45,482 nt of DNA, taken from Flavobacterium sp. MC2016-06 (GTDB taxonomy: Bacteria > Bacteroidota > Bacteroidia > Flavobacteriales > Flavobacteriaceae). Positions 1 through 45,482 of the stretch are shown here, piece after piece. The notes under the pieces were generated by a model, which was not told where the DNA came from, did no database searches, and saw only the letters and a program-made list of their open reading frames with translations. The position numbers and the translations under genes were made by a program. Location of the stretch: contig NZ_WMID02000040.1 in the NCBI RefSeq assembly GCF_009711165.2, positions 1-45,482 of the forward strand. Reading direction: 5' to 3'. Position 1 is the stretch's first letter; every line of letters begins with the position of its first letter.

Positions 1-419
1 TACAAAACGGAATAACTTATTATGCTTCGCAAACTATTAATGCTTGCGAAAGTCAAAGATTAGCAGTTATGGTTTCTATTCAGAATACACCCTCTGTTCC
101 AAGAGGAAATACAAATCCACAGTTTTGTAAAAGTGAAAATGCTACGTTAGGCAATATTAGTCTTAATGGCCAAAACTTAAAATGGTATGATTCTAATTTT
201 TCTGCAGCAACTTTACCCAATAACACTTTTGTACAAAATAATACAACTTATTATGTATCACAAACTATAGGTTGCGAAAGTTACAGAATACCAGTTTTAG
301 TAAATGTGTATGATAGTGCTTTACCAATTGCCAATACACCTCAAACTTTTTGTATTGATGAAAATGCTGTTATCAATACGATTGCAGTTACGGGTCAAAG
401 TCTAAAATGGTACGATGCT
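1..419 (+). repeat. Direct repeat, copy 1 (identical to 4077-4495)
   Basis: Bases 1-419 match 4077-4495 without a mismatch when compared line by line. The match is cut by the window edge, so its left end is unknown. From base 420 the two copies still align without gaps to their stop codons but differ at many positions. Confidence 0.92.
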
Positions 420-1058
420 CCATCAGCAGGGAATATTTTAGCCAATACAACTACACTTGAAAATAAAACATATTATGTAACTCAAACTACTAATAATTGT
501 GAAAGTTTAAGACTAGCTATTACTATAAAAATTCAAGATACTCAGGTTCCGGTTGTTGAGCCAAATCAAAGTTTTTGTATACAGCAAAATGCGACAATAA
601 ATACGATCAAAATTTCTGGACAAGATATAAAATGGTATAATGCATTTGCAGCTGGATCAAAATTATCTGAATCAACTCCTCTAGAAAATGCAATTACTTA
701 TTATGCTTCGCAAACCATTAATAATTGTGAAAGCGAGAGAACTGCGATAAGAATACAAATATTAGAAGCTCTAACGACTGATTGCATTAATTTTGAAGAA
801 GAGCTTCCTTTTCCTAAATTTTTCACTCCAAACAATGACGGTTATAATGATACTTGGACTATTAATTTTGCTTATTTGGCTCCAAATTCATCAATTAAAA
901 TATTTGATCGTTACGGAAAGTTTATCAAAGAATTAAACCTAAATTCAGCTTGGGACGGAACTTATGTTAATCAAGACGAGCCTGCATCAGATTACTGGTT
1001 TACGGCAACTCGCTTAAACGGAATAGAATTTAGAAGTCATTTTAGCTTAAAACGTTAG
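1..1058 (+). CDS. T9SS type B sorting-domain protein, 3' part only
   Basis: The reading frame is open from base 3 and continues in from the left, so the gene is cut by the window edge; the first in-window ATG (69) is not the true start. Visible are about four and a half copies of a roughly 75-80-residue repeat, each with a Phe-Cys pair, a GQxxKWYD-like core and a (T)YY-(A/V)SQT-CES ending. A C-terminal domain of about 95 residues follows, beginning FPKFFTPNNDGYNDTW and ending HFSLKR. That domain is the CHU_C/T9SS type B sorting signal, so the protein should cross the outer membrane through the type IX system and be displayed or released. It aligns without gaps to the end of the next gene (offset 4076 bp). 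Surface adhesin or structural role is inferred. Confidence 0.85.
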   Translation, partial: QNGITYYASQTINACESQRLAVMVSIQNTPSVPRGNTNPQFCKSENATLGNISLNGQNLKWYDSNFSAATLPNNTFVQNNTTYYVSQTIGCESYRIPVLVNVYDSALPIANTPQTFCIDENAVINTIAVTGQSLKWYDAPSAGNILANTTTLENKTYYVTQTTNNCESLRLAITIKIQDTQVPVVEPNQSFCIQQNATINTIKISGQDIKWYNAFAAGSKLSESTPLENAITYYASQTINNCESERTAIRIQILEALTTDCINFEEELPFPKFFTPNNDGYNDTWTINFAYLAPNSSIKIFDRYGKFIKELNLNSAWDGTYVNQDEPASDYWFTATRLNGIEFRSHFSLKR

Positions 1059-1072
1059 AATAAAATATAATT

Positions 1073-4000
1073 ATGAAAAGAATTTTCCTTCTTTTATCCT
1101 TATTATTTTTCACTACAGTGTTTTCTCAAAACGCTAAACAATCTATTGGTTTTAAAGAAAATAAAGGCCAGATTATTGATCAAAAAGGTAAACCAAACAA
1201 TAATGTAAAATATTTATTAAACTCTGGAGGATTAAATGTTCAATTAAGAAAAAATGGATTTTCTTACGATGTTTATGAGGTTAAAAAGATACCGATAAAG
1301 CATTCGCAAACATCAAAAACGCTTCCGTACAAAGTTCCTGAGAAAGAAAATGAACCCGAATATAGTTTAGAATATACTTTTCATAGAATCGATATTGACT
1401 TTGTAAATTCAAATTCTAAAGTTGAATTAGTTACAAATCAAGAATCTAAAGATTTTGACAATTATTATAATATTCCAAACAAACCAGAAGGAATTGTAGG
1501 AGTTCATCAATACAAACAAATCACTTACAAAAATATTTATCCTAATATCGATGTTGTTTTTACAGTTCCGAATGATCCAACGAAAACAGTCGAATATAAT
1601 TTTATAGTTCATCCAAAAGGAAATTTTTCAGATATTCAATTAAAATTTAATGGTGCTGAAACGGAGCTGGTTGATAACAAAATCCAGATGAATGTTCGTT
1701 TTGGAAAAATGGAGGAAACACTTCCCGCAAGCTGGATTGAAGATGGAAATGTTAAAAAAGAAATTACAGTTAGCTATAAAAAAATAAAGAAAGATGTTTA
1801 TGGGTTTGATTCAGATCATTCTGTAGATGGAAAAACTGTTATAATTGATCCCGTACCTATTAGGCTTTGGGGAACTTATTATGGAGACAAATACCTTACT
1901 AATGAGCCAAACTCTATAAATTTAGATCATTTAGGAAATACTATTTTTACAGGATATACTGAAAATGCTAATGGAATTGCAACTTCAGGTTCTTTCCAAT
2001 CAAATGCAACTGGTAATATGGGTTTTTCTGCCTTTATGGTTAAATTAAATCCAAACGGGGTAAGAATCTGGGGAACATATTTGGGTGGATCGGGAATTCA
2101 AAGTGCCAAAATTAATTCTCTGGACCAGATTTACGTTGTTGGTTATGCTGATTCAGGATCGGTGCTTTCAACTCCCAATTCTTATAAGGAAATTGGAAAC
2201 TTTACTGATGGCTTATTAATGAAATTTGATTCAGATGGTCAGAGAATTTGGGGAACTTATTACGGAGGTCAAAATTTTGATAGAATAGATGCTATTTCTT
2301 TAGATAACAATGAAAACATTATAATATCTGGAGAAACCCATAGTCTTGATGGAATTGCAACTCCAGATGCATATCAAAAATCATTAAATGCATCCCCTGA
2401 TTTATATTCAGGTTTTTTTGCCAAATTTGATAAAGATGGAAATAGGCTTTATGGTAGTTATTTTCCAATTGTAATTAATTGCATTAGCATAGATCAAAGC
2501 AACAATGTTATTTTTGCTGGAAATCAATATATCGATGATTTTTCTAATTATTATCCTAATATTTCGACAACTGGAGCTTTTAAAACAACTCACAATTCAA
2601 CAGACGGTTTTTTAATTAAGTTTGACTCCAATTTTATAAAACTTTGGAGTACTTATTATGGTGGAGATAAAAGTGCAATCGACACATCGAAAAATTTAGA
2701 TTTAATACAAGGTATTGGAACTGATAATGCAAATAATATATATATAATTGGAACTACAAATAGTTTAAATGGCATTGCAACAAATGGAGCATATAAAGCT
2801 TCTCAAAATACTAATGGACAAGATGCTTTTATAGCTAAATTTAATCCTAATGGAGGTAGAATATGGGGAACTTATTTTGGAGGTAATTCTAATTTGTACA
2901 CTGATTCAGGTACAAACTGTTTCATTACGCCAGAAGGTACTATTTATTTAATTGGATATACAGATAGTCCTAATGATATCGCTACTGTAAATTCTTTCCA
3001 AAGTATTATTAACGGACTTGATAGTTATATTGCAAAATTTTCAACAAACGGAGAATTAAACTGGAGTACATATTATGGTGGAAAAGGAGGTGAATTTCTA
3101 AAGAGTATTAATTACAGGGATGGAAAAATTGTTGTTTCGGGTCGCGTCCTTTACGATGATTCAACTGATTTAAGCACACCTGGAACACACAAAGAAAATG
3201 GTGGTGGATTTATTGATATATTTCTTGCAGCATTCCAAGAATGCTTATCAAATCCTCAAATAACAAGTAACTCCCCAATCTGTATAGGAAATTCTTTAGA
3301 ACTAAAAGCTTCTGGAGGAACTAATTATGCTTGGACAGGACCAAATGGCTTCATATCTTCAGATCAAAATCCAATTATAACAAATACAACTGCATTAAAC
3401 AGTGGTGAATATAGCTGTACAATTACTGGAACTGGTGGCTGTGATGATACTAAAAAAATCACTGTTGTCATTGGCGATTATATTGCGCCAATTCCAAATT
3501 TAGCAACTCTACCAACAATAACTGGCGACTGTAACTTAACAATTACTACAACTCCAACAGCTACAGATGCGTGTGCAGGAGCAATTACAGGAACAACCAC
3601 AAACCCGCTATCGTATACTTTACCCGGAACTTATACTATTGTTTGGAATTATAATGATGGAAATGGAAATAATTCTACTCAAAATCAAACTGTTGTAATT
3701 AGCAGTCAGCCTTTACCAACTGCAAATTCTCCTCAAACATTTTGCAGTCTGCAAAATGCAACTTTAGGAAATATTGCTATTTCAGGACAAAACTTAAAAT
3801 GGTATGATGCCTTAACCGCTGGAACACTTTTGCCAAATACAACTTCGCTTCAAAATGATAAGATTTATTATGCTTCGCAGACTATCAATGGCTGTGAAAG
3901 TGATAGAATTCCTGTAACTATAAAAATTCAAGATACTCCTGCTCCAACTGGCGATGCCAATCAGCCATTTTGTACAGGACAAAATCCAACTTTGGAAAAT

Positions 4001-5134
4001 ATTGTCGTTGTCGGAGAAAGTATAAAATGGTATGATGCTCAAACAAACGGAAATCTTTTACCAAACAATGCTAATTTACAAAACGGAATAACTTATTATG
4101 CTTCGCAAACTATTAATGCTTGCGAAAGTCAAAGATTAGCAGTTATGGTTTCTATTCAGAATACACCCTCTGTTCCAAGAGGAAATACAAATCCACAGTT
4201 TTGTAAAAGTGAAAATGCTACGTTAGGCAATATTAGTCTTAATGGCCAAAACTTAAAATGGTATGATTCTAATTTTTCTGCAGCAACTTTACCCAATAAC
4301 ACTTTTGTACAAAATAATACAACTTATTATGTATCACAAACTATAGGTTGCGAAAGTTACAGAATACCAGTTTTAGTAAATGTGTATGATAGTGCTTTAC
4401 CAATTGCCAATACACCTCAAACTTTTTGTATTGATGAAAATGCTGTTATCAATACGATTGCAGTTACGGGTCAAAGTCTAAAATGGTACGATGCTTCAAC
4501 AGGAGGAAATATTTTAGCCAATACAACAGTTCTTGAAAATGGGACCTATTATGTAACACAAACTAATAATAATTGTGAAAGCCAAAGATTAGCCATTGTT
4601 ATAAAAATACAAGATACACAAACACCAACAGCTCAGTCCAATCAGATTTTTTGTGTACAGGAAAATGCGACAATAAAAGATATTCAGATTTCTGGACAAG
4701 ATATAAAATGGTACAATACATTTACAGCTGGGTCAAAATTATCTGAATCAACTCCGCTAGAAAACGGGATTACTTATTATGCTTCTCAAACCATTAATAA
4801 TTGTGATAGTGAAAGAACTGCGGTAAGAATTCAAATTCTTGAAGCAACAACCGGTGCTTGTATTAATTATGAAGACGAACTCCCTTTTCCTAAATTCTTT
4901 ACACCAAATAATGATGGTTATAATGATACTTGGACGATCAATTCTGCTTATTTAGCTCCAAATTCATCCATTAGAATATTTGATCGTTATGGTAAATTTA
5001 TCAAAGAATTAGCGCTAAATACTGCTTGGGATGGAACTTATATCGGTCAAGACGAACCTTCTTCTGATTATTGGTTTACGGTAATTCGTTTAAACGGAAT
5101 AGAATTTAGAGGTCATTTTAGTTTAAAGCGTTAG
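1073..5134 (+). CDS. Large secreted SBBP-repeat protein with T9SS type B domain
   Basis: 1353 residues. It has an N-terminal signal peptide (MKRIFLLLSLLFFTTVFSQ), then a region resembling the DUF7948 domain that precedes SBBP repeats (about 20-250). About 260-690 holds repeated blades with a WGTYYGG-type motif and LDxxGNxxxxG spacing, typical of a beta-propeller. An Ig-like domain lies near 740-800 and a HYR/PKD-like domain near 805-877. Five roughly 75-residue KWYD/YYASQT repeats cover about 880-1257, and a type B sorting domain (FFTPNNDGYNDTW) forms the last 95 residues. It starts 14 bp after the previous stop, on the same strand, and is its paralogue. Export through T9SS and surface display follow from the family; adhesion is inferred. 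The ATG at 1073 is supported by the signal peptide directly behind it. Confidence 0.9.
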   Translation: MKRIFLLLSLLFFTTVFSQNAKQSIGFKENKGQIIDQKGKPNNNVKYLLNSGGLNVQLRKNGFSYDVYEVKKIPIKHSQTSKTLPYKVPEKENEPEYSLEYTFHRIDIDFVNSNSKVELVTNQESKDFDNYYNIPNKPEGIVGVHQYKQITYKNIYPNIDVVFTVPNDPTKTVEYNFIVHPKGNFSDIQLKFNGAETELVDNKIQMNVRFGKMEETLPASWIEDGNVKKEITVSYKKIKKDVYGFDSDHSVDGKTVIIDPVPIRLWGTYYGDKYLTNEPNSINLDHLGNTIFTGYTENANGIATSGSFQSNATGNMGFSAFMVKLNPNGVRIWGTYLGGSGIQSAKINSLDQIYVVGYADSGSVLSTPNSYKEIGNFTDGLLMKFDSDGQRIWGTYYGGQNFDRIDAISLDNNENIIISGETHSLDGIATPDAYQKSLNASPDLYSGFFAKFDKDGNRLYGSYFPIVINCISIDQSNNVIFAGNQYIDDFSNYYPNISTTGAFKTTHNSTDGFLIKFDSNFIKLWSTYYGGDKSAIDTSKNLDLIQGIGTDNANNIYIIGTTNSLNGIATNGAYKASQNTNGQDAFIAKFNPNGGRIWGTYFGGNSNLYTDSGTNCFITPEGTIYLIGYTDSPNDIATVNSFQSIINGLDSYIAKFSTNGELNWSTYYGGKGGEFLKSINYRDGKIVVSGRVLYDDSTDLSTPGTHKENGGGFIDIFLAAFQECLSNPQITSNSPICIGNSLELKASGGTNYAWTGPNGFISSDQNPIITNTTALNSGEYSCTITGTGGCDDTKKITVVIGDYIAPIPNLATLPTITGDCNLTITTTPTATDACAGAITGTTTNPLSYTLPGTYTIVWNYNDGNGNNSTQNQTVVISSQPLPTANSPQTFCSLQNATLGNIAISGQNLKWYDALTAGTLLPNTTSLQNDKIYYASQTINGCESDRIPVTIKIQDTPAPTGDANQPFCTGQNPTLENIVVVGESIKWYDAQTNGNLLPNNANLQNGITYYASQTINACESQRLAVMVSIQNTPSVPRGNTNPQFCKSENATLGNISLNGQNLKWYDSNFSAATLPNNTFVQNNTTYYVSQTIGCESYRIPVLVNVYDSALPIANTPQTFCIDENAVINTIAVTGQSLKWYDASTGGNILANTTVLENGTYYVTQTNNNCESQRLAIVIKIQDTQTPTAQSNQIFCVQENATIKDIQISGQDIKWYNTFTAGSKLSESTPLENGITYYASQTINNCDSERTAVRIQILEATTGACINYEDELPFPKFFTPNNDGYNDTWTINSAYLAPNSSIRIFDRYGKFIKELALNTAWDGTYIGQDEPSSDYWFTVIRLNGIEFRGHFSLKR
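4077..4495 (+). repeat. Direct repeat, copy 2 (identical to 1-419)
   Basis: Second copy of the 419-bp identical block. It lies inside the KWYD repeat region of the 1353-residue protein, and identity ends abruptly at 4495/4496. Confidence 0.92.
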
Positions 5135-5138
5135 AAAT

Positions 5139-5177
5139 AAAAAAGGTCGTCAGAAAAATTTCTAGACGACCTTTTTT
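5139..5177. terminator. Bidirectional terminator between convergent genes
   Basis: A perfect 13-bp stem, AAAAAAGGTCGTC (5139-5151) with GACGACCTTTTTT (5165-5177). The loop can pair further. A and T runs at the two ends let it work for the plus-strand T9SS gene and the minus-strand transporter that converge here. Confidence 0.9.
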
Positions 5178-5195
5178 ATTGTTTTAAAAGCTCAT

Positions 5196-6473
5196 TTAAA
5201 ATTTATGCTCCTCTCTACTAATTGCCAGCAGAGCAAATAAAGAAATACAAGCCGCTATAATCAAATAAAAACCTACATAAGCTACACTATAAGTAGATGC
5301 CAGCCAAATGGCAATCATTGGAGCAAAAGCTGCTCCTAAAATTCCAGCCATATTAAAGGTCAAAGAAGCTCCAGAATAACGAACATTCGTAGGAAATAAT
5401 TCAGATAAAAATGTTCCTAAAGGACCATAAGTAAATCCCATTAAAGCCATTCCGATACAGGCAAAAATAGTAACTAAAACTATATTTCCTGATTTTAAAA
5501 AGAATGGGAAGAAAAAACCAAAAATCGCTATAGCAATCGTAGCAATAATAAGCATTTTACGACGCCCGATTTTATCGGCCACAACTGCAGATACTGGAAT
5601 AAAAAGTGCAAAAAACAATACAGAAAACAACTGTATTAATAAACCATCTCTTCTAACAAAACCTAAGTTAGAAGTTGCCCAGCTTAATGTAAATACTGTC
5701 ATTAGGTAAAATACTAAGAATGTAGTAATCGCAGCAAATGTTCCAAAAATTAATTGATTTTTATAGGATTTAATTAATGTGAAAAATGGAACTTTTACCT
5801 CTTCATGTTCATTTTTTGAATTTTCGAAAGAAGGTGTTTCTGTAATTTTAGTCCTGATATAAAATCCAACTATAACCAAAAGTGAACTTGCAATAAAAGG
5901 AATTCTCCAGCCATAATCCATAAAATCTTCACTGCTCATAGAGTCCGTTAACAGCAAGAAAGTTCCTCCAGAAAGTAACAACCCAATTGGCGCACCCAAT
6001 TGCGGAAACATACCATACCAAGCACGTTTGTTTGGCGGTGCATTTTCTATGGCCAGCAAAACAGCTCCGCCCCATTCACCACCTAATCCAACGCCTTGAC
6101 CAAATCGGCATAACATCAATAATAAAGGAGCGGCAACACCAATACTTGCGTAGTCTGGTAAAAAACCTATGGTAACAGTAGAAATTCCCATAGTCAATAA
6201 AGCCGCAACTAAAGTAAACTTACGCCCGATTTTATCTCCATAATGTCCAAAAAATGCTGAACCCAAAGGACGCGATAAGAAGGCAATCGAAAAAGTTGCT
6301 AACGATTCTAAAGTTGCAATAGTCGAATTAGATCCCGGAAAAAACAATTGCGGAAAAACCAATACAGCAGCATTAGCATAAATATAAAAGTCAAAAAATT
6401 CGATTGTAGTTCCAATCAAACTGCCAAAAAGAATATGTTTTAAGGAGTTCTTCTTATTCGGGTTATTTTTCAT
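5196..6473 (-). CDS. MFS transporter, MHS (metabolite:H+ symporter) type
   Basis: 425 residues with about 12 hydrophobic segments. The N-terminal GTTIEFFDFYIYANAAVL stretch and the loop-2/3 motif FFGHYGDKIGRK are typical of MHS-family proton symporters (ProP/YhjE/shikimate relatives). The GQGVGLGGEWGGAVLL stretch in helix 4-5 is also a hallmark, as is a second DKIGRRK signature in the second half. It should import a small organic acid or osmolyte with protons across the inner membrane; the substrate cannot be read from sequence. It is transcribed alone, convergent with the T9SS gene and divergent from bshC. Confidence 0.9.
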   Translation of the reverse strand: MKNNPNKKNSLKHILFGSLIGTTIEFFDFYIYANAAVLVFPQLFFPGSNSTIATLESLATFSIAFLSRPLGSAFFGHYGDKIGRKFTLVAALLTMGISTVTIGFLPDYASIGVAAPLLLMLCRFGQGVGLGGEWGGAVLLAIENAPPNKRAWYGMFPQLGAPIGLLLSGGTFLLLTDSMSSEDFMDYGWRIPFIASSLLVIVGFYIRTKITETPSFENSKNEHEEVKVPFFTLIKSYKNQLIFGTFAAITTFLVFYLMTVFTLSWATSNLGFVRRDGLLIQLFSVLFFALFIPVSAVVADKIGRRKMLIIATIAIAIFGFFFPFFLKSGNIVLVTIFACIGMALMGFTYGPLGTFLSELFPTNVRYSGASLTFNMAGILGAAFAPMIAIWLASTYSVAYVGFYLIIAACISLFALLAISREEHKF

Positions 6474-6790
6474 GATATTTTGATATGATTTTTTTTAAGA
6501 AAATAGGGTATAAAAATGAATCTATTTTCTGAAAGTAGCAAATATTTATCTGTTAAAATAATTGATCATTGTGAAAATCTCAGAAATAAAAAAAGCTTTC
6601 ACTTCCTAGAGCAATTTCTCATTTTTGTTTAATAGAATCTCACTATCTATATTTTTACCAACCAAAATAAACCTCTAATAATCAGTATTTTATTTTAAAA
6701 AATAAAAATCGAATCATAAGCAATCGTTAAAAGCGATTTTAACTGTTTATTTTCATTAAATTTACAGCTATCAAAAATAAACCTAAAATT
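6474..6790. other. AT-rich divergent intergenic region, transporter / bshC
   Basis: 317 bp that must carry both promoters. A TAAATTTA stretch at 6757-6764 is one base from the TAnnTTTG -7 consensus and suits bshC. A short AATCG/CGATT hairpin lies near 6722-6738. No ORF, RNA gene or clear operator was recognised. Confidence 0.5.
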
Positions 6791-8380
6791 ATGCCTACCG
6801 ACTGTATCAGCTACCAAAACTCAGGATATTTCTCTACTTTGATACATGATTATTTAGACCAAAAATCGGATTTAAAACCGCTATATAATAATTTCCCGAC
6901 GCTCGAAAACTTTGAAAAGCAAATTATTGAAAAAAAGCAAAATTTCAATAATGCAAATAGAATTCCTTTGGTTTCAGTTTTAAAAGAACAATATACTGCA
7001 ATTGAAATTTCAGATTTAACGAAACAAAATATTGAACTTTTAGCGCACGAAAATACGTTTACAGTTACAACTGGACATCAATTAAATCTTTTTAGCGGGC
7101 CTTTATATTTTCTTTATAAAATTATTTCAACAATAAATCTTACCAAAGAATTAAAATCAAAATATCCTGCATACAATTTTGTTCCCATTTATTGGATGGC
7201 GACTGAAGATCATGATTTTGAAGAAATCAATTATTTTAATTTTAAAGGAAAAAAATTCAGATGGAATACCGAAAGTAATGGTCCCGTTGGAAGACTTTCT
7301 ACAGAAGGATTAGCTGAATTTTTCGAAATCTATGCTTTAGAATTAGGTTCAAGCACCAATGCCAATACTTTAAAAAAACTCTTTGAAGAAGCTTATTTAA
7401 AACATGATAACCTTGCCGATGCAACTCGTTTTCTAGCAAATGGTTTATTTGCTGCTCAAGGTTTAGTAATTATAGATGCTGATAACGCCGATTTAAAACG
7501 TGCTTTTATTTCTTATGCTAAAGAAGAATTGTTAGAACAGACTTCGTTTAAAACAGTTCAGGAAACTATTGCAAAACTAAAAGATTATACCGTTCAGGTA
7601 AATCCTCGTGAAATTAATTTATTTTATATTGAAGATAATTTACGCGAACGTATTGTTTTTGAGAATGACAAATTCATTGTAAACAACACCAAAACTTCAT
7701 TTACTCAAGACGAAATTCTAACCTTATTAGAAAACAATCCTGAAAAATTCAGCCCAAATGTAATTATGCGTCCGTTGTATCAGGAAATTATTTTACCAAA
7801 TTTATGCTACATTGGCGGAGGAGGAGAAATTGCTTATTGGCTTGAATTAAAAGCTTTCTTTGATGCGGTGAATATTACTTTTCCAATAATTTTAGTTCGA
7901 AATTCAGTATTGCTATCAACCGAAAAACAAATAAAAAAAGCAGATCAATTGGGTTTAAGCTGGAAAGATTTATTTACCAAACCAGCCGATTTAGTAAATG
8001 CGATAACACATAAAATTTCTGAATTCCCAATTGACTTAACACCTCAAAAAGAAATCCTTGAAAAACAATTTCAATATTTATTTGAATTAGCTCAAAAAAC
8101 CGACAAATCATTTACTGGAGCTGTAAAAGCGCAGGAAGTAAAACAAACAAAAGGTTTAGGGAATTTAGAGAAGCGTTTGCTTAAAGCGCAAAAAAGAAAA
8201 TTAAGCGATCAGTTAGAACGCGTTATAGATTTGCAATGCGAATTATTTCCCAATAATAGTTTACAAGAACGCCAAGCCAATTTTTCTGAATTCTATTTAG
8301 AAAAAGGCGAACAATTAATTCCATTATTAACTCAAAAATTGAGACCTTTAGAAACTAATTTTTCAATCATAACAATATAA
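6791..8380 (+). CDS. bshC: Putative cysteine ligase BshC (bacillithiol synthesis)
   Basis: 529 residues, the usual BshC length. BshC joins cysteine to glucosaminyl-malate, the last step of bacillithiol synthesis in the cytoplasm. Family hallmarks seen: the VTTGHQLNLFSGPLYFLYKI block near residues 95-114, WMATEDHDFEE, LFIIDAD-like VIIDADNAD, and NLCYIGGGGEIAYWLELK in the middle, with a coiled-coil-rich C-terminal third (KRLLKAQKRK). The assignment rests on these conserved blocks. bshA and bshB are not in the window, so the pathway must be completed elsewhere. ATG 6791 is the only sensible start. Confidence 0.93.
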   Translation: MPTDCISYQNSGYFSTLIHDYLDQKSDLKPLYNNFPTLENFEKQIIEKKQNFNNANRIPLVSVLKEQYTAIEISDLTKQNIELLAHENTFTVTTGHQLNLFSGPLYFLYKIISTINLTKELKSKYPAYNFVPIYWMATEDHDFEEINYFNFKGKKFRWNTESNGPVGRLSTEGLAEFFEIYALELGSSTNANTLKKLFEEAYLKHDNLADATRFLANGLFAAQGLVIIDADNADLKRAFISYAKEELLEQTSFKTVQETIAKLKDYTVQVNPREINLFYIEDNLRERIVFENDKFIVNNTKTSFTQDEILTLLENNPEKFSPNVIMRPLYQEIILPNLCYIGGGGEIAYWLELKAFFDAVNITFPIILVRNSVLLSTEKQIKKADQLGLSWKDLFTKPADLVNAITHKISEFPIDLTPQKEILEKQFQYLFELAQKTDKSFTGAVKAQEVKQTKGLGNLEKRLLKAQKRKLSDQLERVIDLQCELFPNNSLQERQANFSEFYLEKGEQLIPLLTQKLRPLETNFSIITI

Positions 8381-8395
8381 AATCATACAATACAG

Positions 8396-8439
8396 CAATA
8401 ATTTCAAGGTAAAATAACCACCTGATCTTGAAATTATTG
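8396..8439 (+). terminator. Hairpin after bshC
   Basis: A perfect 13-bp inverted repeat, CAATAATTTCAAG (8396-8408) with CTTGAAATTATTG (8427-8439), loop 18 nt, followed by a short T-rich stretch. Likely the bshC transcript end. Confidence 0.6.
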
Positions 8440-8498
8440 TTTCTTAAACCAAATAGCGGCTTTTAAAATTTATTAACTAACCAATTTACCCAAAATCA

Positions 8499-9770
8499 AT
8501 GGTAAAAGAACGCTTAATTTCGCTAGATGTCTTTCGTGGACTCACTATTTTATTAATGACAATTGTCAACAATCCTGGAGATTGGGGACATGTTTTCCCA
8601 CCGCTTTTACATGCTGAATGGAATGGTTGCACGCCAACCGATTTAGTTTTTCCTTTTTTTATTTTTATAATGGGAGTTGCAGTTCCGCTTGCAATGCCAG
8701 ATAAAAAATATGACAATACTACTTTCGGTAAAATTCTAGTACGTTCATTACGAATGTTATGTTTAGGCATTTTCTTCAATTTCTTTGCAAAAATACAGCT
8801 TTTCGGACTAGAAGGAATTCCACTTCTTATCGGAAGATTAATTATAACAATTGCTGTTGGATATGCTCTAATGGGTAATTTTAGCTCTAAACTAAAAAAT
8901 ATCTTCGCTTTCTCAATATTACTTATTTATCTATTTTTAGCGTATAGCGGCATCGAAGCTTACCAAAATGTACGTCTTCCGGGCGTTTTACAACGTATTG
9001 CAATTGTGTATTTTGTGGTTTCATTATTGTATTTAAAAACGTCTCAAAGAACACAAATTATAACTGGAGTTATTTTACTATTAGGATATTGGGCAATTAT
9101 GACTTTGATTCCTGTACCCGGAATTGGTGAAGCTAATCTAGAAAAAGGAACAAATTTAGCTTCTTGGGTAGACAGTGTTTTACTAAAAGGACATATGTAT
9201 CGCGAAACGATTACTTGGGATCCAGAAGGGATTTTAAGTACAATTCCGTCTATTGTAAACGGAATTATCGGTTTGTTAATCGGGCAGATATTGCAGCTAA
9301 AAATTTCTAAAAAAGAGATTGCCTTAAAAATGGCAGTAGTCGGAATTGCATTGATTATAGTTGGTTTTATTTGGAATATTGTTTTCCCAATAAACAAATC
9401 AATCTGGACAAGCAGTTATGTAATATTCACAACTGGATTAGGCACAACTTGTCTTTCTATTTTATACTATGTAATTGATATTGCCGAATATAAAAAAGGA
9501 TTCAAACTCTTTTTAATCTGGGGCGTAAACCCAATGATTGTATTTTTTGCTTCACAAATTATTCCGCAGGCACTCGTAATGATTCAGTTTGAAAATCCAC
9601 ATAAAACTGGCGAACAAATTAATCTTCTAAATTATCTATACAAATTCGGAATTGCACCATTTTTCAACAATCCAATGATGGCTTCTTTTGCCGGCGCATT
9701 GGTTTATGTGGGAATCTGGACTTTTATTTTATGGATATTCTACAAAAACAAACTCATTTTTAAAGTTTAG
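8499..9770 (+). CDS. Heparan-alpha-glucosaminide acetyltransferase-like membrane protein
   Basis: 423 residues, about ten membrane helices. The opening RLISLDVFRGLTILLM and the PTDLVFPFFIFIMGVAVPL stretch near residues 48-66 mark the DUF5009/HGSNAT-like (YeiB-related) acyltransferase family. GVLQRIAIVYFVV and WDPEGILSTIPSI are further conserved blocks. Members are thought to carry acetyl groups across the inner membrane to sugar amines; the substrate here is unknown, with cell-wall or glycan amino sugars a guess. A second, diverged member lies at 23183-24367. Single-gene unit between the bshC hairpin and ndk. Confidence 0.85.
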   Translation: MVKERLISLDVFRGLTILLMTIVNNPGDWGHVFPPLLHAEWNGCTPTDLVFPFFIFIMGVAVPLAMPDKKYDNTTFGKILVRSLRMLCLGIFFNFFAKIQLFGLEGIPLLIGRLIITIAVGYALMGNFSSKLKNIFAFSILLIYLFLAYSGIEAYQNVRLPGVLQRIAIVYFVVSLLYLKTSQRTQIITGVILLLGYWAIMTLIPVPGIGEANLEKGTNLASWVDSVLLKGHMYRETITWDPEGILSTIPSIVNGIIGLLIGQILQLKISKKEIALKMAVVGIALIIVGFIWNIVFPINKSIWTSSYVIFTTGLGTTCLSILYYVIDIAEYKKGFKLFLIWGVNPMIVFFASQIIPQALVMIQFENPHKTGEQINLLNYLYKFGIAPFFNNPMMASFAGALVYVGIWTFILWIFYKNKLIFKV

Positions 9771-9779
9771 CAAAAGTTT

Positions 9780-9853
9780 TTAAACCATATAAGTTCATTT
9801 GAGTAAATCCCGAAAAGCAGACTTAAATTACTTATATAACTTATATGGTTTAA
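9780..9853. repeat. 16-bp perfect inverted repeat, 42-bp spacer
   Basis: TTAAACCATATAAGTT (9780-9795) is the exact reverse complement of 9838-9853. It begins 10 bp after the acyltransferase stop and ends upstream of the ndk promoter. The long loop and absence of a U-tract argue against a simple terminator. Confidence 0.75.
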
Positions 9854-9924
9854 CTTTTATATATATTCTTACTATTAAAGATGTTTTAATTGTGAATTTA
9901 TTAAAATCAATTGATAAAAAAGTA

Positions 9925-9932
9925 TACTTTTG
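9925..9932 (+). promoter_or_regulatory. -7 element of ndk
   Basis: TACTTTTG fits the Bacteroidota TAnnTTTG consensus and lies 25 bp before the ndk ATG, implying a leader of about 20 nt. A TTG at the usual -33 spacing is not clear. Confidence 0.6.
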
Positions 9933-9957
9933 CACAAAATTAAAAATTTACAATAAA

Positions 9958-10377
9958 ATGGCAACAAATAGAACTTTTACAATGATTAAACCAGATGCTG
10001 TTGCAAACGGACACATCGGGAATATCTTAGCAATGATTACTAATGGAGGTTTCAAAATCGTTTCATTAAAATTAACTCAATTAACTGTAGCTGACGCTCA
10101 AGCATTTTATGCAGTTCACGCAGCAAGACCTTTCTACGGAGAATTAGTTGAATTTATGTCACGCGGACCAATTGTTGCTGCTATTTTAGAAAAAGATAAC
10201 GCAGTAGAAGATTTCAGAACTTTAATTGGAGCTACAAATCCAGCTGAAGCTGCAGAAGGGACTATTCGTAAAGCATATGCAACTTCTATTGGAGAAAATG
10301 CAGTTCACGGTTCAGACAGCGACGAAAACGCTGCAATCGAAGGAGCATTTCACTTTGCAGGAAGAGAGCAATTCTAA
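9958..10377 (+). CDS. ndk: Nucleoside-diphosphate kinase
   Basis: 139 residues, the normal length for Ndk. The enzyme passes the gamma phosphate of ATP to NDPs through a phosphohistidine. Conserved features: [11 protein letters not shown] near the N-terminus, [26 protein letters not shown], and the catalytic histidine H117 in NAVHGSDS. The open frame extends upstream to 9799, but those 53 codons do not look like Ndk and the -7 element sits inside them, so ATG 9958 is the start. Transcribed alone with its own promoter and terminator. Confidence 0.97.
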
Positions 10378-10423
10378 ATTTTAGAGTTTATAGTTTAGAT
10401 TGCTGAACTTTGTACATAAATCA

Positions 10424-10459
10424 TAAAAAAAATCCATTTCAATTGAAATGGATTTTTTT
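10424..10459. terminator. ndk terminator
   Basis: A palindrome centred on CAATTG at 10440-10445 (AAATCCATTTC / GAAATGGATTT arms) flanked by A and T runs. Likely works for ndk and possibly, from the other side, for the DUF721 operon. Confidence 0.85.
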
Positions 10460-10470
10460 ATATCGAAAAA

Positions 10471-10544
10471 TCTAAAATCTAAAATCTAAAATCTAAAATC
10501 TAAAATCTAAAATCTAAAATCTAAAATCTAAAATCTAAAATCTA
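10471..10544. repeat. (TCTAAAA)10 tandem heptamer touching a stop codon
   Basis: Ten perfect copies of TCTAAAA start at 10471, 10478 and every 7 bp to 10534, followed by a partial TCTA (10541-10544). The last CTA is the TAG stop of the minus-strand DUF721 gene. The array fills the gap between the ndk terminator and that stop. Confidence 0.95.
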
Positions 10545-10838
10545 GCGTAAAACTACATCCATAACAACATCACGTCTTAATTCCTCATTAATCATTTTAA
10601 TGATTTTAGACTTTCCATGACTTAGTTCATCTCTCAAAACCGACGATCCTAGTTCAACGTACAAAGTACTTCCTTTAAGAACAACATTTTTTGTATAGGT
10701 GTTCACTCCATTTCCCATCAACTGACGCCAAGCTTCCCTTACATCAATTTGGTCCATTCCTGGCTGTAATTTATTAGTCTGGATAATTTGCTGTAAAACA
10801 GCCCCAATCGTACTTTCGTTATTTAGTCTCTTTGCCAT
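10542..10838 (-). CDS. DUF721 (DciA-like) protein
   Basis: 98 residues. The pattern of a short N-terminal helix (IGAVLQQIIQTNKL), a REAWRQLMG core and the LKGSTLYVELGSSVLRDEL strand-turn-strand is that of the DUF721/DciA family; some members load replicative helicase, but a role here is not shown. It overlaps the upstream lipoprotein gene by 20 bp, so the two are translationally linked. Its TAG stop lies in the end of a heptamer tandem repeat. Confidence 0.85.
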   Translation of the reverse strand: MAKRLNNESTIGAVLQQIIQTNKLQPGMDQIDVREAWRQLMGNGVNTYTKNVVLKGSTLYVELGSSVLRDELSHGKSKIIKMINEELRRDVVMDVVLR

Positions 10839-11259
10839 CGTTCAAAAGATTTATTGGTCCTGTTTTTTTATAATGATATTCTTTATTTTCAGCATTTTTA
10901 ACCACCAATTCTTCATCTGTTAAGGTAATCAATTCTTCGCTCCATTTTGCATAATTAGTCTTATAATCTAAATAGACTTTTTCGCCGGCAAAACGCACCG
11001 AAACTGTTTCAAATGTATTTGTAGTTAAAAAAGTTCCATCAAGCTGTGCCGTTACTTTTGTTCTTGTACCTTTTAAATGTTTAATTTTAAAAAAATCAAA
11101 GTTTTCATTCATTCCGTAAGCCTTCTCTTCACCTTTATCAAAAACTACTTTAGTAATTTCCCAATAACCGTTTAGTTTTGCAATATCCGTCGGTTTTATT
11201 TCCTGTTTGCATCCCACAAACGAAAGAGACAAAACCAAAATCATAAAGATGTTTTTCAT
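10819..11259 (-). CDS. Lipocalin-like lipoprotein
   Basis: 146 residues. A lipoprotein signal, MKNIFMILVLSLSFVGC, places the lipidated Cys at 17. The rest is predicted beta-rich (LNGYWEITKVVF, KVTAQLDGTFLTTN, VYLDYKTNYAKWSEELITL), resembling the small lipocalin-like domain proteins of Flavobacteria. First gene of the pair with DUF721. A TAACTTTG -7 element lies upstream (11393-11400 on the minus strand), with a hairpin repeat between it and the start. Function unknown. Confidence 0.8.
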   Translation of the reverse strand: MKNIFMILVLSLSFVGCKQEIKPTDIAKLNGYWEITKVVFDKGEEKAYGMNENFDFFKIKHLKGTRTKVTAQLDGTFLTTNTFETVSVRFAGEKVYLDYKTNYAKWSEELITLTDEELVVKNAENKEYHYKKTGPINLLNDGKETK

Positions 11260-11280
11260 AATAAATTTAATATTTATAAG

Positions 11281-11359
11281 GAGCTATTTCCTGCTGTCCG
11301 CTATATCTTTTTCTGGCTAAAAGAGCCAAAAAAAGGATGCCGCTCCCATCAGGGCTAGG
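11281..11359 (-). repeat. Structured intergenic repeat, copy A
   Basis: Read on the minus strand it begins TAGCCCTGATGGGAGCGGC, then ATCC, a hairpin (TGGCT/AGCCA at 11314-11318/11324-11328, extended by CTTTTT/AAAAAG), then GATATAGCGGACAGC and GGAAATAGCTC. It is homologous to the elements at 13788-13861 and about 15975-16018. It lies in the presumed leader of the lipoprotein gene. Confidence 0.85.
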
Positions 11360-11392
11360 ACTCCAGTTTTCAAAAGAATATTTTGTAAACTA

Positions 11393-11400
11393 CAAAGTTA
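11393..11400 (-). promoter_or_regulatory. -7 element, lipoprotein-DUF721 operon
   Basis: Minus-strand TAACTTTG, a perfect TAnnTTTG match. Transcription from here would cross repeat copy A before the start codon at 11259. Confidence 0.5.
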
Positions 11401-11457
11401 GCTTTATAAAAATTCAAAAGAAATAAAAATTCATAAAACCCATTAAACTATTTTACA

Positions 11458-11465
11458 TATTTTTG
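11458..11465 (+). promoter_or_regulatory. -7 element of the serine hydrolase gene
   Basis: TATTTTTG, a perfect TAnnTTTG match 28 bp before ATG 11494, giving a leader of about 20-25 nt. Confidence 0.55.
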
Positions 11466-11493
11466 GTCAAACCCTAAACCTAAACCAAAAAAC

Positions 11494-12558
11494 ATGACCA
11501 AAACTATTTTTAAGCTTCTGATAATCTTAAGCTTCGTCAGTTGCAGTAAAGAATCATCCAGTGACGAAACTACTACAGAACAAACTATGTATTTTCCTCC
11601 TTTAACTGGAACTACTTGGGAAACAGAGTCTATTTCTGATCTAAAATGGAATCAAAGCGCAGTACAGCCACTTTTAGATTATTTAAACCTCAAACATTCT
11701 AAATCGTTTATGATTTTAGTAAACGGTAGAATTGTAATGGAAAATTATTTCAACGGTCACACAGCTACTACAAATTGGTATTGGGCAAGTGCCGGAAAAA
11801 CATTAACCTCAACTACAACAGGAATTGCACAACAAGAAGGTTTACTTAATATCAACAATAAAGTTTCACAATATATTGGTACAGGCTGGACAAGCGAAAC
11901 TCTTGCTCAAGAAAATTTAATTACCTGTAAACATTTACTAACCATGACTTCTGGACTTGATGACAGTACTGATGATGTAGATCCTGCAAGTTTAATTTAC
12001 AAAGCCGATGCTGGAAAACGCTGGGCATACCATAATGTTTATGTAAAACTTCAAGATGTTGTTGCTAAAGCAAGCAGCCAAACTTGGGATAATTACTTTA
12101 ATACCAAACTGAGAGATAAAATTGGCATGAATGGTACTTGGGTTCAAATTGACGTTAATAGCGTTTATACAAGCACTACAAGAAGCATGGCGCGCTTTGG
12201 ACTCTTGATGCTGAATAAAGGAAAATGGGAAAACAACGTTATTCTGAACGAAAATTACTTTACTGAAGCTACAAATACTTCACAAAGTATCAATTTAGGA
12301 TATGGTTATTTATGGTGGCTAAATGGAAAAGCTAATTACCATTTACCACAATCTCAACTTACAATTCCTGGAAGTATAATACCTACGGCACCAAACGATA
12401 TGTTTATGGCATTGGGTAAAAACGATCAAAAAATATACGTAATACCAAGCAAAAATATGGTCATCATTAGAATGGGCGACGCAGCAGACGATGTCAACTT
12501 GGCGCTATCTGATTTTGACGAAACTCTTTGGGAGAAAATTAATGCTTTGTATCAGTAA
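11494..12558 (+). CDS. Serine hydrolase lipoprotein, beta-lactamase class C/PBP-like fold
   Basis: 354 residues. A lipoprotein signal ends at Cys17 (LSFVSC). The SxxK catalytic motif is S99-A-G-K102 in WYWASAGKTLTS, and a YHN motif in WAYHNVYVKL supplies the second catalytic Tyr. Near the C-terminus the usual HxG/KTG triad is not obvious, replaced around MALGKNDQKIYV. MARFGLLMLNKGKW is another family block. Such proteins are esterases, peptidases or beta-lactamases; resistance should not be assumed. Periplasmic or outer-membrane anchored. It ends exactly where the convergent small membrane gene ends, with no space between stops. Confidence 0.88.
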   Translation: MTKTIFKLLIILSFVSCSKESSSDETTTEQTMYFPPLTGTTWETESISDLKWNQSAVQPLLDYLNLKHSKSFMILVNGRIVMENYFNGHTATTNWYWASAGKTLTSTTTGIAQQEGLLNINNKVSQYIGTGWTSETLAQENLITCKHLLTMTSGLDDSTDDVDPASLIYKADAGKRWAYHNVYVKLQDVVAKASSQTWDNYFNTKLRDKIGMNGTWVQIDVNSVYTSTTRSMARFGLLMLNKGKWENNVILNENYFTEATNTSQSINLGYGYLWWLNGKANYHLPQSQLTIPGSIIPTAPNDMFMALGKNDQKIYVIPSKNMVIIRMGDAADDVNLALSDFDETLWEKINALYQ

Positions 12559-12738
12559 TTATCGCTTTGTACGGATTCTTTTCAGCATTCCCATAAAAAA
12601 GAATCCTAATCCTAAAACCAATAAAATATAATAAAAAGATAAGCTTTTATCTTTTAAAACATTAGCTAAAACAAAACTTATAACGCTTGCGAAATAAAAA
12701 GTAACAGGCGTTATATTTTTTAAAGAAGAAAAACTCAT
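12559..12738 (-). CDS. Small two-helix membrane protein downstream of ftsY
   Basis: A 59-residue ORF with an ATG at 12738, 7 bp after the ftsY stop. It begins MSFSSLKNITPVTFYFASVI and ends in a basic tail KRIRTKR. Two hydrophobic helices (about 13-27 and 36-50) are separated by a short charged LKDKS loop. Its stop abuts the stop of the convergent hydrolase gene (12556-12558). Position and spacing suggest co-transcription with ftsY. No family recognised; the function is unknown, though an inner-membrane location follows from the helices. Confidence 0.7.
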   Translation of the reverse strand: MSFSSLKNITPVTFYFASVISFVLANVLKDKSLSFYYILLVLGLGFFFMGMLKRIRTKR

Positions 12739-12745
12739 TTTGATA

Positions 12746-13699
12746 TTATTTAAAAAAACTATCTACAAATTCATATTTATTAAAGACTTGCAAATCTTCG
12801 ATTCCTTCACCAACTCCGATATATTTTACAGGAATCTGAAATTGATCTGAAATACCAATTACAACACCGCCTTTTGCAGTTCCGTCTAATTTAGTTACAG
12901 CCAGTGAAGTTACTTCTGTAGCTGCAGTAAATTGTTTTGCCTGCTCAAAAGCATTTTGCCCTGTTGAACCATCTAAAACCAAAAGTACATCGTGAGGTGC
13001 ATCGGCAACTACCTTCTGCATTACACGTTTTACTTTAGTAAGTTCGTTCATTAAGTTAATTTTATTGTGTAGACGTCCAGCAGTATCAATAATAACGATA
13101 TCGGCATTTTGAGCTACGGCAGACTGTAAAGTATCAAAAGCTACAGAAGCTGGATCGCTTCCCATATTTTGTCTTACTATCGGCACACCTACTCTATCTG
13201 CCCAAACCTGCAATTGATCTATAGCAGCGGCACGAAAAGTATCTGCAGCTCCTAAAACTACATTGTAACCTGCTTTTTTAAACTGATAAGCTAGTTTACC
13301 AATTGTAGTGGTTTTACCAACGCCATTTACTCCTACAACCATTAAAACGTATGGTTTTTTATCTTTTGGAATATCAAATTCGGTAGCTTCTCCTCTATTA
13401 GTTTCAGATAATAAAGCACCAATTTCTTCACGAAGAATTTGATTTAATTCTTCAGTTCCTAAATATTTATCTTCGGCAACGCGTTTTTCAATTCTTGAGA
13501 TAACTTTCAATGTTGTATTTACACCAACATCAGAAGCTACTAGAATTTCTTCTAGATTATCTAAAACGTCGTCATCAACTTTAGATTTACCAGCAACGGC
13601 TTTGCTTAACTTTGAGAAAAAAGTATTTTTTGATATTTCAAGACCTTTGTCTAAAGTCTCTTTTTTTTCTGTAGAGAATAATTTTTTAAAAAAACTCAT
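12746..13699 (-). CDS. ftsY: Signal recognition particle receptor FtsY
   Basis: 317 residues. FtsY is the SRP receptor GTPase that docks ribosome-nascent chains at the inner membrane. The short N-terminal helical N domain is followed by the G domain. GTPase motifs seen: G1 GVNGVGKTT (residues 123-131), AADTFRAAAIDQL, G3 DTAGRLHNK, and G4 TKLDGTAKGG. The long acidic A domain of E. coli is missing, as is normal in Bacteroidota. A minus-strand -7 element at 13906-13913 gives a leader of about 200 nt that contains repeat copy B. Confidence 0.97.
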   Translation of the reverse strand: MSFFKKLFSTEKKETLDKGLEISKNTFFSKLSKAVAGKSKVDDDVLDNLEEILVASDVGVNTTLKVISRIEKRVAEDKYLGTEELNQILREEIGALLSETNRGEATEFDIPKDKKPYVLMVVGVNGVGKTTTIGKLAYQFKKAGYNVVLGAADTFRAAAIDQLQVWADRVGVPIVRQNMGSDPASVAFDTLQSAVAQNADIVIIDTAGRLHNKINLMNELTKVKRVMQKVVADAPHDVLLVLDGSTGQNAFEQAKQFTAATEVTSLAVTKLDGTAKGGVVIGISDQFQIPVKYIGVGEGIEDLQVFNKYEFVDSFFK

Positions 13700-13787
13700 T
13701 TTTTATTTGTTGTTAGTTTTTAGATTATACGATTTTTGACAATCTAAATAATCCTATATATTTAAAGAAGGCCTATTGTTTGTATTT

Positions 13788-13861
13788 AGCCCCGGTAGGA
13801 ACGGTATCCTTTGCATGCCTTCTTTAGGCATGTAAAGATATAGTGGATAACGGGAACTATG
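13788..13861 (+). repeat. Structured intergenic repeat, copy B
   Basis: Begins TAGCCCCGGTAGGAACGGT, ATCC, then a hairpin CATGCC (13815-13820)/GGCATG (13828-13833) extended by CTTT/AAAG, then GATATAGTGGATAACGGGAAC. The hairpin arms differ from copy A but keep their pairing. Lies in the ftsY leader, antisense to ftsY. Confidence 0.85.
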
Positions 13862-13905
13862 CTTAAAAAAGAGACTAATTTATTTTGCTTCTTTAAAATT
13901 TTAGA

Positions 13906-13913
13906 CAAATATA
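13906..13913 (-). promoter_or_regulatory. -7 element of ftsY
   Basis: Minus-strand TATATTTG, a perfect consensus match just downstream of the ribosomal-operon terminator. Start codon of ftsY is about 200 bp further on. Confidence 0.5.
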
Positions 13914-13918
13914 AAAAA

Positions 13919-13954
13919 TAAAAAAGCTACTTCCGAATGAAAGCAGCTTTTCTA
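13919..13954 (-). terminator. Terminator of the rpmB-rpmG-DUF4295 operon
   Basis: On the minus strand, AAAAGCTGCTTT pairs with AAGTAGCTTTTTT with one mismatch and runs into T-rich sequence, 18 bp after the DUF4295 stop. Confidence 0.8.
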
Positions 13955-13971
13955 TATACTGTGATTGTTAA

Positions 13972-14124
13972 TTATTTCTTTTTCAAGAATTCATCAACTT
14001 CTTCAGGAGACATAATAGATTCTACGAATGTATATGCGCCAGTTTTAGGAGATTTCACCATTTTGATGGCTTTTGATAATCTCTTTGAAGATGTTTGTAA
14101 CGATGCTACGGTTTTCTTTGCCAT
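13972..14124 (-). CDS. DUF4295 ribosome-cluster small protein
   Basis: A 50-residue basic protein, beginning MAKKTVASLQTSSKRLSKAI and ending EEVDEFLKKK. The length, composition and place right after rpmG are those of the Bacteroidota DUF4295 family, which always accompanies L28 and L33. A ribosome-associated role is likely from context but unproven. Seven bases separate it from rpmG. Confidence 0.92.
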   Translation of the reverse strand: MAKKTVASLQTSSKRLSKAIKMVKSPKTGAYTFVESIMSPEEVDEFLKKK

Positions 14125-14131
14125 GACTTAA

Positions 14132-14314
14132 TTATTTAATTTCTTTATGAACAGTTACACGTTTCAAGATTGGATTAAATTTTTTAATCTCAAGTCTATC
14201 TGGAGTGTTTTTCTTGTTCTTAGTTGTTATATATCTAGAAGTACCTGGAACACCAGAAGTCTTGTGCTCAGTACATTCTAAAATTACCTGGATTCTATTA
14301 CCTTTCTTTGCCAT
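14132..14314 (-). CDS. rpmG: 50S ribosomal protein L33
   Basis: 60 residues. [18 protein letters not shown], then [26 protein letters not shown] core and [16 protein letters not shown], is L33. Only one Cys is present, so this is the zinc-free (C-minus) form. Middle gene of the rpmB-rpmG-DUF4295 operon. Confidence 0.97.
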
Positions 14315-14341
14315 CTTGCTATATATTTATTTAGGAAAAGA

Positions 14342-14578
14342 TTATTTGATAAATCCTTCTGACTGTGCTTTTTTCAAAACAGCAGTGATTCCATTTTTAT
14401 TAATTGTTTTTATCGTAGATGCTGCTACTCTAAGAGTAATCCATCTATCTTCTTCTGGAAGATAAAAACGCTTTTTAACTAAGTTTACAGAAAACTTTCT
14501 CTTAGTTTTGTTCATAGCGTGAGAAACGTTATTTCCTACCATCGCTCTTTTACCTGTAAGGTCACAAACTCTTGACAT
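14342..14578 (-). CDS. rpmB: 50S ribosomal protein L28
   Basis: 78 residues. [20 protein letters not shown] and the [19 protein letters not shown] block identify L28 of the large ribosomal subunit. First gene of the operon; promoter elements lie between it and the cinA stop. Confidence 0.97.
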
Positions 14579-14614
14579 TATACTTATCTTTTATCGTTAT
14601 TCAAAATCAGGGTG

Positions 14615-14645
14615 CAAAGAAAAGAAAAATAAACCATTGTAGCAA
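14615..14645 (-). promoter_or_regulatory. Promoter of rpmB operon
   Basis: On the minus strand TTG (14643-14645), 20 bp, then TTTCTTTG (14615-14622), one base from TAnnTTTG. Expected strong promoter of the ribosomal operon; leader about 30 nt. Confidence 0.55.
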
Positions 14646-14649
14646 AAAA

Positions 14650-15903
14650 TTAGCGCACAATTTTTAAAATTTCTTTCTGTAATATTTCTAAACTCTTAAT
14701 CGTCGCTCTATCTATCACTTTTTCACGTGGTTGACCAAAGTTAAACTCTTCTACAATTATATCATTTGGTGTAGCCAAAGCGATAAAAACTGTCCCAATT
14801 TCAGCATTTGAATCCCCTTTCGATGGTCCGGCGTTACCTGTTGTCGCAATTGCATAGTCTGTTTTGAGTATCTCTTTAACATTCAAAGCCATAGCCGATG
14901 CAACTTGTGCACTTACCACCGAATATTGATCTATTAATTCCTGCGAGACACCGAGAACATTAACCTTAGCTTCGGTTGCATAAGAAACGATACTGCCTTT
15001 AAAATAATTTGAAGCTCCGGGAACGGCTGCTAAAATTGATGCAATTTTACCTCCTGTAAAACTTTCTGCTGTAGAAATAGTTTTATTTTGCTTTGCTAAA
15101 ATTTTCCCAACTACAGATTCTATCGTTTCATTTTCTTCATAACCTACTATAATATCGTGGATTATGGCATCTAATGATTTTATATTTTCTTCTAATGCCG
15201 TTTCTAGTATTTCTTTATCTGTGCCACGCGCAGAAAGTCGCAGACGTACTCTTCCGGGATTTGGCAGATAAGCTAATTTGATAAAATCTGGCAGATTATT
15301 TTCCCAATCCTCTATACGTTCTGCCACTAAACTCTCGCCTTGACCGTACGTTAAAATTGTTTTATGAATAATATATGGTCGTTTATACTCGCGTACAATT
15401 TTAGGAATTATCTCGTTTTCTACTAAATATTTCATCTCGTAAGGTACGCCGGGAAGAGAAACAAATACTGTATTTTCTTTCTTCATCCACATTCCTGGCG
15501 CTGTACCAACATGATTGTGCAACACGATACAAGTTGAAGGAACTAGTGCCTGATCTTTATTCAATTGAGAGATTGGCCGCTTGTAAAAACCTTCTATTAA
15601 TTCGGTTACGTGTGCTAGTACTTCTGGATTTACAACCAATTCGTCATCAAAATATTCGCAGAAAGTTTTTTTAGTTACATCGTCTTTTGTAGGCCCTAAG
15701 CCACCTGTTACAATTACAATATCTACTTTGTTTTGTAATTGTGCGAAAGTATCTAAAATATGCTTTTTATCATCGCTGATTGAAATCATTTCGGTGATTT
15801 CCACACCAATTCTATCTAATGATTTTGCAATAAAACCAGAATTAGTATCTACAATTTGACCTATTAAAATTTCGTCTCCAATGGTTAAAATTACTGCTTT
15901 CAT
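14650..15903 (-). CDS. cinA: CinA: nicotinamide mononucleotide deamidase family protein
   Basis: 417 residues with both CinA domains. The N-terminal MoeA/MogA-like (COG1058) domain starts [20 protein letters not shown] and has [13 protein letters not shown]. The C-terminal PncC-type amidase domain starts near residue 255 and has [29 protein letters not shown] and [12 protein letters not shown]. The amidase recycles pyridine nucleotides (NMN to nicotinate mononucleotide); the old competence label comes from Gram-positives. A minus-strand TATCTTTG at 16043-16050 is a likely promoter and repeat copy C lies in the leader. Confidence 0.95.
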
Positions 15904-15974
15904 ATCAGTAGATTGTTTTTACTTACATTATATAAGTCGTTATTATAAAGAAGATTGTTGTCGCAGCGGTATTT

Positions 15975-16018
15975 GCGTGAGGGGTAGAAACGGCATTCTT
16001 TTACAATAAAAGAAATAC
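15975..16018 (+). repeat. Structured intergenic repeat, degenerate copy C
   Basis: GGGGTAGAAACGGCATTC followed by a small CTTTT/AAAAG hairpin (15998-16002/16008-16012) and AAATACT matches the central part of copies A and B, while the outer parts have decayed. Lies in the cinA leader, antisense to cinA. Confidence 0.6.
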
Positions 16019-16042
16019 TTTAATTAATTTAAATTCATATCG

Positions 16043-16050
16043 CAAAGATA
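16043..16050 (-). promoter_or_regulatory. -7 element of cinA
   Basis: Minus-strand TATCTTTG, a perfect consensus match about 140 bp before the cinA ATG. Confidence 0.5.
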
Positions 16051-16060
16051 TGATAAATAA

Positions 16061-16109
16061 CAGATCTCTATTTTTACTCTGAACTAAAAAGAGTAAAAAT
16101 AGAGATCTG
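16061..16109 (-). terminator. Strong hairpin after the Hpt gene
   Basis: A perfect 20-bp stem, 16061-16080 with 16090-16109 (arm CAGATCTCTATTTTTACTCT), loop 9 nt, starting 8 bp after the Hpt stop. There is no long U-tract, but position suggests transcript end or mRNA 3' protection. Confidence 0.7.
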
Positions 16110-16117
16110 CCTAAGTT

Positions 16118-16462
16118 TTACAAATCAAAGTCTTTTTTAATTTCTTTGACTGCTTCTTTTACCTGTAATCTAATACTTTTAAAAGTTTCTATAATTTCTT
16201 TTTTCTTACCTTCTGCTTTTGTCCAAGCTTCAACTTGCAGAATTTCCTCAAAAGCAACATTTAACCCCATTAAATCTAATGTTGGTTTTATTTTATGCGC
16301 GTAAGAATAAGCATATTTATGGTCTTTTTTCTTGATTCCTTCTTTGATTTGTATTAAATCTTCAGGAACTTCGGTAACAAATAATTTTAGAATTTCGTTT
16401 ACAAATTCAGGATCGTTATCTGAAAGTGCATATACTTTTGAAAGGTTATATTTTAAAGCCAT
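16118..16462 (-). CDS. Hpt-domain phosphotransfer protein
   Basis: 114 residues, a stand-alone histidine phosphotransfer domain. The phosphorylated histidine is H56 in SYAHKIKPTLDLMG, matching the AHxLK signature. Such proteins relay phosphate between hybrid histidine kinases and response regulators; the partners are not in the window. The ATG overlaps the TAA of the FAA-hydrolase gene by one base (TAATG), so the two are coupled. Confidence 0.88.
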   Translation of the reverse strand: MALKYNLSKVYALSDNDPEFVNEILKLFVTEVPEDLIQIKEGIKKKDHKYAYSYAHKIKPTLDLMGLNVAFEEILQVEAWTKAEGKKKEIIETFKSIRLQVKEAVKEIKKDFDL

Positions 16463-17073
16463 TATTTTACTTGTATTCTGAATAATTTTTTATCTTCTAA
16501 AAATCCTTCTAAAACATCGTTTGGTTTTACAGCTGCAACTCCTTCTGGCGTTCCTGTAAAAATAATATCGCCAATTTTTAATGTAAAAAACTGTGATACA
16601 TGAGAAACAAGCTCATCTATTTTCCACAACATCAGACTTGTATTTCCTTTCTGAACCGTTTTAGAATTGTTTGTCAACTCAAAAGTAAGATTTTCGAGAG
16701 AAACAAAATCACTTTTTGGCAAAAAATCACCAATTACAGCTGATCCGTCAAATGCTTTTGCTTTTTCCCAAGGCAAACCTTTTTCTTTTAGTTTACTTTG
16801 CAAATCTCTGGCTGTAAAATCTATCCCGACACTTATTTCATCGTAATACTTGTGGGCAAATTTAGGCTCAATATATTTTCCGACCTTGCTGATTTTTACA
16901 ATTACCTCTATTTCGTGATGCACATCTTCAGAAAATTCCGGGATCACAAACGGATGTTGTTTTAATAAAACTGCCGAATCTGGCTTCATAAAAACTACTG
17001 GCTCTGTAGGCCTTTCGTTTTTTAATTCTTCGATATGATTGGTATAATTTCTACCGACACAAATAATCTTCAT
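16462..17073 (-). CDS. Fumarylacetoacetate hydrolase (FAH) family protein
   Basis: 203 residues, the compact YcgM/FAHD1-like form. MKIICVGRNYTNHIEEL, the metal-site HHEIEVIVKI (E-x-E), VGIDFTARDLQ, and IGDIIFTGTPEGVAAVKPND are the FAH core. The family includes acylpyruvate hydrolases and oxaloacetate decarboxylases; the substrate is not decided by sequence. Coupled with the downstream Hpt gene, an unusual pairing. Confidence 0.9.
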   Translation of the reverse strand: MKIICVGRNYTNHIEELKNERPTEPVVFMKPDSAVLLKQHPFVIPEFSEDVHHEIEVIVKISKVGKYIEPKFAHKYYDEISVGIDFTARDLQSKLKEKGLPWEKAKAFDGSAVIGDFLPKSDFVSLENLTFELTNNSKTVQKGNTSLMLWKIDELVSHVSQFFTLKIGDIIFTGTPEGVAAVKPNDVLEGFLEDKKLFRIQVK

Positions 17074-17084
17074 CTTCTTTCTTA

Positions 17085-17160
17085 AATTACTGAGTCGCTA
17101 AGCTACTAAGATTCTAAGAAAATGAGAAATAACTCAGCAACTTAAATTCTTAATTTCTTA
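17085..17160. repeat. Degenerate 8-bp-period repeat with inverted halves
   Basis: The gap between the exonuclease and FAH genes holds CTTAG-like octamers. Read on the minus strand its first half gives about five units such as TTCTTAGA, ATCTTAGT, AGCTTAGC, GACTCAGT. Read on the plus strand its second half gives AACTCAGC, AACTTAAA, TTCTTAAT, TTCTTAGA. It may fold as a long imperfect hairpin. Confidence 0.55.
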
Positions 17161-17165
17161 GAACT

Positions 17166-17936
17166 TTATTTTGTATTGAGTTTTCTTAATTTAATTGCTG
17201 TTAAAACCTTTTTGGTATACAAGGGAAAATCGGCATTTTGAATCCAGCTGAAATAACCTGGTTCAGTTTCTAATACTTTTTCAACTTTTGCACCTTTATG
17301 TTTTCCGAAGGTAAAAACTTCTTCGTTATCTTTGTCAAAAGCAATCATTCCTGCAAAATCGGCAATTTTTTTACGGGTTGTGAATTCAGATAATGATTTT
17401 ACATCATTTTCTAATTCTGGATAACGATCTAACTGCGCTTTTAGAATTTCGTAAGTCGCCATTGTATCTGCTTCTGCCGAATGCGCATTTTCAAGGCTTT
17501 TACCACAATAGAATTTTAAAGCAGCACTTAATGTGCGTTCTTCCATTTTATGAAAGATAGTCTGAACATCTACAGATACTTTATTTTTCATATCAAAATC
17601 TACTCCTGTGCGAAGCAATTCTTCTGCTAGCAAAGGAATATCAAAACGATCTGAATTAAACCCACCCAAATCACTGTCTTTAATCATATTATAGACTTGC
17701 GGTGCTAATTCATTAAAAGTTGGTTCGTTTGCAACTTTTTCATCTGTGATACCATGAACTGCAGTTGTTTGCGGCGGAATTGGAATCGTCGGATTCACCA
17801 ACCAAGTTTTACTTTCTTTATTTCCGTTTGGAAAAACTTTAAATATTGAAATTTCTACTATTCTATCTTTTCCAATATCTATACCTGTGGTTTCAAGATC
17901 GAAAAAGCAAATTGGTTTATTGAGTTTGAGTTCCAT
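17166..17936 (-). CDS. DEDDh 3'-5' exonuclease, DNA pol III epsilon-like with ExoX-like C-terminus
   Basis: 256 residues. The exonuclease motifs are D13-x-E15 in CFFDLETTGI, GFNSDRFDIPLL (Exo II), and H-x4-D in NAHSAEADTM (Exo III). After residue 190 a small domain, FTFGKHKGAKVEKV then PGYFSWIQNADFP, matches the ExoX-like C-terminal region. The protein should degrade single-stranded or mismatched 3' ends in repair or proofreading; it is shorter than replicative DnaQ fusions. TATATTTG at 17957-17964 (minus) is a likely promoter. Confidence 0.9.
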   Translation of the reverse strand: MELKLNKPICFFDLETTGIDIGKDRIVEISIFKVFPNGNKESKTWLVNPTIPIPPQTTAVHGITDEKVANEPTFNELAPQVYNMIKDSDLGGFNSDRFDIPLLAEELLRTGVDFDMKNKVSVDVQTIFHKMEERTLSAALKFYCGKSLENAHSAEADTMATYEILKAQLDRYPELENDVKSLSEFTTRKKIADFAGMIAFDKDNEEVFTFGKHKGAKVEKVLETEPGYFSWIQNADFPLYTKKVLTAIKLRKLNTK

Positions 17937-17956
17937 TTTTGTATTTTATAAGTTTA

Positions 17957-17964
17957 CAAATATA
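17957..17964 (-). promoter_or_regulatory. -7 element of exonuclease gene
   Basis: Minus-strand TATATTTG, a perfect match about 20 bp before ATG 17936. Confidence 0.5.
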
Positions 17965-18044
17965 ATTTTTAAAGCCGAATTTTGCTCGTTTTTTTTAGAA
18001 AGTTGAGGATTTTCCTTCTAAACGCAATAATGATACAAAAAGAA

Positions 18045-18077
18045 AACCCTTTTAGCATTTTAAATGCTAAAAGGGTT
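18045..18077 (-). terminator. Terminator of the E2 gene
   Basis: A 16-bp stem AACCCTTTTAGCATTT (18045-18060) with its complement at 18062-18077, followed on the minus strand by TTTTCTTTTT. It lies 22 bp after the E2 stop. Confidence 0.9.
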
Positions 18078-18099
18078 AATTATCTATAAAATAAATTGC

Positions 18100-19509
18100 T
18101 TAAATATCTCGATCTACATCAAAAGCTTCTAAGTATTCTGCTACTCTTTTTACAAAACTTCCTCCTAATGCACCATCTACTACTCTATGATCGTAAGAAT
18201 GTGATAGGAACATTTTTTGACGAATTCCGATAAAATCTCCTTCTGGAGTTTCTATAACTGCCGGCACTTTACGAATCGCTCCAAGAGCCAAAATCCCAAC
18301 TTGTGGCTGATTGATAATTGGAGTTCCAAAAACACTTCCAAAAGTCCCCACATTTGTAACTGTATACGTTCCGCCTTGTGTATCATCTGGTTTTAATTTT
18401 CCTGTTTTTGCACGATTACCAAGATCGTTAACAGCTTTTGCCATTCCAACAAGATTCAATTGATCCGCATTTTTAATAACTGGCACAATTAAATTTCCGT
18501 TTGGTAAAGCCGCAGCCATCCCTAAATTTATATTTTTCTTTTTAATAATATAATCTCCATCTACAGAAATATTCATTCCTGGAAAATCTTTTAAAGCTTT
18601 TGCTACAGCTTCCATCATAATTGGTGTAAAAGTAAGTTTCTCTCCTTCTCTTTTTTCAAAGGCTGTTTTCACTTTATCTCTCCATTTTACAATATTAGTT
18701 ACATCAACTTCTATAAATGACTGTACGTGAGCTGATGTCTGTACTGAAGCCACCATATATCCAGAAATCAATTTACGCATTCTGTCCATTTCAATGATTT
18801 CATCACCGCCGTTTACAGAAACTGGAACTGTTTGATTACTTTTTGGAGCAGCTGTCTCTACAGCAACTTTTGGAGTCACTACTTCTTTAATAACTTCCTT
18901 AACTTCTTCAACTTTAACAGCTTCTTGAGTAATTTCTTTAACTTCTTCTACAACTTCTATAACTGGTTGCAGAGGAGCTATTATACCAGATTTGCGATCG
19001 TCAACATATTTTAGAATATCTTCTTTTGTAACTCGTCCGTCTTTTCCTGAACCTAGAAGATTTTCTAATTCAGTAATAGAAACGTTTTCTTCTTTTGCAA
19101 TATTTTTAACTAATGGAGAAAAGAACTTGTCTGATCCTGAAAAATCTTGTGGAGCAACTACGGTTTCTTTTACTGTCTCTATCGTTTTTTCAATAGTTAT
19201 AGCTTCAACAGGAATTGGAGTCTCCTCAATTTTATCAACTAAAAATGATGTTTCACTTCCGCTTCCGCCTTCAGTTTCTATAATTGCAATAGTTTGTCCA
19301 ACCTGAACTAAATCATCTTTGCCAAATAATTGTTCAACTAAAACCCCAGATACTTCGCTTGGCACTTCACTATCAACCTTATCAGTTGCTATTTCTAGTA
19401 CAGCTTCATCAGCTTCAATTTTGTCTCCAACTTGTTTCAACCAGTTTGTAATGGTTGCTTCAGCTACACTTTCTCCCATTTTAGGAAGTTTTAATTCAAA
19501 TCTTGCCAT
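18100..19509 (-). CDS. 2-oxoacid dehydrogenase E2 (dihydrolipoyl acyltransferase)
   Basis: 469 residues. Domains in order: a lipoyl domain with lipoylated K44 in EIATDKVDSEVP; a flexible linker; the E1/E3-binding domain (FFSPLVKNIAKEENVSITEL, about 130-165); a Val/Glu/Pro-rich linker; and the acyltransferase core, whose active site is H441-RVVDG with D445. E2 moves the acyl group from lipoamide to CoA in the cytoplasmic complex. The TDKVDSEVPSE lipoyl sequence and single gene suggest a branched-chain-type complex, but pyruvate or 2-oxoglutarate cannot be excluded. E1 and E3 are not adjacent. Confidence 0.93.
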   Translation of the reverse strand: MARFELKLPKMGESVAEATITNWLKQVGDKIEADEAVLEIATDKVDSEVPSEVSGVLVEQLFGKDDLVQVGQTIAIIETEGGSGSETSFLVDKIEETPIPVEAITIEKTIETVKETVVAPQDFSGSDKFFSPLVKNIAKEENVSITELENLLGSGKDGRVTKEDILKYVDDRKSGIIAPLQPVIEVVEEVKEITQEAVKVEEVKEVIKEVVTPKVAVETAAPKSNQTVPVSVNGGDEIIEMDRMRKLISGYMVASVQTSAHVQSFIEVDVTNIVKWRDKVKTAFEKREGEKLTFTPIMMEAVAKALKDFPGMNISVDGDYIIKKKNINLGMAAALPNGNLIVPVIKNADQLNLVGMAKAVNDLGNRAKTGKLKPDDTQGGTYTVTNVGTFGSVFGTPIINQPQVGILALGAIRKVPAVIETPEGDFIGIRQKMFLSHSYDHRVVDGALGGSFVKRVAEYLEAFDVDRDI

Positions 19510-19593
19510 ATTGTTAACCTCAAAGGTGATTTTGATTTTCAGATTGCGAAATTACTGAATATTTTAAATATAAATTACACTTAATATAATTTT

Positions 19594-20757
19594 TTACTCA
19601 ATTTTTATAATTTGCCCCCTATCATTTCTCGAATTACTTCCAATAATAAAATCTGTACTTTTGGGGAAAATCTTAAAAGTAATACTCTTATCTTTAAGAG
19701 TTTCTATGATTTTGATACAATTTCTAAACGAAATATGCTGATTATCCAAAATAATCTCAGCTCTTTTACCCCTCAAAAGCAGGGACGAATTTACTGTTTT
19801 TTCTTTTTTGAAATCGAAAACAAGCACTTTATTTTTAAAAAGATGCGTCAATTTTTCAGACAATTTTAGATCTGACGAATACAAAACATAACTTTCCGGC
19901 TTTGGTTTTTCTTTAGTTTTCCCTTGAAACATTTTAAATAAGGAAAAAAACACGATTCCGATTTTGATAAAAATAGTAAAAAACAATGATTTCTTAAAAT
20001 GCTTTCGATAAAAGAAAGTCATTGCCTCTTGAAAACGTTTCATATATTTTTCGTCTTTTACAGTACTTTCACCTTTATAATGCAAAACAGTTGTTTCATG
20101 AAAATAATAATTTTCCTTCTGCATTAATAATGCCCGATAGGAAAGATCGATATCATCAGCATACATAAAACAATCTTCATCGAAACCTTTTAATTCGAGA
20201 TATAAATCCCGCTTCATCAACATAAAAGCACCAACTAAAATATCGACTTTTCCCGTTTGACTTTCAGAAATATGCTGTGCGTAATATTGATTAAATAGTT
20301 TTGTTTTTGGAAAAATTCTATACAAACAAAAGATCTTTGTAAAAGCTACCCAAGGTGTTGGAATACCTCGCTTACTTTCTGGCAGAAAACGTCCAGTTCC
20401 GTCTATTAATTTACAGCCAACAATTCCGAGATTAGTCTGCCTTTCGGCGAAAGCCAAAATTGTTGTAAAAGTATCTTCGGCAACAACTGTATCTGGATTA
20501 AGAATACAAATATATTTTCCCTGCGCCTGAGCTACTCCAATATTATTACCTTTTGAAAAACCAAAATTAGCTGTATTCTCAATCAATTTTACTTCTGGAA
20601 ATCGCTGTTTCATCATCAAACAACTTTCGTCTGACGAGTAATTATCAATTACAATAATTTCACTTTCTATAGCAGAAAGTGCTTCTTGAACACTTAAAAC
20701 ACATTGCTCAAGAAAATAACGTACATTATAATTAAGAATAATAACTGATAATTGCAT
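19594..20757 (-). CDS. GT2 glycosyltransferase, rhamnosyltransferase-like
   Basis: 387 residues. The GT-A fold begins LSVIILNYNVRYFLEQCV; nucleotide and metal motifs are VIDNYSSDESC and ILNPDTV (DxD-like NPD), then MYADDIDLSYR for the acceptor/base. This WbbL-like set is typical of rhamnosyl or similar transfers. The C-terminal part (from about 255) has a hydrophobic segment and a poorly conserved tail. It follows the BamA-like gene by 31 bp on the same strand, so the two probably share a transcript. Sugar donor unknown. Confidence 0.88.
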   Translation of the reverse strand: MQLSVIILNYNVRYFLEQCVLSVQEALSAIESEIIVIDNYSSDESCLMMKQRFPEVKLIENTANFGFSKGNNIGVAQAQGKYICILNPDTVVAEDTFTTILAFAERQTNLGIVGCKLIDGTGRFLPESKRGIPTPWVAFTKIFCLYRIFPKTKLFNQYYAQHISESQTGKVDILVGAFMLMKRDLYLELKGFDEDCFMYADDIDLSYRALLMQKENYYFHETTVLHYKGESTVKDEKYMKRFQEAMTFFYRKHFKKSLFFTIFIKIGIVFFSLFKMFQGKTKEKPKPESYVLYSSDLKLSEKLTHLFKNKVLVFDFKKEKTVNSSLLLRGKRAEIILDNQHISFRNCIKIIETLKDKSITFKIFPKSTDFIIGSNSRNDRGQIIKIE

Positions 20758-20788
20758 GGAAAATTGGGCTGTGATTTTTTTTGGAAAG

Positions 20789-21973
20789 TTAAAAATTTTC
20801 TGCTAGTCCCAACCTTAATGACCAATCGTTTTTACTAATTCCATAATCTAGAACCAAATTACTATTATTTTGTTTGTTCCATTTAATGCGTAATCCTGTG
20901 CCCACAGCTGGATTCCATTTTGTGAATTGATAGGTATCTAATTTTGAAACTGATGATATATTGGTAAAAAATACGGCTCCAAAAAAACCATTTCTAGTAA
21001 TATCAGTTCGGTACTCGGTTTCAAAATAAATCAAAGCATTACTTCTGTATCTATTTTTTGTAAAACCTCTCCCTGTTTTTCCTTCACGATCCCAGCCAAT
21101 ACTTGGTAAATCAAGATAATGCGGTTTTCCTCCAAAAGTAGACCAATAAAAAGCTCTTGAAGCCCAAACTCTGTGTTTTGTTTTACCAAATGAGTAGTAT
21201 TTTCTAGCATCAACATAAAGTGACTGCCATTTATCGCCTTCTACTCCACTTGTATTTATTCTGAAATCTGCTTCTACATATAATCCTTGTTCTGGATTAA
21301 TGGTATTTTTTCTTGAATCGTACAAACCTTGAAAAGCAAATCCAAAAGATGTTTCATTAGAATAATCACCATTCATATACTTATAGTAATCGGTTTCGTC
21401 GTCAATATATGATTCTTCAGAAATATTTTGATAATTATCGAATAAAAAACCAACTCCTAACCGATAATTTCCAATTACTTTTCTATTTATAAATTGATAA
21501 AATCGCCATTGCTGATAATCTAAAGTAGACATCTCTTTATCTGAATTGTGCTCTCCTAATCCATATGTAAGCTGAGGATAAATCATGTAACGATAATCAC
21601 CTATAAAATTCCATTTATCATCTTTTGTATAAATATAAGTTTGAATGGGAAAAACATATTGATTGGAGAAGCTGAAATAAGGCGAAAAAGTTACTTGCGA
21701 CATTTTTGTTTTTTCATGATCGTCACCTAGATAAAAACTCGTTAAAAAGGAAATTACTAATCCTGAACTCGAATTAACATCGAGAGGAACTGGTAATAAA
21801 GAAAAAGCCAGCTTTTTATCTTGATATTTTTTTATCGAATCGTTTTTATTGAAAATCTTATATAAAACATCCCGAATATCTTTCTTTTCAATAACAATAC
21901 TATCATTTTGCGAATAACAAAACGGCATCAAAAAAAAGAAAAACAAGACAAGTTTGATTTTAATCTTCTTCAT
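20789..21973 (-). CDS. BamA/TamA-superfamily outer-membrane barrel lacking POTRA domains
   Basis: 394 residues. The signal peptide MKKIKIKLVLFFFFLMPFCYSQ is followed by a short linker and then alternating beta strands to the C-terminus, which ends SLRLGLAENF with the terminal Phe that the BAM machinery recognises. GLYVEADFRIN and the RGF-like TGRGFTKNRYR loop are those of D15/BamA-type barrels, with no room for POTRA repeats. It is an outer-membrane channel or translocation protein of unknown substrate. First in a two-gene unit with a GT2. Confidence 0.85.
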   Translation of the reverse strand: MKKIKIKLVLFFFFLMPFCYSQNDSIVIEKKDIRDVLYKIFNKNDSIKKYQDKKLAFSLLPVPLDVNSSSGLVISFLTSFYLGDDHEKTKMSQVTFSPYFSFSNQYVFPIQTYIYTKDDKWNFIGDYRYMIYPQLTYGLGEHNSDKEMSTLDYQQWRFYQFINRKVIGNYRLGVGFLFDNYQNISEESYIDDETDYYKYMNGDYSNETSFGFAFQGLYDSRKNTINPEQGLYVEADFRINTSGVEGDKWQSLYVDARKYYSFGKTKHRVWASRAFYWSTFGGKPHYLDLPSIGWDREGKTGRGFTKNRYRSNALIYFETEYRTDITRNGFFGAVFFTNISSVSKLDTYQFTKWNPAVGTGLRIKWNKQNNSNLVLDYGISKNDWSLRLGLAENF

Positions 21974-22001
21974 CGAAATATTTTTATGCGTTTATTTCTT
22001 A

Positions 22002-22009
22002 CAAATTTA
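22002..22009 (-). promoter_or_regulatory. -7 element of BamA-like gene
   Basis: Minus-strand TAAATTTG, a perfect consensus match about 29 bp before ATG 21973. Confidence 0.5.
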
Positions 22010-22135
22010 ATCTTTATTTGATATTGTAAGATAAATTTATAAATAATTAAAAGAAAGATTCTATAATCGCTTGGAAAAAGTATATTTGAAATAGGATACA
22101 AAAACAAAACCGTTTTAAAACACAAGAAACTGATT

Positions 22136-22711
22136 ATGATTAGTTTAAAATTTTTAACAACAATAATTACACTTCTCACAGCGAATTTTATCAATTTGTC
22201 AAATCATCCAAATTCAGATATAAATCTGGTAAAATCGAATACTTGGTTTATTGCTGGTCCAGTAAAAGAAAATCAAGAAACAATTAATTCAATACGTATA
22301 AAAGAAAATATCATACGCGTCACCTCAAAAGATTCACCTATTGGAGAAATCGAATTGAATGTTTTGATTACCTCATCGGAATTAAATGATGGAATCCCAA
22401 CAAATTTATCAAATCAATCAAAATTCGTAATCATTACCTATAAAGCTACACAAATCCTTAAACTACAGGCTCGCGAAGGAAACTCTGATGGAACTGGTTG
22501 TGTGCATGGAGGTTCACATCCAAGAGTTGATTTACCAGCTTCTCCAAACAAATTTACGACACTAAAAATTCCGTGGACTGATTTTAAACAAGATGGTTTG
22601 CCCAACGGAAAGCTTTTAAATATTCATAATCTCTGCAAATTCAATTTTGTGAATTACAATCCTATTTCGGGGTCATTGTTAGAATTAAAATCGGTTATAG
22701 TTCAAAACTAA
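22136..22711 (+). CDS. Secreted protein, possible galactose-binding-like fold
   Basis: 191 residues. A hydrophobic N-terminus MISLKFLTTIITLLTANFI suggests export. The body is beta-rich, with LKLQAREGNSDGTGCVHGGS and LKIPWTDFKQDGLPNG. The WTDFK motif and the CFN-like closing strand recall jelly-roll carbohydrate-binding domains of the CIA30/CBM type, but this is not certain. Two Cys could form a disulphide. It lies 7 bp before a second small secreted protein, suggesting an operon. No known family recognised with confidence. Confidence 0.6.
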   Translation: MISLKFLTTIITLLTANFINLSNHPNSDINLVKSNTWFIAGPVKENQETINSIRIKENIIRVTSKDSPIGEIELNVLITSSELNDGIPTNLSNQSKFVIITYKATQILKLQAREGNSDGTGCVHGGSHPRVDLPASPNKFTTLKIPWTDFKQDGLPNGKLLNIHNLCKFNFVNYNPISGSLLELKSVIVQN

Positions 22712-22718
22712 AATTAAT

Positions 22719-23120
22719 ATGAAAAATAAAATTTACTTCTTTCTACTTTTTTTAATCGCAATTTCAAATTTTGGTTACAGTCAAGAAAAATCTATTTCAA
22801 AAAAAATAGATATAAATGGTGTTTGGGAAGACATAAATTCTGGAGTACAAAATGCTGTCGCTATTATATCTGAACAAAATGGAAAAATTATTTTCTCTCA
22901 TTATTTAGAATGGAAAGGACAGAAATTTGTAGAAAGCGGTATTGGCAAAAGAGTAGGAAACACTATAATTTATACTGTTGATGTTACCTTACCAATTGAA
23001 GGCTGGGCGACTCAAGGCGAGCATACTTTAACATTATCTGAAGATGGAAATAGACTTGAAGGTACTTTTACAGACAATAAAAAGAGAAGTGGTTCTATTG
23101 CTTTTAAGAGAATTCGATAA
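22719..23120 (+). CDS. Small secreted protein, lipocalin-like
   Basis: 133 residues. Signal peptide MKNKIYFFLLFLIAISNFGYSQ, then a beta-rich body: DINGVWEDINSG, KIIFSHYLEWKGQKF, HTLTLSEDGNRLEGTF. The GxW-E and LxxDGNxLEGT pattern resembles short calycin/lipocalin-like domains of secreted Bacteroidota proteins. Likely co-transcribed with the preceding gene. Function unknown. Confidence 0.65.
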   Translation: MKNKIYFFLLFLIAISNFGYSQEKSISKKIDINGVWEDINSGVQNAVAIISEQNGKIIFSHYLEWKGQKFVESGIGKRVGNTIIYTVDVTLPIEGWATQGEHTLTLSEDGNRLEGTFTDNKKRSGSIAFKRIR

Positions 23121-23123
23121 AAG

Positions 23124-23163
23124 GTTTCAAACTTTAGGTTATGGAAAATCTAAAATTTGAAAC
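23124..23163. terminator. Imperfect hairpin between convergent genes
   Basis: GTTTCAAA (23124-23131) pairs with TTTGAAAC (23156-23163), with CTTTAG/CTAAA inside. It sits just after the stop at 23120 and before the convergent stop at 23183. Confidence 0.45.
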
Positions 23164-23182
23164 ATTTAAATCATAAACCCTT

Positions 23183-24367
23183 CTACAAGTGCAGCTGGAT
23201 TTTATATTTATTACAGATTTTCACAACTAACAACATAATAGTTGAAAATACTAATGACCAAATTATCCCTGGAATTCCTTCTCGGAAATAATCAGGAATG
23301 ATATGAATATTGAAGGCTAAATTAAAATAATAAATCACTCCAGGTAAAATATAAATCAACAATGGATTTGCAGCAGCAGGCATAAAGAAATTACTCCATT
23401 TGGTTTGTTTTTTAATTTCCATTAACCAATAGAGGAAGTAAAACAAAACAGTACAGATTGCTGCCGAAAACATGGTCCAAGAGGGCGTCCCTTTTATTTT
23501 TGAAATTCCATAATACGGGCGCAGCAAATATCCTACACCAAAAAAGACTAGTGCAAAACCTATCACTCCCCAATTAATTTTTGACACATTTTTTTGATCA
23601 AAAAACAATAACGAAATAATTACACCTGCAGTTACTAACGAAGCGTGAGTTAAATGTCCCGCAATAAAACTAAACCAAGTTATATGTAATAATCCATCCG
23701 TTAAATTAATCGAATTAGCAGTAACACAAACAATTAAAAACAAAATCATAGCCCATAATTTTCCTGAAACTATCCAATAATAAACTACCGTAAATAAATA
23801 TGCCCAACCTATTAAACCTAATATTCCCCACCATTTTGGAGTCATTCCTCTTTCACCATTGTCTTGAATGTATAAAAAGTAAAGAGTAATTAAAACTAGC
23901 ATTCCGCCATATTGCAATATACTTTTTACCCAAATTGGGAAATTTTTTGGGTATTTATTCCATATAGGAATTGGCATTGCATATGCTAAAAGTCCCCAAA
24001 ATACTGGAGCAATTATCATTTTTGACGCATCATAACCATATTCAGCGTTTACCATAAAAACACCAATAATAATTAAAGCGAAGGCTCTTTTTAAAGTATG
24101 TGTCCAAATCGTTTTATGGCTATCTCCTTTAAGCAACCTAGCATTAAACGCAAAGGGAATCGACATGCCGACAATAAATAAAAAAGCAGGAAAAACTACA
24201 TCAACAAAAGTCATCGCATCTGCATCGGCCGGCATGTGTTTCATCCATTGAGGCACGTTCTTAATACTTGCAAGCTCGTTTACAAATATCATCACAAATA
24301 TGGTAATTCCACGCAAAGCATCTATCGAAATAATCCTTTGATTAAATAAATTCTCCTTAATTTTCAT
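23183..24367 (-). CDS. HGSNAT/DUF5009-like membrane acyltransferase, second paralogue
   Basis: 394 residues, about ten helices. RIISIDALRGITIFVMIFVN and FVDVVFPAFLFIVGMSIPFA are the same family blocks as in the protein at 8499-9770, but the two differ widely elsewhere, so they are probably not redundant. It may acetylate a glycan or envelope sugar across the inner membrane. It is transcribed alone, divergent from the capC-like gene, at the edge of the polysaccharide locus; a link to capsule modification is possible but unproven. Confidence 0.82.
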   Translation of the reverse strand: MKIKENLFNQRIISIDALRGITIFVMIFVNELASIKNVPQWMKHMPADADAMTFVDVVFPAFLFIVGMSIPFAFNARLLKGDSHKTIWTHTLKRAFALIIIGVFMVNAEYGYDASKMIIAPVFWGLLAYAMPIPIWNKYPKNFPIWVKSILQYGGMLVLITLYFLYIQDNGERGMTPKWWGILGLIGWAYLFTVVYYWIVSGKLWAMILFLIVCVTANSINLTDGLLHITWFSFIAGHLTHASLVTAGVIISLLFFDQKNVSKINWGVIGFALVFFGVGYLLRPYYGISKIKGTPSWTMFSAAICTVLFYFLYWLMEIKKQTKWSNFFMPAAANPLLIYILPGVIYYFNLAFNIHIIPDYFREGIPGIIWSLVFSTIMLLVVKICNKYKIQLHL

Positions 24368-24504
24368 AAAATATTACATTACTGATAATAACAAATATAT
24401 AATAACGACAATAATATTCTATTATATATTTACAATAAATCTATAACATAACGTTTTAAGTAAAATCATTTAAATTTATCTTATAAAAAACTATCTATTT
24501 TATC

Positions 24505-24512
24505 TACTTTTG
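24505..24512 (+). promoter_or_regulatory. -7 element, putatively leaderless capsule phosphatase
   Basis: TACTTTTG, perfect TAnnTTTG, ends 4 bp before the ATG at 24517. The transcription start should be at or next to the ATG. Confidence 0.6.
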
Positions 24513-24516
24513 CACC

Positions 24517-25254
24517 ATGTTATCATTCTTAAAATCAAAGCCGTACTTAAAAGACCTCTTATCAGGAAATTTTGTTGATATTCATTCACATTTATTACCA
24601 GGAATTGATGATGGGGCAAAAACTATTCAAGAAACAATTAAACTTGCTAAAGCTTTTAAAGAATTAGGCGTTTCTCAATTTACTACAACACCTCATATTA
24701 GTCATTATATTTGGAATAATTCACCTGAAGCCATAATTACTAATCATAAGGAAACTCAAATATCGCTTGAAGCAGAAAACATAAATATTCCGTTTCGACC
24801 TGCTGCAGAATACTTTATGGATGACTGGTTTGAAAATCATTTTCAAAACGAAAAGCTTTTGACATTAAAAGACAATTATGTTTTGGTAGAAATGTCATAT
24901 ATGAATGCTCCTGTTCAACTTTACAAGATACTTTTTGACATACAAGTTGCCGGTTATATTCCAGTTTTAGCCCATCCTGAAAGATATTTATTTTATCATA
25001 AAAACTTTAACGAATATGAAAAACTAAAAAAAGCAGGATGTTTATTTCAATTGAATCTATTAGCTACGGTAGGTTATTATGGCGGAGAAATAGCTAAAAT
25101 TGCCGAACAGCTCCTAAAAAAAGGCATGTATGATTTTGTTGGTACAGACGTTCATCATGATACCCATATTGCAGCATTTAATCAAAAAATAAAAATTGAG
25201 AGTTTACACGCTTTAAAAGAAATAATAACAAACAATCAATTTTTTAAATTCTAG
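24517..25254 (+). CDS. CpsB/CapC-type tyrosine-protein phosphatase (PHP fold)
   Basis: 245 residues. Metal-binding motifs of the PHP family are seen: DIHSHLLPGIDDGAKT (H23, H25), TTPHISHYIW, AHPERYLFY and VGTDVHHDTH. In Gram-positives and Bacteroidota this enzyme removes phosphate from the C-terminal tyrosines of the Wzc-type kinase and sets capsule length or export. The kinase gene converges with it across a shared terminator. No ribosome-binding sequence is seen and the promoter touches the start codon. Confidence 0.93.
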   Translation: MLSFLKSKPYLKDLLSGNFVDIHSHLLPGIDDGAKTIQETIKLAKAFKELGVSQFTTTPHISHYIWNNSPEAIITNHKETQISLEAENINIPFRPAAEYFMDDWFENHFQNEKLLTLKDNYVLVEMSYMNAPVQLYKILFDIQVAGYIPVLAHPERYLFYHKNFNEYEKLKKAGCLFQLNLLATVGYYGGEIAKIAEQLLKKGMYDFVGTDVHHDTHIAAFNQKIKIESLHALKEIITNNQFFKF

Positions 25255-25269
25255 ATATTATCATTGCAT

Positions 25270-25303
25270 AAAAAAACGGTTCAATTACTTGAACCGTTTT
25301 TTT
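25270..25303. terminator. Bidirectional terminator, capC-like / wzc
   Basis: A 15-bp stem AAAAAAACGGTTCAA (25270-25284) with TTGAACCGTTTTTTT (25289-25303), loop 4 nt, between converging genes. Confidence 0.95.
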
Positions 25304-25329
25304 TATGTAATCTTTGTTTTTCTTATTTG

Positions 25330-27717
25330 TTAAGAAATAATTCTCTTCCACCATGTTTTTTTCTCAACTTTAACTCCATAACCATAACCATACCCATAAC
25401 CTTTGGTTGAATCGGTATCATTAAGAACAATACACATGTTCGGTAATTTTTTTTCTTTGTAGAAAGTATTAGCAATTGTCAGCATTCGTTTTTCTAATAC
25501 ATTTGCACGCATTACATATACAAAAGTATCAGCATTTTTAGCTATCAATAATGTATCTGTAACTAAACTAACAGGTGCTGTATCTACTATAATATAATCA
25601 TACTCTTTTTTAAGCTCATTAAAAAGCTGATCCACTTTTTTACCCATCAACAATTCAGCAGGATTTGGCGGAATTACACCAGAAGGCAAAATAAAGAAGT
25701 TTTCATACCCTTTATGTTTAAATATAAAATCATTAGGGCTCTTATCATTTGAAGATAAATAATTAGTTAATCCTAAACTAGGAACATCAATATACTCACC
25801 AAATTTTGGATTTCTAATATCTGCACCAACTAACAGAACTTTTCTTCCTGACAAAGCGAAAGTTGCTGCAAGATTTACAGAAATAAAGGTTTTACCCTCT
25901 GATGGGAAAGTAGAAGTCACAAAAATAGTTTTAGCAATTCCCTCAGGAACTTTATTTAGCATAAACTCTAAATTGGTCCTTACAATTCTAATCGCTTCTG
26001 CAGAACTAGTCCTACTCTCAGATTTAATTAATTCTGCAATATCATCAGAAGTTGGCACATCACCTATAAATGGTATTTGCGTTTTTCCTTCTAAATCCAG
26101 TTTGCTTTTAATTTTTGTATCTAATAAATTATCGACATAAATAACTCCAAAAGGAATTACTAAGCCTAATAATAAACCAGCTAAATAAATAATTTTTTTC
26201 TTTGGACTAATTGGAGATTTTTCGGCCTTGGCAGCATCTATAACACGTGCATTTGGCTCAGTAGCAGCTAGAGATATTGCAGTTTCTTCACGCTTTTGAA
26301 GTAAATATAAATACAATTCTTCCTTTACTTTCTGTTGTCGAGCAATAACCCTAAACTGGCGTTCTTGAACAGGGATTTTACTAATTTTAGAACTTAAAAT
26401 CCCTTCTTGACTTTTTATATCACGATTTTGGATTTGCAAATTAGACTGCAAACGTCTTAAACTTGCAATTACGCTACCTTTTAACGAATTTATTTGTTGA
26501 TCTAATTTTACAACTGAAGGATTTTCAGTAGTAGCAGACTTTAATATTCGATTACGGTCTAAAATCAATTGATTGTAAGAAGTAATTAATCCACTAGCAT
26601 CACCATTATCCGAAATCATATTAGTAGGTAAAAGATCTGAATTACTGCTTTTTCTAATAAAATCTAATAAAGAAGAAGCTACATTTAATTGAATTTCAGT
26701 TTCAACTCCTTTTTTATCATATTCACTTGATCCTTCAATAAAAAGTTTTGCTTCTGACTCTATATCTGTTAATTTATTTGATTTTTTAAAACTTTCTACA
26801 TCTTGTTCTACACCATCTAACTCTTGTGCAATTAAAGCCAATCGAGCTGCTATAAATTTAGACGTATTTTCAGAAATAAAATTTTTATCTTCAGCAGCAT
26901 TTTCATTATAAATTTGAATCATATTATCCAAAAATTCTTCTGCTTTCTTAGACACTGCATCAGAAATAGAAATATTTACTACACTACTCGTTTTACTAAT
27001 AGACTCAACTTTTAACTTATTTCTAAAATATTCAGATAAATCATCTAATGGTCGTATTAGAATCTTAATAGTTTTAAATCTACCTGTATGATTTTTTCCG
27101 TAAAGTGATGTTTTATTAATAACTAAAGTGCCTAATTCAGTAGTTATCTCCTCTCCAAATTTAAATTCTTTTTTAGATGATAAAATAAAATTCTCATTGT
27201 CATTATTTTCTATTTCGTCTTCTAAATGAAAAGAATTTGAGGTTAACAGCCTACAATTTAAAACTATATCTGCACTATCAAAAGAATCAGTTTTATTGAA
27301 AAAATAAGCACTAATCGGAGCAACTGCATAAATATCACGATCTACAACCTTCCCTTCAACAAATAACGCGACATTAAGTTTAAGCTTTTTAATAGTATTC
27401 TCTACTAAAGTTCTAGATCGTAGAATTTCAATTTCATTATCAACATTATTTTTCATACTCCCACCCATACCTAAATCAGCAAATGCAGATAATTCTGAAA
27501 GCATCCCGCCTTTTTTCTCATCTTTTACTAATATAGTAGTGGTTGCTTCATAATTGGGTGTAGTATAACGTAAATAAAGAAATGCTCCAATTAAACAAAT
27601 TATTGTACTAAGTAAAAACCAACGCCAATGAATAAAGTATTTATCTATTTGTTCTCGAATGTTGATATCTTCAATTTCGTCATCCATGATATCATTATAA
27701 AAATCTTGCTTTTGCAT
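25330..27717 (-). CDS. wzc: Polysaccharide co-polymerase / tyrosine autokinase (Wzc-like)
   Basis: 795 residues. An N-terminal helix (WRWFLLSTIICLIGAFLYL, about 32-52) opens the Wzz domain; a long coiled-coil periplasmic part contains a GNVR-like segment (PVQERQFRVIARQ), and a second helix lies near 505-525. The BY-kinase domain has Walker A in TFPSEGKTF (about 603-611), Walker A' VLLVGADIRNP and Walker B YIIVDTAPVSL. The C-terminus ends in a GYGYGYGYG cluster, the probable autophosphorylation tyrosines. It controls chain length and export with Wza, 15 bp upstream. Confidence 0.95.
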   Translation of the reverse strand: MQKQDFYNDIMDDEIEDINIREQIDKYFIHWRWFLLSTIICLIGAFLYLRYTTPNYEATTTILVKDEKKGGMLSELSAFADLGMGGSMKNNVDNEIEILRSRTLVENTIKKLKLNVALFVEGKVVDRDIYAVAPISAYFFNKTDSFDSADIVLNCRLLTSNSFHLEDEIENNDNENFILSSKKEFKFGEEITTELGTLVINKTSLYGKNHTGRFKTIKILIRPLDDLSEYFRNKLKVESISKTSSVVNISISDAVSKKAEEFLDNMIQIYNENAAEDKNFISENTSKFIAARLALIAQELDGVEQDVESFKKSNKLTDIESEAKLFIEGSSEYDKKGVETEIQLNVASSLLDFIRKSSNSDLLPTNMISDNGDASGLITSYNQLILDRNRILKSATTENPSVVKLDQQINSLKGSVIASLRRLQSNLQIQNRDIKSQEGILSSKISKIPVQERQFRVIARQQKVKEELYLYLLQKREETAISLAATEPNARVIDAAKAEKSPISPKKKIIYLAGLLLGLVIPFGVIYVDNLLDTKIKSKLDLEGKTQIPFIGDVPTSDDIAELIKSESRTSSAEAIRIVRTNLEFMLNKVPEGIAKTIFVTSTFPSEGKTFISVNLAATFALSGRKVLLVGADIRNPKFGEYIDVPSLGLTNYLSSNDKSPNDFIFKHKGYENFFILPSGVIPPNPAELLMGKKVDQLFNELKKEYDYIIVDTAPVSLVTDTLLIAKNADTFVYVMRANVLEKRMLTIANTFYKEKKLPNMCIVLNDTDSTKGYGYGYGYGVKVEKKTWWKRIIS

Positions 27718-27732
27718 TTTGTAGTATCAATT

Positions 27733-28524
27733 TTATTTAAAAATTAGAACAGACAGCGAAACTAAAATAGAGACCGCTGATATAATTACTGATGTATTTG
27801 GACCAACTGCAGATGAATTGACTCTAGTTTTATTAGGTTCTACATAAACCACATCATTTTGTGCTAAATAATAGAATGGCGAATTTATGAAATCAGATTT
27901 TGTAATATCTACTCGATTATATGATTTAACCCCATTAGTTTCTCTTATAACCAAAATATTATCTCTCCTCCCATAAATAGTTAAATCTTTCCCCATACTC
28001 AAGGCTTCAATCAAAGTAACTCTTTCTGAATTAATAGGATAAGTACCTGGTAAATTTACTTCTCCTTGTAATGACACTTTGAAGTTCATTATACGAAGGT
28101 TAATAATTGGATTCTTTATATAGTTACTTAATTTATTTTGTAAAAGCTGAAGTATTTCTGTACGTGTTAACCCACCTACTTTTAATTTTCCAATTATTGG
28201 AAATTCAATACTACCACTTTGATCTACCAAATATAACTGGACTGTTTCTTGTCCACGGGTAACATCTAATTTACTGTTACCTGAAATACTATATGTTTTT
28301 AAATTAAAAGGAATTGCAACTTCAGGATCATCTGCAGAAACCAAAATCATCAATAAATCATCTGATTGAATTTTAACTTCATAAGTACTGCTATTTTGTT
28401 GTGTATTCATACTATCAATATTTTGATAGTAAACTACATCTTGTCTTGATGCACAGGAAAAACATAAAAATAAAAGCGATAAAATGCTGGTTATTTTTAT
28501 TAAAAAGGAAGATTTAATTTTCAT
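27733..28524 (-). CDS. wza: Polysaccharide export outer-membrane lipoprotein (Wza-like)
   Basis: 263 residues. The lipoprotein signal ends FLCFSC, followed by the ASRQDVVYYQN start typical of Bacteroidota Wza proteins. A poly-export domain (SDDLLMILVSADDPEVAIPF, VDQSGSIEFPIIGKLKVGGLT) is followed by an SLBB domain (VSLQGEVNLPGTYPI). A C-terminal helix (SVIISAVSILVSLSVLIF) is the membrane-spanning end. It forms the export channel with Wzc, encoded 15 bp downstream. Confidence 0.94.
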   Translation of the reverse strand: MKIKSSFLIKITSILSLLFLCFSCASRQDVVYYQNIDSMNTQQNSSTYEVKIQSDDLLMILVSADDPEVAIPFNLKTYSISGNSKLDVTRGQETVQLYLVDQSGSIEFPIIGKLKVGGLTRTEILQLLQNKLSNYIKNPIINLRIMNFKVSLQGEVNLPGTYPINSERVTLIEALSMGKDLTIYGRRDNILVIRETNGVKSYNRVDITKSDFINSPFYYLAQNDVVYVEPNKTRVNSSAVGPNTSVIISAVSILVSLSVLIFK

Positions 28525-28543
28525 TCTGTCTATAATTAGCGGG

Positions 28544-28551
28544 CAAATATA
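28544..28551 (-). promoter_or_regulatory. -7 element of the wza-wzc unit
   Basis: Minus-strand TATATTTG, a perfect consensus match about 20 bp before ATG 28524. It suggests that wza-wzc can be transcribed separately from the genes upstream. Confidence 0.55.
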
Positions 28552-28652
28552 AGGATTTAATAAATTTATTCGTTCTAAAGATACTTGTCATCTGAAACAA
28601 GTTTTTTGATTGGTGTAATATCTTAAAATCTATTAAAATTTTAGTAAAAATA

Positions 28653-30071
28653 TTAATAGGCATTTTCTTCGCCTTTAAACACATTTATAACCGTTTTAAA
28701 AATAATTTTTATATCCAATAGCAAGCTCCAATTTTCAATATACCAAATATCATATTCTACACGATTCTCCATATCTATAAGCTCTTTTGTTTCTCCACGA
28801 TATCCATTAACTTGTGCCCAACCGGTTATTCCTGGTTTAGCATATTGGCGTACTAAATAATTATTAATTAATTCACTATATTCTTTTGTATGATTTACCA
28901 TATGTGGTCTCGGCCCAACCACAGACATATCTCCAAAAAAAACATTAAAAAATTGTGGTAATTCATCAATACTAGTTTTTCTCATAATAGCGCCAAAACG
29001 CGTCACTCGACTATCTCCTTTTCTTGCTTGTTTTTTATCTGACGCATTATTTAATCGCATACTTCTAAATTTCAAACATTTAAAACTTCTATTATCTCTA
29101 CCTGATCGTTCTTGTCTAAAAAAAACAGGTCCTGGTGATTCAATTTTTATAATTAACATTAGAAGAGGAAAAAGCCATGGGAATATAAATATTATTACAA
29201 AGAGAGAAAAGAAAATATCAAAGGTTTTTTTTAATAATCTATTTACTGTAGACTCTAAAGGTTCCCGACGAAACATTAATATAGGGGTATTTTCATAAAA
29301 AGATATTTCAACTTTACTTGATTTAGTATATAATTGAAAATCTGGTATAAATTTAATTCTCACCATATGATGTTCACAGATTTGGATCAATTTATTGATT
29401 ACAGTAATATTATCAATATGTAATGCAACATACATTTCATCAACCTGTTCTTTTACAATATACTCCTCAATACTATCAAAGTTTCCTAAAATACGAGAAG
29501 ATATAAAAGCAAAAGGATCTACTTTGTCATCAAAAAAGCCTAAAAAACGATAACCATAAGTTAAGTCTCTAGCCAAAACTTTACGTATTCTTTCCCCGGT
29601 ATCATTTGCACCTACCACAATAAAATTTCTAAAATTATATCCTTTTGTTCTAATAAATTTTAAAAGTTTCATTGATAAATAACGTGAAATCATCAATAAT
29701 CCAAAGAAAAAAAGGTAAAAATATAATAATCTAAGTCTTGAAATATCTGAATATTTTAAAAAAACAACAAAAACAGCAGTTAATGCTGCATGTATAAGCA
29801 TCTTTTTTATAGTTCTTTTTAATATTGATTCAATAGGTTCAATCCTTATAATTCGATAGGAATCCTTATACAATAATAATCCTATCCAAATCAAATTTGC
29901 TAACAACGAAATAGTTTCTACTTCCTTTAAAAACAGCTTGTCTAAACTTCCAAATCTAACAAATGCTGAAAAAACAATAGATACGTTTAACAAAACGACA
30001 TCCCAAACTACAAATAAAAGTTTAAAATATCTTGAAAAACGAAACTGCGAAAGTTCTTGTAAAATTTTCAT
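28653..30071 (-). CDS. Polyprenyl-phosphate sugar-1-phosphate transferase (WcaJ/WbaP type)
   Basis: 472 residues. Four to five N-terminal helices, a central CoA-binding-like domain (NFIVVGANDTGERIRK, about 190), one further helix (FIFPWLFPLLMLII) and the catalytic bacterial sugar transferase domain. That domain shows GPVFFRQERSGRDNR, FKCLKFRSMR, SIDELPQFFNV, MSVVGPRPHM and KPGITGWAQVNGYRGET. The enzyme starts each repeat unit by putting a hexose-1-phosphate on undecaprenyl phosphate. Its position upstream of wza-wzc is usual for flavobacterial capsule loci. Sugar specificity is not known. Confidence 0.94.
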   Translation of the reverse strand: MKILQELSQFRFSRYFKLLFVVWDVVLLNVSIVFSAFVRFGSLDKLFLKEVETISLLANLIWIGLLLYKDSYRIIRIEPIESILKRTIKKMLIHAALTAVFVVFLKYSDISRLRLLYFYLFFFGLLMISRYLSMKLLKFIRTKGYNFRNFIVVGANDTGERIRKVLARDLTYGYRFLGFFDDKVDPFAFISSRILGNFDSIEEYIVKEQVDEMYVALHIDNITVINKLIQICEHHMVRIKFIPDFQLYTKSSKVEISFYENTPILMFRREPLESTVNRLLKKTFDIFFSLFVIIFIFPWLFPLLMLIIKIESPGPVFFRQERSGRDNRSFKCLKFRSMRLNNASDKKQARKGDSRVTRFGAIMRKTSIDELPQFFNVFFGDMSVVGPRPHMVNHTKEYSELINNYLVRQYAKPGITGWAQVNGYRGETKELIDMENRVEYDIWYIENWSLLLDIKIIFKTVINVFKGEENAY

Positions 30072-30328
30072 ATAAATAATTAACGAATGTGTTAATAAAT
30101 TATTAGGATCTAATATTAAAAATAATTTTCATAAAAACATTTTGAAAGAGACTATCTAATCAAAAACAAATAAATTACTATATACCTTGAACTACCAGAG
30201 TCGTAATTTTTCGTAAGGCATCATTAATTTGGACAAAATGATGCATTTTCATTTTGTTCATTCTTAATTCACTTTGTAATTACCAAAAACAAATTTTTGT
30301 TATATAATAAGTTTTTTTCTATAGTGGA

Positions 30329-31027
30329 TTAATTTGATTTATATATTTTCCTGAATTTATGGAATTTTAAAAAAAAATCAGGATAATCAATTAAATATCT
30401 TTGAAAAAGCTTTGGCTCGTCAATAATTCTATATATCCAACGAATATTTAATTTATCGAAAAAAGTAGGATAATAATTTTTCTTTTTTGCTATTTGATGT
30501 AAATATCCTCCACAAGTATAGCCGTATCCAGACCATCCTGCATTTTTAAGATCAATTAAAAAGATTTCTTGATAAGGAGCTCCCATACCACAAATTACGA
30601 CATCTAATTTTTCTTTAACTAGCAAGTTAATACAATCCTCCTTCTCATAATCTTTAAAATATCCATTACGTGCATAAGCTATTTTAACATTATACTTACC
30701 CTCAATAGCATTTACTGCTTTATTGATATATTCTTCTTTTGTACCAATTATAGCTATACTAAGATTATTTATCCGTGAATGATTAAAAATAATAGGAGCT
30801 AGAGAAGTATCATCAAAACTAAATCTATTGTTTTTTAATTTGTAATATTTGTTTAATTTATTTACAAGAGAAATACCGTCGACATACCAATGATCTATTT
30901 CCTCAGCAATATCATTTCTTTCTTTCAATAAAAGCATCGAGTATGGATTTACAAATGTTGTAAGCCCTTTTTTAATTTCAAAATTAGTAATCTTTTGTAT
31001 TATTATTTTCCAACTTTTATATTCCAT
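30329..31027 (-). CDS. WecG/TagA/CpsF family glycosyltransferase (GT26)
   Basis: 232 residues, the normal length. NPYSMLLLKERNDIAEEIDH, SIAIIGTKEEYINKAVNAI, LDVVICGMGAPYQEIFL and a GYTCGGYLHQIA segment form the GT26 signature. Members add the second sugar, usually ManNAc or ManNAcA, to a lipid-linked first sugar. Adjacent to the initiating transferase gene, downstream of a GT4 by 41 bp. The 257-bp gap to the initiating transferase holds only an imperfect ACAAAATGA/TCATTTTGT hairpin near 30233-30257. Confidence 0.92.
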   Translation of the reverse strand: MEYKSWKIIIQKITNFEIKKGLTTFVNPYSMLLLKERNDIAEEIDHWYVDGISLVNKLNKYYKLKNNRFSFDDTSLAPIIFNHSRINNLSIAIIGTKEEYINKAVNAIEGKYNVKIAYARNGYFKDYEKEDCINLLVKEKLDVVICGMGAPYQEIFLIDLKNAGWSGYGYTCGGYLHQIAKKKNYYPTFFDKLNIRWIYRIIDEPKLFQRYLIDYPDFFLKFHKFRKIYKSN

Positions 31028-31068
31028 GCTTTATTCTATTTCAAAACTATTTTATTTTTTTAGTGTTT

Positions 31069-32127
31069 TTATGTGAAAGATTCGTAATAGGATATATAGT
31101 TCTTCAACATATTTGCTTTATGAAATTGTTTTAAAAAGTCACTATCTTTTAATACTTTGGCTTTTTCTTTATAAAAAGAGTATTTTTGCATCATTTCAAA
31201 AATTGCTTTAGCAAGTTGCTCTGAATTATTAGGTTCTACAATAATTCCATTATTTTCAACTAGAGTTCTAGAGGATCCCACATCAGTTGCTATTATTGGT
31301 AATCCCACAGAAGCTGCTTCAATAAATACATTTGGAAAACCTTCAAAAATAGATGATTGAATTAAAATATCTGAAATACATAACAAATTTTGAACGTCTG
31401 TTCTGTGCCCCAAAAGACGAACTTTGTCTGATAATTGATGTTTTTCAATTAACCTTTTTATTTTATCTTCAAGAGGTCCATCTCCAACTACTAAACAAAT
31501 AAAATTTTCATTTTTTAATTCACTCAAAGCTTCTATTAATTTTTGATGATTCTTTTGCTCTGATAAACGTCCTAAGCTTAACAAAATAAATTTTTCTTCA
31601 ATTCGTAGTTCTTTCTTTAAATCTTGAATTTTATTTGCGGGGATATTTTCGTAAAAATCACCGCCCATGTTAATTGTAATGTTTTTATTTTTTTTGTAAT
31701 AAGGAGCATAATAATTTTTGACTATATCTGAAAGGTACACCACATGGCTTGGTGTAATAAATTTACAGAGATAGTTATAACTTAGATAAATATTATCAAA
31801 ATTAAAAATGCTTTTTACATTAAGAAACTTTTCTGAGGCTAATAAATATGGAGTAGTAGCTCTTTTATGTCCTTGAAAAAATTGTATTTTCTCTTTTTTA
31901 ATTATTTTTAAAACTGAAGGTAAGTTCTTGTAATTTCGAACATTGATAACTATATGTTTTACTTTAGGATTTAATAATTTTGTGCTCATCCCGTCTGGAG
32001 CAAAAAGATATACGTTTTGAAAATAATCTATGTAATTATTAGCAAAAAATACCACGCGTTTCTCTTCTCCGCCAAAATTAAAATCAGGTATAATTAATGC
32101 AATAGATTTTTGAGATAAATCAGACAT
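31069..32127 (-). CDS. GT4 glycosyltransferase
   Basis: 352 residues, GT-B fold. The N-terminal IALIIPDFNFGGEEKRVV carries the glycine-rich GGEE start of GT4 enzymes. The C-terminal half has LLSLGRLSEQKNHQKLIEAL, GDGPLEDKIKRL, LLGHRTDV and SIFEGFPNVFIEAASVGLPI (the E-x7-E nucleotide-sugar site) and DVGSS. It should transfer a sugar onto the growing lipid-linked repeat unit. Confidence 0.92.
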   Translation of the reverse strand: MSDLSQKSIALIIPDFNFGGEEKRVVFFANNYIDYFQNVYLFAPDGMSTKLLNPKVKHIVINVRNYKNLPSVLKIIKKEKIQFFQGHKRATTPYLLASEKFLNVKSIFNFDNIYLSYNYLCKFITPSHVVYLSDIVKNYYAPYYKKNKNITINMGGDFYENIPANKIQDLKKELRIEEKFILLSLGRLSEQKNHQKLIEALSELKNENFICLVVGDGPLEDKIKRLIEKHQLSDKVRLLGHRTDVQNLLCISDILIQSSIFEGFPNVFIEAASVGLPIIATDVGSSRTLVENNGIIVEPNNSEQLAKAIFEMMQKYSFYKEKAKVLKDSDFLKQFHKANMLKNYISYYESFT

Positions 32128-32172
32128 TTTTTTAATAATTTTATTAAATATTTTTAATAGATTCGTGGTAAT

Positions 32173-33429
32173 TTATTTTACCATACTAATTATAACTAAT
32201 TCTGGCTTTTTAGTGCCTTCAATTATATCTTCTTCTGTAAATTTAGTAAACATAATTCTACCATTCGGATAGCGATTATAATCATACACCAAACAAATTT
32301 CACCAATGTCATTCTGAACGACAGAAGGATACGAAACAGTTCTTCGTTCATCAATTAATAATTTATAGGGCCAAGTTTTACCTTTATCTTTCGATAAAAA
32401 GGCTGTCATTTTTTCCCTTTGCGAGCTATTGTTAAAAACTATCAATAAATTCCCTGATTTTAATTTACCAATATAGGGCCTGCTACTACACATTATGCCA
32501 CCTTCCAACTGCTTAAATTTTTGTTCTCCCTGCCAAGTTTTACCATTATTAACACTTAGATTAGTACAAAGTCCATCAATGTTTTTTCTTAATAGACATA
32601 GTAATGAATCCTTTCCTATACTTACAACAGAATGTTCATCAAATGTACTCGGATAGATTCTAGGAATTCGACTAAGCAACACAGGATTATTTATCCGTTT
32701 ATTTTTTTCATCATAAGTAGCTGAATAAAGTGATGGTCCCAAAATTTCAGGCAATGTGCCATAAAAAAACTGTCCGCTAGACCATCCTTGTCCAATTCCA
32801 TAGCCATATACTGGAAATAACATTGAAGAATTATCAAGACCTGACTGTATTGGTCTTACACACATCGCTCCGGCAAACAAACGCCTAGGAGGTGTAATAG
32901 TAATGTTATTGTCTTCTAAATGGAGCATAGTTTCATAGATACCACCACGTCCTCCATCCCACATTCCTTTTGACATTGTCCAGGATAAATGAATATTCTT
33001 AAATTTATCCAACCATAATGATGAATCAAAATGTCTTATACTATCTTTCAATGGTGCTATTATCAATTTATTTTCTTCCCATGTGTTTCCCATATCTAAA
33101 CTAGTAGAAACAATTATATATTGGTTTAACTCTTCTCCATGGTTTCCTCCATCCCAAGCTGCAAATAAGACACCATCTTTGTGAACTAATGTTGGAACAC
33201 CTTGATATCCTTTTATAGGGTTTAAAATAGGATATACACTTGAATTATATAAAAAAGAAGTTTTGGAAATTGTATCAAAAGCAATTTTACTATAAACAAT
33301 AGAATCTAGAATTGGGGGTTTTGAGACCCCAGTAGGATTGGTTGAATTTGAATTATTTTGTTCATCACATGAACAAAATAAATACGTTGATAATAAAACT
33401 ATTGGCAAACAATAAAAAAAAAATTTCAT
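32173..33429 (-). CDS. Sialidase-like BNR/Asp-box lipoprotein in the polysaccharide locus
   Basis: 418 residues. The lipoprotein signal ends LFCSC; the acid pair right behind the Cys (DEQ) recalls surface-export signals of Bacteroidota lipoproteins. Three Asp boxes are visible, S-L-D-M-G-N-T-W (110-117), S-V-N-N-G-K-T-W (292-299) and S-K-D-K-G-K-T-W (346-353), as expected for a six-bladed beta-propeller. The usual FRIP arginine motif is not found: the equivalent place reads QGVPTLV, so sialidase activity is doubtful. It lies in the locus with GT genes but after a large hairpin. Confidence 0.72.
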   Translation of the reverse strand: MKFFFYCLPIVLLSTYLFCSCDEQNNSNSTNPTGVSKPPILDSIVYSKIAFDTISKTSFLYNSSVYPILNPIKGYQGVPTLVHKDGVLFAAWDGGNHGEELNQYIIVSTSLDMGNTWEENKLIIAPLKDSIRHFDSSLWLDKFKNIHLSWTMSKGMWDGGRGGIYETMLHLEDNNITITPPRRLFAGAMCVRPIQSGLDNSSMLFPVYGYGIGQGWSSGQFFYGTLPEILGPSLYSATYDEKNKRINNPVLLSRIPRIYPSTFDEHSVVSIGKDSLLCLLRKNIDGLCTNLSVNNGKTWQGEQKFKQLEGGIMCSSRPYIGKLKSGNLLIVFNNSSQREKMTAFLSKDKGKTWPYKLLIDERRTVSYPSVVQNDIGEICLVYDYNRYPNGRIMFTKFTEEDIIEGTKKPELVIISMVK

Positions 33430-33471
33430 TTGAATATAGATATTCGTTAATAATAAAATTTGATTACTTAG

Positions 33472-33525
33472 ATCTCTAATGCTTTATTAAATTAAGTCTT
33501 TTTAATTTAATAAAGCATTAGAGAT
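33472..33525. repeat. 24-bp perfect inverted repeat inside the locus
   Basis: 33472-33495 and 33502-33525 are perfect reverse complements (arm starts ATCTCTAATGCTTTATTAAA), loop GTCTTT. It lies 11 bp after the DUF1919 stop and before the sialidase-like gene. No U-tract follows on the minus strand, but it most likely ends or slows transcription. Confidence 0.85.
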
Positions 33526-33536
33526 TATTTAAAATT

Positions 33537-34199
33537 TTAATTTTGTGAATTCAATTGTTGAACAAAATATTTGTACAAAACATGTCCATTTCTATATGGG
33601 TCACCTATTTTAGGGTTTGAATAAAATTCTGGAACAATAATAGTCGATTTTAATTTATGCTCTAATTTTGTAAAGAAAAATTTATTTTTAAAAGAAAGAT
33701 TATCAAATTTTTCAATATCCTCTTTAGTACACAAATCCAATTCTGTTCCTATTACAATTAAATTCGCCAAATTAATCCGCTCTACTCTTCTATTCCATTT
33801 CTTCTCTGCCTCTTCTTCTGAATGGTAATGAAGAAAATGTATTTCGAATTTCCCTCCTAACAATCCGACAGGATATTTATGCTTTGCAGATTTAAGTCTT
33901 TCATTACCTACTGAATATTTAGATTCTGTAACAAAATCTATTTTTAACTTTAAGTTGTTTTCTAAATCAGATAAAAATTCTATATAATCAGGAAAGAAAA
34001 AATATAATCCAATTGTCGGACTAAGATAAGAATATCCCGTATCTTGATATATAAAACCACCAAGACAATTATTAGAGATAATACAAGGTGACTGGGGTAG
34101 ATATTCCTTTAAATCACCAGCATACTTCATTCGAAGGTTTTTATAATAACGATCTCTTTGTGATATAAAAAGCAGCTTTAACCTAGAAATTAACTTCAT
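33537..34199 (-). CDS. DUF1919 family polysaccharide protein
   Basis: 220 residues from ATG 34199 (MKLISRLKLLF). ISNNCLGGFIYQDTGYSYLS, PTIGLYFFFPDYIEFL and KYPVGLLGGKFEIHFLHY are the DUF1919 blocks, and EAEKKWNRRVERIN is also typical. Members are found in exopolysaccharide and LPS loci and act as sugar-modifying or transferase proteins, not well characterised. The start is uncertain: ATG 34220 and a GTG at 34235, which overlaps the stop of the gene before, are alternatives. Confidence 0.75.
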   Translation of the reverse strand: MKLISRLKLLFISQRDRYYKNLRMKYAGDLKEYLPQSPCIISNNCLGGFIYQDTGYSYLSPTIGLYFFFPDYIEFLSDLENNLKLKIDFVTESKYSVGNERLKSAKHKYPVGLLGGKFEIHFLHYHSEEEAEKKWNRRVERINLANLIVIGTELDLCTKEDIEKFDNLSFKNKFFFTKLEHKLKSTIIVPEFYSNPKIGDPYRNGHVLYKYFVQQLNSQN

Positions 34200-34231
34200 G
34201 TTAATAATTTTAAATTTCATAACTAAAATAA

Positions 34232-35233
34232 TCACAATACATAATCTACGGTTTTTTTATAATGAATATAAAGACTATCATTCATAAGCAAAGAATCGTA
34301 TGATACAACTTTATGATTAAACAATTTTCCATATAACAATAATGAACTATTAAAACCAATTATTTCTAACATCGGATATTCAACCATTATTAATTCAAAA
34401 GGAACTGTAAATGGTAATTCTGTAATTGATAAATTGCGTTCTAAAAAATATTGTCTTATTGTATTTTTATTTTCTTCTGATTGTCCAGGATGAAATTTTA
34501 TGTAATTATTATACTTAGCCGTTTCAATTATCATTATCCTTACAGCACCTAAATAAACATCTTTAGATGCAAATTTTTGTTCAATAGCTGCTTCAAAGAT
34601 ATAAATAGGATTCGAAGCATCTAAAGAAAAACCAGTTTGGATATTTGGCCATTTAACAACATGTTTTTTTTCATTAAGACTAAAAAAGCTATTAAAAGAT
34701 ATTCCAAATAATTCTGTGGGCAAATTATAACGTTTTTTCAAAAATTCATGAAAAAAAGGACTATCTGAAAACCAATATCTCTTATAGGAATTAACTCCAA
34801 AACTATAGAGTCTTTTTAAAAATTCTCTCCATGTATTTTTTCTGATTCCAAGTGATGAAGAATAACAATTAAGTCCTTCTTCAACAAATCTAATCCCTTT
34901 ACAATACTTATTTGTAGCTAATACTTGGGGCAAAAAAACACCCACATGAGGTAAATAAGCTATATAATCTTCAGAAATTTCTTCAGCAATTAAATCATCA
35001 ACTTTCGTAACTAACTTATTAAGTTTCCAAAAATAAAATTCTTCTCCATTTTTCATAGAATCAGAAAAAATATCGGATAAATCTATTTCCTTATACGGAA
35101 TCTTTATACTTTTATTAGCGTAATTTCTGGTGTATAAAAAAATTACATCCTCAGGTTTTAATTTCAAATAATTAACAACTCCAAGTGCAGTAAGAAATAA
35201 AGTATGAGTGTGAGCGTAAAATAAGTACTTCAT
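34232..35233 (-). CDS. Sialyltransferase/polysialyltransferase-like protein
   Basis: 333 residues. The opening MKYLFYAHTHTLFLTALGVV, the KFHPGQSEENKNTIRQYF segment (compare K-x-HP of GT38/GT52 sialyltransferases) and GFNSSLLLYGKLFNH near the C-terminus fit the bacterial polysialyltransferase-like group (POST/GT52 type). Identity is too low to name it surely. Its place in a locus with a NeuA-like CMP-sugar synthetase supports a CMP-dependent transferase. Fifteen base pairs follow the upstream GT4. Confidence 0.5.
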   Translation of the reverse strand: MKYLFYAHTHTLFLTALGVVNYLKLKPEDVIFLYTRNYANKSIKIPYKEIDLSDIFSDSMKNGEEFYFWKLNKLVTKVDDLIAEEISEDYIAYLPHVGVFLPQVLATNKYCKGIRFVEEGLNCYSSSLGIRKNTWREFLKRLYSFGVNSYKRYWFSDSPFFHEFLKKRYNLPTELFGISFNSFFSLNEKKHVVKWPNIQTGFSLDASNPIYIFEAAIEQKFASKDVYLGAVRIMIIETAKYNNYIKFHPGQSEENKNTIRQYFLERNLSITELPFTVPFELIMVEYPMLEIIGFNSSLLLYGKLFNHKVVSYDSLLMNDSLYIHYKKTVDYVL

Positions 35234-35248
35234 TTTTGAATAATTAAA

Positions 35249-36349
35249 CTAAAACTTATTGAACATTTTGATATACTGATCTAAAATAACTTCATAAGAG
35301 TAAGTGTTGTTAACAAAAACATGTTGTTTATTAACTAGATCATTGTACTTATCAAAACCATTATTTATTGCTTTTATTAAGACATTAGCCAAATCTTCAA
35401 CGTCTGCTGTTTTAAAAACATAACCACTTATATTATCAACAACTTCATCAGTAAATCCAGGCTGATTAGATACTATAACTGGAACATTATAATTATATGC
35501 TATCTTTAGAGGACCGCTTTGGGTTACTATTGAGTAAGGCAAAACTAAAAAATGATTATAGGCAAATAATCTAGGAATCTCTTTATTTTCAATATGTCTT
35601 ATATCTAATTCAAAAACTTCTGGATAACGAATTTTTTGCTGATAAAAACTCCAATTATCGCACCCTCCTGCAATTACAATCTTAAAATTTTTATATCCTT
35701 TGTCACACACTAAACAAGCAGCTTCAATTAACAAGTCAATATTTTTTTTTGGTCTAATTCCTCCAAAAGTAAAAAAGGAAATAAAGTCATCTCTCTTTTC
35801 TATATCACTATCTCCAAAACTTTTCAAAGCGAGCGGAATCATGCAGATATCATTATCAGGATATTTCTTAGTGAAAATTTTTTCTTGAGATTTTGAAAAC
35901 AAATTGTTAATGTTAAACCATGAATAAGAAATCTTATATAAAGTTTTATATACCCATTGATGTTGAAAACCTTCATGAACTTCACCTTGGTGAGCTGTAA
36001 GAATTGTTTTTTTTCTTTTAAAAAATAACATAGCCATGACCGTAAAATAAGGCGTAGGAACATAATTTAAATAGATGACATCAGCTTTATTTTTTATTAG
36101 TTTAGAAAAAACTGTAAAATAAGTCCATAAATAACGTGGATCACGATATCTATATTTACAGAATTGATACGTAAAAGATAAACCTTTTAAATTTTCAAAA
36201 CGAATAAAGTCTTCTCGTTTAAATCGAGCGTCTTTTGATGGAATCATTACTATCCAATCAATATCAAATTCCTTTAATAATTTTGGTATAATTTCAATAT
36301 CACAATCAACAAAATAATCAGGTGTAATCCAGACGAGTTTTTTTTTCAT
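35249..36349 (-). CDS. GT4-like glycosyltransferase
   Basis: 366 residues, GT-B. MKKKLVWITPDYFVDCD, ILTAHQGEVHEGFQHQWVYK, then FFTFGGIRPKKNIDLLIEA, VIAGGCDNW and FLVLPYSIVTQSGPLKIAYN form a GT4 pattern. The nucleotide-site Glu is less obvious than in the GT4 at 31069. An (ATT)10 microsatellite lies upstream, between it and the GT2 stop. Confidence 0.87.
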   Translation of the reverse strand: MKKKLVWITPDYFVDCDIEIIPKLLKEFDIDWIVMIPSKDARFKREDFIRFENLKGLSFTYQFCKYRYRDPRYLWTYFTVFSKLIKNKADVIYLNYVPTPYFTVMAMLFFKRKKTILTAHQGEVHEGFQHQWVYKTLYKISYSWFNINNLFSKSQEKIFTKKYPDNDICMIPLALKSFGDSDIEKRDDFISFFTFGGIRPKKNIDLLIEAACLVCDKGYKNFKIVIAGGCDNWSFYQQKIRYPEVFELDIRHIENKEIPRLFAYNHFLVLPYSIVTQSGPLKIAYNYNVPVIVSNQPGFTDEVVDNISGYVFKTADVEDLANVLIKAINNGFDKYNDLVNKQHVFVNNTYSYEVILDQYIKMFNKF

Positions 36350-36413
36350 AAAATAAATTATTCCATATTTAAGCTATCAATTTTTATATAACTAAATAAA
36401 GACAATCAAATTA

Positions 36414-36443
36414 ATTATTATTATTATTATTATTATTATTATT
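36414..36443. repeat. (ATT)10 microsatellite forming tandem stops
   Basis: Ten perfect ATT units. On the minus strand they read as nine consecutive in-frame TAA codons closing the GT2 gene at 36439. The number of units can change without moving the reading frame. Confidence 0.95.
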
Positions 36444-37413
36444 TGTACTTTTTTGAAACAAAACGTAACTTCAAACCCTCTAAAAAAGCATAGAATAACT
36501 CTATAAAATGTAGACTATATTTTTTTCGCAATGGAAACCATTGAAAAATATCTAATATTTTACCATCTCTAATACCCAATGCTATTGTTCGAATTTTTTT
36601 CTTTTGGATATTCTTTAAAATTTCTACAGGTAAGTTATTCAAAAAAACAGTATCAATCTGATTAAGCTGAACACATTTACTGTTTTCAACAAATTGCACT
36701 AACCAATTATATTCTAACAAAATTGCATCCATCTTCAATTGTCTATTACCTGTGGTAGAGATATTCATGGTGTTTTCACGATAATAAAAAACTGGATTTT
36801 GTGTATGAGCAATACCTTTTTTACTCATTGCTATATAAGAAGAAATATCATCTGATGCCCAAGCAAGAGGTAATTTAAAAAATCCTCCATTATTCTTCAA
36901 TGCACTTGTTCTATAAACAAAATCAGAAATATATTGTTGACGAATATTTTTTATTCGATGATGCATATTCTCATAAACGGTCTCATATTCAGGCCATGAA
37001 ACGGTTAATCCTTTTGATTCACCAATATCATTTATTACGACACTCCTACAATGAAAAACATCCAAATCATCATACTTACTTATAAGTGTTAAAAATTCTT
37101 CTAAATAATTAGGTGCCATTTTATCATCATCTCCCATCATGACAAAAAATTCACCTGTTGCTTTATCTAAACATTTATTCCAATTATCAACAATATGTTC
37201 AGCACCAACATTTTTATCATTTTTAAAATAAAAGATACGTTCGTCAGAAAACTCTTTTACTATTTCATCTATAGGCTGAGGAGAACAATCATTTAAAATA
37301 ATTAACTCAAAATTTATAAAAGTCTGTTCTAAAATACTACTTATGCATTCTGCTAAAAACTTGCTTTTAAATGCCGGAATAGCAATGCTAAATTTTAGAT
37401 TTTGCCTGTTCAT
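36439..37413 (-). CDS. GT2 glycosyltransferase
   Basis: 324 residues from ATG 37413. The GT-A core starts KFSIAIPAFKSKFLAECI, with LNDCSPQPIDEI, a DDDK DxD motif in FFVMMGDDDKMAPNYL and LPLAWASDDISSYIAM. A TTG at 37425 is an upstream alternative but ATG is preferred. It overlaps the Wzy gene by 26 bp, so translational coupling is likely. Donor unknown. Confidence 0.9.
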   Translation of the reverse strand: MNRQNLKFSIAIPAFKSKFLAECISSILEQTFINFELIILNDCSPQPIDEIVKEFSDERIFYFKNDKNVGAEHIVDNWNKCLDKATGEFFVMMGDDDKMAPNYLEEFLTLISKYDDLDVFHCRSVVINDIGESKGLTVSWPEYETVYENMHHRIKNIRQQYISDFVYRTSALKNNGGFFKLPLAWASDDISSYIAMSKKGIAHTQNPVFYYRENTMNISTTGNRQLKMDAILLEYNWLVQFVENSKCVQLNQIDTVFLNNLPVEILKNIQKKKIRTIALGIRDGKILDIFQWFPLRKKYSLHFIELFYAFLEGLKLRFVSKKYK

Positions 37414-38623
37414 TTGCTTTATCAACTAAGTAAAAAATTATACAATAAAAAGGAATAACTGCTGCATTAGCATAATATTCTGAAAGAAGTAGCAACATTA
37501 AGGCGTAAACAAAAAACAAAATTAAATATCTCCTAGACTGTAATTTATAAGTATAGAAAATTCCTTTTAAATTAGACCATAAAACATTAGCTACATAAAA
37601 GACACCAAACTTACTATATCCCCCTATTATTCCAACATCACTTGAGAAAAATTTTAAATCGCTATTGATTGAATTCATCTCTTTTCCATAAAGCGACAAA
37701 TTTTGTGATTGTCCGTTTCCTATAAATCTTGAAAACCAATCATCTTTTGGCCAAAACTGATTCAAATAAAAATCGGCACTCAAAAATCGAATATAATCTT
37801 CACTTGATAATTGTTCATTTGACTTTTTGATCAAACTTCCAAATAATAGATCCATATTATATATTAAAAGTCCTCCCCCAATCAATAAAAAAAGAAGTGA
37901 AAAATGAAATGATGAACCCCTTACTAAAAATGCACATATTACCAGCCCAATTAAAATTCCAAATAAAAACTGCCTTGTGCCATAATAATAAAAACCTAAA
38001 AGACCAATTATTACATATAAAATCAATATTTTTTTTCTTGTTTTCAAAAAGTGATAAAAACTAAAAAAAACAAGAAACATACCATATTGTTGACCCGAAA
38101 TTCTGAATCTTAAAAGCCCTTCTCTAATAAAGGCGTCTATTGAATCCTCGCCTCCTGCTCCAGCGTCTATTCTAAATAAATAAAAAGGAAATGTAAACTG
38201 CTGAATGATGTTTATTAACGCCCATATCACCCCTATTTTAACCGTTAATTTAATAATCTTAGATTCGCTAATATCATAAGCGTGCAACAAAAAATAAAAA
38301 AGCCAAAAGAAAATTATTCTTAATTCTATTAAAGACCAATAAAACTCTTGCTTGTGGTAAAAATATGCACCAAAACTACTAATTAAAGGAATTAGTATAA
38401 AGTATTTAACATTCTTCCTAAATAATAGATCTTTTCGTTTTAGCTTAGACCATTTATTTGCAAGCAAAAATATGGTAATAAATACAATTGCAAATTCAAA
38501 AAAATCAAAAACACGATCAGGTATATATACAAAGGACCATAAACGAATACTACCAATCAAAATTGTAAAAACAATAAAATTGTAAACCCATTTACTTGTT
38601 ATTCTAGAATTACGGCTATACAT
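37388..38623 (-). CDS. wzy: Wzy-like O-antigen/capsule polymerase
   Basis: 411 residues, about ten hydrophobic segments and a larger periplasmic loop (about 255-310) between helices. Wzy sequences are hardly conserved; this call rests on topology, size, YYYGTRQFLFGILIGL, and position between Wzx and GT genes. It should join lipid-linked repeat units at the periplasmic face. The start ATG 38623 gives a cytoplasmic basic N-terminus (MYSRNSRITSKW). Confidence 0.78.
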   Translation of the reverse strand: MYSRNSRITSKWVYNFIVFTILIGSIRLWSFVYIPDRVFDFFEFAIVFITIFLLANKWSKLKRKDLLFRKNVKYFILIPLISSFGAYFYHKQEFYWSLIELRIIFFWLFYFLLHAYDISESKIIKLTVKIGVIWALINIIQQFTFPFYLFRIDAGAGGEDSIDAFIREGLLRFRISGQQYGMFLVFFSFYHFLKTRKKILILYVIIGLLGFYYYGTRQFLFGILIGLVICAFLVRGSSFHFSLLFLLIGGGLLIYNMDLLFGSLIKKSNEQLSSEDYIRFLSADFYLNQFWPKDDWFSRFIGNGQSQNLSLYGKEMNSINSDLKFFSSDVGIIGGYSKFGVFYVANVLWSNLKGIFYTYKLQSRRYLILFFVYALMLLLLSEYYANAAVIPFYCIIFYLVDKANEQAKSKI

Positions 38624-38733
38624 ATAGTACTATAATAAATATTCGCTTACTTCCCCAAACATTATTTACAAAACCTGAAAAAAAGAAAAATATTTTTTCC
38701 AAGTAAAAAATTGATTTAAAAGGACGGCGTTGC

Positions 38734-40251
38734 TTAATAAAATTTAAAAATGTTTTTGATAATATTTTTTTCTGTTTTATCCAAAATAAAAAAATAAGTC
38801 ATTAATAAAAATGTAGAAGCAAATAATATAGATTTAAACAAAATTCTTACAAAAACATTGAAGTTATTCAAGTTATTATCAAGATAAAGAATACTTAAAC
38901 AAAGTAAACCACTGATTAAAAATGCTGGGAAGAAAGATTTAATTAAAACTTTAAATCCGTTGATTTTCATTATTTTGGGTAGATAATAAAAATAGTTAAA
39001 CAGCAATTGAACTAAAATAAAACCACCAAAACCTAAAACTGTAGCTCCAACATCATATTTGTTTACAAAAAAGATTGTAAGTAAAACAGATGCTATTGCA
39101 GCAATTAAAGATGAATAAACTAACGCTTTAGTTTTTCCAATAGACAATACAATACTTGATATAGCATAATCATGCATATAAAACATTAATAATAAATTTA
39201 TTATCAACCATTTTGTTAAATACAAAAAATCTTTTCCTACAAAAAGAAATATCAAATCTCTCACATTTAAAATAAGTCCAAAAATTAATAACGATAAAAA
39301 AATTGTGATATACTTAGTTCCGCTAAAAACTAAGTTCGTTTTTTTATCTTCATCATTTAAAGCATGACCACGAGATGCTACAGGTAATAAAACTTGCAGA
39401 AATACTGAACCCATTGACCCAACCAGCATTATTATAGTTTGAAGTACTCTATAATCAGTCAAAACCGAAGTGCCTTTAGTGGAAAATGAAGCTAATAAAA
39501 TGGGACGTAAATTATCTCCTGAAAATTGAAAAATACCCATAGCAAATATTGCTAAGCTATATTTTTGTATTTCTTTAAAAACAGAATAATCCCATTTAGG
39601 TTTAAAAAGCATTCCAGTTAAATTTTCTATAGGAATGATTCTTAAGCGATAAATATTCATTGGTATCATTACTAAAGTTGACCAAACATAAAGAAGAAAA
39701 TAAGTCTTCAAGTCTAAATGAAAATATACGCCTATGAAAGCAGTTATTAAATTCAAAACACTACTAACAATTGTTGAATAATTCGTCCATTGAATTTCTC
39801 CATAAGAAATTAATAGTTGATTAATGACATAAGCTGCCCAATTAAACACTGCACTAAATGCTAATGTAAAAAGCATAGTTCTAAAAATTGGCTCTTGATC
39901 AAGTTCTAATTTAAAAAAATGTTTTCCGTACAACCCTAAAAATGATAAAATACAAGCATTTACTACACCAATACAGCCATAAAACACAATACTTGATCTT
40001 GCGGCACCTAAAATTTTCTCTTTTTCATCATTTGCAAACCATATAGAGAAATATCTAATTGCCCCAGTATTCATTCCCATATCCATTAAACGTAAATAAG
40101 CATTTAATGAGAAAGCAAGAGCAACTAAACCGTAATCTGATTTACCGTAAAAAGCAATCAGTAATGGTATGGTAAAGAACTTGGCAAAAGCATCAACTAA
40201 TTTAGCAATGATTCCAACTAAAGAGCTGATAAATATTTTATTAGATTTCAT
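38734..40251 (-). CDS. wzx: Wzx-like flippase (MATE/oligosaccharidyl-lipid family)
   Basis: 505 residues from ATG 40251, about 12-14 hydrophobic segments. SLVGIIAKLVDAFAKFFTIPLLIAF near the N-terminus and LRLMDMGMNTGAIRYFS are typical of PST/Wzx proteins. It should flip the lipid-linked unit to the periplasmic side. An upstream TTG at 40269 overlaps the HAD gene; ATG 40251 is preferred and lies 5 bp after the HAD stop. Confidence 0.9.
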   Translation of the reverse strand: MKSNKIFISSLVGIIAKLVDAFAKFFTIPLLIAFYGKSDYGLVALAFSLNAYLRLMDMGMNTGAIRYFSIWFANDEKEKILGAARSSIVFYGCIGVVNACILSFLGLYGKHFFKLELDQEPIFRTMLFTLAFSAVFNWAAYVINQLLISYGEIQWTNYSTIVSSVLNLITAFIGVYFHLDLKTYFLLYVWSTLVMIPMNIYRLRIIPIENLTGMLFKPKWDYSVFKEIQKYSLAIFAMGIFQFSGDNLRPILLASFSTKGTSVLTDYRVLQTIIMLVGSMGSVFLQVLLPVASRGHALNDEDKKTNLVFSGTKYITIFLSLLIFGLILNVRDLIFLFVGKDFLYLTKWLIINLLLMFYMHDYAISSIVLSIGKTKALVYSSLIAAIASVLLTIFFVNKYDVGATVLGFGGFILVQLLFNYFYYLPKIMKINGFKVLIKSFFPAFLISGLLCLSILYLDNNLNNFNVFVRILFKSILFASTFLLMTYFFILDKTEKNIIKNIFKFY

Positions 40252-40256
40252 TAATT

Positions 40257-40883
40257 TTAAAATTGGCAATTGATAAAGCTATCAATATAATTTGAAGTCA
40301 TTTTTTTTAAATCTTCATTGTTATATCCTGTAAAAGAAATCTCGTTGACATTGGCGGCCTCAAGATCGTTTATAGAGTCTCCAATTAATATTAATTCTTT
40401 TTTACTATATTTATTAACTTCAATTAATTGTCTGACCAATTCCTTTTTTGGTGTTGGAGAACCGTGAATAGAAATAAAATATTCCGATAATCCCAAAGTT
40501 TTACAGATATACCTTAATTCTTTCTGATCTGATCCAGAAACAATATGCATATTAAATTTATGGTGATTTCCAACAATAAAGTTCAAAGAATCTATAATCA
40601 ACAACTTAGAATCAAGTAGATTTTCAAGCATGACTTTTGAGAATTCTTCTGCCAATGTTTGAATTTCTAACTCTGTAATAGATTGTTTTCTTATTTGCTC
40701 AAAAAAATATCTAAATTTATGGTAGCGAGAAAGTCCACCATTATTTCTATGATATTCCATTAAAAGAGAAACTTGTTCATTTGGATAATCTTTCAAAACA
40801 ATTTCAAATCCTTTATCACGAACAGGCATAGAGTCCATTATTACACCATCAAAATCCCAAAGAATTGTTTTAAACTTATCCAT
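40257..40883 (-). CDS. HAD-family phosphatase of a sugar-activation set
   Basis: 208 residues. The catalytic motif is D10-F-D12-G-V in ILWDFDGVIMDSMP; MHIVSGSDQKE carries motif II Ser, a Lys lies in SPTPKKELVRQ, and LIGDSINDLEAA is motif IV. The long N-terminal cap is helical. It overlaps the NeuA-like gene by 8 bp. Context suggests it removes phosphate from a sugar-acid phosphate before CMP activation, as KdsC does for Kdo-8-phosphate. Confidence 0.85.
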   Translation of the reverse strand: MDKFKTILWDFDGVIMDSMPVRDKGFEIVLKDYPNEQVSLLMEYHRNNGGLSRYHKFRYFFEQIRKQSITELEIQTLAEEFSKVMLENLLDSKLLIIDSLNFIVGNHHKFNMHIVSGSDQKELRYICKTLGLSEYFISIHGSPTPKKELVRQLIEVNKYSKKELILIGDSINDLEAANVNEISFTGYNNEDLKKMTSNYIDSFINCQF

Positions 40884-41571
40884 TTAAATGCTTATAAATT
40901 AATTCCGCTAATTCAAAATCATCTTCCCAATCAACATCAAATGAGTTATATCCTGATTGCTCCATTAAATATGGTTTATTCCCAATTCTGTCTTGATTAT
41001 TAAAATAAATGTTTTTAGAAGCAATAAAAAAAGCACTATCTATTTCATACAAAGGCATTAAATCTTGTGTTCTAGGCCACTTAATATCTGTTAATCTATT
41101 GATTAAATCATTCTTTTCTTTTGACCATAAAAAATTTTGAAGTGTTTTTACACTCATTAAAGAATCATGTTCTTCATTGGTAATAGCTTCAAAATACGTT
41201 TTAATAGCCTTATCATAATCTTCAGCCTGAACAAAAGGCGAAGTAACATGTGTCCATAAAATATGAGACATATTACAAATTAAAGGTACATATTTCACTA
41301 AATCTATTAAATTTGTACTACTTAAGGCAAGATTCTCTGGACGCTCAATAATCTTTAATCTACTTTCTTTATTCGCTAATTTAGCTCCGTATTCTAATGA
41401 AGCATCATCATTTGAAGATAGTACTATTTCATGAATTAATTCCGTCTTTAAAAGCTGATTTAATTTAATTTCAAGTAATCCATTTTCAACATCACAAAAT
41501 TTTCTTGTATTTTTATTTACTACTCTTTCGCTTCCTTTTCTTGTAGGCAAAAAAACACTTACTCCTTCCAT
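40876..41571 (-). CDS. Acylneuraminate (CMP-sugar) cytidylyltransferase, NeuA-like
   Basis: 231 residues, NeuA/KdsB fold. The CTP-binding loop is FLPTRKGSERVVNKN (8-21). Further hallmarks are IVLSSNDDASLEYG, ERPENLALSSTN, HVTSPFVQAEDYDKAI, and the C-terminal GYNSFDVDWEDDFELAE (the DxDxxxDF block). It should form a CMP-activated 2-keto acid sugar. No neuB or neuC homologue lies in the window. Gap to the aldolase is 5 bp; it overlaps the HAD gene by 8 bp. Confidence 0.9.
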   Translation of the reverse strand: MEGVSVFLPTRKGSERVVNKNTRKFCDVENGLLEIKLNQLLKTELIHEIVLSSNDDASLEYGAKLANKESRLKIIERPENLALSSTNLIDLVKYVPLICNMSHILWTHVTSPFVQAEDYDKAIKTYFEAITNEEHDSLMSVKTLQNFLWSKEKNDLINRLTDIKWPRTQDLMPLYEIDSAFFIASKNIYFNNQDRIGNKPYLMEQSGYNSFDVDWEDDFELAELIYKHLNG

Positions 41572-41576
41572 ATCAA

Positions 41577-43109
41577 TTATTTATAAAGCTCAGAATAAAC
41601 AGATTCTTGCTGCAAACCTTTATATTTTGTAGGAGTAAAAGATTTTAAACTAATATTGTTTTTTGAAAAATTCTTAAACAAGTATTCATTCTCATTAAAC
41701 AATTCTAATTTATGCTGTGTTATTTCTCCATTGTATCCATCATAACCACAAAATATAAGTTCCTGAACTTTTATTTCTTTTGTTAATTGAAGAACTAATG
41801 CCGTAATTGAATTTTTATATTTATCTGTTACATTAATTTCCGAAAGCTGATATGAATTTAATTTAAAATTCTGAGGTATATAAGTACCCATTGTTCTAGG
41901 GTATGGTGGTAATATTGCAATCCTATTATTTGGCACAGAATTAAACACTTTTTCTAATCGATGTCCTTCATTACCTGCAAGACAATGAAATTGTTTATTA
42001 ATACAATCATTAAAATAACTCACATTTCTTGAACTTGAATGTATTAATACCACACCTGGATTTAATACTAAATAATTCTTAATCGCATCGATATGTTCTT
42101 TAATACTATCTCCTCCACCTATTATTAAAGCTTTATCAAAAATTTCATTAGAATTGTACTCATTTAATGTTTCATTATCTTTTAATCCTTTGGATTGATT
42201 ACTTAAAGCTCTAATAATACTATTGTATGAATAATATCTTTTTCCAACCCAGTCCATAACATCTTTTTGTGGTAAAGAATTTGCTCCAGAAACCATATAA
42301 GGTAAATTAGTACCCCATTCATATTCTTTTTGTAATTGAGTAAAGGCATCTGTAACCGACGAAAGTGCATTAAAATCAACTTCTAAATTATCACGATGAT
42401 TTAAAGCAGTTAATAAAAGTTCTGTTTTTAAATTACCAGCTCCTCTTCCCATACCTGTAATAGTAGCATCTACCATATCAGCTCCACACTCAATTGCTGT
42501 TAATGTATTAATAAGGGCTAGTTCTAAATTATTATGTCCATGAAAACCAATTTTAGTACTCATTTGTGAACGAACTAATGCATAAATTTCTTTTACATCT
42601 TCTGGATAAACACCACCATACGAATCTACCATGTAAAAATAATCTGCAACTCCATCTACATATTTCAGATTAGATAAAAAGTCTGGAAGGTTTTTCCATT
42701 TTGACATGTACATAACATTAAATCCTACTTCAAATCCCATTGATTTAACTTTTTTTGCCAAATCAATTGCTCTTAATAACTGGTCTGGATCGATTGCAAT
42801 TCTAACCATCGTAATTATTCCTAAACACGGCTTTAATAATTCTTCTACTATATCAAGTTTTATATTTTTTTCATCAAGAATGATAACTAGCTTTTTATTG
42901 GTTAAAGCTGCTATTTTTTTCAACACAAAATCTGGGCAATAAAAATATTCTCCATAATATCCCAAAAGTTTTGGACTTCTGTATCCAACTTCTAGATATT
43001 CGATTGGCAAATCATTTAGAGATGTTAAATAATTATCAACTAAATGCTGGTTAAAATCCCAATTGGTATAATATCCCCCGTCTCGTAATGTACAATCCAA
43101 TATTTTCAT
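41577..43109 (-). CDS. DRE-TIM (HMGL-like) aldolase fused to a Rossmann-like domain
   Basis: 510 residues. The TIM-barrel half (1 to about 285) begins ILDCTLRDGGYYTN with catalytic R9 and metal ligand D10. The H190-x-H192 metal pair lies in GFHGHNNLEL, and the cap motif is TGMGRGAGN. DCTLRDGGY and lack of an acetyl-CoA region point to the pyruvate/HOA-type aldolase branch. From about 320 a second domain begins ALIIGGGDSIKEHIDAIK, like the DUF115/MptE-type nucleotide-binding family, and runs to the end. Context suggests it makes a 2-keto acid sugar for the NeuA-like enzyme; the substrate is not known. Confidence 0.85.
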   Translation of the reverse strand: MKILDCTLRDGGYYTNWDFNQHLVDNYLTSLNDLPIEYLEVGYRSPKLLGYYGEYFYCPDFVLKKIAALTNKKLVIILDEKNIKLDIVEELLKPCLGIITMVRIAIDPDQLLRAIDLAKKVKSMGFEVGFNVMYMSKWKNLPDFLSNLKYVDGVADYFYMVDSYGGVYPEDVKEIYALVRSQMSTKIGFHGHNNLELALINTLTAIECGADMVDATITGMGRGAGNLKTELLLTALNHRDNLEVDFNALSSVTDAFTQLQKEYEWGTNLPYMVSGANSLPQKDVMDWVGKRYYSYNSIIRALSNQSKGLKDNETLNEYNSNEIFDKALIIGGGDSIKEHIDAIKNYLVLNPGVVLIHSSSRNVSYFNDCINKQFHCLAGNEGHRLEKVFNSVPNNRIAILPPYPRTMGTYIPQNFKLNSYQLSEINVTDKYKNSITALVLQLTKEIKVQELIFCGYDGYNGEITQHKLELFNENEYLFKNFSKNNISLKSFTPTKYKGLQQESVYSELYK

Positions 43110-43154
43110 ATCTATATTTTATTTCAATAATTTAGGTAATTATTTCTAAATTAA

Positions 43155-43580
43155 TTATTTCACTCTAGTCAATTCTTTGACTGCAACTTCTTTTCGTAAA
43201 CCGCTGCTTGAAAAACGATGATCTCGTACATTAAAATACAATTCTATCCCTTTTTCTTCACAATAAATACGTCCTGTGAAATTTTTATCTTTATATTCGT
43301 CTCCAAGAATACGAACATCTATTTTAAAAGAACGTAAGATATCATCTAAATCTTGTTCGGTTGCATACGGTACAATTTCATCAACAAATTTACAACCTTT
43401 AAGTTGTATATATCGCTCTACTACCGTTTGAGTTGGACTATTCTTTTCAGGACGATCTAATGTTGGATCCGTTTGCAGACCTACAATTAAATAATCACAC
43501 TGCTGTTTTGCATCTTCTAACATTTTTATATGCCCTGCATGTAATAAATCAAAGGCACTAAAGGTAATTCCTACTTTCAT
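43155..43580 (-). CDS. TagD-like cytidylyltransferase
   Basis: 141 residues, the HxGH nucleotidyltransferase family. H14-A-G-H17 in SAFDLLHAGHIKML, VERYIQLKG and the SSSGLRK (about 124-130) near the end match glycerol-3-phosphate cytidylyltransferases and relatives (TagD, HldE C-domain, Ect). It should activate a phosphate ester with CTP or ATP. First gene of the long minus-strand run, 45 bp before the aldolase. Substrate unknown; glycerol-3-phosphate is one option. Confidence 0.88.
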   Translation of the reverse strand: MKVGITFSAFDLLHAGHIKMLEDAKQQCDYLIVGLQTDPTLDRPEKNSPTQTVVERYIQLKGCKFVDEIVPYATEQDLDDILRSFKIDVRILGDEYKDKNFTGRIYCEEKGIELYFNVRDHRFSSSGLRKEVAVKELTRVK

Positions 43581-43796
43581 AATTTTATACTAAAACCTTA
43601 GTTTAAGACACAGCTTCGCTATCCTAACTCCCATTAAAGAAATCAGAAAACTCACATTGCTGCAAATATATTCACATTTTCAAGACTTTTAAATCAAAAT
43701 TTTACAACTAAATGTTCCAGAATTAACAACAGAAAGCATTTAACTCAATATCAGATAGATACATAAAAATTTAAACTTCTTTTTCAATATTTTTTG

Positions 43797-43825
43797 CAAA
43801 AGTAGCATTTCAAATTTCATTCAAA
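43797..43825 (-). promoter_or_regulatory. Complete promoter of the polysaccharide run
   Basis: On the minus strand TTTG (43822-43825), a spacer of 17 bp, then TACTTTTG (43797-43804). This is the best -33/-7 pair in the window. It would give a leader of about 210 nt. Confidence 0.65.
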
Positions 43826-43946
43826 AAATGAAAAATACAGAAATGTCTTATTTTGTTACTTTTAAAACATAATCTTTCTACTAGGCATAACTACCCGAAA
43901 TGAAAAAAATATATTTTTTCATGAGAATTGATTATACTAAAAACGC

Positions 43947-43981
43947 TTTAAAACTCATATGTTAGGCGCATAAGTTTTAAA
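43947..43981. repeat. Inverted repeat between divergent genes
   Basis: TTTAAAACT (43947-43955) and AGTTTTAAA (43973-43981), with a small ATG/CAT pairing inside. It could be an operator or part of a terminator-like structure. Confidence 0.5.
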
Positions 43982-44010
43982 TATTTAACATAGATTCTAT
44001 TTAAAAATCT

Positions 44011-44018
44011 TAAATTTG
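44011..44018 (+). promoter_or_regulatory. -7 element of the propeller-protein gene
   Basis: TAAATTTG, a perfect match; it lies 24 bp before the TTG start, just ahead of a GGGGAGGAAAAGG purine run. Confidence 0.5.
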
Positions 44019-44042
44019 GGGAGGAAAAGGTAATATATTACA

Positions 44043-45017
44043 TTGAAAAAAACGATATTTTTTTTATTTTTACATGCAACGATTATTCAAGCACAAGTTT
44101 CAGGATGCACTGATGTTCTGTCGAAAAATTATAATCCGAAAGCATTAATAAATAATGGAAGCTGTTCTTATAAAAATCTGAAGATAAAACCTGAATTTTC
44201 GATTAAGTTAAGTGACTCTATAAAAGAGACTTCAGGATTAATTGCTTTCGATAATTTATTATGGACGCATAATGATGATCATGACAAAACTATCTATGGA
44301 TTAGACTCTTTGGGAAGAATTCAAAAAAAAATCATTCTTAACAAAGTAATAAATCATGACTGGGAAGAAATTTCGCAAGACAGCTCTTATTTATACATTG
44401 GAGACTTCGGAAATAATTATAGAGGAAACAGAACTGATTTACATATTCTAAAAATCGAAAAAAAATCTTTTTTAGAAGGAAATCCAATTATAGATACAAT
44501 TTCTTTTTCATATTCAGACCAAACCAATTTTAATCCTCAAAAAGCAAATACAACCAATTTTGATTGTGAGGCTTTTGTAGTTTCAAAAGACAGCATTTAT
44601 TTATTCACCAAACAATGGCGAGCTTCTAAAACCAGTATTTATGTTTTGCCCAATCGAGCCGGAAATCATATTTCACAATTAAAAGAAACCATCAATACAA
44701 ATGGTTTAGTAACGGGCTCAACTTATCTTGAAGCTAAAAAATTAATTGTACTTTGCGGGTATTCTAAATTAGGGAAATCTTTTTTGTACCTTTTATACGG
44801 CTTTAAAGATCATGATTTCTCAAGTGGAAATAAAAGAAAGGTTGACTTAAAACTTCCGTTTCATCAAATTGAAGGAATTGCTACAAAAGATGGTTTACAT
44901 TATTATGTAACTAATGAAAATCTAGTACGGAAACCTATTTTGAATATTTCCCAGCAAATTCATTATTTTGATTTAAGCGCTTTATTAAATTCTTACCTCA
45001 ACGCTACAAATCCTTAA
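44043..45017 (+). CDS. Secreted propeller-like protein with a GCTD motif, TTG start
   Basis: 324 residues. Translation must start at TTG 44043: an in-frame TAA lies at 44031-44033 and no ATG comes between. The signal peptide MKKTIFFLFLHATIIQAQ follows directly. After it a GCTDVLSKNYNPKALINNGS segment is the short GCTD/NYNP/GSCxY repeat found in many exported Bacteroidota proteins. The rest (LLWTHNDDHDKTIYGLD, YLYIGDFGNNYRGNRTD, FDCEAFVVSKDSIYLFTKQW, HQIEGIATKDGLHYYVTNE) reads like propeller blades of an NHL or esterase-like family. No sorting domain is seen at the C-terminus. Function unknown. Confidence 0.8.
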   Translation: MKKTIFFLFLHATIIQAQVSGCTDVLSKNYNPKALINNGSCSYKNLKIKPEFSIKLSDSIKETSGLIAFDNLLWTHNDDHDKTIYGLDSLGRIQKKIILNKVINHDWEEISQDSSYLYIGDFGNNYRGNRTDLHILKIEKKSFLEGNPIIDTISFSYSDQTNFNPQKANTTNFDCEAFVVSKDSIYLFTKQWRASKTSIYVLPNRAGNHISQLKETINTNGLVTGSTYLEAKKLIVLCGYSKLGKSFLYLLYGFKDHDFSSGNKRKVDLKLPFHQIEGIATKDGLHYYVTNENLVRKPILNISQQIHYFDLSALLNSYLNATNP

Positions 45018-45369
45018 AAAAATCTTCGAGCGTCATTTTATGAATGTCTAAGACTTTTATCAAAGTTTTCAAAGTCATCATATACAACTGTTTTACTGCA
45101 AATTACAAGATGATTTTCGTCAAAAAATAAACTTGTATATTATATGCGGTAATTTTTACGCTCTATTTTTTGGAATTTTCCGCTGTATAAAAAATAACAT
45201 TATCAAAAAAATAGATCCTACAAGGTATTTTTTCTGCTAAAAAACCTATTATATACGTTTTTTTATAAATAGATTTTATTAATCTTCGCCATTATAATAA
45301 AGCATTAAAAAGTAACAACAACGGTATATTTGAGATTATTCAATTATTCAAAAAAAAAAAATCAGCATC
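45018..45369. other. Gene-free AT-rich region before the RadC-like gene
   Basis: 352 bp, very AT-rich. Apart from a TATATTTG -7 candidate at 45325-45332 and a few short inverted repeats, no RNA gene, att-like direct repeat or ORF was seen. If a mobile element starts to the right, its end could be in here. Confidence 0.45.
45325..45332 (+). promoter_or_regulatory. -7 element of RadC-like gene
   Basis: TATATTTG, a perfect consensus match 38 bp before ATG 45370. Confidence 0.45.
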
Positions 45370-45482
45370 ATGAAAATAGTAAAAGATAAGCAGGATTGGA
45401 AAATCGCATCGGAAATTGAACTGATTTATAAAAGTAAAATAAAAGCATCTGAACGACCTCATATTACATCTTCTAGTGTTGT
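45370..45482 (+). CDS. RadC/JAB-domain protein, 5' part only
   Basis: Thirty-seven codons and part of the next before the window ends. MKIVKDKQDWKIASEIEL followed by IYKSKIKASERPHITSSS matches the N-terminus of the RadC-like JAB-domain proteins often carried on Bacteroidota integrative and conjugative elements. The catalytic JAMM motif would lie outside the window. A purine-rich A-run (about 45350-45361) lies just before the start. Confidence 0.65.
   Translation, partial: MKIVKDKQDWKIASEIELIYKSKIKASERPHITSSSV

Follow-up and report, generated by a model that had tools for sequence, protein, structure and literature searches.

Three consecutive genes in a polysaccharide locus of Flavobacterium sp. 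MC2016-06 raise the question of how a CMP-activated keto-acid sugar might be made where neither a NeuB nor a KdsA synthase is encoded alongside. To our knowledge, sialic acids, Kdo, legionaminic acid and pseudaminic acid are all produced by PEP-dependent synthases of a single superfamily (KdsA/NeuB). The locus, Wzy-type by eye, occupies approximately positions 25330..43580 on the minus strand of the window, that is, the whole stretch of 45,482 nucleotides that was analyzed. First in transcription order is a small TagD/RfaE-like nucleotidyltransferase gene (43580..43155), followed by the gene of a 510-residue aldolase, here called ALD (43109..41577), a NeuA-like CMP-synthetase (40876..41571), a HAD phosphatase of the HAD_2 type (40257..40883) and a flippase-like membrane protein (38734..40269), all on the minus strand and spaced by 45, 5, -8 and -13 bases. 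The flippase-like protein scored 17.2 bits with MatE, under the cut-off, and its gene position would suit a Wzx role. Glycosyltransferases lie further downstream, among them a polysialyltransferase-like protein on the minus strand (35233..34232; PF07388 28.7 bits, cut-off 23.3) that is a candidate user of a CMP-sugar. A BNR/sialidase-like protein of lipoprotein appearance (32173..33429, minus strand; PF13088 59.7 bits, above the cut-off) is possibly a hydrolase of the same sugar. An Rfam search of positions 28000..45482 gave zero matches. No further sugar-biosynthesis gene was recognized in the locus from the ORFs or from Pfam and NCBIfam profiles, which suggests that the acceptor comes from housekeeping metabolism.

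The initial annotation had read the three genes as a NeuB-free route to a CMP-activated keto-acid sugar, and its description of the window was borne out. Rechecked coordinates place the trio on the minus strand with a 5-bp gap and an 8-bp overlap, and the metal-site residues R9, D10, H190 and H192 of ALD are present and invariant in 41 aligned sequences, that of the window included. The window likewise contains no NeuB/KdsA-type protein; the NeuB and PF00793 matches of this genome lie on contigs C4, C8 and C23 and not on C40. Overlooked at that stage were a second domain in ALD, the polysialyltransferase-like gene of the locus, and the NeuB and KdsA-type genes that the genome carries outside the window.

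Residues 1-307 of ALD (42189..43109, minus strand) form the aldolase barrel. A PF00682 score of 81.7 bits (Pfam cut-off 29), together with the metal-site aspartate and HxH residues, places it in the DRE-TIM/HMGL-like superfamily. By both profile score and predicted fold the barrel is closest to the 4-hydroxy-2-oxovalerate aldolases, with scores against TIGR03217 (93.1 of 286 bits) and NF006049 (104.1 of 229 bits) that are far under the curated cut-offs; no equivalog model among the NCBIfam matches listed fits. Tyr13 of ALD, which follows the RDG motif, aligns with the histidine of 4lrs, 8ih7 and 4jn6. The histidine after this motif is the catalytic base of 4-hydroxy-2-oxovalerate aldolases.

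Structure prediction indicated a second, confidently folded domain at approximately residues 312-510 of ALD (41577..42176 on the minus strand, stop codon included). Since most rows of a fold search with full-length ALD covered residues 1-307, this C-terminal domain was modelled separately, and a fold search with the separate model found that it shares the Maf/MptE/GT42 transferase fold. It scored 17.4 bits against the Maf Pfam model (cut-off 34.6), and a search of PDB sequences with its profile returned nothing useful (best E value 0.08). Matches in a viral fold library were phage proteins, some of them named MptE-like. In the alignment, no conserved histidine was seen after the invariant GYDGY of ALD, the position of the catalytic histidine in CstII. 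The domain may bind a CMP-sugar or its nucleotide.

The NeuA-like protein belongs to the CMP-ulosonate synthetase family (PF02348 35.1 bits, cut-off 22.6) and scored 53.8 of 205.7 bits against the PseF model TIGR03584, under its curated cut-off. The phosphatase scored above the cut-off of HAD_2 (PF13419 60.8 bits, cut-off 23.8); no KdsC model appeared among the best 25 of its 29 NCBIfam matches, which were of other HAD types.

The co-occurrence of the three genes was examined by scanning contigs from one genome per species, which yielded 65 ALD loci (designated by L numbers) that are 30-89% identical. These loci are mostly from Bacteroidota, but Roseomonas-like, Methylobacterium-like, Sphingomonas, Burkholderiales and SAR86 members are also represented; the nearest named ALD relatives bear Flavobacterium names. 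A CMP-synthetase of the NeuA or KdsB type was found within 4 kb and on the same strand in 59 of the 65 loci, and within the same limits a HAD protein was found in 52, a KDG-kinase-like PfkB protein in six and neither of these in seven. The remaining six loci consisted of two with another PF02348 protein (L018 and L033) and four in which no CMP-synthetase was detected near ALD (L065, L071, L073 and L076). For scale, CMP-synthetases made up 68 of 1114 other ORFs, mechanically chosen, in the ALD stretches. Conservation of these partners extends over Bacteroidota and some Pseudomonadota. In an evenly drawn sample of the phylum, ALD was present in 9 of 395 genomes, our own genome counted, and all nine ALD loci of the eight other genomes had both a CMP-synthetase and a HAD protein (the latter by eye in L136). 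This sample partly overlaps the first set, since L118, L119 and L139 were taken to be the places of L055, L052 and L028, and L134, L137, L138 and L139 were judged from shorter stretches of their loci. Within the family, ALD was present in 5 of 149 genomes. This patchy presence suggests that the cassette has spread laterally along with capsule loci.

Trees were produced for ALD and for the CMP-synthetases, the latter after the removal of 16 near-copies or duplicate rows. The trees are of a quick kind with SH-aLRT support only, and carried warnings on long branches (L080, L062 and others) and on joined long branches. The cassette NeuA proteins, to which that of the window belongs, form a single clade of 32 rows with a support of 100, apart from seven NeuB-linked NeuA proteins. 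The 18 cassette KdsB proteins are likewise separated from the housekeeping-type KdsB with a support of 92, and one further sequence from P. vulgatus falls inside the cassette group. The NeuA/KdsB label switches eight times on the ALD tree; for the KdsB group, the branches with good support require six changes or more. A member of the cassette NeuA clade was also present in L113, a locus without ALD. That one slot is occupied by two distant lines of CMP-synthetase is the strongest evidence for a CMP-activated keto-acid sugar as the end product of the cassette.

Linkage, partner exchange, family membership, predicted folds and the occurrence of the cassette in NeuB-free genomes together argue that the trio probably serves to make a CMP-activated 3-deoxy-2-ulosonic acid without NeuB or KdsA. 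In such a pathway, the metal-dependent barrel of ALD would join pyruvate, as its enolate, to an aldehyde from central metabolism, which is probably phosphorylated, and the HAD enzyme would then remove the phosphate. The free keto-acid sugar would be coupled to CMP by the NeuA-like enzyme, and a CMP-sugar transferase of the locus, perhaps 34232..35233, would add it to the repeat unit before export. Counting against this pathway are the low scores of ALD with the 4-hydroxy-2-oxovalerate aldolase models and its Tyr13, the four loci in which no CMP-synthetase was detected near ALD, the seven with neither a HAD nor a PfkB protein, and L113 with its NeuA-clade member but no ALD. A phosphonate route had also been considered and was dropped: the genome has two PF13714 matches, one above the cut-off (53 bits, an isocitrate lyase by eye) and one below, and no PEP mutase was seen.

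The size of the acid is one point on which this pathway could take another form. As a special case of it, the product could be a short 2-keto-3-deoxy acid, such as a KDG-type C5 or C6 acid, instead of a C8 or C9 ulosonic acid, and we consider this form unlikely, though worth weighing. A KDG-kinase-like gene takes the place of the phosphatase in the six loci with PfkB (L047, L049, L053, L057, L059 and L079), and L115 likewise has one next to an ALD/NeuA pair that is more distant. This gene points to 2-keto-3-deoxy acids, yet it is at odds with a simple dephosphorylation step, as a kinase and a phosphatase work in opposite directions, and the KdsB-type partners rather hint at a Kdo-like acid. 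Aldolases of a second family bear on the same point. In L116, and by eye in L114, an HpcH/HpaI aldolase adjoins relatives of the NeuA-like protein (31% in L116) and of the HAD protein (30%), and ALD is absent. In L116 and L018, the HpcH relatives scored best with 4-hydroxy-2-oxoheptanedioate and 2-dehydro-3-deoxyglucarate aldolases, which favors a short acid, although all of these scores were below the curated equivalog cut-offs. The models that best match the L116 aldolase are those of pyruvate-dependent aldolases, which speaks for an aldol reaction of pyruvate in this slot. Five loci (L018, L033, L131, L133 and L136) contain ALD together with an HpcH aldolase, a CMP-synthetase and a HAD protein, which implies that ALD need not be the sole condensing enzyme. 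An epimerase-like gene lies between in L033, L133 and L136 and also in L132, which lacks HpcH (L132, L133 and L136 by eye). Neither the loci with an extra HpcH-type aldolase nor those in which a KDG-kinase-like gene replaces HAD had been noted in the initial annotation. In our own genome HpcH had a single match, and at 21 bits it fell short of the cut-off of 25, which suggests that no HpcH aldolase takes part in this organism.

It is also conceivable, if rather improbable, that the enzyme in the CMP-synthetase slot couples CMP to an ordinary acid destined for the capsule, above all Kdo made by KdsA, while ALD and HAD make Kdo or an epimer of it by a second route or modify the chain in some other way. 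KpsU activates Kdo for the group 2 capsules of E. coli. Outside the window, our genome carries two NeuB genes, a single KdsA-type gene and a single, longer DAHP synthase, the KdsA-type call here and below being based on length and PF00793 score. The NeuB search covered 50 genomes of the 65 loci (left out were L065-L077, L080 and L044, the last of these taken to share its assembly with L026), and 34 of the 50 had a NeuB match, 33 of them above the cut-off. The 16 genomes with no NeuB match, several of which are draft or metagenome assemblies, indicate that NeuB is not needed by the cassette; they include one complete chromosome, that of Pedobacter sp. PAMC26386 (L036), in which the cassette is of the KdsB type. 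KdsA-type genes and CMP-synthetases were counted in 20 genomes, and 13 of the 16 NeuB-free genomes had one KdsA-type gene. Eleven of these 13 had exactly two CMP-synthetases, as would be expected if one serves Kdo and the other the cassette, and the remaining two genomes had three. Kdo could therefore be the acid of the cassette, as a KdsA-type gene is present in our own genome and in these 13, and in two tested members, L036 and L053, the slot is filled by KdsB-type proteins that score above the KdsB subfamily cut-off. However, a housekeeping-type KdsB is also present in each of these genomes and lies apart in the tree, and the strict linkage of ALD to a CMP-synthetase would be left unexplained if Kdo simply came from KdsA. 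The NeuB-free route of the initial annotation therefore stands in part: a DRE-TIM aldolase does occupy the place of NeuB or KdsA beside a CMP-activating enzyme, in NeuB-less genomes among others, but the presence of a KdsA-type gene leaves room for Kdo.

The chemistry of ALD itself might also be of another sort, the enzyme being of the Claisen type (acetyl-CoA plus a keto acid, as in citramalate and isopropylmalate synthases) or else a central-metabolism lyase that occurs in capsule loci by chance. The Pfam family is shared with such synthases, and citramalate and homocitrate synthases rank next after the pyruvate aldolases in both sequence and fold; against the Claisen-type PF00682 synthases (isopropylmalate, homocitrate and citramalate) the best score of ALD was 63.2 of 517 bits, under the curated cut-off, and we regard this explanation as very doubtful. 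Least credible of all is that the NeuA-like protein works for one of the genome's two NeuB pathways and that the three genes stand together by chance, since, although both NeuB genes lie in NulO-type clusters (one a legionaminic-like set and one adjoining a NeuC-like gene, by eye) and most cassette genomes have a NeuB match, each NeuB gene has a CMP-synthetase of its own nearby, NeuB is absent from nearly a third of the cassette genomes (16 of 50), and the cassette NeuA proteins form a separate clade and are linked to ALD in most loci. The initial annotation had named a complete NeuB set elsewhere that feeds this NeuA as a finding that would speak against its reading; NeuB sets were indeed found, but of the four CMP-synthetases of the genome the one in the window is left over after two are assigned to NeuB and one to the KdsA-type gene.

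Candidate users of the sugar accompany many of the ALD loci. Assigning families by testing between one and three members of each cluster, we found GT29 sialyltransferase-like clusters in ten loci, PF07388 polysialyltransferase-like proteins in eight and PF05159 capsule-synthesis proteins in eight, together 19 of the 65 loci, and in 13 of these 19 no NeuB was found in the DNA stretches examined. Relatives of the BNR/sialidase-like protein were present in six of the 65 loci in addition to the window. It is tempting to speculate, as a tentative extension of the pathway proposed above, that the cassette represents a second class of ulosonic acid biosynthesis, independent of NeuB and KdsA, built on a pyruvate aldolase whose attached sialyltransferase-fold domain would bind the CMP-product or transfer it. 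One protein would then both make the sugar and sense or handle its activated form, and lateral transfer would have carried the class between capsule loci in Bacteroidota and some Pseudomonadota.

In the open-access literature, preprints excluded and searched by title and the start of the abstract, with subscription papers outside its scope, we found no paper describing the trio. Nor did the search return anything on a 3-deoxy-pentulosonic acid, which a Klebsiella capsule probably contains. If the proposed pathway is correct, surveys based on neuB and kdsA miss one class of the surface sugars that environmental and gut Bacteroidota carry, and the 'putative aldolases' of capsule loci become a directly testable pathway. 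It would also provide a function for 3dxi, a structure that is solved but has none assigned, and a new aldolase for the production of keto-acid sugars.

Comparison with known systems places each part of the cassette. Aldolases of the DmpG/BphI type (TIGR03217) are the nearest characterized relatives of the barrel, and their R, D and HxH metal-site residues align with those of ALD, but ALD has tyrosine in place of histidine at position 13 and an extra C-terminal domain, and the acylating dehydrogenase that partners them was not recognized in the window. The structural-genomics entry 3dxi, described as a 'putative aldolase', is the N-terminal domain (the barrel only) of BVU_2661 from Bacteroides (Phocaeicola) vulgatus, whose locus has a KDG-kinase-like gene where the window has HAD. 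The C-terminal domain has the fold of Maf flagellin glycosyltransferases and of GT42 and GT29 sialyltransferases, but in ALD it is fused to an aldolase. The L114 and L116 clusters similarly combine an enzyme of the pyruvate-aldolase type with NeuA and HAD relatives, yet their aldolase is of another family and they have additional genes for an epimerase, a phosphogluconolactonase-like protein and a 2-hydroxyacid dehydrogenase. With the Kdo and nonulosonic acid pathways (KdsA-KdsC-KdsB, NeuB-NeuA, and the Leg and Pse sets) the cassette shares the plan of a condensed keto-acid sugar that is in some cases dephosphorylated and is CMP-activated by a PF02348 enzyme, as well as the proximity, in some loci, of sialyltransferase-type transferases. 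It differs from them in opening with a PF00682 aldolase that carries a Maf-fold domain, where they have NeuB or KdsA, and we know of no CMP-ulosonate pathway that starts with an enzyme of the ALD superfamily. The novelty of the cassette is the superfamily of its first enzyme, and the later steps are of known kinds.

The gene immediately upstream of the DRE-TIM aldolase of the cassette (ALD) encodes a TagD/RfaE-like nucleotidyltransferase (43155..43580), which scored 68 and 66 bits against curated models with cut-offs of 165 and 182, far under both. L016 and L017, the ALD loci of the two close relatives compared, lack this gene at the corresponding place. Within the capsule locus, a BNR/sialidase-like protein (32173..33429; PF13088) is possibly a hydrolase of the cassette's own sugar, and relatives of it were found in six of the 65 ALD loci (L016, L017, L028, L042 with two copies, L050 and L061). 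A DUF1919 protein (33537..34235; family match 5.5e-47) adjoins the polysialyltransferase-like gene. At the start of the window lie two adjacent large secreted-type proteins (3..1058 and 1073..5134), and this neighbouring pair is a predicted tandem duplication. Read from the translations, their C-terminal parts have long near-identical repeat stretches in common.

Beyond the window, a more distant ALD, with 28% identity across 293 residues and the motif LRDGGYCNDW, is accompanied by a KDG-kinase-like PfkB gene as well as a NeuA relative (L115:7668-10957); L115 also encodes an MptE-like protein (at its positions 5455..6264; PF01973, above cut-off). A member of the cassette NeuA clade (L113:8406-9083; 51% identical) adjoins a flippase-like gene, and the genome carrying it gave no ALD match at E 1e-40. 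Two further loci each contain a six-gene cluster (L116:7323-12401 and L114:3477-8195) encoding a NeuA-like protein, an HpcH aldolase, an epimerase, a phosphogluconolactonase-like protein, a HAD protein and a 2-hydroxyacid dehydrogenase, which looks like a further undescribed CMP-sugar route with an aldolase of the pyruvate type.
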